Below are positions 1-64,000 of a DNA stretch of 64,000 nucleotides, in pieces. Location of the stretch: assembly GCA_020746835.1 (NCBI GenBank), contig JAGPNK010000022.1:310001-374000 (forward strand), written 5' to 3'. The stretch is from Stachybotrys elegans. Taxonomy: Eukaryota; Ascomycota; Sordariomycetes; Hypocreales; Stachybotryaceae. The position numbers were made by a program, and so were the translations under genes. The number at the start of each line of letters is the position of its first letter. Position 1 is the stretch's first letter. The notes below the pieces were generated by a model. That model was not told the origin of the DNA and made no database searches. It saw nothing but the letters and a program-made list of their open reading frames with translations.

Positions 1-840
1 CTCTCGATCTAAGGTCTCTGATGCAGCAGCCACGCGCTTCCAAACCGGGTCTTTGACTTTGGTTGTGTAGTTGGTTAGATAGTATACAAGCGCCATGGTC
101 TTACACTGGGTCGCAATGAATAATATATTATGGTTGTGGTATAGCCCTACTATAAGTGCCTTGTTCTATCTGTTTACTATATTATAAGACTGTTAAATCT
201 GAAATGTACTATCTGGGTTAAATACTATCTTTTTAATAAGCCTCTATGGAGTGTTGAAGCAGTAGAGTCTCTATTTATAGTCTTGCCTTTCTAGCAAATA
301 CTTTATATATATTAGGCTATATATATATATTTAGGTAGCTCTAGTATAGAAGTTGGCTTTTTTATTAAAGGATGTAATAAACTGTTGGCTATTTTCAAGC
401 AGTTATAAGATATTTACTATTATTAATCTCTTTACTTAAACTATATAAAAGGCTTCTTAGTTTAGATTCTACTTATTCTAATATAATAATCTAGTTAGCT
501 TTACTTAATGAAGTTAAAGCCACTTGGATATATATTATAATAGTGGGCTAGTGAAGTTGGTTTAGATAGTAAAGGCCTTACTTACCTTGGAGAAAACGCT
601 ATTAATATATATAATAATACTATTATAATATATATTAGAATCCTTACCTTATATATTAGCTAGGACTAAGCTTAGCTTTATATTCCCTTATAACCATAAT
701 AAGCTATAAATGTAAAGTGCTTTTCTTTTATTAGTTTTAATAGTGCTAAAGTATTAGCTTATTTAACTAAATATAGTATTATTTCAGACGGCATTACTTC
801 CTTTGGAAATGGCGGCACCCACTTGCCTATTTAGGAAATT
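1..840. repeat. AT-rich, RIP-like block
   Basis: From base 1 to about 785 the sequence is dominated by A/T with very frequent TA steps and stretches of alternating TA (for example around 300-335 and 600-640). No frame stays open for a useful distance. Composition returns to near 50% GC abruptly at about 785-840. This is what repeat-induced point mutation leaves behind in a filamentous ascomycete (CpA to TpA changes in duplicated DNA). No transposon protein can still be read, so the parent element is unknown. Confidence 0.6.
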
Positions 841-2540
841 CCTCTAAGGGGTAATTCTCGGCTGCAAACCCCTCGCTGCTTTTTTGTCGCCCATAAATGG
901 AACCGAGCCCCCATGTCCCTTGCTTTGTACCTCCAAGTTCTTTACGTACCTATGGACTAGTGCCTGGCACCATGCATATTTATCCACCAGGACACGACAA
1001 GGTCCATCGCACCTACCCTCAGCCTCAACCATTCACACTCTTCGCCACATCGACATATGCCCTTCCAGTTCATGCAACAAAGTTACCTTGGATTATCCTG
1101 CCAACCTCTTGGTGCGTTACATCCATTGCTACCCGTGATCCTTACTCACATTGACAGCTTTCATGACTTCTCTTCTGGTGACCTTCAGAGGGAGAGGAAT
1201 GAGCTGGTAAAGGAGCAGAGGCAGCTTCCAACAAGACTGACTCCTCATTCTAGACCCTCGGCCCCATTGCCGACATACGCATCGACCAGGATGACGCCTT
1301 TCCAGGACTCTAATATTTGACGATTTTATTCTCTCCAGGCATGAGGCCAAGCGGCCCCAACTACTCCATTGCTTACCTGACTTGGTAAATTTGGTAACGC
1401 TCGATTACGCCAAGGCCCACGACATCAAACACTCCCCCCCTTGGAACTCCTTATTGAGCATTCCACGACGCGTTGCTGCCACTTCTAGCATAGGTCGTGA
1501 CTAACGAGAAACGAGATGGAGCTGGTATATCAGCCGCTATGCAGCTTCTGTACTTTAAAACCGCGCATGATGGATCCTCGAGGTGAACATGGCCCTGACG
1601 CCATCAACGTAAACCCTGTGCGTCATTCGTTCTATCTGCCATTCTCTGTTTTTTCTATTCTTCTATACACGATGTTAACCCAAAGCCTAGGCACCTGCCC
1701 TTAGACTACTTCTTTTGTGGCTTTTCAATGGGCAAAGCGTTCCACAGACATGATAAGGAGGGATAGGCTGTCGGAGCTGGTCCAATTTGATTTCGTCAGT
1801 CACGCTTGGCCTGTCTTGTCTCTATGGAGATAAACATGGGGCTTGTTAAAGGGGCAATGCAGTAGATCGAGGCTTACGACACCAGATCATGATTCCGTGC
1901 ATTGTGCCAGGCCAAAAGGTGCCCGGCGACCCCGAAGGTGGGCGGATACACAGAAGACCCTCGAGCATCAGACAGGCCCTGCATTACGACCGTGTAACTC
2001 AGGAGCTTCCCCGCTAGGATATCTCGGACAAGTGGCGATGAGAATGAGTCTTCCCTCTAGCGAACTTCTCAACTCTATCTCTACAACAACAAAGGAGCTC
2101 GCTAGGGAAGGCATTCAGGATATTCACTCTCCTAGGTCATTTGGCGAAACGAGGAGGGCAGAGCGGCCAAGCAATGACTGTGTGCCAGCTAAGGTGTATT
2201 CGGCCCAGTCTATAATGGAATGGTCAGCCCACCATCATGATCCCTCGATTGGAGAAGCCCACTTGGCCACTGGGAGGCCTCGTCAGCTTTCCACCTGGAA
2301 CGAATCCTGGTGGCCGGGGGCTTCTTACTGTAGCCCCTGATCATTTCCACAGGTTGCAAATCACAACTAGCGCCAGTTTGTGTGAAAAGGGTCAAACTGG
2401 TTTACCAAATCGTCAGATGGGGATTGGGGGCATATAGGCTCCATTGCTATTTTGTTGGCAGATTACGAGGTTGCAACCATTGAGCGGGCCCCGAAAACAC
2501 GGTATATCTTCTCTCACTCCCTTCACACTGCTTCGAGTTA
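841..2540. other. intergenic, no supported gene
   Basis: Normal base composition. Several open frames of 60-165 codons exist (the longest about 1843-2340 on +), but the longest begins at TTG, and none shows a recognisable motif or convincing introns. The last 300 bases probably hold the promoter of the Myb-like gene. Confidence 0.4.
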
Positions 2541-2545
2541 GATGC

Positions 2546-2553
2546 TTATAAAA
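2546..2553 (+). promoter_or_regulatory. TATA-like box of the Myb-like gene
   Basis: TTATAAAA lies 77 bp upstream of the start codon at 2630, followed by a CT-rich leader and a CCATCAATATGG start context. Position and leader composition are those of a fungal core promoter; no other element was identified. Confidence 0.4.
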
Positions 2554-2629
2554 TTCAGTGATCGGAAATATTCTCTCTGCATCAACAAGCTGCTGATACT
2601 CTCAGCCCCTTGGGCCTTCTCCCATCAAT

Positions 2630-4466
2630 ATGGATTTAAAGTTCCAAATACACAACGTGGTCTCTATGCAAAAGCGTTGTCAAGAAAAGGAGGCAAAGCA
2701 AGAGCATAGGAACAATGCCCGACATGCCCAGGACAGATCCAGGGACCTTCAGCAGCAGCTTCATATTTCGCGAGATACTTCCAAGCCATTACAAAGCCGC
2801 GAGGTCTTCTACGCTCGACAGGTTCCCAATATGAGCGCCAACTCAATATTCGGTCAGTTGCAATATGTTTCTATACTTCCGAAAATGATTCTGATGCCAA
2901 GTAGAAGCCAATGATTGCTACGAGATCAAGGCAGCCTCAAATGGTGGCAACGCCTACGATATCGATGTGGTTTCCAATTCCATTGGAATGAACGTAAACA
3001 ACACAGACCTGGATTCGCCAGTTTCCCTTTCCTGGCTCGAAGCTACCTGCGATCAGGAGAGCTCAGTTTCATGGCCGCTTTTTTCCTACGAACAATACCC
3101 GACAGAAAATGAATCGAAAAAGATGGAGGGTGACCTAGAAACTAACTGGCTGTTGAATAAGGCACACGAAGGAACAGAACCTGGCGTACTTCAGGCCCCT
3201 GGATTCAGGATATTAGGCGAACATACTGGGCTCGAGACATTCACAGCGTCGTTGAGCAATACTACGACGGAAGGTGCGTGAGAGAATCAACTTTCTATGC
3301 CACTTCAGAGACTAACAGCAGAAATTATGGAAGTGGATATAAACACCACGGATCGTGAAGATGCTGGAATTGCGCTGAAGCGGCCCGTGAAGGCCGCCAT
3401 GATGCACTCGACTGACCTTCAGAGCCAAGAGGATAGCGCTGCGGTTTCGGTGATCCTGTCTTCAACCGAATCAACTTCATTCATGAAGAGCACACCCGAA
3501 GCCAAAACTTGGCTGTATCCGCCACCGGATGGGGCACTATGTGGTGTCATCTCCGACCGTTCATCCCTTGGGTCCAGTGACCACTCTATTTCGGTTGAAC
3601 ATACAACCTGGGATTTTCAGGCCGAGAGAAGAGGATCTGATGCAACTTCCATTGATCTTGGAGACCTCAAGGTTGGTCCAGCCAGCGATGAAGACAGATG
3701 TGCCAACCCTGAGGGTCCCAAACGTCGCAAGGCTACCAATGCCATAGGACCAGTTGACAAGACTGTGGCTATGGAACGATCTATTATTCCAGCGATAGAC
3801 TCTCCGGAAACAAGAGATGTCCTTCCCGAAACGCTGCTTCCCGACAACAATATGTCATCGAACCAAGCATGCACCAGCTGTGGTATCAATCGCGTACAAT
3901 TATTACGGCTCTCACAGAACGTCTTGTCACTGGCTAATCTTTCGGACATTGACTCATTGGTAGCTTTGCTTGTTGATGGCAGATCGATCTCCGAATGCGA
4001 GAGAAGAGAAATCGCACTGTACATTGCCCTTGGATCCCTTCGCGATTACATCTTAGGGCCTCAGCAACCCACGCCCGAGACTCACTCCCAAGATCTTGGA
4101 GAACCATTCGCCGCGAAAACGAGTCACCAGGACTTATTTCTTCAGCCAAGCAATGAGATGGAAACAGACGACCAGTCAGAACCAAGCCTGCCTACACCAT
4201 TATCCGATCTTGATGATTCTGGCGATGCTACCAGCGATACTAGCAGGAAGTCCTGCGATATCTATGGACGTGACCAGAATGATAACAGATCAATACAGGG
4301 CCCTCGAGCTCGCCCTTGGTCAAAGCTAGAGGAAAAGCGCCTTCGGGTGTACAAAATGGAGAACCTGTCGTGGAAAGAGATTGCAGAGAAGCTCAAACGA
4401 AGCGAGTCTGCTGTACTACAGCATTGGCGGATTATGCAGAGAGACAAGTACATTAGGCGGAGATAA
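2630..4466 (+). CDS. Myb/SANT-like DNA-binding protein
   Basis: Three exons, 2630-2852, 2905-3273 and 3322-4466, joined by GT-AG introns of 52 and 48 bp. The second intron hides an in-frame TGA and has a CTAAC branch next to its acceptor. The sum is exactly 579 codons (578 aa). The N-terminal two thirds are Ser/Asp-rich and probably disordered. About residues 370-430 form a short helical stretch around GINRVQLLRLSQNVLSL. The last 50 residues form a Myb/SANT-like helix-turn-helix: RPWSKLEEKRLRVYKM, then LSWKEIAEKLKRSESAVLQHW, with the spaced tryptophans of this fold. The domain is known for DNA or histone-tail binding, so a nuclear regulator is likely; the targets cannot be read. The first intron has a slightly unusual GTCAGT donor, so the exon 1 junction is the least certain part. 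Confidence 0.75.
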
Positions 4467-5498
4467 GAACCATCGTCTCTTACCTCCTGGGTGAAGGATA
4501 TAGACCTAAGTTAGGGCTTGAAGTAAAGCACAATAGATCAAAGTGGTCTGCAGTACAGCAGTTTACACTGAATGGCATCCTGCACTCTTAATCTCATTTC
4601 CTTTGGCATCTTTCGCAATAGCTACCTGTAGGTTATCTGACTAGAGCAGGTTTCGTAATAGTAGCGAGAGACAGAATGTGCAATTTGCTGAGTTTGCAGA
4701 TATACTGTCCAGATGCGAATTCTAAGCGCAATCAGCAGGAAACGAATCTAGCGTTTGAAATCTGGATTGGACGAAATCCATCAACTGAGGCTGATTTAAA
4801 CAGCCCAATCAGACAACTGCCGAATGCTAACCCCGTAACATCACGGTACGGCATCTTGACTGCATCAGCTGACAGTGGACCTACATAACTCCTTCCCTGC
4901 AGAACAGCAGCCTTGGATCCCAGCTTGCGACGCGCGGCATAGAGGCCCAGCATCAAGAGAATCCATTTACAAGCGGAGACTTGGCTCAAATGCGAGAGTA
5001 GCGTGACCAAATGGTGTCTATGTGGACTGGACCGATGTACGGGATACGTAAAGGGGGTGGAGCAGATGAACCTTCTCATTTGTAATGCCATTCTTTCGGA
5101 AAGTGTTGCATTTACCCTTGTAGATGTAATGAATTGATTTGGCTTATGGCATACCTAATACAGAGAATGGCCAGCATATTAAAGACAACCTGTATGCTAT
5201 TCTGGTAACAAGCCTAGTAATAGGCCTCTTGAGTTTGTTTCCAAAGTGTGATGTAACTCAAGTAAGGGAGGTAGGTCTCGTGCTAGCATGTAAGAAGCAG
5301 AGCCCTCGTACAGTTCCATCAGCTTCTTGCATCAATGCCCATGGTCGGATCCATAATTACGACGCATCCTAGTCATGTTCATGCAAGCTATTAGGAGCAA
5401 GGTAGGGCATTCAGCTAGACTGCTTTATATTGGCCCACAGATAGTAAGTCCGCTAAATTGTCAGACCGGCTTGTTCACTTTTACATTGCTCTTCGGTT
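4467..5498. other. intergenic, nothing recognised
   Basis: No open frame with family signature on either strand. Frames of up to about 119 codons (for example 4732-5091 on -) have no motif. The last 100 bases lead into a TATA and CT-rich promoter-like segment. Confidence 0.35.
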
Positions 5499-5502
5499 GC
5501 CT

Positions 5503-5752
5503 CTATATAAAGAAGCTCTGATTCCCTTCTCCCTGAGAAATTCCAACCCAGGTCTACCACTTACCCTCGCACCATTCTTCTCCTCTACCAACCCCCATAC
5601 ATAATAAGCACTTCAAACTCCTTGGGTCTTTTATCCTCAATAAGCCAAGCTCCCTTGACTTCCAACGTCCCCTACATTTCACTCGTCCCAAGAACCATGC
5701 CCTATCGCCATTCCCTCCTCCTCTCCCCTCCCCTCTCTTCCCTACCCCTCAC
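5503..5752 (+). promoter_or_regulatory. promoter-like TATA plus CT-rich leader
   Basis: CTATATAAAG at 5503-5512 is followed by CT-rich sequence, culminating in a nearly pure pyrimidine tract at about 5704-5752. This resembles a strongly transcribed fungal promoter and leader. The gene it would serve is unclear (next entry), so the promoter may be orphaned. Confidence 0.4.
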
Positions 5753-5812
5753 ACGGAGTCACATCTACACAACTCATCTTTCCATCCCGCACCATCTACG
5801 TTCTCTTCTACA

Positions 5813-6243
5813 TTGATGGAAGAGCAGCCTACCTATGTGAGTCAAGATATGTACCCTGGAAGATGCAGACATTGGCTTACATCGAACAGAGATGAACTAA
5901 CGGAAATCACTGCTTTGCCTCCCTTCTTAGGTTCAATGTTCCAGGCGCAATTATGTTATACAAAAACATACGATTGGGATATTTCAACTTGGCTTGAAGC
6001 TCTATGCAACGGGAGGCATTGAGACTGCGTTGGGAGGAAGGTCCTCTTATACATGATGGATCCGCGATATCTCCTGCCGTTCGAAAATACAACCAAGTTA
6101 AACAGAGATTCTCTGAGCAAGCTACCCTAGCCATACAGCAAGTTATCTCTGTTCGCCGAGGCTGGTTCGCACTGGTGAAGCGCCCGGGCGGGGAAACAAC
6201 AGGCGGGCAAGGGTATGAGCCTCATGACTGTCAAGACGGTTGA
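5813..6243 (+). pseudogene. possible broken gene, family unknown
   Basis: An ATG at 5813 opens seven codons, then a good donor (GTGAGT at about 5834), a CTAAC branch and a TTAG acceptor at about 5931 give a plausible intron. Each continuation stops soon afterwards. A second frame (6004-6243) encodes 79 residues with the coherent segment AVRKYNQVKQRFSEQATLAI. I do not recognise the family. The intron signals and the promoter upstream argue for a former gene; the lack of any long spliced frame argues for decay. Confidence 0.25.
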
Positions 6244-6560
6244 GCTTTAGCTGGACCCATCCCTACTCCGCCGTGCCCACCAACAGGTCTTGCAGCTGAG
6301 CCTTCGCCTTATAGTGTCCCAGGGCCCTGGCAAGCTGGTGCCGGTCCCGATTGGACACGGCGAGTCCCTAACCCGGTCACCCGTCAGGGTCAATGCCAAC
6401 GTCCTACATCGGATAGGATTCACGTCCACTGAGCTTAACAATTTCAGAGGCCTCCTCCACGTCCCGCGGTGTCAAGGCCTCCAGCCGAGCTGCCAACCCA
6501 GGCAGGCAGCAGGGGGGCTGGCAAATAAAGGGAACGCCTGCCGCTTAGCCAGTAATGTTT
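6244..6560. other. GC-rich island, possible decayed coding relic
   Basis: Local GC rises sharply. On the minus strand one frame gives a coherent run, LAVSNRDRHQLARALGHYK, interrupted by several TAG/TGA codons. It looks like a mutated remnant of a longer coding sequence, perhaps a transposable element, but no family can be named. Confidence 0.2.
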
Positions 6561-8214
6561 CATTTCTATTTCTCTAAGGGATATTACAACAAACTACATT
6601 AAATATTTTATTAAGGATTTAACTAACTCCAAAAGCCAATAACTAGGTAATATAAATGTAAGTTCAAAATATCCAAGCTACATAAGAGAAATCTCAAACT
6701 CACGTCATAAAGATGTAGCATTACTTATATTACAAGGCAAACATATTGTCTACTAAGACTCAGAGAAACTATACTATTTCAGTTAAAGCCAGGATAGTGG
6801 CCACAACCAGGTAAAACGCGTTTCTTGCAGAACACAAAGCACAATAGCAAGAGAATACTTTCTGATGTATTTAATCGAAGGGAAGCAGAACAACCCCTGA
6901 TTCGATCAAACCCCCTACAAAGGCATGATTATTCAAGCAACCCAGGCTAATACGCAGCACAGCAATCGTGAGTTACTAGGAAAAAGTTTTCTCTGTTAGC
7001 AGCCTGGAGCGGTGGGAGCCTTTCACCGCGTTGACAACTTTATGTGGTTATAACCAATCGGGACACTCTATCCTAGTATTGCCAAGGTCTTTCATCCAGC
7101 ATCTTCAAAGCATTCCAGCTGTCATTGAGAAGCTCTCCATCTGGGCTTCGTCCGTCCCGGACTGTCATTTTCCATTATTATAATTCGCTATACTGGGATA
7201 CGCTGGACTTCTATGTTCATCTTCCCGTGTATCATTTGATATTCTACACCAGTAGGCAATCTGTATTTGGACTTACACCGATTCATATATACATAATTTA
7301 AGTTCATTGCTAATTAATCAGGGTTAATAGCATTACAAAACACAGAGTGATTCCCAGAACCAAACGGAAGCAGCACTGGAGTGCTGGCAAAAAATCTATC
7401 CAGTTGTCTAGCCTCGTTCTATTAACTACTATAGTGCATAGGTATACCGTACAGGTACATAGATACACTTTGGATACCTTGCCATTGGCAAACGGTACAT
7501 TGTGTCCTTTGTCTGTGTGCACCAGTATGCTACTTTGGTATACCGTATTCTACTGGATCTAGGCTCCACTATCTAGAATTGGATGCTGCAGATCCTTAGC
7601 TATATTCATTAGAAAGAGCAGGTTTAAGATTTAGCGCTTAAAATGGCTTCAGACCCTATCTGGGCTCGATTTCCCTGTGCCTTGCTAGCGCCTTTTACTA
7701 GATGGTGGAGCCATGGAAAATAACTTTATTAGGAGCCAATTCTGAAGGTTATGTGGGTGGGACACAGAAATCGCTTACTTGCTGAGCCTTGACAAAAATT
7801 GATACCTAAAGTGTGCCTATGTACATATGTATGTATGTATGTATGCATGTACATATATTGAGGTCCAACAGTTGAGGTGATATTCATAAGCCAGGGTCAC
7901 ACAGTACCTGCGCCACAAGGGGCCAGAAATAGACCACTTGGAAGGAATTAAGTCTAAATTGGCAGAGAGTGAGCATGGGGTCTACAGTACCGGTAACATG
8001 CTCAAAAACTGATAAGCATGGTAAGAATTGGAATCCCATCGCTTGCCTACCCATATAATAGAATGAGCCAAAAGCAGCTCCAACTCTACAGCCGAATCTT
8101 GCGCTATAGATAATTGCCAAGAGCGTTGATTATAGTTACCAGGTAGCTAGGTACCTAGGTACCTGCAGTCTAGTTAGTCTTAGTTAGGAGGATCCAGATT
8201 GTGATGCTCGGTTG
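6561..8214. other. intergenic, AT-leaning, one GTAT microsatellite
   Basis: No supported gene. A short (GTAT)n microsatellite lies at about 7827-7852, flanked by GTACATAT palindromic bits. TATA-like strings at 8215-8224 and 8239-8249 probably belong to the promoter of the gene starting at 8306. Confidence 0.4.
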
Positions 8215-8305
8215 TCTATAAATACTACTTTAACTACATGGTATATAAAGTAGCCTGTGTGCCTACTTTTGACAATAAACTCTTTATACATTATCTACAC
8301 TTACT

Positions 8306-10052
8306 ATGGCTACCGTTGCAACAGCCCAATTACCTATTACTCAACCCGACCCTAAGGACTCCAAGAGTGATTCTCAGAATCACCACTCCAATGGTCTCCC
8401 TAGTCCAAGAGCCACCCCTGATGTCGATCCAGGTCGGATCCAAGCGGAGGCAGCCAGGCAGCAGGCATCTGAAAAGGGAGAAGACCCGGTAGAGCAAGAA
8501 ATCAAGAGAGTGATGCTTGCTCCTAAAGATGCATATGCAAATATTCTAGCTGTTACTGATCCTTTGAATCCGAACGAAGTGATCAACCAATGGTTTTATC
8601 TTGGATGCATGCTACATCCTAAATTCTGTCAAAAGCCTGACGCCGAAGATGCATACAAAAGTTAGTTATAAAAGGATGTTCCCATTTCCCACTAGGCTAA
8701 CCTTGATAGGGGTGCGGACTGCTGCAAAAAAGATGCATGTTGACAAGGGATCAATCGAACAGGTCAAAGCATGGGATGGCAAAACAATACTGAAAGTTCA
8801 GGAAGACGAAGAGATGAGGTCTGATGACGATGATAGTAGCGAGTCTGATGACGACGGTAGTGGCCCTAAGCAAAAAGAGGACACTGTGCTTGACCCTAAG
8901 GGGAAAGAGGACACTGTACTTGACCCTAGGGTAAAAGAGGACACTGTTCCTCTCCCTCCTAAATGGGTAACCGACGTATATAAGTCAGCAACACCATGGC
9001 TACAGATACTCAAACAGGGCACCCAAGACGAGGGTGCCATTGAGGAAGTGAAAAAGTTAAACAGTTTCATCGAAGAAAATCATCCAGCGAATAAGAAAGA
9101 GCCCGGGGAAAAAAGCAAGGCCCCCAAGAAGCAGTGGCAAATCCCCCTGGACTGGTTTCTAATGCAATATAAGGACGTCAACGAACAATATGATGCATTT
9201 GTATCCAAACCCAACGATGAGACGAAAAAGAAAGTCGAAAGCATATACAACAACATACATCATTGCATCGAACGGGACCATTTTCCTCAGAACTGGGGAG
9301 TTATGTTTAAGATGGTAGTATATCCTTGGAATACCGGTAAAGCTGCAGATGGATCCATGATTATAGGTGTCCGAAGGAACGGTGCTGGACATAGGGTCTG
9401 CGTCGAGACTAAGGAGGAGGGGCGCCTAATTCGGAGAATTATATCGGCTTCCAAGGCTGGATTCAAACAGGTTAAAGAGTACACGGCTACAGAGTATTTC
9501 AATCTTGCTGGACAGCAAAGTAAATGGACCTATGAGGATCGCGAGAACTTCGAAGAGGTACTATGGGTAACCGAAGCCCAAGGGGGAATCCGCAACGCGG
9601 CTGCCAACCGTAGGAACCCGACAGTAGATTGCTGTGTAAGGATGAAGGATGGGATCCATATCCTGACACTCTCCAATCTTTACAAAGTGCTCGGAGATGG
9701 AAGTGCCAAATCAGAGATTAAAAGGGTGTGCGACAGAGACAATATCAGCTATCCATGGAACGCCAAATACAGAGCCATTTCTTACGACAATTCTACACTG
9801 CGCAATCCAGATGGAGCAGCACCTGGCGCACCTAAACCACCGTCCAAGAAAGCCCTGGAAATTTTTGGGAATGCTGCATTTATTGGCAATGATGTTGCAG
9901 AAAATAAGCGCTTTGCTAGATTGGAAGGGGAAGTACATGGTCTGGGAATGATTATGAAAGAAATGTTAACCATCCTGGCGGAGCTTAAGAGCCAGAACTC
10001 TAAGGACCCTGAGAAGTCTAAGAACCCCGAGGGGTCTCTATTTATGACTTAG
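8306..10052 (+). CDS. degenerate J-domain-like protein
   Basis: Two exons, 8306-8660 and 8710-10052, with a 49 bp intron (GTTAGT donor, GCTAAC branch, GATAG acceptor) total 566 codons (565 aa). Residues about 64-132 look like a J domain: EQEIKRVMLAPKDAYANIL (helix I), a loop with HPK where real J proteins have HPD, then DAYKRVRTAAKKM (helix III). The Asp of HPD is needed to stimulate Hsp70, so this copy is predicted not to work as a normal co-chaperone. An acidic Asp/Ser tract and three tandem copies of KEDTVLDP or a variant follow at about residues 160-200. The 350-residue C-terminal region (with DWFLMQYKDVNEQYDAF and LYKVLGDGSAKSEI) is of unknown function. TATA-like boxes occur 60-90 bp upstream. 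Neighbours give no functional clue. Confidence 0.75.
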
Positions 10053-10948
10053 CGAATGAGGTTCCATACACCCCTGTCTTGGATTATGGTGCTGGCAACA
10101 ACACGGTCTAGAGGTATGCCTTTAAGTTTGCGATTCTATATCCGCTCTGCATTCTTCTCCTACATTGAATCTTTCAAGATTGCTCCTTCTCTATATAGAA
10201 TGATAGTATAAAATTCAAATGTTTATAATTCCACAGAGCTTATTTAAGTATTAATATGATTATGAAAAGAGGTATGCAATCTAAGGTATAGGAAGAAGTA
10301 TAGAGATAATATAGAAAAGGTAATGCCCAGTGTCCCGGCAACTAATGTAACATCCATCCCTACGTCGCGAGCCACCCTCCGTGCCGAGCCAAAATGCAGG
10401 TACTTTGCCTTCAAAAGGATCTCAAAGCCGCACACACATCCTGAACTGATTGCTTCTAGTTAGTTTCCGACAATAAATGACATCCTATACGAACGACATT
10501 CAAGCGCACCCCTTCAAATCTCCACTAACAAGCTCTTAGTCCTCCAAAAATAATTCACTGATCCTAGAAGAGCCCAGCGCCTACGATCTAGGTTCAAAAA
10601 GGCGTCATAAGCCCTGTGGTTACGATTAGGGTATGCTGAGTAACGTTAGTATATTGCTGCGACAATCAGTACATTCCAAAGAAACGGAGAGATGAATAAG
10701 GTTAGTGTTATACTAGGGACAAACAGTAGTCAGGGTTTCTTTAGTGAATAATTGCCAAGTCGCACTGTGCTCCTGGATATGTAGAGTCTTGAACTAGTGG
10801 TGCTACCGCGACTAGATCAGATTGGAATAGATAACTGCAAATTGCGTTCCTATACGCTATATGACTTGAGGGAGCTATTCCCAGTCATTCCCTCGGTGCC
10901 ACCAGTTGCTGTATTGCCCAATTCTAGACTCTCACTGAGCTAATATAG
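10053..10948. other. intergenic, nothing recognised
   Basis: AT-leaning sequence between two convergent genes. No open frame of interest; it probably contains the 3' ends of both flanking transcripts. Confidence 0.4.
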
Positions 10949-12718
10949 CTATACAAGTTGCTCCAGCAGGCGTTCTGATACTCGCCTTGATGGGTGAGCC
11001 GGTGCCATAATCTTAGACTTAATATACAACACGTGCTGAAGTAGCTCTACTGCCTCCTCCACCTGACCATTGGCTTGATACGCTCTGGCGAGGGTGTGCT
11101 GCGATGCCAATCGAGAAGGGTGATTCTCTGCTAACGTCGTCTCCCGAACCTTGACCACGTACTGAAGTAGCTCTACCGCCTCCTCCACCTGACCATTGGC
11201 TTGATACGCTATAGCGAGGGCGTGCTGCGATGCCAATCGATCTGGGTGATTCTCTGCTAATATTGTCTCCTGAACCTTGACCACGTGCTGAAGCAGCTCT
11301 ACTGCCTCCTTCACCTGGCCGTTGGCTTGATACGCCCGGGCGAGTTCATGTTGCGATGCCAGTCGAGAAGGGTGATTCTCTGCTAACGTCGTCTCCTGAA
11401 CCTTGACCACGTGCTGGAGCAGCTCAACCGCTTCAGCAATCCGTCCCTCCACCTGTAAGCATCGCCCAGCCCAGTATCCTAACTCGCACTCCTCTTCCTC
11501 CCATCTTGCTCCCTCCTCGCTAACTTGAATCGCCTTCAGTACATGCGGCATATACTTCCGCCATACCCCACGATTAACCCAGTCGTCTGACTGGAACACC
11601 GTCGCCAGATGACTTACAACGTTCCGCTTCACACTCTTTGTCTTACCCCCATTCCTGACCCATTCTTGGGCAGCAAGATGCACCAGGCTGTGCATGTCCA
11701 TCATTTCACCGTCTTGGCGCCGATACAAGAAAGCATACCCGTATAGCGTTCCGACAGCATGTACGAAACGGTCCTCGCTTCTTATCCGTGGTAGCATTGA
11801 TTCGGGAACTGCCCGTGGTTCGATCTGAGACAAGAATGCCAAGAGCTCCGCAGCTATCTCATCATGCTTCTGGATCTGTTCAAACGAAATAAGCCACGTC
11901 ATAGCTACGGCATGTCGTGATTCAGAGTACCACGTGCGATCAGGAAACTCGCGACTCAAAAGACTGATCGCTTCCTTGTCAGCATTATGAAAGAACGAGA
12001 GGTACTTCGACACCGGTGTCTTGTTCCTCTTCATGTATGCTGCGGCTTGCGAGATAGCCAGCGGGAGATACGTGAGCCTCCTCAGCAGCTCTGTGATCGC
12101 CTCTTCCTCCGCTGAACTGCTTGGGAGTAGCTTCTGAAGGAAAGCCTTTGCCTCAACCTCGCTCATCTCCTCAAGCTCCACAATGTCGTCCGCAACGGCC
12201 TGCGCGACTTCCATCGTGCGAGTGGTGAACAGGATGCAACCATCCCCATTCTTCGGAAGATATGTGTAGACCCCCCCTGGTTCCATAAGCGTGGCCACGT
12301 CGTCGGCATTGTCGACAATTAGCAACCACTGGCCGGATGCACTCGATTCGAGGTAACCCTTTATCACCTGCTTTGTTTCCTCTGTTCTAGAGGTCGAGAG
12401 TCTCAACCTTTCGACCATCTCCGTGCACGCCTGCTCAAAGGCAGCCATACTCAGAGCCGAAAGCCAGAACACCGACCAGCTGGTCAGAGTCCTGGCATGG
12501 TAGGCGATCTTCAGTGCCACCTGTGTCTTGCCGACCCCGCCGAGTCCGACAATTGCTATAGAGCGTGCGCACCCCTCGTCGGATAAGCCATCCTTGAGGC
12601 ATCTAAGAATGTTTTCACGACCAACGAACCGCTTGTTCTCGGGGAATGGCACGAGAAAGTGAGGGGCGCCATCAGCGCGGGCCGGCGGGTGGGGCAGATG
12701 GTAATGAATATCGCGCAT
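10949..12718 (-). CDS. NB-ARC/TPR NOD-like receptor, N-terminus missing or unclear
   Basis: A long uninterrupted frame. Counting from the first in-frame ATG (12716-12718) it gives 589 aa. The NB-ARC module has a P-loop (IVGLGGVGKTQVALKIAYH), a Walker-B-like strand (QWLLIVDNADD), GCILFTTRT and a GLPL-like motif (LPLAISQAAAYM), then a winged-helix region ending in MDMHSLVHLAAQEW. The C-terminus has four kinesin-light-chain-type TPRs of 42 residues (AVELLQHVVKVQETTLAENH and variants). Such STAND receptors bind ATP/ADP, oligomerise on ligand sensing by the repeats and signal through an N-terminal effector domain. None is visible here. The frame stays open upstream to 12856, where an in-frame TAG stops it, and no ATG lies in between. 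An upstream exon, loss of the effector, or a short form are all possible. Confidence 0.75.
   Translation of the reverse strand: MRDIHYHLPHPPARADGAPHFLVPFPENKRFVGRENILRCLKDGLSDEGCARSIAIVGLGGVGKTQVALKIAYHARTLTSWSVFWLSALSMAAFEQACTEMVERLRLSTSRTEETKQVIKGYLESSASGQWLLIVDNADDVATLMEPGGVYTYLPKNGDGCILFTTRTMEVAQAVADDIVELEEMSEVEAKAFLQKLLPSSSAEEEAITELLRRLTYLPLAISQAAAYMKRNKTPVSKYLSFFHNADKEAISLLSREFPDRTWYSESRHAVAMTWLISFEQIQKHDEIAAELLAFLSQIEPRAVPESMLPRIRSEDRFVHAVGTLYGYAFLYRRQDGEMMDMHSLVHLAAQEWVRNGGKTKSVKRNVVSHLATVFQSDDWVNRGVWRKYMPHVLKAIQVSEEGARWEEEECELGYWAGRCLQVEGRIAEAVELLQHVVKVQETTLAENHPSRLASQHELARAYQANGQVKEAVELLQHVVKVQETILAENHPDRLASQHALAIAYQANGQVEEAVELLQYVVKVRETTLAENHPSRLASQHTLARAYQANGQVEEAVELLQHVLYIKSKIMAPAHPSRRVSERLLEQLV
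10975..11460 (-). repeat. four tandem 126-bp TPR-coding units
   Basis: Units of 126 bp encode the TPRs of the receptor; each contains the block for AENHPSRLASQH or a close variant. The inner copies are very similar at DNA level, suggesting recent duplication or gene conversion. Confidence 0.75.
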
Positions 12719-13038
12719 CCAGCCCTGGTTGATAATGTTCTGGTCTCTGAATTGGTTGTGGCTGACATCGCGCCGCTGGTCTCTCGCATTTTCACACACC
12801 TTGGTAGTCGCTCCAGTGCTAGAATCGAGTATGGTATATTCTTTGGGTGAGTGGCCCTATGGCCTTGTTGTTGGCTGGATGAGGCGCAAGGCTGTCAACA
12901 TAGACTTCTTCAGCCCCTCACGTGACGATAAGGCAGCAAGGCATCATCCTTGACTTTGCAGGTTTGCGTGATGGCGTGATGGCCTTCGGCAGCAATCCGA
13001 ATCCAGCTGTGTTCACTATCATCACGTTAACCCTCGTG

Positions 13039-13224
13039 ATGTCTGCCCCACGATCGCCTGCTGACCACAAAAGCTTCCATGGTGCCATTGTTTGTGCTCT
13101 GCCTCGTGAGGCTGATGCTGTTACCTTGCTTTTCAATTATTTTTGGGACGAGGAACGCGAGCCTTACGGCCGAGCCGATGGCGACACGAATACATACATC
13201 ACTGGTCGCATCTGCGCTATATAG
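13039..13224 (+). pseudogene. fragment of a PNP_UDP (purine nucleoside phosphorylase-like) domain gene
   Basis: Starting at ATG 13039, the frame reads GAIVCALPREADAVTLLF and then GDTNTYITGRI before a TAG at 13222-13224. This is the diagnostic beginning of the PNP_UDP domain found at the N-terminus of many fungal NLRs (compare the intact copy at 35.1-36.1 kb). About 280 residues of the domain are absent. It lies head-to-head with the NB-ARC/TPR gene, which itself lacks an N-terminal domain. A relic of rearrangement is likely, but whether it once belonged to that gene is inference. Confidence 0.6.
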
Positions 13225-13470
13225 GGCCAAGAAAGGACACTTTAGGAAAGAGTAAAAATTTGGATTAGCGAGCGTCCATAACAATTTACTACTAGCATAA
13301 TCGCAATGTATATCGCGCGTTTGAACTCTTATGAGCGTTAGTGTTCGAAATGAAAGGCTCTTCCAGGGGCGTTTCACCATTCATCATCAATAGGCAATTT
13401 ATTTAATTCCTCTAATCCCACTAAAAGTAGGTACCAGAAGTTAATCGTAAGATGTCTTAACGGCCTAACG

Positions 13471-13773
13471 TCAGAGCTCGGTACAATTAACTATCCAGGA
13501 CATTTTCTCTATATCCATTAACCCCAGTGCCTGCTTTCGAATCTCGCTCAGATGCATCGCAGTGCCATAAGCCTTGACTAATGCATTTTTTAGATCTCTC
13601 CATGTCTGTTGTAACTCTAATAATTCGTCTTTAAGCCACTGATTTTGCTTCTCTAGCATTTGAACTATTTGTATGGATTGATCCAAGTTTTGGTTGGTTA
13701 CTTGGTTAAGTAAATTGTCAATATCAAGTGAATCTAAATACACACTAGAAGTAGGTCGGGGAACAGAACTCAT
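13471..13773 (-). CDS. small coiled-coil protein
   Basis: A single ATG-initiated exon of 100 codons. Residues 20-70 are an amphipathic helix rich in Gln, Leu and charged residues (SIQIVQMLEKQNQWLKDELL), probably a coiled coil. There is no signal peptide or membrane segment. A TATA box about 105 bp upstream of the start supports real transcription. I do not recognise a family; function unknown. Confidence 0.5.
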   Translation of the reverse strand: MSSVPRPTSSVYLDSLDIDNLLNQVTNQNLDQSIQIVQMLEKQNQWLKDELLELQQTWRDLKNALVKAYGTAMHLSEIRKQALGLMDIEKMSWIVNCTEL

Positions 13774-13877
13774 AATAAAGTCTAGAGTACAGATAGATCA
13801 GTTGAAGTATCGGTACCATGACAAGTTGAAATTTATATTTAGTAGTAGAGACTATACTTAGAGCTACTTGTAGCTCC

Positions 13878-13889
13878 CTTTATATATGG
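13878..13889 (-). promoter_or_regulatory. TATA box of the coiled-coil gene
   Basis: CCATATATAAAG on the minus strand about 105 bp upstream of the ATG at 13773, followed by an AT-rich leader. Confidence 0.4.
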
Positions 13890-14657
13890 CTTAATACAAT
13901 CCTCCATCCTTGGCTAGTTTGAGTTGCTTTGTGTCTAATAACTGCAATTTAGACCATCGCAGGGACATTCGATGCGATACAGTGTTGTGCAAAAGGATGT
14001 TCCTCTTTGGAACAATGTTGCAATCTTTTACGCCACCCCACATAGTAATGATTTGCTGAATTACGCACTGTATACTTGTGAGGCGTAGTCGAGTGACCTT
14101 CGGGAAAATGTTTCGCCGTGAGCGAGCATGGAATGGGCTACGACTCTCTGCTGGAACATTCCACATTCTTACACTTTCACGTAGCTTCTTGCCCACGTAG
14201 CCCATGGAGCCGTTTGATTAAATCCATTCGGAACGATCCGCAGCGAGTAGCGTCATGCTAATCAGTATAGATCTCGCAGCGCTCTTGTAGATAGAGATGG
14301 ACGCCGTGGGTAGTGGATCAGCTATGAGCTACAGAAAGTCTTGACCATCGTAACCGTAGGGGGGGTTGGCAGGCAATAGTTTGGACCTTCCTGCTTGAAG
14401 TGGCCCTCGTCAACAGCTATGTAGGCGCTGCCTTGACTATGCTGCTGGCAGCCTTGATCCTAGGGAAACCACCACAGTCTGTGTCGGGTTGAGAGCTATC
14501 TCACCGTCTACTAGCTTCCGCTTCTTTGGTCTTGGAATCCCGGCAGGGCCTAGAGCTGCAGTTGGTGTGTGCCAAATCCACTGAAAAACTTAGCCTTGTT
14601 GGGCTACAACCCATACTTTGGTGATCTAGCCGCATAATAAGAAGCTCATCGTCAACA
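13890..14657. other. intergenic, nothing recognised
   Basis: A 104-codon minus-strand frame (13891-14205) exists but lacks any motif and overlaps the presumed promoter of the coiled-coil gene; it was not called. No other feature seen. Confidence 0.35.
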
Positions 14658-15610
14658 TCACTGACACCCCCGACGATAAAAATGACCTGCATCGTGATCA
14701 CTCAAAAAATCAATTCCCCAACCCTTTCTTTGGTCTTCCTGCGTACATGTGTCACAGGGACAACATGGCGCACTATCGCAACGCTTAGGATGCCACCTCG
14801 GTCCATGTAAAGACTCTGGTTTCAACAAATCAATCAAATCAAGCAGTAAATGATGTAAATGGCGCAGTCTCCAATCGGGGACTCGATCTCCGTTGCTTTG
14901 CGCTGCTTTAATTCTTTCCATTCCAAGGTCCAGTGAAAGGAACCATTCTCTGAAGGTCCTCGTTCCTGCAAACTTTTCAACGAAACGAGAATACCCTATG
15001 CAAAAAAGTTGATCCTCATCATTCTTATCTTTTTCTGACATAACCTCCCCCAGGGCCATCTGTTGTCCACGCCATAACATGCACTCCGCCATGTGTCCAT
15101 ATTTTGCCGTGCTTAGCTCATTATGAATTTGATCAAGCTTCCCTATCAGCTTCTGATTTTCCTTTTGAGTACCGAAACAAACAAATTGCGCTTGACGACG
15201 GAGGATAAAAATCCAGGACAAGAGTTGCCCAAATGCGAAGAAAGTATAATACTGTAACTGATTTTGCAAAATCTGATTTTTACCGATATCCATATGTAAG
15301 ACTCCCATATCCAAGATATTAATTAGTCTGTATTGTAGGTCTTTGGCGGCAAAGAGTAATGGGTCTCGGTATTTTTTTTTTTTTGCAAAGTTTCCGACTT
15401 CAAACGGCGTTGACGGTCATCTGATGTTATGCCATAAAGTCCCAAAATAAAGGTGACGGCTACACCCACTATGGAGGAGATGGATAGAACAAGTGAAGTA
15501 GTGTTAGATATTATACAGATATGGTAAGTATGGAAAATGAATATTTCTGTGATTTCTGATGGGCTGAGAGTGTGTAAGCTATAGCATAACAGATCATGGA
15601 CACTTGCCAT
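14658..15610 (-). pseudogene. fungal membrane-anchored hypothetical protein, frameshifted at an A13 run
   Basis: Two overlapping frames form one protein. The first, from ATG 15610, gives about 75 residues with a single membrane segment (SIVGVAVTFILGLYGITSDD) followed by a basic stretch. It runs into 13 A's (15372-15384). After the run the other frame continues without a gap, with KYRDPLLFAAKDLQYRLINI, and extends to a stop at 14658. One TM helix followed by YRDPLL-type sequence is a common architecture of uncharacterised fungal proteins. The combined product would be about 317 residues. With 13 A's the frame is lost; 14 or 11 would keep it. Either the run has slipped, or the base count is wrong. 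The Cys-rich end (CDSAPCCPCDTC) is unusual. Confidence 0.6.
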
Positions 15611-16581
15611 AAATTCTCTTGGATATTACGGGTAGATTTTATAGAAGTCAGTGTATAAATTCTAATTTATGACTACTGATTATCATGATTTAATTATCAT
15701 GTTATATTACTAGAGTCGGGCTGGGAAACCCCCAACTCAAGAAAAATTATCTGCGACCATGAAGGGTTGCCTCGCCGACTTGACGAGGCTTCCTTAACTG
15801 CAGCGAAGACGTCTGGATCATGCACGGTCCAACCGAGGCCGCCGTGGTGGGATTGAACGTGGCCTAGGCTTGATTCAGAACGCTTTGTAGAGTTTAACAA
15901 CGTCATAGTTGCCTGATTGAAACGGTGATGGGGAATTCGTATGATGTATCTAAGAGAGAGTTCACTAGTACTTCCTGGATTGCCCATCATTACGTCAACC
16001 CACCTCACCAATCTCGGGTGGCATGAGAATCAGGCCATGACTTTTGGAGCCACATTGTTTTAATTCGGCTTGTAATATGAGGTGGTAGGCAAGGCGAATG
16101 ATGCTATGGTCTCACTATCGTAGCTCACTAGGAGCTTTAATTTCATAAGACAAGCAATGGAAATTATAATGCAGAAATGATATGTATTAGGCCTCAGCAA
16201 TAGTACATGCAAAGGCACATGCAAGTTTAAGGTCTGATGCCTGAGGCACGACCATGACAGTCAGTCGTACGACTCAAATAAATTTATAATGTTCAGTCAC
16301 GCCCAGTCAACCTGAGGTCTTAGGTCTGTCCTTACTTCTTCTCGCTACTGTACCTGTCCAAATCCTAGCTTAATACAATTCCTACGCCGTTTGTAGCTGC
16401 GTTCCTTAACATTCTTTGTGCAGCTCCTTTGCCCCATATCGCTCTTGTGCCTGAGAATTGATCGTTACTTCCACAAACATCCCCACGGTAGACCATCAGT
16501 TACCCCGCTTTTGCCACCCTCCCCCCACCCCCCACACACACAAACACGGGACCACTTGAAAGCATCCTTCGATCGTCAACA
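15611..16581. other. intergenic; upstream region of the hydrolase-NLR gene
   Basis: No recognised gene. A 104-codon minus frame at 15697-16011 has no family signature. The last 60 bases contain a C-run-rich leader just upstream of the ATG at 16582. Confidence 0.35.
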
Positions 16582-19500
16582 ATGACCCAGGCTGGCCTCT
16601 ATGTCATCTTCAACAGCGCCAGCAATGACCCTCCCCTCGTGTCAGAGCTAGAGTATGTCCTACAGTCCTGGTAGCCGTGCAAAGCTAACTGATTATTCCA
16701 CAAGCGTTGTCGCACTCCATGGCCTCAACTTTATGAACAGCGATGATCACGCTCGTAAGACATGGACGATGGGCGACAAGCTCTGGCTGAAAGACTTCCT
16801 CCCGAACGCCCTCTCAAGACCCGTTCGGGTGATGCTATTTGAATACAACTCCAGCCCTGCCATGGGTGCAGCGGCGATCAAACTCGCCGACCACGCGAAC
16901 AACTTGCTACAATGGCTCAAGCTGAAGCGGAAGGTATGCCTCTATACGGCAAGCTGTGTTCTAATAGAGCCTCATTCTGATCAACACAGAGCGACCCACA
17001 AAAGCCTCTTGTGTTTATATGCCATAGCTTGGGTGGATTAATCGTCAAAGAGGTGAGTGCTTGCATGCATGAAAAAAAATGGCTAATGCTAATACCCTGC
17101 AGGCACTCGTCACAGCCACACTAGATATTGAGTATAAATCTATCGTCGAGGCGACCTGTCTTCTTGTTTTCTTTGCAACACCACACCAAGGCGGGAATTA
17201 TGCTAGTGTTGGAGATATTGTGGCCAAAATAGTCCGAGCGAGTACGTCGAAGCCAAGGAATGACCTCCTCGACGCCTTGAGAGAAAAATCAGACCAAGCC
17301 ACGCAACGATTTGAACAAGCTCGTCATTTGCCCGAGAAATGTCTTGTCATCAGCTTCTTCGAGGGAGAGTCGTATGGTAGGATGGGTCTCGTACGTCAAC
17401 CAAATGAACCCATAAAAGCAACCTTGCTAACTTCAATAGATTGTCGACAAGAAGTCTGCCACGTTGAATCTCCCGGGAACGCGTGAGAAGCAGATAGCCA
17501 TGGATGCTGATCATAGCACTATTTGCAAATTCGAGTCCGCCGACAGCCCCGCATGCGAGTTGGTTTTGGGGACCATTGCTGGCGAGATCGACCGTGCTCT
17601 GACGATGGATAGAACTGGTTAGTTCTAGCTTTTCCCTAGCTTTAATCATTTGGCCATGCTGTCCTCGTCGCGAATATTAACTAGTGTCCTCTCCTCTAGC
17701 CCCTTACGCCGTGCCGAGCTATCCTTTGAATCCAATGGAACCAGTAAAGAAATTCGTCCAGCGGCCATCTCTTCGAGACAGCGTCCGAAATCAGCTCATG
17801 AAGTCCCTCGAGGCCAATAGACAAGGGGAGGTAAAGAAGGTGGGAGTATGGGGTATGGGCGGAACTGGAAAGTCACAGCTAGCTCTCAGCTATCTACAGC
17901 ATTATCGAACCAAGTATCATGCTACATTCTGGATCCAAGCAGACCAAACAGCCTCTATCGACCGAGATTTCTTAGCCATCTATCGACTGCTAGCAGGGAC
18001 TACGTCTTCATTATCCGACCTCAACCCTGAAGATGTGAAACTATTAGTACTTGGCTGGTTTGCTAGGGCATCTGGAAAGTATCTTCTCATCTTCGACGGT
18101 GCTGATTCTTTGGATCAAAGCGACAAAAGCTTTGTAGCGCTGTCCGAATACATTCCCGGATCCCCCAACGTACACATTATCATCACGAGTCGATCATCCA
18201 TCGCGAAATCCTTGTCGACATTTGAAGGAGTTTATGTTGGGGAGCTTACAGAGTCGGAGAGTGTTGAGCTCTTCTTGGATTGCGCAGAGATAGACCCACG
18301 GCGGGAAAACGTGTCAAATGAGGCCAAACTGATTGTGAATGAGCTGGGTTACCTTGCCCTGGCAATCGGGATGGCGGGAAAGTACGTGTCAGAGACCCAC
18401 CGGCTATCATCCAATTTATCAGCCTACCTCGAAGAGTTCCGTCACCGCCGACGGGATCTGCTCTCCGAAACGCCAGATGAACTTGTTGCAAGGTATCACC
18501 ACAGCGTCATGACAGTGTGGGAGACGTCCTACTCTGCGGTATACGAGCACCTTCCAGAGGCATGCCGACTTCTAACTTTGCTGTCGTTTATCCACTACGA
18601 TGATATTTTTCTTGAACTGTTCGGCCTAGACACTGACCCCGGTTCAACAGCGGTCGCATCATGGACATCAATTTTAGAGTGTCAAATGCGGGTGGACTTG
18701 CCTCACTTGGAGGAGTGTTTTCGGATTCTGGAGAGATACTCACTCTGCCAGTATAAAATGACGCAAACCTCCTATTCGGTTCATCGCCTTGTTCATGCCT
18801 GGGCTTACGATCGACTACACGGTGACGGAGACAGAATGCAACGCTTTTGGCACGCAGCGTCGCAACTGCTTGACGATTACCTAAAGGCCATTGGTGATCA
18901 CCAGGATGGACCTTTGTCAAAGCTGCGAGTTATACCACATCTGACGGACAACATCCAAAGATTTAGGATTTCAACAGTTATTGACTGGAGCCGAATTCAT
19001 TGGTTAGAGGCTCTGGAAAGGTTCGGGGTGTTCTTTTTTGACAGTGGACGCTGGAACGAAGCTGCATTAGCAGAAAGGGAGGTGCTTGAGAAGAGGCGGC
19101 AGATTCTTGGCGATGAGCATCCAAGTACAATCTCGGCGATGAATAACCTTGCGAATACGCTAGGCGATCAAGGCAAACTGGATGAAGCAGCATTGATGGA
19201 GCGGGAGGTGCTTGAGAAGATGCGGCGGATTCTTGGAGACGAGCATCCAAGTACAATCTCGGCGATGAATAACCTTGCGAATACGCTAGGCGATCAAGGC
19301 AAACTGGATGAAGCAGCATTGATGAAGCGGGAGGTGCTTGAGAAGAGGCGGCGGATTCTTGGCGATGAGCATCCAGATACAATCTCGGCGATGGGTAACC
19401 TTGCGGTTACGCTAGGCGATCAAGGCAAACTGGATGAAGCAGCATTGATGAAGCGGGAGGTGCTTGAGAAGAGGCGGCGGATTCTTGGCGATGAGCATCC

Positions 19501-19738
19501 AGATACAATCTCGGCGATGGGTAACCTTGCGGTTACGCTAGGCGATCAAGGCAAACTGGATGAAGCAGCATTGATGAAGCGGGAGGTGCTTGAGAAGAGG
19601 CGGCAGATTTTTGGCGATGAGCATCCTTATACTGAGCCATCCGATACTTCGACAACCAAGAAAAAATCGTTTGTCAAAACAGTAACAGGGGGCTTGCGCC
19701 GCTTTCGAGATTCGTTTCGATCTCTCCAATATCAATGA
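16582..19738 (+). CDS. alpha/beta-hydrolase-NB-ARC-TPR NOD-like receptor
   Basis: Six exons: 16582-16652, 16705-16933, 16990-17052, 17103-17390, 17440-17617 and 17700-19738, all with GT-AG introns of 49-82 bp, total exactly 956 codons (955 aa). Residues 1-270 are a lipase-like alpha/beta-hydrolase of the type found in fungal receptors: DVVALHGLN, then a nucleophile elbow CHSLGG (Ser near 113), then FFATPHQGG. The NB-ARC follows with P-loop VGVWGMGGTGKSQ near residue 330, KYLLIFDGADS, VHIIITSRSS and an MHD-like VHRLVH. The C-terminus has about four and a half TPRs of 42 residues, and a basic tail. The hydrolase is the likely effector, released when the TPRs sense a ligand. The repeats are nearly identical, a sign of recent turnover. 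Downstream sequence continues with decayed coding DNA, so the native C-terminus may have been different. Confidence 0.85.
19075..19640 (+). repeat. tandem 126-bp TPR-coding units, near-identical
   Basis: Units of 126 bp encode LGDQGKLDEAALMKREVLEK and neighbouring residues. The third and fourth units are almost base-for-base identical across the whole length. Such arrays can expand or contract and are also a hazard for short-read assembly. Confidence 0.85.
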
Positions 19739-20256
19739 TGCGTTGGAGAGTTTATTCTATCCGGAAGGTGATTTGTTGAATTTTATGAGCCTCGAATCCG
19801 CATCGGAATTACTTCAATACTCTTTCAAAGTGAGTCAAGAACAGTTCAACTCAAGAATTCAGTGCTGATCGTTACAGGCCCCTGCTTCAACAAGCAGTCA
19901 ATCTTCCGATGCATTGTGTGGAGTCTAATTCTGAACATGTCCCTATTCTCGCACCATCTCTTACTATTGCTTCTAATGCCTACGAGGGTTGAGGAGGACC
20001 TTGACGAGCCGTTCAACAATTTGTTGAAGAATCGCTTCGTTCCAAGTCGCCGGCGACTTCCCGGGTGCCGGAGGAAACGCCTTGTCCACAGCAATCTATC
20101 TATAGTCAGCTTCAACCCGAGCTCAGCGCCTTCCGCCCCGAAAGAGCCGGCATACAAGATGTGACAGTCGACGGTGATCCCAACGAGCTATCTATCAACG
20201 TTGCAACTGACCTGGGGCCGTACATCTCGCTGTTTGATGATGATGAGCTTGTCTAG
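19690..20256 (+). pseudogene. decayed coding region downstream of the receptor, family unknown
   Basis: Coherent peptide segments appear in alternating frames: NINDALESLFYPEGDLLNFM, then RPLLQQAVNLPMHCV leading to LAPSLTIASNAYEG, then VEESLRSKSPATSRVPEE running to DLGPYISLFDDDELV and a stop at 20256. One plausible donor/acceptor pair (GTGAGT, TTACAG) does not restore the frame, so one or more indels are needed. It could be the former C-terminal part of the receptor or a separate gene. I do not recognise the family. Confidence 0.4.
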
Positions 20257-21440
20257 CTGCTACAGTATACTGTATACTTCGATTACGCTCATTCAGAAGA
20301 TCCAAAAGAAAAAAATTAAAAAATTAAATTAAAAAATTCTTTTTTTTTTGTTGATAAATTTCTATCTCCTAGGGAGTCCGAAGCCGCGGGGAATGTAGCC
20401 GTCCCGCATGGTCTTAGTCAACACGTCGATACATAGAGTAACTTACAAAAACCCCAACAGCAAATTAGCTATGCATTCAATTAATTAAACACTGACATCA
20501 TGACACCTGAACTGTCTGTCAAAGGCCTCGAACAAGGTGGCCGCCACAACAAGGCTACGCCACAACAAGGCTACGAAAGCTGCGAGATATCTATTGAAGC
20601 CACAGATATCTAAGAGCCTTCGGCAGCAAAATGTGGATAATGCCTGCAGACCTGATATCGAGCCGGAAGACAAGGTCGGGGCCAAATTTGAACCTTTCGA
20701 CGTCCCGCACCGCGATTTCCTTGTCCGGAACCTTCCATCAACGCCCCTGAAGCTAGAAGATGGCACCCGCTATAGCCGTAAGACACGTTAGAAACCAACG
20801 TCTGTTGAGGAAGTATATGTCCGGATAGGCATCCCGATATACTGTACATGACCTTGTATAAGGAATTCCGGTACGAGAAACATCGGAAGGCTACAACAGC
20901 AGACTGAAACGTCCCTAGTCATCCACTTATTCAATTCATGCCTTATAACCGCTTTTTCCTCTTAAAGAGACGACTTCGAACCCATGATCCAGCCTGCATT
21001 GAAGTTGCACAGCATAGTCGCCGCCTGCGCCGTGGTGCTGTTATAAGACCTGGTGGTGACTATCACAAGCACGACCTTAAGAGAGACCCAAGAGCAAGAA
21101 GACCGCGATAACTTCAATAAACAGCCACAGACACATAAAGCAGAGCCTTTTTCACCACGCAAGATCATTATCCAGCGAGTAAACAAACTTAAAGACGAAT
21201 GGCATGCCGTCAAGGGTGTCGCGGTGCAAATCGAAGGGCAAGTCGGGAAGCCAACGTTCAAACAGTGGCTTATACACACAGGGAGGATTGATGACTATAA
21301 CTATCTTGAAGCATGTCGAGTTTCCTATACAAAAGAGCTCAAGAGCACCTTCCTCGTCAAATCAACGCCCTCTTTGACCCAAACAAGCTCTAGGGAACGC
21401 CGCGGGCTAGCTGGCAAGATCACGATCCAACTCAGCAGCG
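20257..21440 (+). other. mostly non-coding; tandem 16-bp duplication and one unexplained frame
   Basis: A/T homopolymers occur at 20310-20350. A perfect tandem duplication of CCACAACAAGGCTACG lies at 20544-20559 and 20560-20575. A frame at 21053-21440 reads a plausible hydrophilic protein (VNKLKDEWHAVKGVAVQIEG) leading into the TPR relic that follows; it may be the N-terminal part of the same dead gene. Confidence 0.3.
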
Positions 21441-21861
21441 ATGACCCGGTTTCTGGGGGTTCTCTATGCCGACCAAGATCGATGGGAGGAAGCAGAAGAC
21501 ATGTACAACCGCGCACTTCAAGGCTTTGAGAAGGCATGGGGACCAGAACAGACATTAACGCTCGACACAGTCCATAATCTCGGTTTTCTCTATGCCAACA
21601 AGGTCAATGGAAGGAAGCAGAAGACATGTATAACCGCGCACTTCAGGGCTACGAAAAGTCATTAACAATCCCCATGGTAAACACTTACCCCCCCTGCACT
21701 GACCACTATGGAGAATCTTGGAGACTTATTACGGGATGTTGGTCACCTTGAAGAGGCACAGAAGTATTATCACCGGGCAGAAGGCGGTAGTCATCTTGTT
21801 TATGGGTTTGAAAGTGAGAAATATCGAAGTCTTTCCGCTAAGTTAAGACCTCATGATTAGC
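21441..21861 (+). pseudogene. TPR-repeat relic, probably from an NLR C-terminus
   Basis: Three successive frames give TPR-type sequence. The first is FLGVLYADQDRWEEAEDMYN with GFEKAWGPEQTLTLDTVHNL; after a shift near 21600 comes GQWKEAEDMYNRALQGYEK; after another near 21690 comes TMENLGDLLRDVGHLEEAQK, ending at a TAG. Two frameshifts and the absence of an ATPase upstream show that this is a remnant. Its repeats differ from those of the three intact TPR receptors in the window, so it derives from a further family member. Confidence 0.65.
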
Positions 21862-23067
21862 GTGTGTTCATTATTGGGAATAGAGATGTGACAATCTCGC
21901 CAGCTGTTCATTATCTTTAGAAAAATTCATACTATTTCTGTAGCCCTAAAGTTATTGCCAACACAACTAGAGGCTTTGATCTGAGGTACATAAGATAGGA
22001 GTCTACAGTACCATTTGACATTCCGCGACCCTATAGTTATTATTCTCGTTTCTTTGAAGAGCCACTGAGATTAGATAATCGCAGACGGGAAGTATTCCGA
22101 GACCTCATGCGAGGTACTAGCAGTCAGCCACACTGTAGCTAGTGGAGACTGCTGTACTTAAAATAGCTACGCAATCCGTATACTTGCAATTACATCAATG
22201 TACATTACACTCGGATGCAACAGCCAATAGTGGCTGTTTCGGGTGGGTCCAATGGATGGGGTGGTTACAGTTTTGGACCCAGTGAGGTTTACTCTTGTAT
22301 CACAAAGTACCCAATTTAGGTTACAGAGAAAGATTGTAAGTGGAAAGAGGAACATAGTTTTGCACAAAACTGTATCAACTCCTGACTCCAAGTCATTTCA
22401 CCTGGTGCTAGGCATCCGTCCACTTTAGCATCAGGGTGTGGAAGAGTGGTATTGGGTCTAAATCGACACGGCGGTTCAGCAAATCCTGTATACCTATGGC
22501 CTTTTCCCATGTTGAGTGCAGCGTAGAGATATGGTAGGATGCATGAAATTATTTTAATTTACCGTTATTAGGTACATACATAATATATATAGCCACAGTA
22601 TACGAGTACCGGCTGTATAGTAGCCGTGATCTGCGTCAGCTTTTCACGAATACCGATACCAATGCGCTTTCTATACAAGCTAAAGATCCATAATGTGTCT
22701 GCTATCGTGTAAGATTATGCAAGTACTGAACCCACGTCTGGATATAAAATCCAATTCTGGCTCCTGAATATCACTGGGTCGGAACTCAGCGCTCAGATCC
22801 ACCCGTAATAGCCACTATTAGCTCTTGTAGTCGAGGGCAGTGTAATGGCAGATAGTCTCCACTGCGTTCTGGGAAAGGCGGATGTTTCAATTCAGTGATC
22901 TTCATCAGTTGCATTGGGTCGGGAAACATGAAATAAGCCATTACTGGTTGTTATACAATTGGACTATATTTAGCTCCTATCCACGTCTCTATGCACAACG
23001 ATAGAAAGGGTAACCATACAGCTTGCAATTTTACACCGGTTCTTTACATAGCACCTTGCTTTGTAAT
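21862..23067. other. intergenic, nothing recognised
   Basis: AT-leaning sequence with only short frames on both strands; no repeat or RNA gene recognised. Confidence 0.4.
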
Positions 23068-23424
23068 ATGCCGCCCAATCAACAGGGGCTTGAAAAGAAG
23101 AGGGACAGAAGCAGCGAAAACTTCAAAAAAAGATGGCGCACCTTTGCAAAAAATGGATTTCGTGTTCACAAGTTCTACCATGCCGACGTATATATCCTTC
23201 TGCGTCGTAAAGGGCAGATATATGAATTCAAATCTACCGAGCGAGCATGGCCGCTACAGCCCGAGGATATCGTATGCTTTATTGGCCTTTGTTTTAAGTG
23301 GCTTTGCTAACTATAGGGGCAGGAAAGTTGCTATCCAGTGCCTATTCAGATTACGGCAGCTACTATAGCTTCTCTGGGGGGAAAAGGGCAGTGCAATTCG
23401 GACGAAAAGAAATGTGTAACTTAG
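23068..23424 (+). CDS. short MADS-box-like (SRF-type) protein
   Basis: Two exons, 23068-23271 and 23317-23424, with a 45 bp intron (GTATGC donor, GCTAAC branch, TATAG acceptor), give 103 aa. Residues 10-65 resemble a MADS/SRF domain reduced to its core: basic NFKKRWRTFAKNGFRVHKFY followed by ADVYILLRRKGQIYEF. The exon 2 tail (YPVPIQITAATIASLG) is what commonly follows in small fungal MADS-like proteins. MADS domains bind CArG-type DNA as dimers. With no transactivation region it may be a competitor or dead copy. It converges on the chromo-like gene 95 bp downstream. Confidence 0.6.
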
Positions 23425-23519
23425 ATCATGATAAGCGATATTTGATCTCAGTAGCTTGCACAAAAACAAGAAAAGAAAAAGAAAAAGAACAGGTCTGTAA
23501 TACTTGTAGATGTAGAAGC

Positions 23520-23882
23520 CTATACCTGCTTTCCCATCGAAACTTCTTCACTTGTAGCGGTATTGAGGATTTCCTCTTCGCTAGCCTTTGCTTTTAACTT
23601 TCTTTCCTCCCAAGTTTTCAACATCTCTCGACTTAGGTTTTCCTTCGGCTCCAAAGTTTGTGCCCAGAATACTTTGAACTTCTTAACGCCATTATGTAAA
23701 ACTTCATCGACTACTTCCCCCTCCCACTCGAAATAGAAGAGGGGATTTCCATGAGGATCGAATTCGGTAAAGGTAGCATCTGGTATGTTCATGCCTAAGG
23801 CGGCATGGTCGTATGCATGACTCAGACTGGGCACGACTGAGCCAGATGCAGGTGCCGAGCTCCCCAGGTTAATAAAGGTCAT
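23520..23882 (-). CDS. small chromo-like domain protein
   Basis: ATG at 23880-23882 (the frame is open further upstream but without another ATG) gives 120 aa. Residues 50-95 resemble a chromodomain: FYFEWEGEVVDEVLHNG, then KKFKVFWAQTLEPKENLS, ending in the helix EMLKTWEERKLK. Chromodomains read methylated histone tails; this copy has one aromatic-rich strand and a charged C-terminal helix. Function beyond possible chromatin binding is unknown. It faces the MADS-like gene tail-to-tail. Confidence 0.55.
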   Translation of the reverse strand: MTFINLGSSAPASGSVVPSLSHAYDHAALGMNIPDATFTEFDPHGNPLFYFEWEGEVVDEVLHNGVKKFKVFWAQTLEPKENLSREMLKTWEERKLKAKASEEEILNTATSEEVSMGKQV

Positions 23883-24384
23883 TTTAGGTAAAGACAGAGA
23901 TATGGATAAAGGTTGACACGGCGCCCAAAATACCAAAGCAGGTAGGCACATGCGTTTATAACTGCTCAGCGAATGCTTGGTGCACTGTATGCTCCATTTT
24001 TCTTGAAGAGCCAGAAAGGGCCCCGTAAGCTTACAATGTGGATATGACCCCGGAGCCTAACACGGCGTCCTGCAATTAGCGGGTCACTATCTATTGCAAG
24101 TATCCCTTGCAGTTCATTACCTCCTTGAGCCAAAGAGCCAGAATCAGCTCTCCGGCTTTTGCAGGACATGCATTGCCACATCCAATATTCCACGCACGCG
24201 TGTACTTATGTACTTACATACAGTGTGCTGTAGTATATGTATTTTTATGTACTGTATATTGGATATGCATATGGAGCAGTCTGAAAATTCACTGCATATC
24301 ATCTACATGCAGCATACTAAATACAGCAGATTCAAGTCTAAACCAATCGCAGTCTTCTGAAAGAGGCTCTCTATAGAAAGAGAC
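23883..24384. other. intergenic, nothing recognised
   Basis: Contains short TATGTAC-type repeats at about 24200-24260; no gene supported. Confidence 0.35.
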
Positions 24385-24837
24385 CTACGGCAACTTTGCT
24401 AGTGAAGAATGTAAAATAATAGCTAAGCTACGACCAGTAACGACTGACAGCATAGTGGCAAGGATAGAAGTCTGAAAGATTGCAATACCCGCAACTGTTG
24501 CCAATAGTGTGTAAGGTTGCGTACTCAAACCCCCCTGCCAACCAAAAAATCGAAGGAAATTGTCGGTCTTGCCTCCAACTCGTACGCAAGCGGTCATAAA
24601 GATAGCGCTGCTGAGTAGTTTCCAGTGACTAAGGAGAGAGTATGTAATAGCTATCACAAAAACAGCAAAATAATGTTTCGAAAAATGAGAGAAATTGCGT
24701 GTCATACGTAGTTTCCAACTGATCAAGTTTACAGGAGTTGACATTTCCTTAATATCCAAAAGTTCAATGACCAATTCCAGGCTTTTCCGAAGATACGATG
24801 AAACTTTCAAAACGCTAATAAAGGTGTTTTCTGACAT
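24385..24837 (-). CDS. PRA1/Yip3-like prenylated Rab acceptor protein
   Basis: A single exon of 150 aa from ATG 24837. The order of features matches the PRA1 family: an amphipathic N-terminus (LLDIKEMSTPVNLISWKLR), the motif NFSHFSKHYFAVFVIAITYS, a first hydrophobic hairpin, a short polar loop (RVGGKTDNFLRFFGW) and a second hairpin (YTLLATVAGIAIFQTSILAT). PRA1 proteins sit in Golgi/ER membranes and bind prenylated Rab GTPases. Length is close to the family norm. The sequence is divergent, which suggests an accessory paralogue rather than the housekeeping copy. It is divergent from the Cdc25-like gene, with 286 bp between starts. Confidence 0.6.
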   Translation of the reverse strand: MSENTFISVLKVSSYLRKSLELVIELLDIKEMSTPVNLISWKLRMTRNFSHFSKHYFAVFVIAITYSLLSHWKLLSSAIFMTACVRVGGKTDNFLRFFGWQGGLSTQPYTLLATVAGIAIFQTSILATMLSVVTGRSLAIILHSSLAKLP

Positions 24838-25123
24838 GTTTGATGTGTAGTAAATCTTTCAGGCTTGACCGGGTATATGTAGACCATCCAAGTAGTAATC
24901 GATGTCGTGGTATTTATTTGTCACGAGGTTGACGTGGGAATATCCCGTCGTCCAAAACTAGCCTTGCCCAAGACCCACCCCTTCTCCAGCTACACCCGTA
25001 GTACCTACTAAGAACCTCGAACGAAGGACGGGTGCCATAATTGGCTCTTTAGGCTCGACCAGGCCGAGTATATCAAAACGGCTTTTGCGCGTTCCACTTC
25101 AGCAGTAGTGCATATGCATAAGT
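24838..25123. promoter_or_regulatory. shared upstream region of PRA1-like and Cdc25-like genes
   Basis: 286 bp separates two divergent start codons, so both promoters must lie here or overlap the genes. No clear TATA box on either side; no other motif identified. Confidence 0.3.
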
Positions 25124-25837
25124 ATGTACTTAACAGTAGTAAGTAAACTGCCTCTTCTGGTTTCTCAATCATTTCATCTTCAGCTTTCAATCCACGGTGC
25201 CATTATTCAATTCGAGGACGAATGCACACGAGCTCGTGGTGGGCAGCCTCCAAACGTCGGAATGTCGGAACTCGATGAGTGCTATGCCTACAAATTACCT
25301 CATACCAACAACGAAGATGATGTCTTCCCGCGAATTTCTCTGGAAACAATGTTCAACGTCATGAAAGGCAATTACCGAGGCAATTACGACCGATCTATAA
25401 TCGTTGACTGCCGATTCGACTACGAATACAAAGGTGGACACATCGACGGTGCTGTCAACTTTAGCCATGAAGAGTTGCTTATCAGCCACTTATTTTCGGC
25501 CCCTGCAGTTGGATGCACATTGTTGATCTTCCATTGCGAGTACTCAAAATTAAGGGCACCAACTATGGCATATCACATTAGAGCAAAGGATCGCAATGAA
25601 AACAGTGGACAATATCCAAAGCTTAGCTTTCCGGAAATGTACATCCTGGATGGAGGGTACAGCGCTTTCTTTAATCAGCACTTGGATAGCTGCACACCTA
25701 GAGGTTATGTTGGGATGGACGCTGAAGAGTATACAGCTGTACGAGACCTCGAGCTAGCTCGCATCCGGCGTGCCATAAAAGGTCGCTCTTACCACCTATT
25801 GGAAGCTTCCGCTGGAGCTTCGAGTCAACGTCGTTAA
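25124..25837 (+). CDS. stand-alone Cdc25/Mih1-like phosphatase (rhodanese-fold) domain
   Basis: A single frame of 237 aa. From about residue 60 it is a Cdc25 catalytic domain: FPRISLETMFNVMKGNY, then IIVDCRFDYEYKGGHIDGAV, then the active-site loop HCEYSKLR, a CX5R P-loop with its catalytic Cys and Arg intact, then LDGGYSAFF. Cdc25 enzymes remove inhibitory phosphates from cyclin-dependent kinases. Known fungal versions are much longer, with a large N-terminal regulatory region that is missing here; only about 60 unrelated residues precede the domain. The loop has Lys-Leu before Arg, and the family more often has Ala-His. It could be a deregulated enzyme, a substrate-binding decoy or a recent fragment. 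The start codon is uncertain. Confidence 0.75.
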   Translation: MYLTVVSKLPLLVSQSFHLQLSIHGAIIQFEDECTRARGGQPPNVGMSELDECYAYKLPHTNNEDDVFPRISLETMFNVMKGNYRGNYDRSIIVDCRFDYEYKGGHIDGAVNFSHEELLISHLFSAPAVGCTLLIFHCEYSKLRAPTMAYHIRAKDRNENSGQYPKLSFPEMYILDGGYSAFFNQHLDSCTPRGYVGMDAEEYTAVRDLELARIRRAIKGRSYHLLEASAGASSQRR

Positions 25838-26410
25838 TGATGGACTACGATATTGACTACTGCTGTACTAGGTATCTAGCTTTAACATACAAACTACAAC
25901 CTGCAGCTGCATTCTTCTTATTGTGATGCTCGATCTGGGAGCTCAAGGTTAAGGTTGGAGGGTGTAGTTTATCCAAAGCCCCCCAAAGACTCCCTAGAGA
26001 TGAATCGCGCGTTTAAAAGCGGAAATATTGAATAAATAATGGTAATATGAAGTTTATGTGGGATTTGTCACATGTGCCCCAATGTGATTTAGACCGGTAA
26101 CTTTAAGGGGGCCCCTTGGACGATAAAGACGATATCAAATCAATAGGTGACGCTATGCAAGGAAATCCGTGACACTAGTGAATGAAGAACCAAAGTACTT
26201 CTGAACGGTGGAGAAAATAATAACAAGACTATTCAAGCTGACTATATAGGATACCTGAGTAAATGACATGACAGTGTGGCGAGCCACACTGTGTAGTGAG
26301 CTAAAATGTAGGTACTTAGTCTTTAACTGAATCTTGACTTTGCCGACAGCGCTGTTACTTTAAACCACTTGGAATCTAGGATTTAAACACTCTGTATCTC
26401 CTTAGGTTAC
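25838..26410. other. intergenic; one small perfect hairpin
   Basis: CAGTGTGGC and its inverse, separated by two bases, form a 9-bp hairpin at about 26272-26292. No gene supported. Confidence 0.3.
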
Positions 26411-26558
26411 CTGCGTCCGACACGAAGTACAAGATGTCTTGGCCGCGAGCGTGAGCAACGCCGTTTGCAACGTAAAAGCCCTTTTCGGCGATGTGGTGGC
26501 AGCGGCCTGTTTTGGAGTCACAGTATGTGAGGCTGCTGCCGCCAGTGCAGATGATGGC
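26411..26558 (-). pseudogene. possible fragment of an SMP-30/lactonase-like beta-propeller gene
   Basis: 49 codons read TGGSSLTYCDSKTGRCHHIA and GFYVANGVAHARGQDILYFV, which resembles the 'ANGVA...LYV.D' strand signature of SMP-30/strictosidine-synthase-like propellers. The frame is preceded by a TAG and followed by a GTAACC with nothing convincing after it. No start or further domain is visible, so at best this is an exon-sized remnant. Confidence 0.3.
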
Positions 26559-27035
26559 CTATATACGGGCTACGCTCTAACCATTTTGGTTTCCAGTGAC
26601 TGACCAACAGCATGAGAACAAAATGCCTACCTCTTTTGACATAGGAGTATCACATACTAATAGGTACTTAGCAAAAGCCTAGGAGCTAATACTAGTGGCA
26701 TCCAAGGGTCTCTCCTTGGCTTGATACGACCGTGGTGGCTAAAATCTAGTTGGCCATCTCTTGAATATGCCGGGATAAGCCACTAGCTCGGATGGATATT
26801 TCCTCCACTCAAGTCAAGATCATCAGCACATGAGTGTATTCCTACTTTACTCATCCGTACTCAGTCTCGCCTGATACCACCTTACAGGATCGCTGTGTTG
26901 CTAGGACAGACAGCGGATGCCTAGACGCGGGGTAACGCAAGCCCAAACAATCCCCACTTTTCCACGAATGCCCTCCTATTGACAATAACCTCAACGCAGT
27001 CTCATTCTCCTGGAGCATTGATCGAGGATTCCGCC
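26559..27035. other. upstream region of the HET gene
   Basis: No gene recognised. The frame of the HET gene is open to 26979, but only non-ATG triplets precede the ATG at 27036. Confidence 0.35.
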
Positions 27036-29090
27036 ATGCCAGAAATGGATGACAAGGGTAGTTCTCTATCCAGAATTGCGCGCCAGCAAAACGACTCTAT
27101 TGTGTCTCTCCTCATCGATATTGTGAGGAACACAGAGAAGACCCACAACAGAGTCTGGAGCTTTCTTGAGAATCTTGAGTGCCTACGCCTCCCGCAGCAC
27201 CTAGGTGGACAGGAATTTTGTGCTAAAGTCAACCGGGAGATGGTCGACGCTAGGCAGTTTCGTCGCTATGTGGCCTTGTCGTACACATGGGAACCATCAA
27301 AGCACGAACCCAGCTCAGACAAGTTCTATCACGTCCAGGAACCGCGCGACCAGCAGCACAAGCCCTCCGAGGTTCGAGACTGTGTTCTTAACCGCATTTT
27401 TAACTATATGCGAAGCATAGGCGTTGACCTTTTATGGATTGATCGGCACTGCATCGTTCAGGACAGAAAGGGCTGCGAAGATCCTGTCTGCCGACGCCAT
27501 GAGTGGTGCATCCAAAAGCGCGAGGGTCTGGCAGTCATGGACCAGGTCTACAAGCTGAGTGACTATCCTGTTGGGTTGCTAGGAAGGCCGATCAAGTCCG
27601 CCTGGGAGCTGAGTCTCCTCGCAAATATCCTTCTGGGCAGGTTCACCGAAGGCGATGGGGACCGGCTCTATTTGTCACGCAAGAAAAGCTGGCAGCAGGT
27701 GTGTGTAGCTGTCGATCTACTGCGCCGAATCACCAGTGACGATTGGTGGACGCGTGGCTGGATTTTCCAGGAGAATTATAGAGGGGGTACCAATATGAAG
27801 CTCCTTATCAAACACCCCGCAAAGCTCGAACATCAGAAGCGGCGGTATCTCAAAGAAGACGAGCGAAACCCCTCTGGTATCCCGGTATTTGGGGAGGTTG
27901 ATGGTGAGCTGTGTATCCGCTCAATCGATTTCCATGAGCAGGCCACACGTCTCTGTTTGGCGTGTCAGCAATGCAGCGGCAGATATCGAGGTCGCTCCAC
28001 TCCAGCGGCAATGGCGAGAATGAGCAGGACGATAACAAGGATACTTCATCGGGCAGGAAAATACACGCTTCTACTCAAATCGTCAGAACCATTGACGCCA
28101 CGGATCGTTGCCGACATCGACAGGCGACAGATGCATAAGCACTGGGACAAGCCTGACATCATTGCCAACTGTTGCGGCTACGCAACTCGACTAAATACAG
28201 AGCAACTAAAGACACGCAAAGTTAGTCTGAGCTTGTCTATTCTTGCGCAGTGCTTACTCAACGGCGAGGTCCTACATAACGGCCGTCAGCCAGACCCCAA
28301 GGCAGCCGACCTAACTGTCCCGCAATACCTACAGCGGGCTGTTTTCGCTAGCTTCTACAGCAAGACGATCCGACAGAGTCTAACATTTAACAAAAGCTGT
28401 CGCTTCTTCAGACCGACCCTCACTGAAGCCGGTATCCGAACTAGTGGCCATTTGTGGAAACTTTGCAAGACCATCGATACCAGCGGCTGGCCGGACGGCG
28501 GCATGTGGGTGGATGACCTTGACGGGAAACTTCAGCCAATTCAGCGAAGGCGGCTTGCATATTTCGTGGAGGTGCTAGAAGAGGAGGGCCATCGAGATCT
28601 TGCCACCACTTTCAGTACCTACCTCTCAAAGGACGCGCGACGTGCCAATATCCCGTACGGATGCCTGTCGTTTACCGAGCGTTATATGCTCACTATGGCA
28701 GGGGAGCTCGACCGCGCAATTGAACGGGGTGACCAGCTGATACTCGGGTCTCTTTGGAACCTACACAGCTCTTACAGCCCCTACATGGCCGTCTTCATCT
28801 GGAAGGACAGGAGCGCGAAATCATTCACAAGGGGCAGCTATGGTATTAGCGATTCCTTTGCATTCACGGCCTCCTGCCCGGAAAAGAGCTCTGATGAATT
28901 TGACCTCAATGATCTCGACCGACATGTCTCCTTTGAGGTCGACATCGATGGGCCCGTTCAAGATCACAACGAGCTAGTCCCAAAGCTGAAAATCAGGCGG
29001 TGGCTTCCAGGGCTGTGTTTCTTTGAGGGGGAGGGGAGAGATAAGGCTTTCTTTCCGTGGCCGAGCGATTTGACGAGAATCATCCCCTGA
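27036..29090 (+). CDS. HET-domain heterokaryon-incompatibility-type protein
   Basis: Intronless, 684 aa from the first ATG (27036). The HET domain is recognisable by its three motifs in order: RRYVALSYTWEPSKHE (about residues 76-91), GVDLLWIDRHCIVQD (about 128-142) and DDWWTRGWIFQENY (about 233-246). The remainder, about 440 residues, is a helical C-terminal region typical of large HET proteins, ending in LPGLCFFEGEGRDKAFF. HET domains are related to TIR domains and trigger regulated cell death when a fungus meets a non-self partner. Usually they are activated by NLRs or partner proteins, and several NLR genes lie on both sides here. The conserved Asn of the second motif (usually W.D..CI.Q) is replaced by Arg-His (WIDRHCIVQ). 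The gene looks intact. Confidence 0.85.
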   Translation: MPEMDDKGSSLSRIARQQNDSIVSLLIDIVRNTEKTHNRVWSFLENLECLRLPQHLGGQEFCAKVNREMVDARQFRRYVALSYTWEPSKHEPSSDKFYHVQEPRDQQHKPSEVRDCVLNRIFNYMRSIGVDLLWIDRHCIVQDRKGCEDPVCRRHEWCIQKREGLAVMDQVYKLSDYPVGLLGRPIKSAWELSLLANILLGRFTEGDGDRLYLSRKKSWQQVCVAVDLLRRITSDDWWTRGWIFQENYRGGTNMKLLIKHPAKLEHQKRRYLKEDERNPSGIPVFGEVDGELCIRSIDFHEQATRLCLACQQCSGRYRGRSTPAAMARMSRTITRILHRAGKYTLLLKSSEPLTPRIVADIDRRQMHKHWDKPDIIANCCGYATRLNTEQLKTRKVSLSLSILAQCLLNGEVLHNGRQPDPKAADLTVPQYLQRAVFASFYSKTIRQSLTFNKSCRFFRPTLTEAGIRTSGHLWKLCKTIDTSGWPDGGMWVDDLDGKLQPIQRRRLAYFVEVLEEEGHRDLATTFSTYLSKDARRANIPYGCLSFTERYMLTMAGELDRAIERGDQLILGSLWNLHSSYSPYMAVFIWKDRSAKSFTRGSYGISDSFAFTASCPEKSSDEFDLNDLDRHVSFEVDIDGPVQDHNELVPKLKIRRWLPGLCFFEGEGRDKAFFPWPSDLTRIIP

Positions 29091-30011
29091 AAGACTGCGC
29101 CTTACAGGCAGCAAGAGACACCTGCGGATCGATCTTGGGACTCGGCCGTTACGGCACGGTCTGTTGCGATCGGGTAAAGTTATTTAGACGTGGTTAGCCC
29201 ACGCTGTCTGTACATGGATGACCATCGCACTCCTTGGCATCATTGCTGTCTTTATAGTTGCTTCCTTCTTTATTGGGTGGCCTTATTTATTCATCGACCC
29301 GAGCACTGTGGCTGAGCCGATGCATTAAGGAGCAGGCAGTTAAGCTCGGTGTAGCACATCTAGGTTGGTGGGAATCCGAGTTGGATGCTAATGATGCTGG
29401 TCATCTCGTTTTGGGCGAGTTCTCTAGAAATCGCGAGAGGACTAAGGTGCTCCCGGAAAGTTAGGCCATCGATTTCACATTGCAAGTGGGAATTGAATGA
29501 TACATGAATACTGTATTTTGTGTATGGATCAGGTTTAAGAACGTAAACCCAATCATTATGTGAGAAATTGTGGGGCTCAACTCCCGGGAGTGGTATCCAT
29601 GGCAATCCATGAGCCATACAGCCATTATCGGGCCAAGGTGACTGCCCTTTGTTCGGCAAGCGGTGAGGCTTCTTTTCACGGCACCATTACACAAATTACA
29701 TGAAAAAGAGCCTCAGGTTCAGGGTCAATGGGTCTCCATGCAGCCAGCCGTAGGATCTAAAGTTAGCCCAATAGCCAACGATGATCCTGTTCTGTCCCTG
29801 CTTCAACTTCCCAGGAAAGTCAAAGCAGGGACAGAACAAGAGGCATAAGAGATGCCTTACGACGGTACTCATTCCGGTCATTTTCCATCCTCAGGTGCAG
29901 CCAAGGGATCACAAAGTAAGGAAAGACCTATAGAGACCACGGCATCCCCCAAGCTGGAGAGGGGACTGCCTTCCCTTCTTCCCTCTTTCCATCCTTCTTC
30001 TCGAGCTCAAT
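29091..30011. other. intergenic with a hairpin
   Basis: No gene supported. Holds the 16-bp inverted repeat at 29788-29838 described separately. Confidence 0.35.
29788..29838. repeat. perfect 16-bp inverted repeat (hairpin)
   Basis: TGTTCTGTCCCTGCTT at 29788-29803 and its exact complement at 29823-29838 are separated by 19 bases. It lies about 170 bp upstream of the Ulp1-like relic. Could be a small hairpin RNA, a transposon footprint or a regulatory palindrome. Confidence 0.6.
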
Positions 30012-32296
30012 ATGATTTCTGGGCGTCACAACGCCACGATTTCTGCCAGCGAAGAGTCAATCACAGCCCCTGAATCTCAGCCAAACAATCCAGACTCGCG
30101 GCCACGAAAGAGGCGGTACTATTTCAATGCCTTACGAGGATGACTTGAAGCAGGCAGAATCTGCACTCAGTTCTCTGCCGAGCCGTCTCCGCGTTCCTCT
30201 TGTTATTCGCAGCATCCTCCGGGCCAGGGATGATGCTGAGAAGCTCAACATCGAAAACAAGTTAGCCCTGGCCCCCCTCTCCAGTACTGAAAAACGTTAC
30301 TTGAAGTTCTTTGGCTCCGGCCTTCGCCACAACTGCGATCTGCTCAATGCAGGGTCGGACCAGGCCATTGAGAAGACAGGCATCAACTGCGAGCAGGGTA
30401 GTGAGGGGCTGGACGAAAGAAACAGAGTGGCGCACTGCGATATCGGCCCTAGATGCGGTACTGAAAACTGCGACATCGAGGTCAAGAACAGCGACAGAAT
30501 ACCTAGCGCACAACCTTTGCAGAATGATGACAGGACCAATACACCGCTCATGCGGTCAGCATGTAAACGTCCAGGTGGAAAATATTCGCTCACAACAGAA
30601 GCTGAAGGGTTGAACGCGCGATTTCATGGCGCTAACTGCACTGCAGCTTCCCGAGCAGGTACTCCGAGTGTCGAGGATCCCAAGGGAGGTTGGGTCGGCT
30701 TGGCTACTTCTGCTACCATCCAGAGTTATACCTTTGTGGCAACCAGCATCGAAGCCATGAATCCTGAGGCAACACCTTCCCCAACTGGTCTAGGAGGAAT
30801 CAATAAACAGATGGAAGACCGTGAAGAAGTCTGCTCACTTCTCATCAACCAAGACATTGCCGACTTCATCAACGACAGCTACGATCAAATTCGGCCCTTC
30901 AGTGCCGCGAGAAACTCGCCACGGGATGGTCAGGCGGCTCACAGTGGATTTCTCTGGTGGAGGCCGGATACGGCGAGCGAGACAAGGGCTCAATCCGCTA
31001 CGCATTAACCGCGATAGCCTTTAGCCAGCGGCATGCCTCTCAAGTACAGGCAATGTGTGGTGTGCCGGCATCTACAGCGGCGAAAGAAGTCTCTGGACGG
31101 ATGCTTGGGCCTAAGCCTGCAGATAATGCAGTCGCGAAAGAAACGGGAACAACGTCGCAAAAGTCTTGGGACCCATTTGACTTGCGGAAGGAAGTGGTCT
31201 CTATTGGTGGCTAAGTTGGTTTTGGAATATTGCTGAAAAACGCATGGTAAGTTTGAGATATGATTGTTAGGGTAGCCAACTAACTGATGGCAGGCGACTT
31301 GCAAGTCTCGGGAGTCAGCGTTGCGGAATTTGGTCGAGCAACTTCAAGGGATACCTAAGAAGATGGCTGTCCTAAAACCCCTGACGGACCAGATGACACT
31401 CTTTATGAAAACTGGAAGGACAGACCAAATGAAGTTTCATCACGACATGGAGAAAGAAGATTTACCAAAATTAGAGTTGGACTTGGTTAATACACGGTTC
31501 GAGCTTGACATCCTTCTCCGGCAAGTGCAAGGCTTAAGCGTTGATAGGCTCTCGGTCAAAGGCAGCAACTACAGCTTCGGAATCGACTCGCTTCGAAGAC
31601 TGGGTGTAAGGCGGTGGTTGAATGACGAGGTTATTCTAGCATGCCTATGTCTGTTGACAGACTAGGTTGTGTATGGGTTGGCTTCTCTATCTCACTGTAC
31701 CAGCAGTCTCAACCACAGAACCCAGTGCCTCGCCGTTTTGAAAGAGCTACATAGCAGATGGCAGAGTGGCACAACGAGACAGCAAAGACTGGTCCTCTAG
31801 TGTGCTTCTTCCCGCTCTTCCAGCGCCAGAACCACTTCAGCCTGCTGAAGATTAATGAACGGGATATGTACTTTTATCACTATGACTCAATGAGTCGAGG
31901 AGATAATGCTATCTTCGAGGTCTGTAATGGAATGCAACTCCAACAAAACAGGAGCTAACTTATTGGCAGGCAGCGTGTGAAATGGAGTTTCCCCAGCTTC
32001 GATACTGTAAAAACGAGGTTCAGCTTCAGCATTTACATTCCATAATGTTTCTTAGTTATGTACATTTGGGCCCCCTCGCAGTGTGTGGTACAAGGCCCGG
32101 AAGTTTCAATGTCCATGGAAGCGTAACCAGGAGTCAATTTTGGACCGGTGCCAGAATGAGTCGCGACCCAGAAAATGTACCACTGGTAAATCTGGGCTTT
32201 CCCACTCCCTTCACAACTCTTCGACAGACAGGAGAAGATTCTAAAATCCTTGACATAGCCTCTCAACTGACCCGATCCCAGCAAAACCAGAATTGA
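30012..32296 (+). pseudogene. Ulp1/C48-type cysteine protease gene, multiply broken
   Basis: Segments of one protein are readable in shifting frames: an N-terminus RPRKRRYYFN from ATG 30012; then after a shift YEDDLKQAESALSSLPSRLR from 30129; another shift near 30905 into WISLVEAGYGERDKGSIRYA; an intron-like GTAAGT...GGCAG near 31246-31294; then LRNLVEQLQGIPKKM onward to RRWLNDEVILACLCLL; a shift at about 31658 to RLGCVWVGFSI; an in-frame TAG at 31755; and HFSLLKINERDMYFYHYDSM, which carries the His and Asp of the catalytic triad. The Gln and Cys expected further on (Q...CG) are absent. These proteases remove SUMO-like modifiers and are often dispersed in fungal accessory DNA. At least three frameshifts, one nonsense codon and loss of the nucleophile make it dead. 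Confidence 0.75.
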
Positions 32297-32576
32297 TACT
32301 TACAATAAGCTTCTGAGATGGGGCTATACTTAAAGTCAAGCGTTACCGGTACACGAGGCCTCCATCAATGTTCAGACAACTCGGACGATAATCCACCCCA
32401 AAAGCATAGTAGCTGGCTGGAGAGCAAAAAGCCACTTGATATAGCCGGGAGAGTCTAAGCATGCCATAACATGAAGAATAGTAGACTAGAACAGATAGTT
32501 TTTTGAATTGCCGCTATATACGTGTTGTTAGAAATAGAAACATAACTAGTCTACAGCAACCTCACCCAGTTGCTTT
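32297..32576. other. AT-rich intergenic spacer
   Basis: Short AT-leaning stretch between the protease relic and the 3' end of the convergent receptor gene; nothing recognised. Confidence 0.35.
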
Positions 32577-35500
32577 TCACGTCCAATTTTCCAGAGTTGA
32601 GATCGATGATCGCGTATCGGGATGATCCGCTCCCAATTTATCCTGTCGGATGCGAATGCAGGTTTGCATCAAGTTGATAGCCTCCTCTACTCTTCCCATG
32701 CCATGTAAGGTGTAGGCCAGATTATTCATGCTCGTCAGCGTCGAGGGATGGTCTACCCCAAGCGTTGCCTTGCGAGTCTCCATCACTTGCACCTCAAACT
32801 TCTCTGCCTCTTCCCATCGGCCCTGGTTCCAAAAGGTTAATGCAAGATTGCCCATGCTCGTCAGCGTGTCGGGATGGTCCTCTCCAAGCTTCGTCTTGCG
32901 AGTCTCCATCACCTGCACAAAAAGCTTCTCTGCCTCATCCCATCGGCCCTGATTCCTATATATTAATGCGAGATTGCCCATGCTCGTCAGCGCGGAGGGA
33001 TGGTCCGCTCCAAGCTTCGTCTTGCTTATATCCATCACCTGCACCTCAAGCTTCTCTGCCTCATCCCATCGGCCCTGATTCCTATATGTTGATGCGAGAT
33101 TGGCCATGCTTGTTAGCGTGTCGGGATGGTCCACTCCAAGCTTCGTCTTGCTTATATCCATCACCTGCACCTCAAGCTTCTCTGCCTCATCCCATCGGCC
33201 CTGGTTCCTATATGTTGATGCGAGATTGGCCATGCTTGTCAGCGTGGAGGGATGGTCCTCTCCAAGTTTTGTCTTGCGAGTCTCCATCACCTGCACAAAA
33301 AGCTTCTCTGCCTCTTCCCATCGGCCCTGATCCCTGTATGTCGATGCGAGATTGGCCATGATCGTCAGCGTGTCAGGATGGTCCGCTCCAAGCTTTGTCT
33401 TGAAAGTCTCCATCACCTGCACAAAAAGCTTCTCTGCCTCCTCCCATCGGCCTTGGTCCCTATATGTTGATGCGAGATTGGCCATGCTTGTTAGCGTGTC
33501 GGGATGGTCCACTCCAAGCTTCGTCTTGCGGGCCTCCATCACCTGTACCTCAAGCTTCTCTGCCTCATCCCATCGGCCCTGGTTCCAAAATGTTGATGCA
33601 AGATTGGCCATGCTCGCCAGCGTAGAGTGATCGGCTTCGCCAAACAAATCTGTTCTTAGACGTCTTGCTTCTATGTTCAGCCCTTCTGCATCGCTCCATT
33701 TCCCTTCAAAGCTTAAGTAACCAGCCATGCAATGAAGAAGAGATGCTTTTGCCTCGGCTTCTTCTTCCGACTTAAACTCACATAATCGCAGCACCGAGTT
33801 TGCATGCGATAGGTAGGCAGCGCATGTCGTCCGAGTCTCATATGTGCCATATGGATAAAGATGCGATACCACCAGAAGTGCTTCTTTCCCAAACTGACTG
33901 ACTGTACCACAACTAATAAGCCACTTGCGCGTAACTAGTTGGACAAGCCGATGCATGTCGTAACTCCTATTGTTATTCTCGACCACAAAAGAAAAGGCTT
34001 TAAGAACCCCCAGTGCTTCCGTTAGCGCTATATCTGTATTATCTAATGGCTCTTCGCTTTCCTCCCGCTTGTTGTAAGACGAGAGAAATTCTGCCGGAAT
34101 TTCTTGACGATCCAGGAGACTCGTGAATGAGAGGAGCTCACTGGCCAAGCCGTGCTGCTGCTTGATCTGCTGGAATGAGAGAATCCACGTTTGTGCCACA
34201 GCCCGTGGAGCAGGTGAGTCTCGCCCATCAGTCTCAAACTCTTTGCTTAAAAAGTGAACCATGTTCTTGTCGCTGTCGCCTAGCAGCTGAAGGTAGGCTA
34301 GTACTGTAATACATGTCTCTTGCATGAAAGAGGCAGCCTGAGCAAGAGCCAATGGTAGATACTCCAGCCGAGAGGCCAACAACGATAAGTCTGTAGATGC
34401 TGTACCCGTATCGTCGAGTTTTGTACGAAGCAGCTGCACTGACTCGTTGTCATCCATCTGGGTTACTTCGACCGGCCTCTGTCCTTTGGCAAGTCTGACA
34501 CCTAGCTGCTTGTTTCTTGTTGTGGCAATAAGACACCCATGGCGACACTCAGGCAAGTAGGCTGACAGATTGCGTGCTTGACTTGGCTCAGCTGAGCTTG
34601 GGGCAGCCACCTGTGGTGATGATGGTGCGCCAAAAAAATAGCTGCATGTCATCTGCGTTATCAAGCACCATGAGCCATAGCTCGGAGTCTTTCGTTTCGA
34701 GCCAGTTTTTTACCACCAGCAGCAGATCGTTCTTGGGATCAACATGGCCAGGAATCTGATACTCTTCGGCGATAGACATGTACGATTGGTGAAAGCGATC
34801 AGCGTTGCTCGCGTGGACCCACAAGATGGATATGGCAGGGTTTGTCTGCCGCAACCAGTAAACATACGCTAGTGCAATTTGCGTTTTTCTGCTTGCTATT
34901 AGTTCCATTCCACTATGGAGGGAATCAGATCACATACCCTACACCACCTAGGCCAAAGAGTGACACTCTCTGATACGAGGTTCCATGTGTTGGTTGCCCA
35001 TGGCCTAGTTTATCCTTGAGCAGCCGAAGAATATCTAGGCGTCCAACGAAGTTTGGATTGCTTGGATATGGTACAACGACTATAATTCCATCAGCCTATC
35101 TGTTCCTACTTACTATTTCTCCTTACCTACACTTTGTCGTATCCAAAGCTGTGATCTTGCTTAAGGGTATCTTGCTGAGCAACTCCCTCGCAAACACCGC
35201 AGCGTTCCCCGCGGCGAACGAGCGCCACGCGTCGCTTTTGTGTGAGTCGGCATAGTCTGAGATACCTCGAATGACGAGGCATGGCCTACCGGCATCTACT
35301 CCTGCCGCCTCCATCTCGACACATAGCGCACCGCTGCATTGGTCTCGGATCTGGTCCCGGCGTATGCCATCCTGAACCACGGCATTTCCCGTCGCAATCC
35401 TGCCGCGGTGGAAGATAAACGTGTTCGCCTCCTCCTCCGACCGTGCAGGCCGGTCCACGAGCTCAGCAGTATTGCAGCCGACGCATCTATCATTATAGTG

Positions 35501-36130
35501 GCCGCTATGCTGGTGGTCTGCCCGGAACAGCTGATCTCGATCGAGCCCCGGATGCATGAACTTCCGCCTGTGCTTTGACTGTAGCAGTCGTTGCTGATGA
35601 TCCTGGAACGTGCTTTGATCCATCTCGTGGTCGGAGACGACCTTGGCGAGTGCATTAAGCAGAATTCGGTCTGGCTTGTCAATTGTGCCCAGCGCCTCCA
35701 ATTGCCCGCCCGGATGCCAGCGACCGAAGTCATAGTATATGCATGCAGGGCCTCCGTCGCCCGGCCAGCCGACCACAACATCGCCGAGGTGCACGTTCTC
35801 GGTAGGGTCATCGGATTCGTGCGCACGTGGGATTCCGCCGCCAATGCCAACAAGGACAGCCATCCTAAGATTGGTGAATGTCTTGAACATCGACCCCGTC
35901 ACGCGTCCCGCATTAACGTTGCCTGTCATACCGGGCGGACATGTGGCGATGACCACATTGTGGCCGGCCAGTGTGCCGCAATTGTAGATATTGTCGTCGT
36001 AGGCAATATCGTAGTCAGGCGCTTCATGCTCCTCATCAAGCATGAGGCGCGATGGCAGCAGCTCGAGATCGGATACTGGTGCGATCCAGGCAACATGGTA
36101 GTCGGCTGGGCGCAGCTTTCTGCGTGACAT
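32577..36130 (-). CDS. PNP_UDP-NB-ARC-TPR NOD-like receptor with one homopolymer frameshift
   Basis: Exons (minus) 36130-35131, 35079-34938 and 34888-32577 with 51 and 49 bp introns; the second intron splits the P-loop codons. Residues 1-330 form a purine-nucleoside-phosphorylase-like effector domain (ADYHVAWIAPVSDLELLPSR, then GHNVVIATCPPGMTGNVNA, VLVGIGGGIPR, LCVEMEAAG, IRGISDYADSHK). NB-ARC: NPNFVGRLDILRLL, FGLGGVGKTQIALA, LWLMVLDNADD, GCLIATTRN, LEYLPLALAQAA, MHRLVQLVTRKW. Eight 42-residue TPRs end the protein. PNP domains of such receptors act on purine nucleosides or nucleotides when the sensor is triggered. At + 34632-34638 a run of seven A's (T7 in the gene) shifts the frame. With six the gene is a perfect 1151-codon frame. 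Either a single slip has inactivated the gene or this is a base-calling error. Confidence 0.85.
32680..33640 (-). repeat. eight tandem 126-bp TPR-coding units
   Basis: Each unit encodes NQGRWDEAEKLEVQVM or a close variant followed by KTKLGxDHPxTLTSM. Units are so alike that long frames also exist on the opposite strand. The array is a candidate for copy-number change between strains. Confidence 0.9.
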
Positions 36131-36532
36131 GGCGAACTAGGTAGAATGCTGTCAAGTGAACAAAGCTCGGTTTGTTTACGGTAATCAAGGTGACGAGTGC
36201 AGAGTGAGGAGTACCCTCTACTTTGCAGAGAAGGTAAAGGGCGAAGTGGTCAGCACGATACCGAGCTTTGCGGCTGAATGTGTTAGAATGGCAGCCTGAT
36301 GGCACTGTGGGGCTTGGTCGGATGCCTGACAACTGCCCGAGCATTGATTGGATATCATTTATCGGTATACCAACAGTGGCTGAGTACATAATCTGCCTAA
36401 CAAGGCTTACTATGCCGTGCGCTCATCTAATTTTCTTTTACAGCTGAACCGCTCCTCTATAAGGCTAAGCACTAGCCAGTACCATTCACGTCACCTAGCT
36501 ACCAATACTACGCTATATACATCTTTTCCGAC
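36131..36532. promoter_or_regulatory. divergent promoter region between NLR and DUF6594-like gene
   Basis: 402 bp between two divergent start codons. TATA-like strings are not obvious; an AT-rich stretch with TTTTCTTTTA occurs at 36430-36440. Co-regulation of the two genes is possible but not shown. Confidence 0.35.
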
Positions 36533-37453
36533 ATGACTACAGACCTAAAGCCTACCGCAGCTGGTAATTCGATGGCGGAGCTCTTTCTGAAAATTTGGCC
36601 CTGTGTCACAGATGACAATAATCTCACTCTGCATGGATTTCGTCGCTTCAAAGTTACACATCTCGTCAATCTCCGCCTGCTTGAGCAGGAGATCGCACGC
36701 ATCGATCGCAAGATCTACCAAGCTGGTCTCTGCCTGGGGCACGAGCCATCACCTCAGGATAGATTAGGTCTGAGGGATGCTACCCGCGATTCTGAAGTGT
36801 CGGCGTTGGAGGATACAATCACGCCGGAACTAGTCCTGAGGCTTCGTGATCTGCTCCAGAAATACGGTACGAAAGCTAAACCCCAGTGTTCGGCTTCTCA
36901 GAGATATTGCTAACATAGGCATACCTACTTAGATGAGGCACTGGTGGCTTTTGGGAATATCATGGCCATGGAGACTGTTTCGCTCTTGGACGATGGGGTT
37001 CACTCGAGCCTGCAGGAAGGTCTAAGCCTGTTCGAGAAATACAACGCGCGGCTGGTTCGAGTGGATCTTGGCCCGCGCTCCCGAACCGATCCGTTCCAAC
37101 GCTGGCTACATAGGAGGTTGCGCGCTTTCCGCTACTGGAGGATCGCGAATAGACCAGATGATCTAGAGTCAAACACAACACCGACGCATTACTGGTCACG
37201 TCAGAATACTGTCCTGATTACTAATATAGCCGGACGGATGATAGCGGCCACCATAGCTAGTTTTTTTCTTGTCGTACCGCTCGTGATGCTATCAGCTCGT
37301 TCGATCAGGGCGGGTCAAGTAGCTGTGGTCTGTGTCTCTGTTGCTCTCTTTGCAATTGTGCTGACCGCTATGCTGAGGGTATCGAGCTACGAGATGATGG
37401 CGGCCTCTGCTGCTTATGCTGCTGTTTTGACTGTTTTCTTGTCAAGCAGTTAA
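36533..37453 (+). CDS. DUF6594-type three-helix membrane protein
   Basis: Two exons, 36533-36866 and 36933-37453, with a 66 bp intron (GTACGA donor, GCTAAC branch, CTTAG acceptor), total 285 codons (284 aa). The N-terminal half carries the family pattern: HGFRRFKVTHLVNLRLLEQE, a second helix IARIDRKI, and QKYDEALVAFGNI spanning the splice junction. The C-terminus has three hydrophobic helices (MIAATIASFFLVVPLVMLSA, then QVAVVCVSVALFAIVLTAML, then a last one ending LSSS). Family members are abundant in fungi and often sit beside HET or NLR genes, but their biochemical role is unknown. It shares its upstream region with the PNP receptor, which makes a functional pairing worth testing. Confidence 0.75.
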
Positions 37454-38082
37454 TAGGTATTGATCCAGGGGATTGAGAGGAGTGATACGGAGAGATTGAA
37501 CCCTGCGAGGGCACAACATCGAGTATGGCTTCATCGGAGAAGGCTTATTTATCTGGTACTATAAAAATCAAGCACACTGTGCTCTGAAATCATAGGCCTC
37601 TTGAGGTCGGCCTGGGAAAGCGAGGCTTTGGTAGCCGCGTCCACATCACAGCGAAAAAGGATGGCAGAAAAGAGTAGCCCACCAAGTGAGGGAAACCAAT
37701 GCATAAGAAAAAGGTTATGTGGTTAGAATTTATCCCCATTAAGTAGGGGCGAGCTACGAATGCTATTTAGCAGGACTATGTCGCAGCGGAGTTAACTGCT
37801 TGTCTATTTGAACACAGCTTGGGGGTGAGGGGTACCATTGGCAGTACTTGCGTTGCCTCAAAGCTACAAATGGGCCAACCTAGAAAGGGTTGCACATCAT
37901 GGCACGAACTTTGGAGCAGAAGATGGAAGGGAGATGGTTCACGATGCATCTCACATTCTCCTCCAAGACTGGTCAATGAAAGGCAAATCATATTCTCAAC
38001 GGTCTACCGTACCTACTCGATACCTTCTCTTTCTTCAATAGGCTTGTTACTGTCTATATCAGGAAGTAAGCGTTTGGAACCA
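37454..38082. other. intergenic, nothing recognised
   Basis: Frames of 65-110 codons overlap on both strands (37776-38154) but have no motif; not called. Confidence 0.35.
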
Positions 38083-38526
38083 TTAGCGCTCACCCCTCCG
38101 ACATTCTACATGAATGTCACCTTCCATGAACCGTCCTTGTCCCTGCCTGAGTAGTGCCGTGAGATCCTTAATAGCATCTGTAAGATCCTGGAAGGTTGCA
38201 TTTGATGTAATACAGCTGCAGCAGTTTTTGCACCGATGCTCCATCGACCCTCTTCGCAAGTCTCCGTTGTAAAGCGTAGGCCTCCGTAACATTGTGCGTC
38301 CTCGTCGATGTCGTGAAGGACTCTGATCATCTCCACTGGACAAAGGTGATCCTGTTACCGGAGTTGGCATATAGCTCTCGTCAGAGGCGATAAAATGCTG
38401 AAGGCTGCCGGCACTGTCGCTTTCAACTTCTGTGTCGCTAGCTGATATATGACATTAGCTTTCTAATTTAAAAAGCAAGGGTGCTTTTGTTACTATACCT
38501 GTTGTGTCAGACGAGCAGGATGTCAT
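38083..38526 (-). CDS. small Ser/acidic-rich protein with a Cys cluster, unknown function
   Basis: Exons (minus) 38526-38499 and 38441-38083 with a 57 bp intron (GTATAG donor, GCTAAT branch, ATCAG acceptor) sum to 129 codons (128 aa). The N-terminal half is Ser/Asp-rich (SDTEVESDSAGSLQHF). The middle has a Cys cluster, HRCKNCCSCI, followed by a helix FQDLTDAIKDLTALLRQGQG. The Cys cluster could bind a metal. I do not recognise a family. The clean splice frame is the main support. Confidence 0.45.
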
Positions 38527-38659
38527 TGTGGCGGTTGTACTGGCAATGCGATCAAAACGTTTGCGCTGTTAAAGTAAGGAAGATGAATGTATTGTGTCTA
38601 GAGGTACTATATAGAGCAATACTCACTGTCGAGAAAGCGCAATTTTTGGCCCTTAGCAG

Positions 38660-39450
38660 TGGGCCAAAGTACCTAAGAGGTTCCACTTTTGGTCCCCTGC
38701 AAGTATCTTTCATGATGGCCAGGGCCAAAACTGGACCCCATTGTACGGGTATCCCCTCTCCCCTCTCCCATCTCCCCTCCAGTTCCTTCGTCCTCTTAGT
38801 TACCACCCGCCATAGACCAATTCCTCAGTATGGCTCCTCCACTAACTCGATCCCAGCACGGCCAGATCCTGCACATGATCAAAGGAGCCTTCTCTGACAA
38901 AGCTATACTGGATGTTGTGCCTTGCACTATCCGATCACTCCGTAAAATACGATCAACGTTCTCGCGATTCGGAACAACAACCGTACCGGTACCTGTGAAC
39001 CGGACTGGCCCTGACCCTAAGATTGCCCCTACAATGGCGGCTGTGCTTTCCAATCGGCTGGCCAAAGAAGCTGAGATGACCGAATGTGAGATGATTGGTT
39101 ACATTAGAGAAGAGTTCGGCGAGGAGGTATTGGCTACCGCGATATCCTGGGCACTCAAGAAGCGTAGGACAAAATTAAAGGTAATGAGGCATGTAGCACA
39201 GCAACAAGTCCCTGATCTACAACACTTTTATTACTACCGGCTTAAAATGATGGGAAGCCGTTCATATCACTACATATTTATTGATGAGAGCGGCTTCGAG
39301 AGACCAGGCATGTTTTGAAAGAAGGCATGAGCTCCAAAGGGGATCACCCCAGTGCAGGCTTGGTTTGAGCGTGAGGCTAGGGTACGGTTGATTGCGGTGT
39401 ATACACAGAGGGAGCCTCCTCGAAGTCGCTGGTCTGTATCCCATTGGGGC
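38660..39450 (+). mobile_element. Tc1/mariner-type DNA transposon relic
   Basis: An open frame 38830-39318 encodes a transposase N-terminus (helix-turn-helix ending in CTIRSLRKIRSTFSRFGTTT) and reaches the first catalytic Asp in SYHYIFIDESGFE. It stops at TGA 39316-39318, then a second TGA follows, but the same frame continues as APKGITPVQAWFEREARVRL. TGA codons where Trp or Arg is expected fit G-to-A (RIP-like) mutation. The rest of the DDE domain is missing. Upstream, CAGTGGGCCAAAGT at 38657-38670 next to TA, followed by TTCCACTTTTGGTCCCC, looks like a terminal inverted repeat of the same superfamily. No right end was found. Confidence 0.6.
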
Positions 39451-39478
39451 ACACGAACAGGAAATCCCACATACTGTG
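39418..39478. repeat. short dispersed repeat, copy 1
   Basis: CTGGTCTGTATCCCATTGG and flanking bases, through GAACAGGAAATCCCA, match a stretch at 47829-47882 at most positions. On the minus strand both copies can be read as GIQTSDF, with DFLF a few codons before it, so the repeat may derive from coding sequence of a mobile element. Confidence 0.5.
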
Positions 39479-39579
39479 GTCCGCTGGAATCAGAGGAGGT
39501 AGCCGCAGGTGTGCTGAAGCCAAGCTCATAGTCATCATAAAAGTCAAAATATGATATTGAAAGCCAGTGTCCGGCATGA

Positions 39580-39715
39580 CGTCGAGAGGCAGAAAGAGAG
39601 GGAGAACAGAGAGAGGGGGGACAGAGAGTGGGCGAACAGAGAGAGGGAGAGCAGGGAGAGGGAGTGTCGGAGGGTGGGGGGTGGGGTGGGGTGGGCAGAA
39701 GGTAGAGGGCGTGTG
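39580..39715. repeat. GA-rich low-complexity tract
   Basis: Imperfect repeats of GAGAGAGGG and AGCAGGGAGAG type followed by a G-rich stretch (GGGGTGGGG). It produces long artificial Pro/Ser/Cys frames on the minus strand. Simple-sequence DNA, no gene. Confidence 0.8.
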
Positions 39716-40543
39716 ATCTGCTGGAGCCATTTCTAGATGTCATCTTACCTACTCTGTAGCAATTGGAACTGCTCGTGGGGTTGCTCACGACAAAAAAGGG
39801 GGCCCGGTGGGGTATTTATATTGCTAAAGCTAAAGATCGGGATGACACAGTGTGCACACTAGATGCACTGTATTGTAGCGGTGGTACAGCGGTTTGGTGA
39901 ACTCCATGGCTAGATCGTCATCCACGGCTTCTGGAAATATGAGCCAGAGTACGGGCTGCTACGTTCTCTAGTCTGCCAATTCCGTGTGATTAACCTAGCA
40001 GGGATTGCAGGTGAAGAAGCCAACTGCCTGCAGCCTGTTCTCGATTTAACCCCTCTGTTACTAGTTTCCCTGAAGATCGCTTCATTGGTATTAAAGATAG
40101 ATATATGTTGTAAACGTAGGGACACTGTGACTAAAGCGGGCGATGATTCGAAGTGCGACGTAGGCCTCGGGACCGGCGCGTAGGCGTCTTAGGGCCCAGC
40201 TGTTAGCATGACATGTGTGTAGAGATGATCATAACCTACATCCTGCAGGGGGCGACGCGACTCTGAATGTGTTCTTTGGCGTCATTGGTGCCGAATAGGT
40301 TGCGTGCGTGTTCATAGTGACTTACAATGCTTAACATGCAGGTCAAATTTGGGTAGCAATGTCAGAGTATTTAAAGTTGTCCGTAAAAGCTAAATTTGGC
40401 TAACACTGATTACTGGTACTCCCAAGTCCCCACCTCCGAACCAGGCATCCAATTCGACACATACCGCACTGCATCACGGCGAGCTACGTATGGGTGCCAA
40501 ATAGTTGGCCAAGGACCTTTGAAAAGGTAACGATGTGCGTTGA
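39716..40543. other. intergenic, nothing recognised
   Basis: No supported gene. The right end contains the 3' flank of the GH64 gene. Confidence 0.35.
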
Positions 40544-41869
40544 TCAGTCTTGGAATGTACATCCGCTTGCAGGTGCCCCAACGAAAATAGTTAAAGTGTC
40601 TGCGGCTCCAGAAGAGAGTGTACCAGAAGCGTTTTCGTTATCCGGGTTGATGTCATCGTAGGCGTAAGTATAGCCCTTCCCATCAATTTCATACTTGTGT
40701 ACCAGACGGCTATAGTGGTTCGTTGGATTCACCCGATAGTACTGGGAAGAATCTACGCTAGGTTGTATATTCCCGTATTCTAGGAGGAAGGTAGATCGCA
40801 CAAAAACAGAACATAGCCGTGGGATAACATCAGTGTGTATGACGTTATCGCCATCCATCTTGCCAAACGGACCACTATCACATCCCCAGATGTCCAGGGC
40901 CGTAGGCTTTTTGTAGTCACGATTATCGCCATCACAGGTGAGAAGAGTTCCAGCAACTCTGCATCTGATATTGCCAGCCTCTGTTTGCGTATTGATAGTC
41001 AAGGGCGTGGTGGCATAGTATCCCCAGACCCGGTCGATGTACCGACTCCAGTAGTGCTCAAAATCGGTGGGGTTGACCATACTGTACTGGCTTGGAGAAA
41101 GAACACGGATAGGTCTTCCGAGCTCATTTACAACGCAAAGGTTGCTCCAGGGAAAGCCGTCGGTATTGGTCTGGATAGCAAGCTCCCTACATATGTCTGC
41201 AACGGCAGCTGGGCGCAGGCCACATGTGATCTGTGTCTGACTGCCATCGAGAACAGTGAGCTGCATGCCTAATACCATTCCAACGAAGTCAACGAGGCTG
41301 AGGTTAGCATATAGCGTTAAATCAGCAGTGTATGTCAGTTCGACAAATCCCCAGCTCAAGTCAAAACTCGAATCGTTGGGGTCAATTGCTGAGGGATGTA
41401 TCAGGCCATCTCCGTTAGGTGTATTAATGACATAAAAGTTGAGTCTACCCTCGCAAAAATATATTCGGGCTGAGGTGATAGATCTTGTCAGGTTTACTTC
41501 TATGGACTCTCCCTTCTGAGGCAGGGAGATAGCAACACGTTCGGATATTGAGACGGGTACATGCGAGCCTCCAGAACTGGGGTAGATGAGGGTCCCATCA
41601 GCAGCAACAAAGACAATTGCGTTGTTAGAGTCTAGTCCAGTCAAATAAGCATGAACTTGAGCACCTTCAAAGTTGTTCACAAATTGTACAGATAGTGGTT
41701 TTGATGTGGCACCCTCTCCCCGTCGAACCGCCTCTGAAGGGAATAAGTAAGAGTCCTTGATGATGTCTTCCTCTTCTAAAGTAACGTTTTGAATACCTCT
41801 AGGGCGTGCAATTGTGATATTATTGATGCTATTGGCTTGGCTACCGTTAGCAATATTTGAGAGTGCCAT
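40544..41869 (-). CDS. GH64-type beta-1,3-glucanase (thaumatin-like fold)
   Basis: An intronless 441-aa frame from ATG 41869. It aligns by eye along the whole length of family GH64: LSVQFVNNFEGAQVHAYLTG, then ARIYFCEGRLNFYVI, SFDLSWGFVELTYTADLTLY (carrying a conserved Glu expected in the catalytic cleft), DFVGMVLGMQL, PWSNLCV, and RDYKKPTALDIWGCDSGPF. GH64 enzymes cleave beta-1,3-glucan to laminaripentaose. Two features are unusual: no hydrophobic signal peptide is visible (it starts MALSNIANGSQANSINN), so it may be intracellular, non-classically secreted, or lack a first exon; and the C-terminal tail is Ser/Thr-rich. Its promoter borders the 5' piece of the split membrane-protein gene. Confidence 0.85.
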   Translation of the reverse strand: MALSNIANGSQANSINNITIARPRGIQNVTLEEEDIIKDSYLFPSEAVRRGEGATSKPLSVQFVNNFEGAQVHAYLTGLDSNNAIVFVAADGTLIYPSSGGSHVPVSISERVAISLPQKGESIEVNLTRSITSARIYFCEGRLNFYVINTPNGDGLIHPSAIDPNDSSFDLSWGFVELTYTADLTLYANLSLVDFVGMVLGMQLTVLDGSQTQITCGLRPAAVADICRELAIQTNTDGFPWSNLCVVNELGRPIRVLSPSQYSMVNPTDFEHYWSRYIDRVWGYYATTPLTINTQTEAGNIRCRVAGTLLTCDGDNRDYKKPTALDIWGCDSGPFGKMDGDNVIHTDVIPRLCSVFVRSTFLLEYGNIQPSVDSSQYYRVNPTNHYSRLVHKYEIDGKGYTYAYDDINPDNENASGTLSSGAADTLTIFVGAPASGCTFQD

Positions 41870-42089
41870 TTGTATTGCGTATAAAGCCCAGGAAGGCAGA
41901 CACCCTAAGGTGCATTAGACAAGACTAGGAAAGAGAGAAAGGGGAATGACTGGCTAGCTTGCTCTAGTCTTTGCCTGTATAGGAGCAAAATATGGCCTTG
42001 CGTAAAACAGATACACAATAGCCGTTTTATAAATATGAACAGTATATTTATATATACATACATACATACACATTACTATTAATTTTATA

Positions 42090-42207
42090 GGTTATCTTAG
42101 GTATACTTAGAAAAAGTACTGGATGGGCACCTAATCCAGTATTGGAGGCTTATACTAGCTTATTAGGAACAGAAGAGAGCATTGTTCTTTTGTACGAACT
42201 AAATGTA
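42090..42207 (+). pseudogene. 5' piece of a membrane-protein gene cut by the NLR element
   Basis: A frame running from an acceptor-like TTTTATAG reads STGWAPNPVLEAYTSLLGTE and continues SIVLLYELNV, ending within a codon of the left terminal inverted repeat. It is coherent, on the same strand as the 3' piece at 47039-47632, and ends exactly where the element starts. The 5' exon(s) further left are not resolved. Confidence 0.55.
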
Positions 42208-42316
42208 AGTAGAAGTCAGGTTTAGTGTCCGTCAATTTAAACTTTCACTCTTTCTAGAAGGGTCCATTTTTGGCCCCGCCTGGCGCAGGCACAGTGTGTG
42301 GCTTGCTTCCAGAAGT
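42208..42316 (+). repeat. left terminal inverted repeat
   Basis: Begins AGTAGAAG after TA at 42206-42207 and includes GGGTCCATTTTTGGCCCCGCC. Pairs with 46930-47038. The motif GGTCCATTTTTGGCCCC is close to TTCCACTTTTGGTCCCC at 38681-38697 in the mariner relic. Confidence 0.8.
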
Positions 42317-42742
42317 CTCTTGAGTCCCTTACCTCTAACAGCCAGCTTTTAGTGCCTTAGGCATTAAACGAATTTTATGACTAAGCCCTGGGAAGAAAGA
42401 GTAAGCGGAATAAATGATCCAGCAACATTGCCATCGTGATCACTTATACCGAGCGCAGTGGTTGCAGGGTTCAACAATGGTACTGCCTCCTGCCTTCTCG
42501 TACATATGGAACAGTATACTCATGCCGTATTGTCCAGAATATTCCTCAGTGCCGCCATTTAAGAAGGATAAACATCGTGGCTAACGGCTCAGTTTAGTGC
42601 ACTAGAATATTCTAGAATATGAGATCAATGCATATAATCAGGAGCTCCCCTATGACCCTCCCAAGCAGAGTTGTTTTACAAAATAATATTTTCTACTAAC
42701 CAATGGAAGAAGCTATTAGTTTTACATACGCTATACAGTAGT

Positions 42743-45700
42743 TTAAGTTAGCTTATCTGTGTATATACAGATAAAAGTGACTCTTCCAGATGGAGAACCA
42801 ATTACCACTCTGGATTCTGAGATAGCGACACAGTTTTGGGGGGCTGGCCGGAAGTTCACAGGCAACCACAGTATCTTGTGCCCGCCCCATGTAATCCAAT
42901 AGCCATCTTCATCCAGCCCGCATCGTGATCGTATTGGGTTGCTAACATCCAAAGGTAGGTTGGATGGTAGGCGCGACAAGTGAGTAATATTTATCTTAAA
43001 AATCGTGGTGTCTGTGTATAGGTGGAAACCGTCCGTAGTGAATGATAGCAGAGATGTTGCTCGAGCGTTGAAAATTTGCAGACACTTGCCGGTCGCGGCA
43101 TCCCAGAGCCGAGCGGTGTGATCCCATGAGGCTGATGCAAGATGCTTCGCATCCGGCGAGAAGACTGCTGGGTATACATTGTTGCTATGGCCCTCAAGTG
43201 TCTGGAGGCATTGGCCAGTCTCGGCATCCCAGAGCCGAATGGTCTTATCACGCGAGGCCGATGCAAGATACTTTGTATCTGGCGAGAAGACCACCGAGAG
43301 TACCCCACTGCTATGGCCCTTGAGTGTCTGGAGGCATTGGCCTGTTACGGCGTCCCAGAGCCGAATAGTGTGATCATATGAGGCCGATGCAAGATGCTTC
43401 GCATCCGGCGAGAAGACTACTGACCTTACCCCGTTGCTATGGCCCTCAACTGTCTGGAGGCATTGGCCCATCATGGCATCCCAGAGCCGAATGGTATGAT
43501 CCCATGAGGCCGATGCAAGATGCTTGGCATCTGGCGAGAAGACCACTGAATATACCCATCGGCTATGGCCCTTAAGTGTCTGGAGACATTGGCCGGTCAC
43601 GGCATCCCAGAGCCGAACAGTCTTATCACCTGAGGCTGATGCAAGATGCTTTGCATCCGGCGAGAAGACCACTGAGTATACCCCGCCACTATGGCCCTCA
43701 AGTGTCTGCAGGCATTGGCCGGTCGTGATATCCCAGAGCCGAACAGTCTCATCATGTGAGGCTGATGCAAGATGCTTTGCATCCGGCGAGAAGGCCACTG
43801 ACCTTACCCTATCGCTATGGCCCTCAAGTGTCTGTAGGCATTGGCCGGTTGTGGTATTCCAGAGCCGAACAGTCTTATCATCCGAGGCTGATGCAAGATG
43901 CTTTGCATCCGGCGAGAAGGCTACTGACCTTACCCAGTGGCTATGGCCCTCAAGTGTGTGCAGGCATTGGCCGGTCACGGCATCCCAGAGCCGAATGGTG
44001 TGATCATATGAGGCCGATGCAAGATGCTTCGCATCCGGCGAGAAGGCCACCGAGTTTACCGGACTGGTATGACCCTCAAGCGTCTGCAGGCACGAATCCC
44101 AGTTCTGTTCCATAGTCCCAGATACAGACAACCAAGCCCATTGTGCCTTTAAGAACACCTTTCGTATAGGGCTTTTGAGTGGTAAGAAGGCGATAAGAGC
44201 GTAGATTTGAAGCGGGTAAGAGTCAATAGTTGACAGATAGGTCAGGCTAAAACGGAAAGCATCATCAAGTAGTAGCAATCCTTCTTCGTTTTTCTGCGGC
44301 TTATATAGCAATGAGTATCTTTTGCTGTTTAATTAAGATAGGCAGAACGCACCTGTAAAACGGAACGCAATGTTCGCAGAATGCCAAGGCTGTCCGATGC
44401 CCGCCCTACCAGACTCAGTGTTTCAATCCAGTATAGCAGGTGGCTAGAGAGGAACAGGTGAAGTTCATCACCCCAGATGTGTATGTCTCCTTTCTTTAGG
44501 TGATCGACCCAATAAAGACAGGCATATTCAAGCTCCGGCGGGATATGGTAAATTATCGTTTGCTGATCTATATCGGATCGAGCAATTCCTGGTCTTCGCA
44601 AATCGCACATATCCCTTCGAAGCTTTTTCTTCATGACGCGGAGGCAATGGACCACTATATCTTGATGTATCTGCTTCTCGTCTATCCAAAGTCGTGTTTT
44701 CTTCCGTGTCTCAGTATCAACTAAGAAATCCCGAAAAGATAGATGAAATAGGCGTACAGGATCCTTCGATGACATAGGAACATGCAGAACTGAATGAAGC
44801 ATCTTCAGTTGATCGACAATCATGGCTTGTGAAACGCTCAGCAATCCCTCCAGAGCCGAGATCGAAAGGGGACTCTCAAGAGTAATAATGATGCCGACAA
44901 GCTTTCGAAGCTGTTGAATGACTTCATCTCTCTTTCGTTCCGATTGAATACCGACGATTTGTCGATTCAATATTGGCAAGTACGTCGCATCGAGGCCGGA
45001 GGTTGCACTCTTGCCCTTGTACGCTAAAATCTCCTCGAGAAGCTTGTCAGGGTGGCCATGACTGGGTTCGGAGATGAATCGGCAAGCAGTTGCGGCGGAG
45101 ATAAAAAGTGGCTTTGCGAGGTCCACCAAAGCCTTGATCCTGGAATCGCCCGGCCAGTCTGGAGGTAGCCGTGTTTCCACAACCGTAAGGTTATAATCAT
45201 CCCGTATCGATCGAAACTCGTGTTCTAGAAATACCGAGATATCGTGTTCGATAATGTCGGATCTGATTTCGTGAAGAATGAGATCTTGGTAGGTGCCCTG
45301 TGCCTTTGCGAACCCAAGGCGGATCGGCAAATCCGGCCTGCTAGTCACAAACACTTTCACCCCGGGTATTTGTGGAGACTGCATGCGCGCAAAGAGATAG
45401 ATGATGCTTCTAATCTTGTCATCGCCCTCGCATTCATCTAGTGCATCCACAATGATGACAAGTGGGCTCGACAGAGTGATCTTGGACAAGGGCTCAAAGA
45501 TCAACTTCTGGAACTGCTCCTGCATAGCTGACCCCGAAATTGTCGAGTCTTTCTCGATTGTGCTCATCAACATCGGCGCTAAGCTCGGCTCTTTATCTGC
45601 CAGCTGGCGGGCTATCGTCGTCATGAACTTGGTGGCATACCCTCGATCAGCCTCTCCTCTTTTGAAGAAAAAGCTGGCACCGAGGTGTTTTGTCCCAGAC

Positions 45701-46446
45701 AACGAGCGAGCGATGGTCCGTGATATGGTTGACTTTCCCGTCCCAGCCATGCCATTCAACCAAAAGACTGACTTGGCGCTAGGATCGTGAACCCATGCTA
45801 GGATCTGGTCGAGGAGCTCCACTCGCGTATTTTCAAGGCAGGTTGGATTCGACTCTTCGTCATGGGAATTAAACGAGGCACCCTTGGCGATAGTAAGCCG
45901 GTCAAGCACCACAACCTGATCAGTGTTCAAGGCAACGGCACTATCCAATGTTTCTGTTAGCTCGAAGGGTCCTGTAAGTGTGATGAGGATAATCGTGACT
46001 CACAGATGGTCATGCTGTAGCGCCAGGGAAAGTGTCTGCGTGTAGCCTGCAATCTCCTGGACATCCTTCTCCACCTCTTGGCTGCTGAGAGGCCATCTTA
46101 AGGCAGTGAGTCCGAGACGGGCCCTAATCTTATGCCTTGTTCCTTCTGGTCGGAGCTTTTGCTCGAGCTTTTCGAGTTTCCTCTCCAAGGCTTGAAATTT
46201 GCATAAGCTGTCTCGGAGCCCGGCCTGCAGCTTCTGGGAGCTTTTAAGCCTCGCGGCAGTAGGACCGGTGAGCAGCCTGTCGATGTCTCCTGCGATCGCA
46301 CCAAGATTATTAACCTCTTGCAGGAGTCTCTGTACATCGCTCTCAGCATTCTTGACGTCTTTGATGTATTGTGAGCATATCGAAGCAATCTTGGCCGACA
46401 AGTCGACGACGGCGATAATACTAGCCGCGACGCCGAGCCCTTCCAT
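42743..46446 (-). CDS. Helo-like/NACHT/WD40 NOD-like receptor (HNWD-type architecture)
   Basis: Exons (minus) 46446-46004, 45940-44353 and 44293-42743, introns 63 bp (GTGAGT, GCTAAC, GATAG) and 59 bp, total 1194 codons (1193 aa). Residues 1-150 are the helical N-terminal domain of fungal STAND proteins (MEGLGVAASIIAVVDLSAKI), related to HeLo-type cell-death domains. NACHT: P-loop WLNGMAGTGKSTISRTIAR near 207-225, Walker B LVIIVDALDECEGDD near 310, VFVTSRPDLPIRLG. Eight WD40 repeats of 42 residues fill about 750-1086, and a 107-residue tail ends the protein. The layout is that of Podospora HET-D/HET-E and NWD receptors, where WD40 repeats bind a partner and the N-terminus triggers death or membrane damage. 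The gene is intact and is the only cargo of the TIR element. Confidence 0.9.
43069..44080 (-). repeat. eight tandem 126-bp WD40-coding units
   Basis: Each unit encodes GHS..V.SV.FSPDAKHLASAS.D.T.RLWD...GQCLQT. Apart from a few residues the copies are nearly identical at protein and DNA level. Variation is concentrated after GHS and around ASAS.D.T, the positions known in this family to line the binding face. Confidence 0.9.
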
Positions 46447-46929
46447 GACAGAATGGCTTGGTGGGTTTGAAGTCCCTGCTTACCCTTTGGACTGGACTGT
46501 GAGGACGAGCCAGCTCTGGCGGGGTAGTTTAGGCTACGGAGTAAGAGTAAATTCAGCTCCCTTCTCATGATTGGCGCGATAAGGATAAGTGAGGCGATCT
46601 GTGTCACGTGCATCATAGGTAACCATGCTGCCACGTATCATCTGTTCGAGTCATCCACATGCGGGTCAGCTCTCGCAGCCAGGCGTTCGTCAAGAGTGCA
46701 CGGGATCGTTTGGGCGATGTCCTTGATCGGGACATTATCCAGGAGCAGAGCATAAACCTTCTCCTTCGGAGTTAGTCACGGGGCCATTAGGGGATAAAGC
46801 ACTCTTTTGAGCCAATTCTGAGGCTTCTGTTGTAGGAGACAGAAGTGGCGGCCTATCCACTCGTGGATGGCCGGCCAATGTTCGTGTCTGAGGCATCAAC
46901 TTGGTTGTTAGTGCTAGAGTGCCCACGGT

Positions 46930-47038
46930 ACTTCCAGAGGCAGGCTAGGCACTGCGCCTGTGCCGCGCGGGGTCAAAAATGGACCCTAGTTGAAAGAGTC
47001 AAACTTTAGATCGGCGGACGCTAAACTTTAACCCTACT
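46930..47038 (-). repeat. right terminal inverted repeat
   Basis: On the minus strand begins AGTAGGGTTAAAGTTTAGCG, preceded by C and TA, and contains GGGTCCATTTTTGACCCCGC. Ungapped match to 42208-42316. Confidence 0.8.
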
Positions 47039-47632
47039 GTATATTCCAACTGGATGTGTTAATTAGAAGCTATATCTTAAGCAAGCAATATGAATTCAAT
47101 GCAAAGTACAATGACATGATTCTTGAAAATGCTAAGGAAGTCTCTTATCTACACTCCTTGGGGGCAAAGGCTTGTACATGGCTGTTGCTCGCAGGCTATC
47201 TGACATTTCCATCGACATTTGCATCTCTACAAGATTCCCAATTCTTGCATAAAAGTGGGAAAGCTGGAAACTATATTGCTTCTGCGGTTGAGAATGTCCC
47301 ACTGCTCTATGTTGCTTCTTTCTGTTGCGCCTTTGCTGCTATTGGTCTCATCTTCTGGGTTAGATGGAGGCATAACTATGTCTTCTTGATGGATCGAATA
47401 TTTGAGTAAGTGTCCTGCCATGGTCAAGATCAGAATATCTAATTTCCCGACCAGGCCTGTTGTGATCTACTCCTTTATGGGCTTATTGCCAACTTTACAG
47501 AACGTATATGCAGTTCATAAAGGAGAATGGTCTATAACGGCTACCATTACTGGTTCTATTGTCTGTGCATGGTTTGCCTTCTTTATGATTATATTCTCAG
47601 TCTACAGATTTTGGTTACTGCAAATATTGTAA
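47039..47632 (+). pseudogene. 3' piece of a multi-pass membrane-protein gene cut by the NLR element
   Basis: The frame opens just inside the right repeat (from 47032) with IFQLDVLIRSYILSKQYEFN and has no ATG before Met at 47113. It contains GAKACTWLLLAGYLTFPSTF, then a helix at VPLLYVASFCCAFAAIGLIF. A 47 bp intron (GTAAGT 47406 to CCAG 47452) joins RIFE to PVVIYSFMGLLPTLQNVY and a last helix, ending at TAA. Four hydrophobic segments indicate a membrane protein of a common uncharacterised fungal family. The 5' part lies on the far side of the 4.8 kb element, so the gene is disrupted, unless the element is removed as an intron. Confidence 0.65.
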
Positions 47633-48084
47633 AATTGCACCCAGTATATAGTAATGAAAAGAGCTATGTAGTAGGAGTTACAAGAAGCAGTAGACCGACT
47701 ATATAGTAGTAGCCCTTGAGCGTTACCCAGTCTAATTAAGTGTATAAAGATATGGGTTTTCCCGATTGTATGTCCTAATAGAATGCAGACCAGCAATACC
47801 GAGGAGGCTTACTTAATAATAAAGATAACCTTGAAGTCACTGGTCTGTATGCCATTGGCGAACAAGAACAGGAAATCCCATACAATCATAAGGATATTAT
47901 TAAATCAATAAACAAAATTTGGCAAGAAAATCTGTGCTTATAGGTGATAGTGAAATTAAGTTTTCCTAGCTATCTGTCATAACTAGTTGGAAAGTTCGCT
48001 GAACATATCAAGGTTTTCGATGGAAGATGGCTTCCAGTGACTCTGTCAACGCTGCCGCTGGATGGCTTTCGGCGGATGACTTGA
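47633..48084. other. intergenic, AT-leaning; holds short dispersed repeat copy 2
   Basis: No gene supported. The repeat at 47829-47882 matches 39418-39478. Confidence 0.35.
47829..47882. repeat. short dispersed repeat, copy 2
   Basis: CTTGAAGTCACTGGTCTGTA and following bases through GAACAGGAAATCCCA match 39418-39478, which abuts the mariner relic. Shared ancestry with a mobile element is likely. Confidence 0.5.
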
Positions 48085-48741
48085 TCAAAGTTGGAGAGAG
48101 GGGGGTATAAAGATAGTAGTGCAATAGGGCGGTCTGTTTTTCGTTTGTAGCACCGTGATTTCAATCTTATCAGCCCGGGCTGATAGTTGGTCAATATCAA
48201 CCTGAACCATACCCGAGTAAATCTCTGTAGATCGTAGCGCTCGAGATTCAATCCATAATTCGAGGGCAGTGATGTTGTTACTTAGGTGCTCTACCTTGTG
48301 CATCTGGCTTGCTTCAAAGGTCTTTATCAAAGCTCGGCCAAGCGGTAGAAGAAGTAATCGTTCATTTAGAAAAATTTCCCAAGCAATATCAAACATTGCC
48401 ACTGCGTCCTCTCTTGGTATAATTTCGCGACGGATCAGTACCCAGAGTTGGCGGTATACCTGCCCAAAATTTGGGTCAAGATAGCATCAATCCAAGATAC
48501 TTCCTCCACTATTGGCCTGTGTATGGCATGCTCGTATGAATATTGTGGATAAAATCCTTCTGCTAGATCTGATAAATATATTTCGGAAATCTGAATAAGT
48601 CTCAATAAATGATAGTAGAGATGATATGTCAGATATATTGATCATTATTTCGAACTTTAGTTCAGGGGGAAGTGTCTGTAAAGGAGACAGGCCGATTTGT
48701 TCATTGTCTTCGCTGCTCTGGGATATAGTAGGCTCATGCAT
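48085..48741 (-). pseudogene. F-box-like protein gene with one in-frame stop
   Basis: From ATG 48741 the frame encodes an F-box-like motif near residue 22 (LQTLPPELKFEIMINISDIS, then LLSFIETYSDFRNIF). After 84 residues there is a TGA (48487-48489), but the same frame continues without shift (FGQVYRQLWVLIRREIIPRE, then AVAMFDIAWEIFLNERLLLL) to a TAA at 48085. The complete reading would be about 218 codons. Fungal F-box proteins of this form are numerous; the F-box recruits SCF ubiquitin ligase. A single nonsense change is the only lesion seen, so it is a recent pseudogene or a truncated allele. Confidence 0.55.
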
Positions 48742-48943
48742 TTCCGTTATTATGAGCAAGGGCTGACTGAAGAACGATGTAGAGCATAGAATTTAGATCT
48801 ACCAGCTCAATGTATTTAAAAGAAACTCTTGCTAATTCCTACCTAGTCCTAGGACAAATATGAGCTAGCTCTAAAGTCGTTTATTGCTTTTAGCTTTCCG
48901 CATGTCCTAGGACAAAATATGAGCTAGCTCTAAAGTTGTGGAA

Positions 48944-49381
48944 GCAGAAACTTAGAGCTAGCTCAAATATAGCCCCTAGGACAGCTCTAGCGAGTCCTAG
49001 AACGAGAGCCGGTTCTGGGACGAGAGTGGGTTCTAGGACGAGAGTGGGTGTTAGGACAAGAGTGGGTTCTGGGACGAGAGCTGGTTCTGGGACAAGAGCC
49101 GGTTTTGGGACGAGAGTGGGTTCTAGGACAAGAGCTGGTTCTGGGACAAGAGCCGGTTTTGGGACAAGAGTTGGTCCTAAGACAAAATATGAGCTAGCTC
49201 TAAAGTTGTGGGTGCAGAAACTTAGAGCTAGCTCAAATGTAGTCCCCTTAGAGCTAGCTCATATGTTGTCCCAGAACTGGCTCTTGTCCCAGAACCCACT
49301 CTCGTCCCAGAACCAGCTCTCGTTCTAGGACTCGCTAGAGCTGTCCTAGGGGCTATATTTGAGCTAGCTCTAAGTTTCTGC
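48944..49381. repeat. foldback palindrome with an 18-bp minisatellite loop
   Basis: The arms 48944-49043 and 49282-49381 are inverted copies, with three mismatches in the 100 positions I compared. The loop and inner arms consist of 18-bp units of the type GGTTCTGGGACGAGAGT, about nine to ten copies at roughly 49000-49165. The self-complementary GAGCTAGCTC recurs, with AAAGT attached, at about 48863, 48921 and 49191. The short frame through it (Gly-Thr-Arg repeats) is an artefact. It resembles a foldback element. Confidence 0.85.
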
Positions 49382-49440
49382 TTTTATCATCCCACAACTT
49401 TAGAGCTAGCTCTAAGTTCTAATCTTTAACCCCACTATCC

Positions 49441-49968
49441 TACTATTTTTGGTTCTAGGACTGACAAATACTTAGGAAGTTAGAGATAGCTCGGTTGCAT
49501 CCTAGGACCTAGCCTGAGGATCAATAATCATGCCATGGCTCTGTGATAGACTATCTATTACACCTATTTTACACACCTACAGATGAACGACTTTCTCAAG
49601 TAGCCAATCCTGAAACTTCTGTATGTGTCCTTGTGGTGGACTCTCGATATTGCCGCCTTAGTGATAATCGTGAAATGGCGTGAGTCTAGGTGTTGCAATT
49701 AACGCGTATCCTAAACCTGGTGGCTTATGCTGCCAGCAGGCCGCCACCATATTATTTTGGGCATATGGAGGACGATATTGTTTTATTACTTCTGTAGGCT
49801 TGTAAATTGATTTTTTTTCCCTATGATAGAAAGCTCTTCAACTGATACATCTTGTACATTGAGACCAAAAACTAGACTGCATGCCTTAATCACTTGAGGT
49901 TTCTTGAGCCCTAGCATGCACGTAGACAGATCATCTCCAGCTTACTTCCCATTGCCCTAGGAAACCGA
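49441..49968. other. intergenic, nothing recognised
   Basis: AT-leaning 3' flank of the DUF3723-like gene; no gene on either strand. Confidence 0.35.
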
Positions 49969-51637
49969 CTAGACGTTCGTGTTTCTTTTCAGATGGCATA
50001 CAGCTTCTTCAAGACGCGAATTGACGTCCAGGTCATCATTCGGCAACAATATAATGGCATATAGCCCTGATAAGCACGCCGAGTCGAATACTGCGCCTGG
50101 GGTCATCAGAGGTTCGCGCTCCGTTGAATATGGTATAAAGCCGTCGTCCTTATACTGCTCTGCTGTACTTTCCACGACTGAACGGTCAACGGCTACTCTG
50201 CGGTCGATCTGCAAGCTACCTTGTCTGAAGGTATAGAACGATATTGTGGCAGGATGAGGCTCGGGAAGCTGGGCTTCGAGATATTGGCTGGTTATATGCC
50301 TAGCTTCGCCCCTTTCTTCTGTCGTCAAGATCTCAGTTGCAGCTGCATTTTGCATGTGTGTATCTCCTGCATCCTCAGAACTGCCTTTCCGCGATGCCGC
50401 TTTCATGTCCGTTAGCATAGATGGAGTGAGGTCGAACTGCTTTATGTTTCTGCCAAAGAATGCAAAGTACATTGCCCTTAGCACGAAGAAAGAAGTGAAT
50501 TCCTCTGTCTGTGCATGAAGGTTATGTATGAACAGCAATTCCCTGTCTTTTTCGTATGTATTATCATAGGGGATGCCGCTGCGTCTCCTCGGGTTTGGAG
50601 TGCTGCAAAAGGAGGGGATATGGTCCTGCCGCTGGATACATATACTTTCACTATTTGACTGCTCACTACCTGGCGCCACGAAGCCAAGACGGTTGGCGAG
50701 GCCAGAAAACTCGCTCAGGACGTCAACTTCTGCTTCTTGGAGCTCACATTTCGCCAGAAGTTGTTTACCATTACTTTGTCGAGGCCATGCCATTGACTTC
50801 CAATTCCTCATGACATACAGCCATAGCTGGCGTTGCGCCAGATCAAAGCGAGCATCTGCAGGAACGGATAATTGATAGAACACTCCGCTTGATACCTCGA
50901 CTGGCATGGTGCCACCACCTTCAGTCGCTGAAAACGAGCCTTTCAAGATGGAGTCTACAGTAGGAGGCGGCACCCTGTCGTAGGGTTTGTTACCTGGCGG
51001 GCGCTTCCTCTTTGGAAATTTAATAACGTGACGAATGCTGGGCGCGATGGTGTCGATAAAATGCAAATCTTTTAGGAGTGTAAACAGACTTAGAACGGGA
51101 TGGTCAATTGAGAGCAGCGAATTCCACAATTCATGCCGTTGCGCTTGGGTGAGAGCGGTGAATATCTGGCCTGCCTGTAATTTCTCGAAGATTTCTCTTT
51201 TATCATCCTGGCAGTATTTGGGGCATTTCCCCTCTATTGCAGTGACAGAAATAGAGTCTGTTTGTGTTCTTGCGTCCTCCTGCGGTATGAGTTTGGTCCA
51301 GTCTGCTGATACTTGGGAGTTATAATGAATAACCTGCTATGGAAAGTCAATACCATATTCGTCGTGGACTGTTTATCTCTACCTCGGCATATCTTGAGTA
51401 TTTATGCCATTGACTGACGCTCCAGCCACCCCGTAGACCTTTTATCGTAAGCGGTTCGTCGAATGACTTGGCAAGTGCTTCGTGGTCAAGAAGCGCATTC
51501 ACACATCGGAGAGCATGTTTAGACGAAAGCTGAGATATATACTGGCTTTCGGAATGTCGATCCTTCTTTAAGCGGGATTCTCGTATCTTACAATAAATTT
51601 CTACATCCGAGGTGGACTCCAATTTCCTCTTGCTCAT
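49969..51637 (-). CDS. DUF3723-like fungal protein
   Basis: Exons (minus) 51637-51383 and 51333-49969 with a 49 bp intron (GTAGAG donor, TTGACTTT branch area, AGCAG acceptor), total 540 codons (539 aa). Recognisable conserved blocks include CVNALLDHEALAKSF, then EIFEKLQAGQIFTALTQAQR, SVFYQLSVPADARFDLAQRQ-type sequence and ELLFIHNLHA. This pattern reminds me of DUF3723, a family with many members in accessory regions of Fusarium and relatives and of unknown biochemical role; the assignment is from memory of its pattern. A conserved Cys/Gln segment (LAKCELQEAEVDVLSEFSGL) may matter. The gene is divergent from the pseudokinase-like gene, with 208 bp between starts. Confidence 0.65.
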
Positions 51638-51845
51638 CGTAAATGAAGATATAGGTACAGGTACCGATACGCAGAACCTCAGACTTCTTATCCCCATGTA
51701 ATATCCTGGCGACTTGCGCGAAAAGTGGCGGCAGCCGCTAACGGCCACAGAGTCAGTATTTAAGCCACCACCTCGAACGCTTCTCATTAGCCTACAAATA
51801 TATGTATCCACATCGCCAATCTGAGCGTTTGTACATGGAGCAGTC
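51638..51845. promoter_or_regulatory. divergent promoter between DUF3723-like and pseudokinase-like genes
   Basis: 208 bp separates the two start codons. It must hold both core promoters; a TATGTATCC string at about 51800 is AT-rich but no canonical TATA was identified. Joint regulation is likely by geometry alone. Confidence 0.35.
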
Positions 51846-53125
51846 ATGGATAAGACGGGTCGTCCAACCACTCAAATATTCTTTAGCGGGGTACGTCCAA
51901 GCAGGGTTCGCACTAAAAGCCCAAAACACGAAAAGTTCAGGGACTCTGGATCGACAGGCTCCAAGCGTCTGAAACCCGTGATAGACGAAGCGCTCCAGCA
52001 GGCAAAGGTAGAAAGTGGTACTGTCAAGAAGCATACCAATAACAAGCTGCGCCGAAAGGATCACATAACGGACTTGGCCAATCGTGAGGAGCTTAACCCG
52101 GATGCAACTCTGTTTATCGATGGCAGCAACAAGAAACCTGTTACTATTTTCGCGGCCAACCCCGGGGATCCATGGAAGCATTATGAGTGGATATTGACGT
52201 ACCATGATCTTGGGGGTGATGTGGACCTGGCGCTTGTGAGAGCAAAGCCAGACGTATTGGTCAACATCAGGGTATTCACAACTCAAGAGGCGGAGCAAAC
52301 ACTCTCCCGCATACAACAACTTCCACACGACTTGTTTGTTGAGGCATATGATGCTTACGTTACAGAGGAATCTCTCTACGTGATATTTGAGGATATGCAT
52401 ATCAACCTCTCCCGCATGATAAAGAGCACGGATTACCCTACGCCGCATCAAGTCGGCGCTATTATTGGCCAGGTGAGTTATCTTAGGAGTTTAGTCTACC
52501 TACTTCTCAGCTTACTGTTTAGATAATTGAAGGTATTGCCTATCTAGAAAATGAGGGCATGGAACACATTCATTTAGACTCAAGCTCTGTGCTGCTTACA
52601 GCTATGGGCGTAGTCAAAATAGGTACGTATTGGCGGACAATGAGCAGCTAAAATTGACTTTGCTGTTTAGGGTATCAAGAATCCTGTAAGAACGCGACTC
52701 CAGGAAGCAAGTCCCGAGCTGTGGGCAAAATCAGGGATATACTCATGGAGTTGATCAATAAAGACAAAACGGCCACCGGCACACAGCAACCAGAATGGCT
52801 CTCTTGCTCGGAGGGCATCGACTTCCTTGCTGCAACTGTTACTGCTAAATCAGCCAATGAGCTTTTGAAGGTGCCACGCAATTCATCTCTCAGACAGCTC
52901 TATGTGCTAACAATGGTCAGCATCCATTTCTGGCTTCGTATGGGCGTCAAGGAGACGCTTGGCATCATTCCTGCCTTCGGAGACTTATTTATAGAGCAGC
53001 TGCACAGTTTCGTAGGAGCTGCCAATATTCAAAACGGGCCTCGGAAAATATCGACAAACCATAATGCGCTATTTATGGCTCCCAAGGTTATATTTAGCTC
53101 CAATAGCTTAGATGTCCTCGCATAA
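51846..53125 (+). CDS. kinase-fold (pseudokinase-like) protein
   Basis: Three exons, 51846-52472, 52523-52622 and 52671-53125, with 50 and 48 bp introns, total 394 codons (393 aa). The central part reads as a degenerate kinase: YVIFEDMHINLSRMIKST (hinge and helix D), QIIEGIAYLENEGMEHIHLD in place of the HRD catalytic loop, SSSVLLTAMGVVKIGYQE in place of the DFG region. Neither catalytic Asp is at its usual position, no glycine loop is seen, and the C-terminal lobe is abbreviated. The N-terminal 90 residues are basic and disordered. Function is probably a scaffold or sensor. It is divergent from the DUF3723-like gene. Confidence 0.6.
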
Positions 53126-53207
53126 ATGGCCTTATATTTTGACTTCCATACCTGCTTGATTGCTTTCCACCTTGTCATGTAAGATTCTAGAAGAATCCAT
53201 CAGTTAC

Positions 53208-54923
53208 ATGGCATTCATAACTGTGGATAGCAGCCGTCTGTACGCGCTCGCATTTAGTGGTCTTTTTATCATTTTGTTTGTCGTGGCCTTGTTCCATCCA
53301 TTATTCCTACGTTTCTCAAAGCCTGTTGCTGTCTTCATCAACAGGGCTCTTTTCTATACACCACTTCTTCATCGACATAGGTTCTTCGGTCCATGGACAA
53401 CAGCTGAGTTCGTGGTTCAATCCGGCTACGTTATCGCAAATCTTGTATCAATTTCATTTAATGCATCCTCCGTCTCCATGGCTTCGCTTTGTGCAGGTAG
53501 ACTGGCATTGTTTAACATGATACCCCTATTCCTGAGTCCTGATTTGGCCTTCCTCGCCGACAGTCTCGGGCTGCCTCTCAGGGTTTTTCGAAAGGTGCAC
53601 TGCTCGTCAGGGGTCATGACGATGATGATGACTCTCGTACATGTTTGCCTAATGGCATTCCAGAAAAGAGCACAGGATCTCTACACGTTGTTGGCAGGTG
53701 CATTTTTACCCAATCGCCTAACCTATTTTACTCATTTATGTAGGGCGGACTTGCAATACTGCTTGCGGTAGTGCTATCAGCTCGACTTCTCCGCAAGATG
53801 CTCTACGAAGGCTTTCTCCGAATTCATCAAGCACTAGCAATCTTTGCTGCTTCTTTGATATGTCGACATTTGCTGGCTGTTCCCGATTTTTCCTGGTTAT
53901 ATCTTTATGTCTATGCAAGTGTGGCCTGCTGTCTTAATATTTTCTATCTAGCACTCACGTTGTATCGAAACGTGGCCAGGGGGAAACCTTTTCCCCGTGC
54001 ATCTCTCAAATCCCAGGGAGGAGGCACAACAATTATTGTGGACCTGCCACGACCAGTCCATATCGACGCTGGGCAGTACGTGAATTTATGGATTTGGGCT
54101 CCCAAAATAAGCTTTTGGACATGTATGCAAAGCCACCCGTTTACGGTAGCTTCTTGGTCGCCTGATGGCCAGGTCAGGTTGGAGCTGTTTGCCAAGTCTC
54201 GCAGAGGCCTGACTTCAAAGATGACTGGTACTCCACAGACTGATACTTCAAACGTCCCTTGGTTGAAGTGTTTAGCCTTTTTTAGTGGCCCACACGGATC
54301 TCGAATTGATATATCGGACTATAAGTCAGCAATTATGGTAGCAAGCGACTACGGTATTGTTGCAATGTTACCATTCCTCCAAAAGTTCGTTTATGGCTAC
54401 AAATTCTTCACCGGGCGCATTTGCCGGATCCATATAATATGGCACATAAAGACAAGTGGTCTCCCGGCCATACAACACATCCTTAATCAGTACCTAGGCG
54501 ATGCTGAGCTGAGAAGTGTATGTTTATCTGGTTTCTAAAGCTATAACTGACATATTCTGTAGGTTCTACAATTATCGGTGTTCAAAGAGAGCGACACAAG
54601 GATGAACTGGGTTGGATCCCATGGGCGTTTGAGTGTCTTAAATGAGGCACCAACAATCTCGGAAATCTTTCTGGAGGAGATAAATGGGGATTTTGTCACG
54701 CACTCTGACCAGGACGAGAGTTCCCAGCAGGTAGACAAGTTTATAGCAAATCCCGCTAAGCTTCTGGTACTCGGTAAGGCAATCCAGGCCCCGATATTTC
54801 CCTCCTCGCTGATATACCATAGTATCTGGTACCGGTGAGCTCCGAGACAGAGTGAGGAAGGAAGTCCGGAAGCATTTATACGAGGATATGGAACTGAGGG
54901 AATTGGATTACCAAATACAGTAA
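53208..54923 (+). CDS. ferric-reductase-like transmembrane protein (FRE family)
   Basis: Start ATG 53208. Three later junctions are clear: introns 54518-54562 and 54774-54822, with the first intron beginning at 53698. Its acceptor is ambiguous: the TAG at 53743 breaks the frame, the TAG at 53771 keeps it, giving 515 aa but losing a short hydrophobic stretch. Features: several TM helices with the paired His of a haem-binding core (VFRKVHCSSG, then LRIHQALAIFAASLICRHL), the FAD motif HPFTVAS, and an NAD-domain end KLLVLVSGTGELRDRVRKEV. The usual GPYG is GPHG here. Such proteins reduce Fe(III) or other acceptors at the plasma membrane using NADPH. Neighbours do not indicate a siderophore cluster. 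Confidence 0.8.
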
Positions 54924-55700
54924 CAGCTGTGTCGTATAGTAAATACACTCAATAAACCTTGCCTACGAACTCTGCTGAGGATTGCCCCCGATCGCAATAA
55001 CAGCGTATTGTGATACAGTAATTATAGCTTCTTAATGCGATGAAACACGCCGTACATTTAACGCAACCAACAAAGCATACGGCTACCAGCATAAAATACA
55101 CAGTCACATAGGACTCAACCTTGCAATGTTGTCTACAAAACGCAGCCCCTCTTCTCCGTGCAGCTTGCATTTCAAACTGGGTCTCTATCCTGAGCTTCAC
55201 TTCCAAGCCACATCTCTGTAATGGAATCTGGCGAGGGTGCCCTTGCCCTCGAAATGTGAATCACTTTGGGTTTACCTATTCGGCGGTACTGAATGGTAAA
55301 GGCACTACGCGGATGTTCAATGGATTGGAAAACGCCCGGCCTTTCCTCCCCTTCCAGATTCTGATCAACACGTCGCATGTAATTCCAAAGAAAGCACATT
55401 GCAACTGGCCATGCAGGTGTGTAAATGTATGTGTATTTCGCAGCCGGCATATATATTTGTACCCGATGGGTGGATCCTCGTACCTCCTTTTTGGCGCCGG
55501 AGCCTACCAAAGACCTGATTAAGAAGGCGGAATTGGCTGTAGTTCCCATTTGTCACAACACACACAACAGCCAAAACTGCATCCGAAAATTCCAAGGTCA
55601 TGCCACATCACGTGGCCCACACTTTATGTAAAGCGCCAACTGAGGGGATCTGTTTTCCAAAGACACAGGCTAATGTGTAGCGAGTAAATACTTCCCTGCA
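54924..55700. other. intergenic, nothing recognised
   Basis: Frames of 85-133 codons overlap on both strands (54949-55631) with no family signature. Upstream region of the GH12 gene. Confidence 0.35.
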
Positions 55701-56525
55701 ATGAGGACCTTTGCGATAATAATTCTTCTTGGCTTATCTTACGCGCAAGAACTCTGTGATCAGTTCAGCCACGAGACAAATGACGGCTATGAGTTTAATA
55801 ACAATGCTTGGGGCTTATACTCTGGTCACGGATCCCAGTGTACCTATATCGATGGCGCTGACTACAGTGGTGTAGCCTGGCGCAGCGCTTGGTCTTGGTC
55901 TAACAGCCAGGACAGTGTTAAGGCATTCCCCTACTCTGGCCGCCAGCTTCCCATTAAGCGAATTGTGAACCAAATCTATAGCTTACCAAGCACAGCTTTA
56001 TGGTCCTACACCGGGAGTAATATCCGTACTAATGTTGCCTACGATTTATTTACCTCGTCTAACATGGATCATCCTACAAGCAGTGGGGACTACGAGCTGA
56101 TGATCTGGTACGCCAACTTCCTCTACAGGAAACTGTCCCTAGGGTATCTCTCTGACTCCTAGTCCCAGGTTAGGAAGGATTGGGACCATTTGGCCAATTG
56201 GTCAATCTGTTGGCTCTGTTATGGTTGAGGACATGCAATGGGACCTATGGGTTGGTTATAATGGCGATATGAAAGTATTCACCTTTGTTGCCCCTGAACA
56301 GCGGTACCACTATAGTGGAGATATCCTGCGGTACTTTGACTTCATCTCCAATACACAAGGCTTTCCAGCTGAAAGCCAGTATCTACTAAGTAAGTTAAAC
56401 CCATCCATTGCCTATTACTGAGTTATATCTAAGCCTCTATATTAGCCTTTCAATTTGGAAGCGAATGCTTCACCGGCGACGGAGCGCTCTTCACCTGCCA
56501 CAACTTCTGGGCCGAAGCTCACTAA
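55701..56525 (+). CDS. secreted GH12 endoglucanase/xyloglucanase
   Basis: Three exons, 55701-56107, 56169-56389 and 56446-56525, introns 61 and 56 bp, total 236 codons (235 aa, a usual GH12 length). Residues 1-15 are a signal peptide (MRTFAIIILLGLSYA). The mature protein has AWGLYSGHGSQCTY, a Trp-rich strand, SSGDYELMIW with the nucleophile Glu (near residue 132), restored over the first splice junction to WLGRIGTIWPIG, then WDLWVGYNGDMKVFTFVA and the acid/base region FQFGSECFTG. GH12 enzymes cleave beta-1,4-glucan or xyloglucan of plant cell walls, outside the cell. The acid/base strand usually reads GTEPF; here it reads GSECF, so activity may be altered. Confidence 0.85.
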
Positions 56526-57468
56526 AGTTTTCTCTGGAATTATAACATTTATTTCAGATACTAAGATCTGTAGGAAGTCATTATAGCTAGATCATGCCGA
56601 CTCGCTGTATATACCGTGTAAAGTGTATAAACTGGCTGTGAAGTCGGAGCTTTCATAGGTGAGGGCCTTAGAGACTTAGGAGTATATAAGTTAGCAGTAC
56701 TCTAGATAATTCCCCCGCATAGCCGAAGCAGGTCATTTTCCAAGTTGAAATAGCCTTAAAGATACATAGTGAGTGATGCTAGCTGGGGAGGTATATCTAT
56801 GTCATATTCATCGTGCTTAGACTAAACCATAGAATGCATTTCTTAGAATAACAGTCTTAGCAGCAAAGGGCTGCAGCATTGTTTCAGCAATATCACTATC
56901 AGTGAGCGAATAAAACTCGTGAATGGTTGGTTCACAAAGAACCGCATTTGTAAATCGAGATTGGAGAACCAGTATATTATATGGCCTTTGACGTATTGTT
57001 GGCTTGCTGGTCGCGGGCCTATAGCAAAAGGCAATATGTAATGGTATCCTTCTTTGAAGAGTGATTTCACTATTAACCGATGTTGCAGCAGCCATGAAGC
57101 CGGCGGCTGATAGAAGCGGTTGATAATGACTTAATATATATGCTAACCATTACTATAAAGCTAATAGAAGTACTAGAATTCGAGTAATGGTTCTTGCTGG
57201 CATAGATAGGTATATATATACATACGTCCGAGAGCCATAATAGAGAAAACAAGTGTAGAAGCACTATAAACCTACAATTCTAGCTACAGCGCCATAATCG
57301 GCTCTAACTAGAAGTTATGTTACCATCCCTATCCATGTTATCTATACTATACCATGAATTAAAGATCCTACCTTCGTTACCGGTATATATCTAGGTAGTA
57401 TAAATATCAAGATACATAGTAGACAGTTATACTATAGGTATATTAATTCAAGCATTCTTATTCTTGAA
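56526..57468. other. AT-rich intergenic, nothing recognised
   Basis: AT-rich, especially 57100-57470, with TATATATA strings. Small frames only. Confidence 0.4.
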
Positions 57469-59538
57469 ATGGAAAGCTTTTTTATATATCGTAGCATGGA
57501 TGATATCTATGCTGATACGTTATATAATCCAAGCTTGAATATTACTAGTAATAAGCCAACCTTGTCCAAGCAACAGTCACAGACTGTTTTCAGTAACCCA
57601 ACTTTTACGCGAAGAATCCAAGAGGCACAGCTTCACGCGCTGCTTGCGCACACGCACTTTTACGGACAGAAGAAAAGCCCTTTTAAAATAGAAAGTCTGT
57701 TCCTGGAGACGACTAGGCAGTCAGAATGCCCAAGAACTGTATGCCCGAATGTCTTGAACGTAAAATCAACACCCGTCGGTTGGTAATTGCTTAACTACAT
57801 AGACAAATTGCAGGTAGGATAACGCCATGTTCATTTTGATATAAAGGCTTTTGTAATTGACGCTACTAGGTATAACCAGCACACTACATATATGTCCCTA
57901 CAATATTCTAGACAAAAAATAACCATTGGACTGGGAGGGTTAGTAGAGAACAGTTGGAGCTCATGCTTAAATGGATTCATATGTACTACCGGGCCTCAGT
58001 GGGAGGCAAGGGTACTATAAGCTAGTTATGGCGTTTACGGTCGGAAATGGCTGCTGACGCATTGACCACACCTTATTTTGACAACACCATCCACGCCCGG
58101 GTGTAGTGAGCCATGTACCCTGCAGCCATAATGACCCCACTACGTTGACTTGAGAGCAAGAACTACGTCACCCAGCAACTGCAGTACCTGCTTGTACTCG
58201 CTACTCGCACATCTACTATTTCCACTACCGTCATTTGTGACACCTCCACCATCCAAATGCCTACTCAAGTTCAACCTGCTCTTACACATCGCCATGAAAC
58301 CTCCACGTTTGATCATGCACGGCTTCTCCAGCCATATTATTAGCATCTGCCAAACGCCGTAACCCCAGGCTTCTACGGTTCCTACACAGCTACATCATCT
58401 CTACATGGTAGCCACGGAATTTATCCAAGATGCCTAGGCGCCCCTAATATATAGGCTTCTACATTTAGCGTGGAGAGTATTAATGAGAACCAGATCCAGT
58501 GGTGCCAAAGATATCTATTGCTAAGACTGTGCCCAAAGGCGTTCATTCCGACGACTGGCCGATATCTAGGCCCAGCAAAATACAGCAGGCTTGAAATTTA
58601 TACTTGGTTCCAAGGGAAGGCAGTAACTCCGCTAATAATTCTAGCCATGACTCTAGACAATTTCCCTTTTTGTCTTATACCTCATTTGAAACAGACCTAG
58701 AAACCAGCTTTAGAGTAGCTTATTGCCGGTGATCCTGCCGCTACAGGTAGTCATGTTACCCCTAGCAATGCTGCCGCGACTCCCAGAGTCGGCAAGCGTG
58801 TGTCTAGGTTCTGCCGCTTCCGTATCACTTTCGAGGCGACATGCACCCGCTTCTTGGAGCTTTGCGCCAGCCTCAAACCTGACGTAGTAGAATGCACCAC
58901 GCCTGGTACCGACTAAAGACATCGATCCACCCAAACCATCGTATTATTGTGATTCTGACTTACAGTTTCCGTCCCCGTTAGATGTTGCCATCTTGTCCTT
59001 AATAGTATCCAGCACAATGCCTCCTCGACATGCAATGGAACACGCGGAGCCAGCGTTTGAGCATCTTATCTCCTAAAGATAGCCCAACTCCTATCATGGT
59101 GGACAGGATTATGCCGATGTGGATTTAGTGCTGTGGCCACGTTAGCATAAGGGGGCTGGAATGAAAGCGGACGACATCAGGCAGGAGCTGCAAAGGGGGT
59201 CTGACAGGGCTATCCTCCCTGAACCCTCCTTGATCATGACAGTGTCGGCTAGGTTGAGGGCTAGAGCCATCCGCCTGCTCCATCGATTCTGTGAGCATGA
59301 CCAAGGACTGTGCCGTCTGTATCTATTGCCGCTTTTTCTCCAAGGCAGCAGAGTCTCCGGCGGCTCTGAGGCCCCATCACCGTACGAGCATTGTCGCAAA
59401 TCTTGACGTAACCCTCACTTTTGTCTACGGTCATGCATTCAGTGGTTATTCGCAGACAGTGTCGTTACACGATGAGAGAGACTATAAACATTAACACTGC
59501 AGAGTGTCCTTTTGCCTCGTAATCTTTCTACATAACCA
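57469..59538. other. intergenic; unsupported open frames
   Basis: A 105-codon ATG frame at 57469-57786 (+) and several of 60-85 codons at 58140-59494 have no motif, no intron and no promoter pattern I can defend. No repeats recognised. Confidence 0.3.
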
Positions 59539-60187
59539 TTAAACTCCATACCTAGTCTCGAATTTCAACATAGCCCTCTTTTTCAATCTACCTTCCAATT
59601 CTTTCAGAGGCACCCACACCTTACTTCCACTCTTCAGTATGACTTTCACCATCATTTCGCGGTAGCTTAGCTTTACCTTCAATACCGCCTTGATAGAATC
59701 CTTCCCACTTCTCTTCTCCGTGATAGTACGCTTCTTCCTTTCATCGTCCTCTAGAATGATGAGCACAGAAACAGCCTTGGTAGCCATAACTATTTCTGCT
59801 CGGCATATAGGACATAGGACTTTTCGTGGAATGTAAAACTCGGTGCTGTTGCTCTTTTGGCGTATATTAAGGTTCTCCAAACAACGATCGCAGAATGTGT
59901 GCCCGATCTTTCTTTCATCATCCTTAGTGGAACAAAGGGTATAGAGGAAGGTAGATCCTCCAAAACAAATCGGACAGTTGGCGTTCCAGCCGTACTGCAG
60001 AACGAGTTCATGCCTGCTGACATTGCTGGCGCATTTGCCACAGAGATGCTGCAATAGAGTTAGCAAATATATTTTGGAATACAACAAGACTTACCAGTCC
60101 AGAGTTGGACCTGCGAAATATTGCAGCAGTGCCGCCAAGGCTCTCTAAACAGTTGCTGCATTGATTCCGAATGCGGACAGAAGACAT
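59539..60187 (-). CDS. RING-type zinc-finger protein
   Basis: Exons (minus) 60187-60095 and 60048-59539 with a 46 bp intron (GTAAGT donor, GCTAAC branch, TGCAG acceptor), total 201 codons (200 aa). The N-terminus has CSNC and CGKC pairs. A RING-like finger follows: NCPICFGG, a spacer, HTFCDRCLENLN, then VLCPICRAEIV, containing the Cys and His ligands in RING order. The C-terminal 70 residues are very basic (SIKAVLKVKLSYREMMVKVI). RING fingers usually act as E3 ubiquitin ligases by recruiting an E2. The first Cys pairs might form an extra finger. No partner suggested by neighbours. Confidence 0.7.
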
Positions 60188-62391
60188 AATAGAGGTGTGG
60201 AGAGTTGCGAGAAGGAGAGATTCTCAATGACTCTGATTCGGTGGGACTTCGCAATTAATGGAGGCAAGTGGTTGATGGTGAGCCAGAGAACCGGCGGCGA
60301 CCTTTATATAGATGAATCAGGCCCTTCCAGGTCGGATACGGTTATGCGGTCACATGCCCATCTCCAATCTTCTCTCTATTTTTAGGTTCTCTTACATCTA
60401 ACAAATCTCCTCTAATAGCGGCCACTTTCCTCTTCCGGGTATTACTCGTATCACGGTCGAGCCTTGCACTTGGCTCGGTACCCTGTCTTCCTCAACATGT
60501 TGGTCTCCTGCCCCTCCGTCGACACATTCGAGAATCAATACGCGGGGTATGGATGGTGGAAGGGTTTTGCATTGCAGGGACACTTCTGTGGGCCAGTAAT
60601 TCTACTAGCCGAGTTTCGAGGTGACAGTTTCCACTTCGCAGGTGGGTTTTCAGAACAGGCTACCAGCATGAGGGACTTTGTGAATGACGGATACTCCCGA
60701 AACTGTCCATTCGTCACAAGGAAGCATATCATGTACTGTGGAGAGATGGCACGGATGCCCCTTTATTAAACATCTTGTGTGCCGGTCCCCACAGTCAGGG
60801 GTAGGTCACTGCCACCATATCGGTTCATCCCTGCTCAGCTGTCTCGCTACGTCCCCTTCACTCATCCAGCGGCGAGAGCACTGGTGCGTTAGTATGGCCA
60901 CGTCATCACAAGCGGCATGGAAAGCCTTGATAACGTTACTATCTTAAGCTCGAGTCTACCGTACTGACGAACTGTATACTCATTTTGGTTTAGGAATATT
61001 AATGAGTTACTGCATTGATAGAACAATTGACTTATCAAGGCCGCCTTGGCAGCCAGGACATGGGGACTAAGTTCCATCTCTTGCCCACCTAGGTTTGTTA
61101 GAATACAAGGCCACGCAAGTCTAGCATCTAACGCTGCCGCATTTCCCGCCTTTCTCGCTAGGCTTGCATTAACCCTGCCCTAGTTTTCTCGTCTATTGCG
61201 GCTGATTGGGATCATCCCGCCCAACTTATAGAGGCGCAGCTGAGTGCGCTCACGCCAGGGGCAGCTCAAGCGCTCTCGCTGTCTGTGAACATAGGCAGGC
61301 TTAGCAGAGGTGAAGACAAGTTGTATCATCTTGACGCTGGGATGCCCCAAAATAGCATAATAATGAAGGCGCTTTCCTTCCATACATACTCATCAGCTGT
61401 ACCAATGCCCGTCTTCCGATATAATGAGTGGGGTGGACTTAGGATTGAACATTGATGATGCCACCTAATAAGACCTCCATGGAATGAAGGGTCCTGCCTG
61501 TCTGTGCCTAATTTTGGCACTTGCGGTAGGCTTGAAATGGATCTTTGACTTTATAGTAATATGTCAACATCCAGTCTTAGTATGTACTGTATGTATATAC
61601 ATATGTATACAGTCTAGAAAGCCCGACTGGCAGTGGAAACTACTCTGTGCTTGTCTACAAAGACGTGTAATGGCGCCGCCTTATCCAGCATGGTATGCTG
61701 GGCGGTATCTTGTTGCGGACCTTGCTGCGTGCAAATAATCAGGGAGCTTCTGTGACCTACCCTAAAGGCGGCATTAATAATAGTCCATTTGTGGCTTCTA
61801 GTCTATAGGCCAGAAATTGCCTTTTTATACACCCCAAGTAAGTCAGCATATATACTGTACATATGTACAGAGTCGACCGAAACAAGCGTCCGCTTATTTC
61901 ATTCATGAATTCATTGTGGGTACTGACCCTCTGTGCCACATGTGGCTGTAGGCCGTGTAAACACTGTAATCCACATATATTCTTCGAGCCAGCTTTGAGG
62001 TGCAGGCTTTGACAGGAACTGCACCAAGATAGTTTAGGTGTCGTAAGGTTAGTAAGTACCATGTTGGGCATTCTACGCGATCGAGTGTGTTACCTGGGCA
62101 ATCTGCTACGTGTCACGCCATGAGGATGGGGAGTGGATGAAGAGCTTTTGATCTCTCTTGGCTAAAGGCGGGCTTCTTATGGACCAATCTAAGGCGGAAA
62201 TGACTAATAAATCGGCGGAAGCAGCAGAGTGCAGCCTTGCGCTCCTTGTCATGTGGCATTCAAGCCTACGGTGAGGATGTTCATGATGTTTGACCTTGAA
62301 ATTACCGTTGCTCAAGGAAGCATTTCTTTTGCTATCATTCTTTAAGAAGTGGAATATAACTGCCTGTCCAAGCGATTATAACAAGGCCGGT
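60188..62391. other. intergenic, nothing firmly recognised
   Basis: A 101-codon + frame (60464-60769) is Gly/Phe-rich but shows no family pattern. TATGTATA-type strings occur at 61580-61610 and 61850-61870. No RNA gene found. Confidence 0.3.
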
Positions 62392-63089
62392 CTACGCACC
62401 CATGAATCGTTGAGCAAGTGACTGGCCAGCCATACGACCTACTGTGGAACCGCACACCGAAATCGCGAGAGCTCCGATAGGACCGCATGCAATTGTTGCA
62501 GCGATGGAGGCTCCAATCATCCATCCCAACATATCCCCGCCTTGACCCATCGTCTCCTCGAACAAGCCCTTACCAAACTCAGTCCCATTAATATCCCCTT
62601 GACAGAATTTGTAGAACAACTTGCCATCGTTGTAGACCATCACTCCCAAGTTTGAAATGCCATGGGTTCGAATAACCTTAGAGGTATGGCTGATCGCGGC
62701 TGCACCTCGGACTGACTTGCCCAAGGAGACACTGGCGAACTTTTCGATAAGGAGTTTGCCTGGCGGAGTCTTGTGAACAATAGCTACCCCCCCTGGACAC
62801 AAGTTGTTGCGTATCGCCCGTATTTCCCCTTGAGAATTTCGTCTACGACGAGATCTCCTGCGAAAACCATAGAAGTGTCAATTAGAGAGGATTTATCATC
62901 GTCACCGTCTTGCCCAAAGCAGCTATGGCGATACCTGTCAGAAAGCTCGCGAGGGAAATCCTCGATATAGCTATAGCCTCTAGGCGTCGGTCTCGGTGCG
63001 AATACCATCTTCAGTGCGCTTAGAATAGCAGTTAGCTGCTCTGGATACTTCATCATCAGTCGGGTTCTTGATAACTTACTGCTGATCAT
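62392..63089 (-). pseudogene. glycine-zipper membrane protein, frameshifted at a G7 run
   Basis: Two frames form one protein. From ATG 63089: YPEQLTAILSALKMVFAPRP, TPRGYSYIEDFPRELSDRYR, a polar middle and VFAGDLVVDEILKGKYGRYA, then the frame fails in seven G's (C7 at + 62787-62793). The other frame continues at once: VAIVHKTPPGKLLIEKFASV, ISHTSKVIRTHGISNLGVMV and a C-terminal hairpin MLGWMIGASIAATIACGPIG with AISVCGSTVGRMAG. With eight G's the gene has 233 codons. Repeated small-residue spacing (G/A/S xxx G) over two hydrophobic helices is a glycine-zipper pattern, often seen in membrane-inserting proteins. No family is recognised. Confidence 0.5.
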
Positions 63090-64000
63090 ACAGTGTCGTA
63101 TAATATATCAAAAGACTAAGGTTTGATACTGTTTTGATATAACTATTCACAGCAGCGAGCGATGAATCCAGTTAATAAATCAGTAAGCACGAGGGACAAT
63201 TGAACTGAAGCCATGGTGCTCCTCGGCGAGCTTTTTGGTGCCTCGTTGGGCATGAGGAGAAAGCAGTCCTTGATGCCCGAACCTCGACCTCGCATCAGCC
63301 AATAATAGTCACAGCTCTTGCCATGACAGAGTACTTGAAGGTACAATTGGATCATGTTGCAAAGTCAGAAGGGCCAAAAGTCAACCCCGCTATCATTCTT
63401 ATTTAACCAATCCTGCGACTCGAGTATGAATAATTCTATGCACTGTACATGCCAATTTTAGACCATCTTTCAACTACGAACAAAATTAGAGGCAGACACT
63501 CCTTCCAGTCGGCCCTATACATAATAGCGAGAGATATAACATACACAGAAAATGACCGAATCTTGTCATGATCATTATGTTGGTTGCGAAGTTGCCCATA
63601 TTGGAGGACATGGAGTAGTAGAGGCAAACCCCACCAGAGGGCCCATAACATGGAACAAAGAGCGCTTCGGGACGATATATACATCTCGAAACTCACGGCC
63701 GAATCTTACTTGCACTGTACAAAGCCACAGCTGATCCAAAAATAGCCACTCTTGAAAACTGTTGTTGAATGAACAGGCGGACACTCTTTTCGGTTTTGGC
63801 TGTACTTACATAGATAGTGTAGGTATTGTTATTATTAACCAGTTCTAGCCTTGGTCGACCCACTCTACTGAGCAGGACTTAAGCCATAAATATCTCTTAC
63901 TACTCTAGATCTTCTGGCTTCTATATATAGCCGCCACTAAATAATTCTAGTTACATAACGGTGGATGAATTTAAATACAGTGTTACTCGATTTTATAATG
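63090..64000. other. intergenic to window end, nothing recognised
   Basis: Short frames only; AT-leaning after 63850. A gene could begin beyond the window. Confidence 0.35.

Follow-up and report, generated by a model that had tools for sequence, protein, structure and literature searches.

A small mobile DNA element in the genome of Stachybotrys elegans encloses a complete immune-type receptor gene. The element (4.8 kb) lies within a 64,000-nucleotide stretch of contig JAGPNK010000022.1 (positions 310,001 to 374,000, here called the window, to which coordinates without a contig label refer). It is very probably a non-autonomous Tc1/mariner-type DNA transposon that carries an intact NLR gene as cargo and was derived from a longer element through the internal loss of about 2.3 kb.

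The two arms of the element, at 42208-42344 and 46902-47038, are inverted repeats of 137 nt that are 73% identical and align without gaps; a first-pass annotation, made from the sequence alone, had claimed gap-free repeats of about 109 bp. BLASTN of the two arms gave 74.4% over 125 nt, and stretching the alignment further outward and inward required small gaps. The arm-versus-arm local alignment scored 65; when the 500-bp stretches surrounding the two ends were dinucleotide-shuffled 300 times, the highest score was 17. The left terminal inverted repeat (L end, 42208..42344, plus strand), supported by the arm alignment and 22 genome matches, is on the 3′ side of the NLR gene and lacks the C of the terminal CAGT. 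The right repeat (R end, 46902..47039, minus strand), placed by arm and end alignments, is upstream of the NLR gene, and homology among R ends reaches inward as far as 46696 in this element. TA flanks both sides of the filled site, as the first-pass annotation had it, with the right end (47039) one base further out than in that annotation. The left copy of the presumed target-site duplication is at 42206..42207 (from the sequence and a comparison of ends) and the right copy at 47040..47041 (from the sequence and the empty sites described below).

The receptor gene is on the minus strand, join(46446..46004, 45940..44353, 44293..42743), and encodes 1193 aa with no internal stops; its two introns (63 and 59 nt) are predictions. 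According to Pfam and the gene model, exon 1 (46004..46446) encodes an N-terminal PF17111 domain, which we take to be the "Helo-like" domain and which is labelled PigL_N in the Pfam copy used; exon 2 (44353..45940) encodes a NACHT NTPase (NPHP3_N/NACHT); and exon 3 (42743..44293) encodes WD40 repeats that have high internal similarity and a 126-nt period in the sequence. This is the make-up of a fungal NLR (STAND) protein, with an N-terminal domain, NACHT and repeats in a frame that is intact given the predicted introns. The tripartite architecture and the similarity among the WD40 repeats are as in PNP_UDP-NACHT-WD40 and PF17111-NACHT-WD40 fungal NLRs, but here the genes are inside a transposon and varied N-termini are found on an element-borne core. 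Many relatives bear the name HET-E-1-like. The receptor may have a role in non-self recognition or cell death.

The first-pass annotation had described an intact receptor without a transposase. The 1193-aa gene bears this out, and no complete transposase was found inside the window element; however, the initial 33 codons of a Tc1-type transposase survive there as a remnant (46695..46787, minus strand; 76% amino acid identity by sequence comparison, frame broken), and longer relatives do have a transposase. In two such relatives, C47:1-7264 and C22:110025-125271, a Tc1-type transposase frame (C47:224-1216 and C22:124027-125127) and a conserved 442-aa ORF are found beside the receptor. The transposase matches Pfam DDE_3 (2e-26 for C47 and 4e-25 for C22), has DD34E spacing as counted in C47, and is 95% identical to a Paramyrothecium foliicola protein. 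The 442-aa ORF has 80 homologs, and searches of Pfam, NCBIfam and PDB sequences gave no match for it. Because the C22 frame is without the Met that begins the C47 frame, and the right end of C47:1-7264 is truncated by the contig end, an element combining a complete transposase with complete ends on both sides was not seen in this genome.

The C22 element matches the window element on both sides of a stretch of about 2.3 kb, containing the transposase frame and the 442-aa ORF, that is missing from the window element at 46696, the internal-deletion junction. The window element, which shares its ends with a transposase-bearing relative and has this deletion, both marks of a non-autonomous derivative, is, as judged from the alignments, an internally deleted derivative of a longer transposase-bearing element. 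The relatives have a Tc1-type DDE/D transposase between the same ends, of which the window copy retains the remnant only. In their TA target, CAGT termini and DDE_3 transposase with DD34E spacing, these elements resemble fungal Tc1-like DD34E transposons. Classical Tc1 elements have one transposase gene, whereas in this clade a further conserved ORF is present and, here, an NLR gene as well.

Related ends, TA followed by CAGTAGGG..., are present elsewhere in the genome. A 29-bp end pattern, itself derived from these ends, matched the 43.4-Mb genome at 17 places when up to 3 mismatches were allowed, and the reversed pattern, used as a control, at 0. Of 21 ends compared with one another, 19 have TA adjoining the start, and these ends are in several unrelated sets of flanks. 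All seven of the closest NACHT copies (identity of at least 78%) adjoin such ends, and the next-best NACHT match, among 50 matches, was 45%. The arrangement of L end, NLR and R end, with order and orientation kept, was found at the window, C32, C47:14596, C22 and C7; the C16 receptor copy has the L end alone within the stretch examined, and no NLR was seen in the stretches examined beside the ends at C38:7394, C22:146803, C46 and C15:145490. The flanks of the C22, C7, C47:1-7264 and window copies differ, and similarity stops at the ends. Further copies with the same outer 30 bp, which the first-pass annotation had proposed to look for, are present at different places in the genome. The near-identical window, C32 and C47:14596 copies were rejected as proof of transposition because homology continues far outside the ends, with flanks in common for kilobases at 96-99%; on this sequence evidence, the three are one insertion duplicated with a host segment and not three jumps.

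The joined flanks of NLR elements were matched to the genome, with C16, C5 and the solo R ends left out because one end was missing or outside the stretch examined. All three elements for which the flanks of both sides could be joined gave uninterrupted matches: the window element at C33:26620-27422 (89%) and C29:112249-113060 (88%), the C22 element at C29:86104-86756 (96%) and C33:56153-56594 (89%), and the C7 element at C22:101990-102770 (98%). The C22 and C7 elements have TA on both sides when the site is filled and exactly one TA when it is empty, which is the TA insertion with TA duplication of Tc1/mariner elements. Both empty sites of the window element read aaatgCA/GATTCC and the filled site aaatgTA/TATTCC (the slash marks the junction), so the lengths are equal, with CA instead of TA, which counts against the transposon reading for this copy. 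The end at C22:146803 aligns with the flank in the window as far as 56685, and C22 yielded no match for the opposite side, which leaves this empty site half shown. C47:1-7264 was dropped from the test, its right flank being off the contig and its left-flank alignment starting some bases from TA. Matching DNA without the element is therefore present elsewhere in the genome, and such receptors have therefore most probably been moved by transposition; the mobility that the first-pass annotation had inferred gains support from the other copies and from these empty sites. As a separate observation, a second, unrelated TIR element in the window (13980-22372) has an NB-ARC/TPR receptor as cargo, and it too has empty sites.

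Spread of the copies by segmental duplication of host segments alone, with the inverted repeats incidental, would account for the shared flanks of the window, C32 and C47:14596 copies and for other ends that are in duplicated contexts (C5 with C7:5078, and C35, C7:158907, C40 and C61), but it is very unlikely, being already contradicted by the break of similarity at the ends of the C22, C7, C47:1-7264 and window copies and by three elements whose empty sites are joined at the junction base. It is less probable still, to the point of being scarcely credible, that two unrelated solo elements happen to flank a resident NLR, a possibility that the first-pass annotation had set against its own reading. 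Divergence between the L and R ends is about 26%, and several R-type ends elsewhere (C38, C22:146803 and C15:145490) are without a partner in the stretches examined; against this, the same L-NLR-R order and orientation recurs at five places, and the whole block is absent from the empty sites. If the "empty" sites were instead products of precise excision, with the element ancestral at C33, C29 and C22:102 kb, the absence of the expected TA from the empty sites of the window element would fit, but no extra footprint bases were found at the junction in any of the five alignments, and the empty segments corresponding to the window element form a more diverged branch (88-89%, versus 96-99% among the filled copies). 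Excision is thus a highly improbable account of these sites, and it would itself also imply mobility.

A less remote, although still rather unlikely, alternative is that the NLR travels mainly as part of a giant Starship-like host segment in which the small element is a relic. Parallel copies of parts of the window segment are found on C29, C33, C32, C47, C15 and C22, and the segment has DUF3723, ferric-reductase-like, HET and NLR genes; DUF3723, FRE and NLR are named among Starship accessory genes in the available excerpts of one report (PMC12506042). However, no DUF3435 captain was found among the 24 window pieces scanned (part of the ORFs of the window), and for the small element there are separate, precise empty sites inside the large segment. 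The ORFs of the 4.8-kb element contain no DUF3435 captain tyrosine recombinase, so the element itself does not qualify as a Starship. Mobility of the small element and of the large segment can be true together.

For the window element as a Tc1/mariner-type derivative, the ancestral order would have been R end, transposase, 442-aa ORF, NLR and L end, and two relatives of this kind remain in the genome. The ends (CAGTAGGG...) would be bound and cut by a transposase like that of C47:224-1216, which would insert the block at TA with duplication of the TA, in a cut-and-paste manner; elements that lack a transposase would depend on mobilisation in trans, and movement may continue to the present day. 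The receptor would travel with its introns and upstream region and stay an open gene; copies at different sites have differing N-terminal domains on the same NACHT-WD40 core.

The nearest precedent among the literature found, and a partial one, is ToxTA (formerly ToxhAT) with its Patatin-TPR gene. In the available excerpts (PMC12506042, PMC6737239), ToxTA is described as a 14-kb non-autonomous Tc1/mariner-type transposon of wheat-infecting Dothideomycetes, with 74 bp TIRs and a TA target-site duplication, nested in the giant Starship Sanctuary; its cargo includes a Patatin-TPR protein that the authors tie to the NLR family, and they were unable to name the transposase that moves it. Long TIRs, a TA target and NLR-type cargo are thus held in common with ToxTA, as known here by description and not by sequence. 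In contrast to ToxTA, which has several cargo genes, ToxA foremost, the NLR is here the sole complete cargo gene, relatives in the same genome have a transposase frame inside the same ends, and versions of the receptor occur at several sites. Starships are likewise fungal mobile elements that carry NLRs, once a NACHT-WD40 one according to the available excerpts (PMC12506042, PMC12134995), but they are tens to hundreds of kb in size with a DUF3435 tyrosine recombinase, unlike the 4.8-kb element here, which has TIRs, TA junctions and relatives with a DDE transposase. The first-pass annotation knew of no description of this configuration, and among the open-licence matches listed, as far as their excerpts extend, none described a Tc1-type element that has a transposase of its own and an NLR as cargo.

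The dN/dS of the receptor NACHT region was 0.14-0.23 in all 15 pairs of six copies (528-552 codons), which indicates, at the sequence level, purifying selection on the receptors. In the C7 and C16 copies, PNP_UDP-type domains take the place of the exon-1 PF17111 domain, so that three kinds of N-termini (PF17111, PNP type a and PNP type b) are found with a common NACHT-WD40 core. With the core maintained by selection and the N-terminal domain variable, the Tc1-type lineage of transposase, 442-aa partner and NLR could be a moving receptor cassette with a swappable N-terminus and the NLR as standing cargo, in which transposition both spreads and recombines receptors; we regard the case for this as evenly balanced. 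The association between receptor and transposon may be older than this species, because the transposase, the 442-aa ORF and the receptors all have close relatives in P. foliicola (HJFPF1_10727 for the transposase, HJFPF1_12332 for the 442-aa ORF, and four receptors). The Fusarium sp. DS 682 genes IL306_002692/002693 are further candidates for such an association.

Fungi differ widely in how many NLRs they have and in the domains of which these are composed. In a recent survey of the genomic organisation of fungal NLRs, the words "transposable" and "transposon" occur once each, with regard to genome-defence targets and repeat content (PMC12258605). Here, a simple TIR transposon carries receptors as its cargo; relatives of it have a transposase, filled as well as empty sites are found in one genome, and N-termini vary on one core. 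Therefore, both the gain and loss of receptor copies between strains and the exchange of N-terminal domains are now directly testable.

The inverted repeats of about 109 bp described in the first-pass annotation were confirmed: they are 73% complementary over 137 nt with a spacing of 4557 nt, align in BLASTN over 125 nt at 74.4%, and gave a local score of 65, whereas dinucleotide shuffles (n = 300) reached no more than 17. The window element that they delimit occupies positions 42208-47039 and is bordered by TA on both sides (42206-42207 and 47040-47041). The single enclosed NLR gene is complete, as had been proposed, consisting of an intact reading frame of 3 predicted exons encoding 1193 aa with PF17111, NACHT, and WD40 domains.

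The statement that the element contains no transposase holds in that a full frame is missing, but the first 33 transposase codons are retained in broken form at 46695-46787. Two longer relatives, C47:1-7264 and C22:110025-125271 (contig:positions in the S. elegans genome), contain a Tc1-type transposase frame in the region that separates the receptor from the right end, with Pfam DDE_3 matches of 2e-26 and 4e-25, respectively. A DD34E spacing was counted in the C47 transposase, and the C22 frame does not have the initial Met that is present in C47. Both relatives also encode in this region, on the strand opposite to the transposase, a 442-aa ORF that had no Pfam match. About 2.3 kb of this transposase/442-aa ORF region is missing from the window copy, which, together with the 33 remaining codons, indicates that the window element is a deletion derivative.

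The best protein matches of the transposase (95%), the 442-aa ORF (91%), and the receptors (82-84%) were all in Paramyrothecium foliicola, and by this protein similarity the host is probably close to Paramyrothecium. The 80 homologs of the 442-aa ORF include named ones mostly from Fusarium, and others from, for example, Colletotrichum, Thelonectria, Aspergillus, and Penicillium. Because its locus tag neighbours that of a same-family transposase in five genomes (LZL87_014163/014164, CTRU02_215494/215495, FCULG_00012813/00012812, MFIFM68171_09704/09705, and HG531_008221/008220), the 442-aa ORF probably accompanies this transposase clade regularly as a partner gene. In Fusarium sp. DS 682, an NLR 48% identical to that of the window (P0157, IL306_002692) and a 442-aa homolog (P0261, IL306_002693) have adjacent tags, and for each a contig of 10,403 bases is listed; this pair may be the same cassette occurring in a different genus. 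A related Tc1 element with two genes (transposase plus 442-aa-type ORF) and ends of TA followed by CAGTAAAATTCATGTTTAGC is present as relic and fuller copies at window 38830-39815, C32:119133-121383, C47:19709-21968, and C15:140501-142760; in the C32 duplicate, one such element sits at the TA of window 42034-42035.

Empty sites, which the first-pass annotation had suggested looking for in sister strains, were sought within the same genome by joining the two flanks of an element with one TA kept. The joined flanks of the window element (800 bases) matched continuously along their full length at C33:26620-27422 (89%) and C29:112249-113060 (88%); those of the C22 element matched C29:86104-86756 (96%, bases 158-800) and C33:56153-56594 (89%, bases 158-588), and those of the C7 element C22:101990-102770 (98%, bases 1-784). 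Each of the three elements examined in this way thus has one or more empty sites. One TA was present at the junction in 3/3 alignments of the C22 and C7 elements, whereas the two empty sites of the window element, equal in length, read CA followed by GATTCC where the filled site has TA followed by TATTCC. No extra footprint bases were found at the junctions in any of the five alignments.

In the 43.4 Mb genome (61 contigs), where the window corresponds to C15:310001-374000, at least 22 matches to the left repeat and at least 21 to the right repeat were found, both with and without an adjoining NLR. With up to 3 mismatches allowed, a 29-base end pattern starting with TA matched at 17 places, a count that excludes more altered ends such as the left end of the window element, compared to 0 for the reversed control; exact fits arise partly by construction because the pattern was drawn from the same ends. 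A sharp start beside TA was seen in 19 of the 21 aligned ends, the exceptions being C5 and C7:5078. Many flanks differ, and some are common to a group (window, C32, and C47:14596; C35, C7:158907, and C40; C16, C5, and C7:5078; C38:7394 and C46). At C7:158704-158907, C35:4576-4779, and C40:70653-70858, two ends each, seemingly arranged as a direct tandem and spaced by about 109 bp, lie 3′ of a TPR-type NLR; on C61, only the inner end is present.

Of the 50 genome matches to NACHT, the closest seven share 78% or higher identity with that of the window and the eighth 45%; all seven adjoin ends of this family. Both ends are present for the copies in the window, on C32, and at C47:14596-19427, C22:110025-125271, and C7:16846-22596, whereas C47:1-7264 has a left end plus a right end truncated at the start of the contig, and C16:287119 a left end, with no right end found up to C16:295000. 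The window, C32, and C47:14596 copies are a single insertion duplicated with its surroundings, since their homology continues for kilobases beyond the ends. Right-type ends at C5:1433178 and C7:5078 lie upstream of a more distant NACHT_N-NACHT-WD40 NLR followed by DUF3435 ORFs, with the NACHT frame open at the former and containing stops at the latter, and TPR-type NLR sequence adjoins the ends at C7:158907, C40, C35, and C61. No receptor was seen in the stretches fetched beside the C38:7394, C22:146803, C46, and C15:145490 ends. The right-type ends C38:7394 and C22:146803 share their interior (96% over 2.1 kb, 94% over 1.9 kb), including a PAS-domain ORF at C38:7394, and differ in their flanks; these elements possibly hold non-NLR cargo.

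The NACHT-exon dN/dS (Nei-Gojobori style count) was 0.14-0.23 in all 15 pairs of six copies, the near-copy on C32 being left out. The C7 and C16 copies combine a window-like core with a PNP_UDP-type domain instead of PF17111 (assigned by Pfam for C7 and by 45% similarity to C7 for C16). These two PNP domains are just 45% identical, whereas that of C7 is 78% identical to that of the P. foliicola receptor P0117. In a tree built from 22 NACHT sequences, six of them element copies and the other 16 relatives picked from 120 matches listed, the Paramyrothecium/Stachybotrys group had support of 100/100 and C7 paired with C16 at 100/99; P0117 grouped with other P. foliicola receptors at 89/91, under the tool's mark of sure support. 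The six element copies did not form one clade as drawn, with C47:1-7264 outside, and the well-supported branches are compatible with one origin. Receptor cores tend to group by species whereas N-termini do not, a pattern that fits N-terminal domain exchange or homogenisation of the cores.

A second TIR element of another end family, at 13980-22372, has a 33-nt inverted repeat (91%) of different sequence (TA followed by CAGTGTTGTGCAAAAGGATGTTCCTC) and contains an NB-ARC/TPR receptor at 17681-19738. Its joined flanks matched without interruption at C15:113662-114471, C29:125358-126169, and C33:13289-14096 (94% each), and at C32:111742-112558 and C47:7273-7847, the latter over bases 235-800 (87% each), with exactly one TA in the four junction-aligned sites (C15, C29, C33, and C32). 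Its ends had two other genome matches at up to 3 mismatches. No similarity to the transposase of the window-element family was found within 13980-22372, nor any transposase in a Pfam scan of four of its ORFs.

From about 13.6 kb on, parts of the window are paralleled on C29, C33, C32, C15:113-139 kb, C47, and C22. This segment holds several NLR genes, HET (26925-29090), PNP (35123-36136), DUF3723 (49969-51336), and ferric-reductase-like pieces (53160-54538); Starship accessory genes include NLR, PLP, FRE, and DUF3723, as listed in PMC12506042. No captain gene was found among 24 window pieces scanned, representing a part of the window's ORFs. Because of the parallel copies and Starship-type genes, the window element may lie inside a larger mobile segment, a nesting that PMC12506042 describes for ToxTA within the Starship Sanctuary. 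At 48850-49412, there is a dense 18-nt repeat array with GAGCTAGCTC palindromes and 118-nt inverted arms (92%); the GAGCTAGCTC motif recurs in the flank of the C16, C5, and C7:5078 ends.

The closest precedent of the window element is ToxTA, which, according to PMC12506042 and PMC6737239, is non-autonomous, with a TA duplication, 74-bp TIRs, and multiple cargo genes, one of them for a Patatin-TPR protein tied to the NLR family, whereas the NLR is the sole complete cargo of the window element. Within the open-licence literature searched, and as far as those searches show, such sole complete NLR cargo is new, as are transposase-bearing relatives that share the ends and the receptor with the window element, the occurrence of several filled as well as empty NLR-element sites within a single genome, and one element-borne receptor core with differing N-terminal domains.
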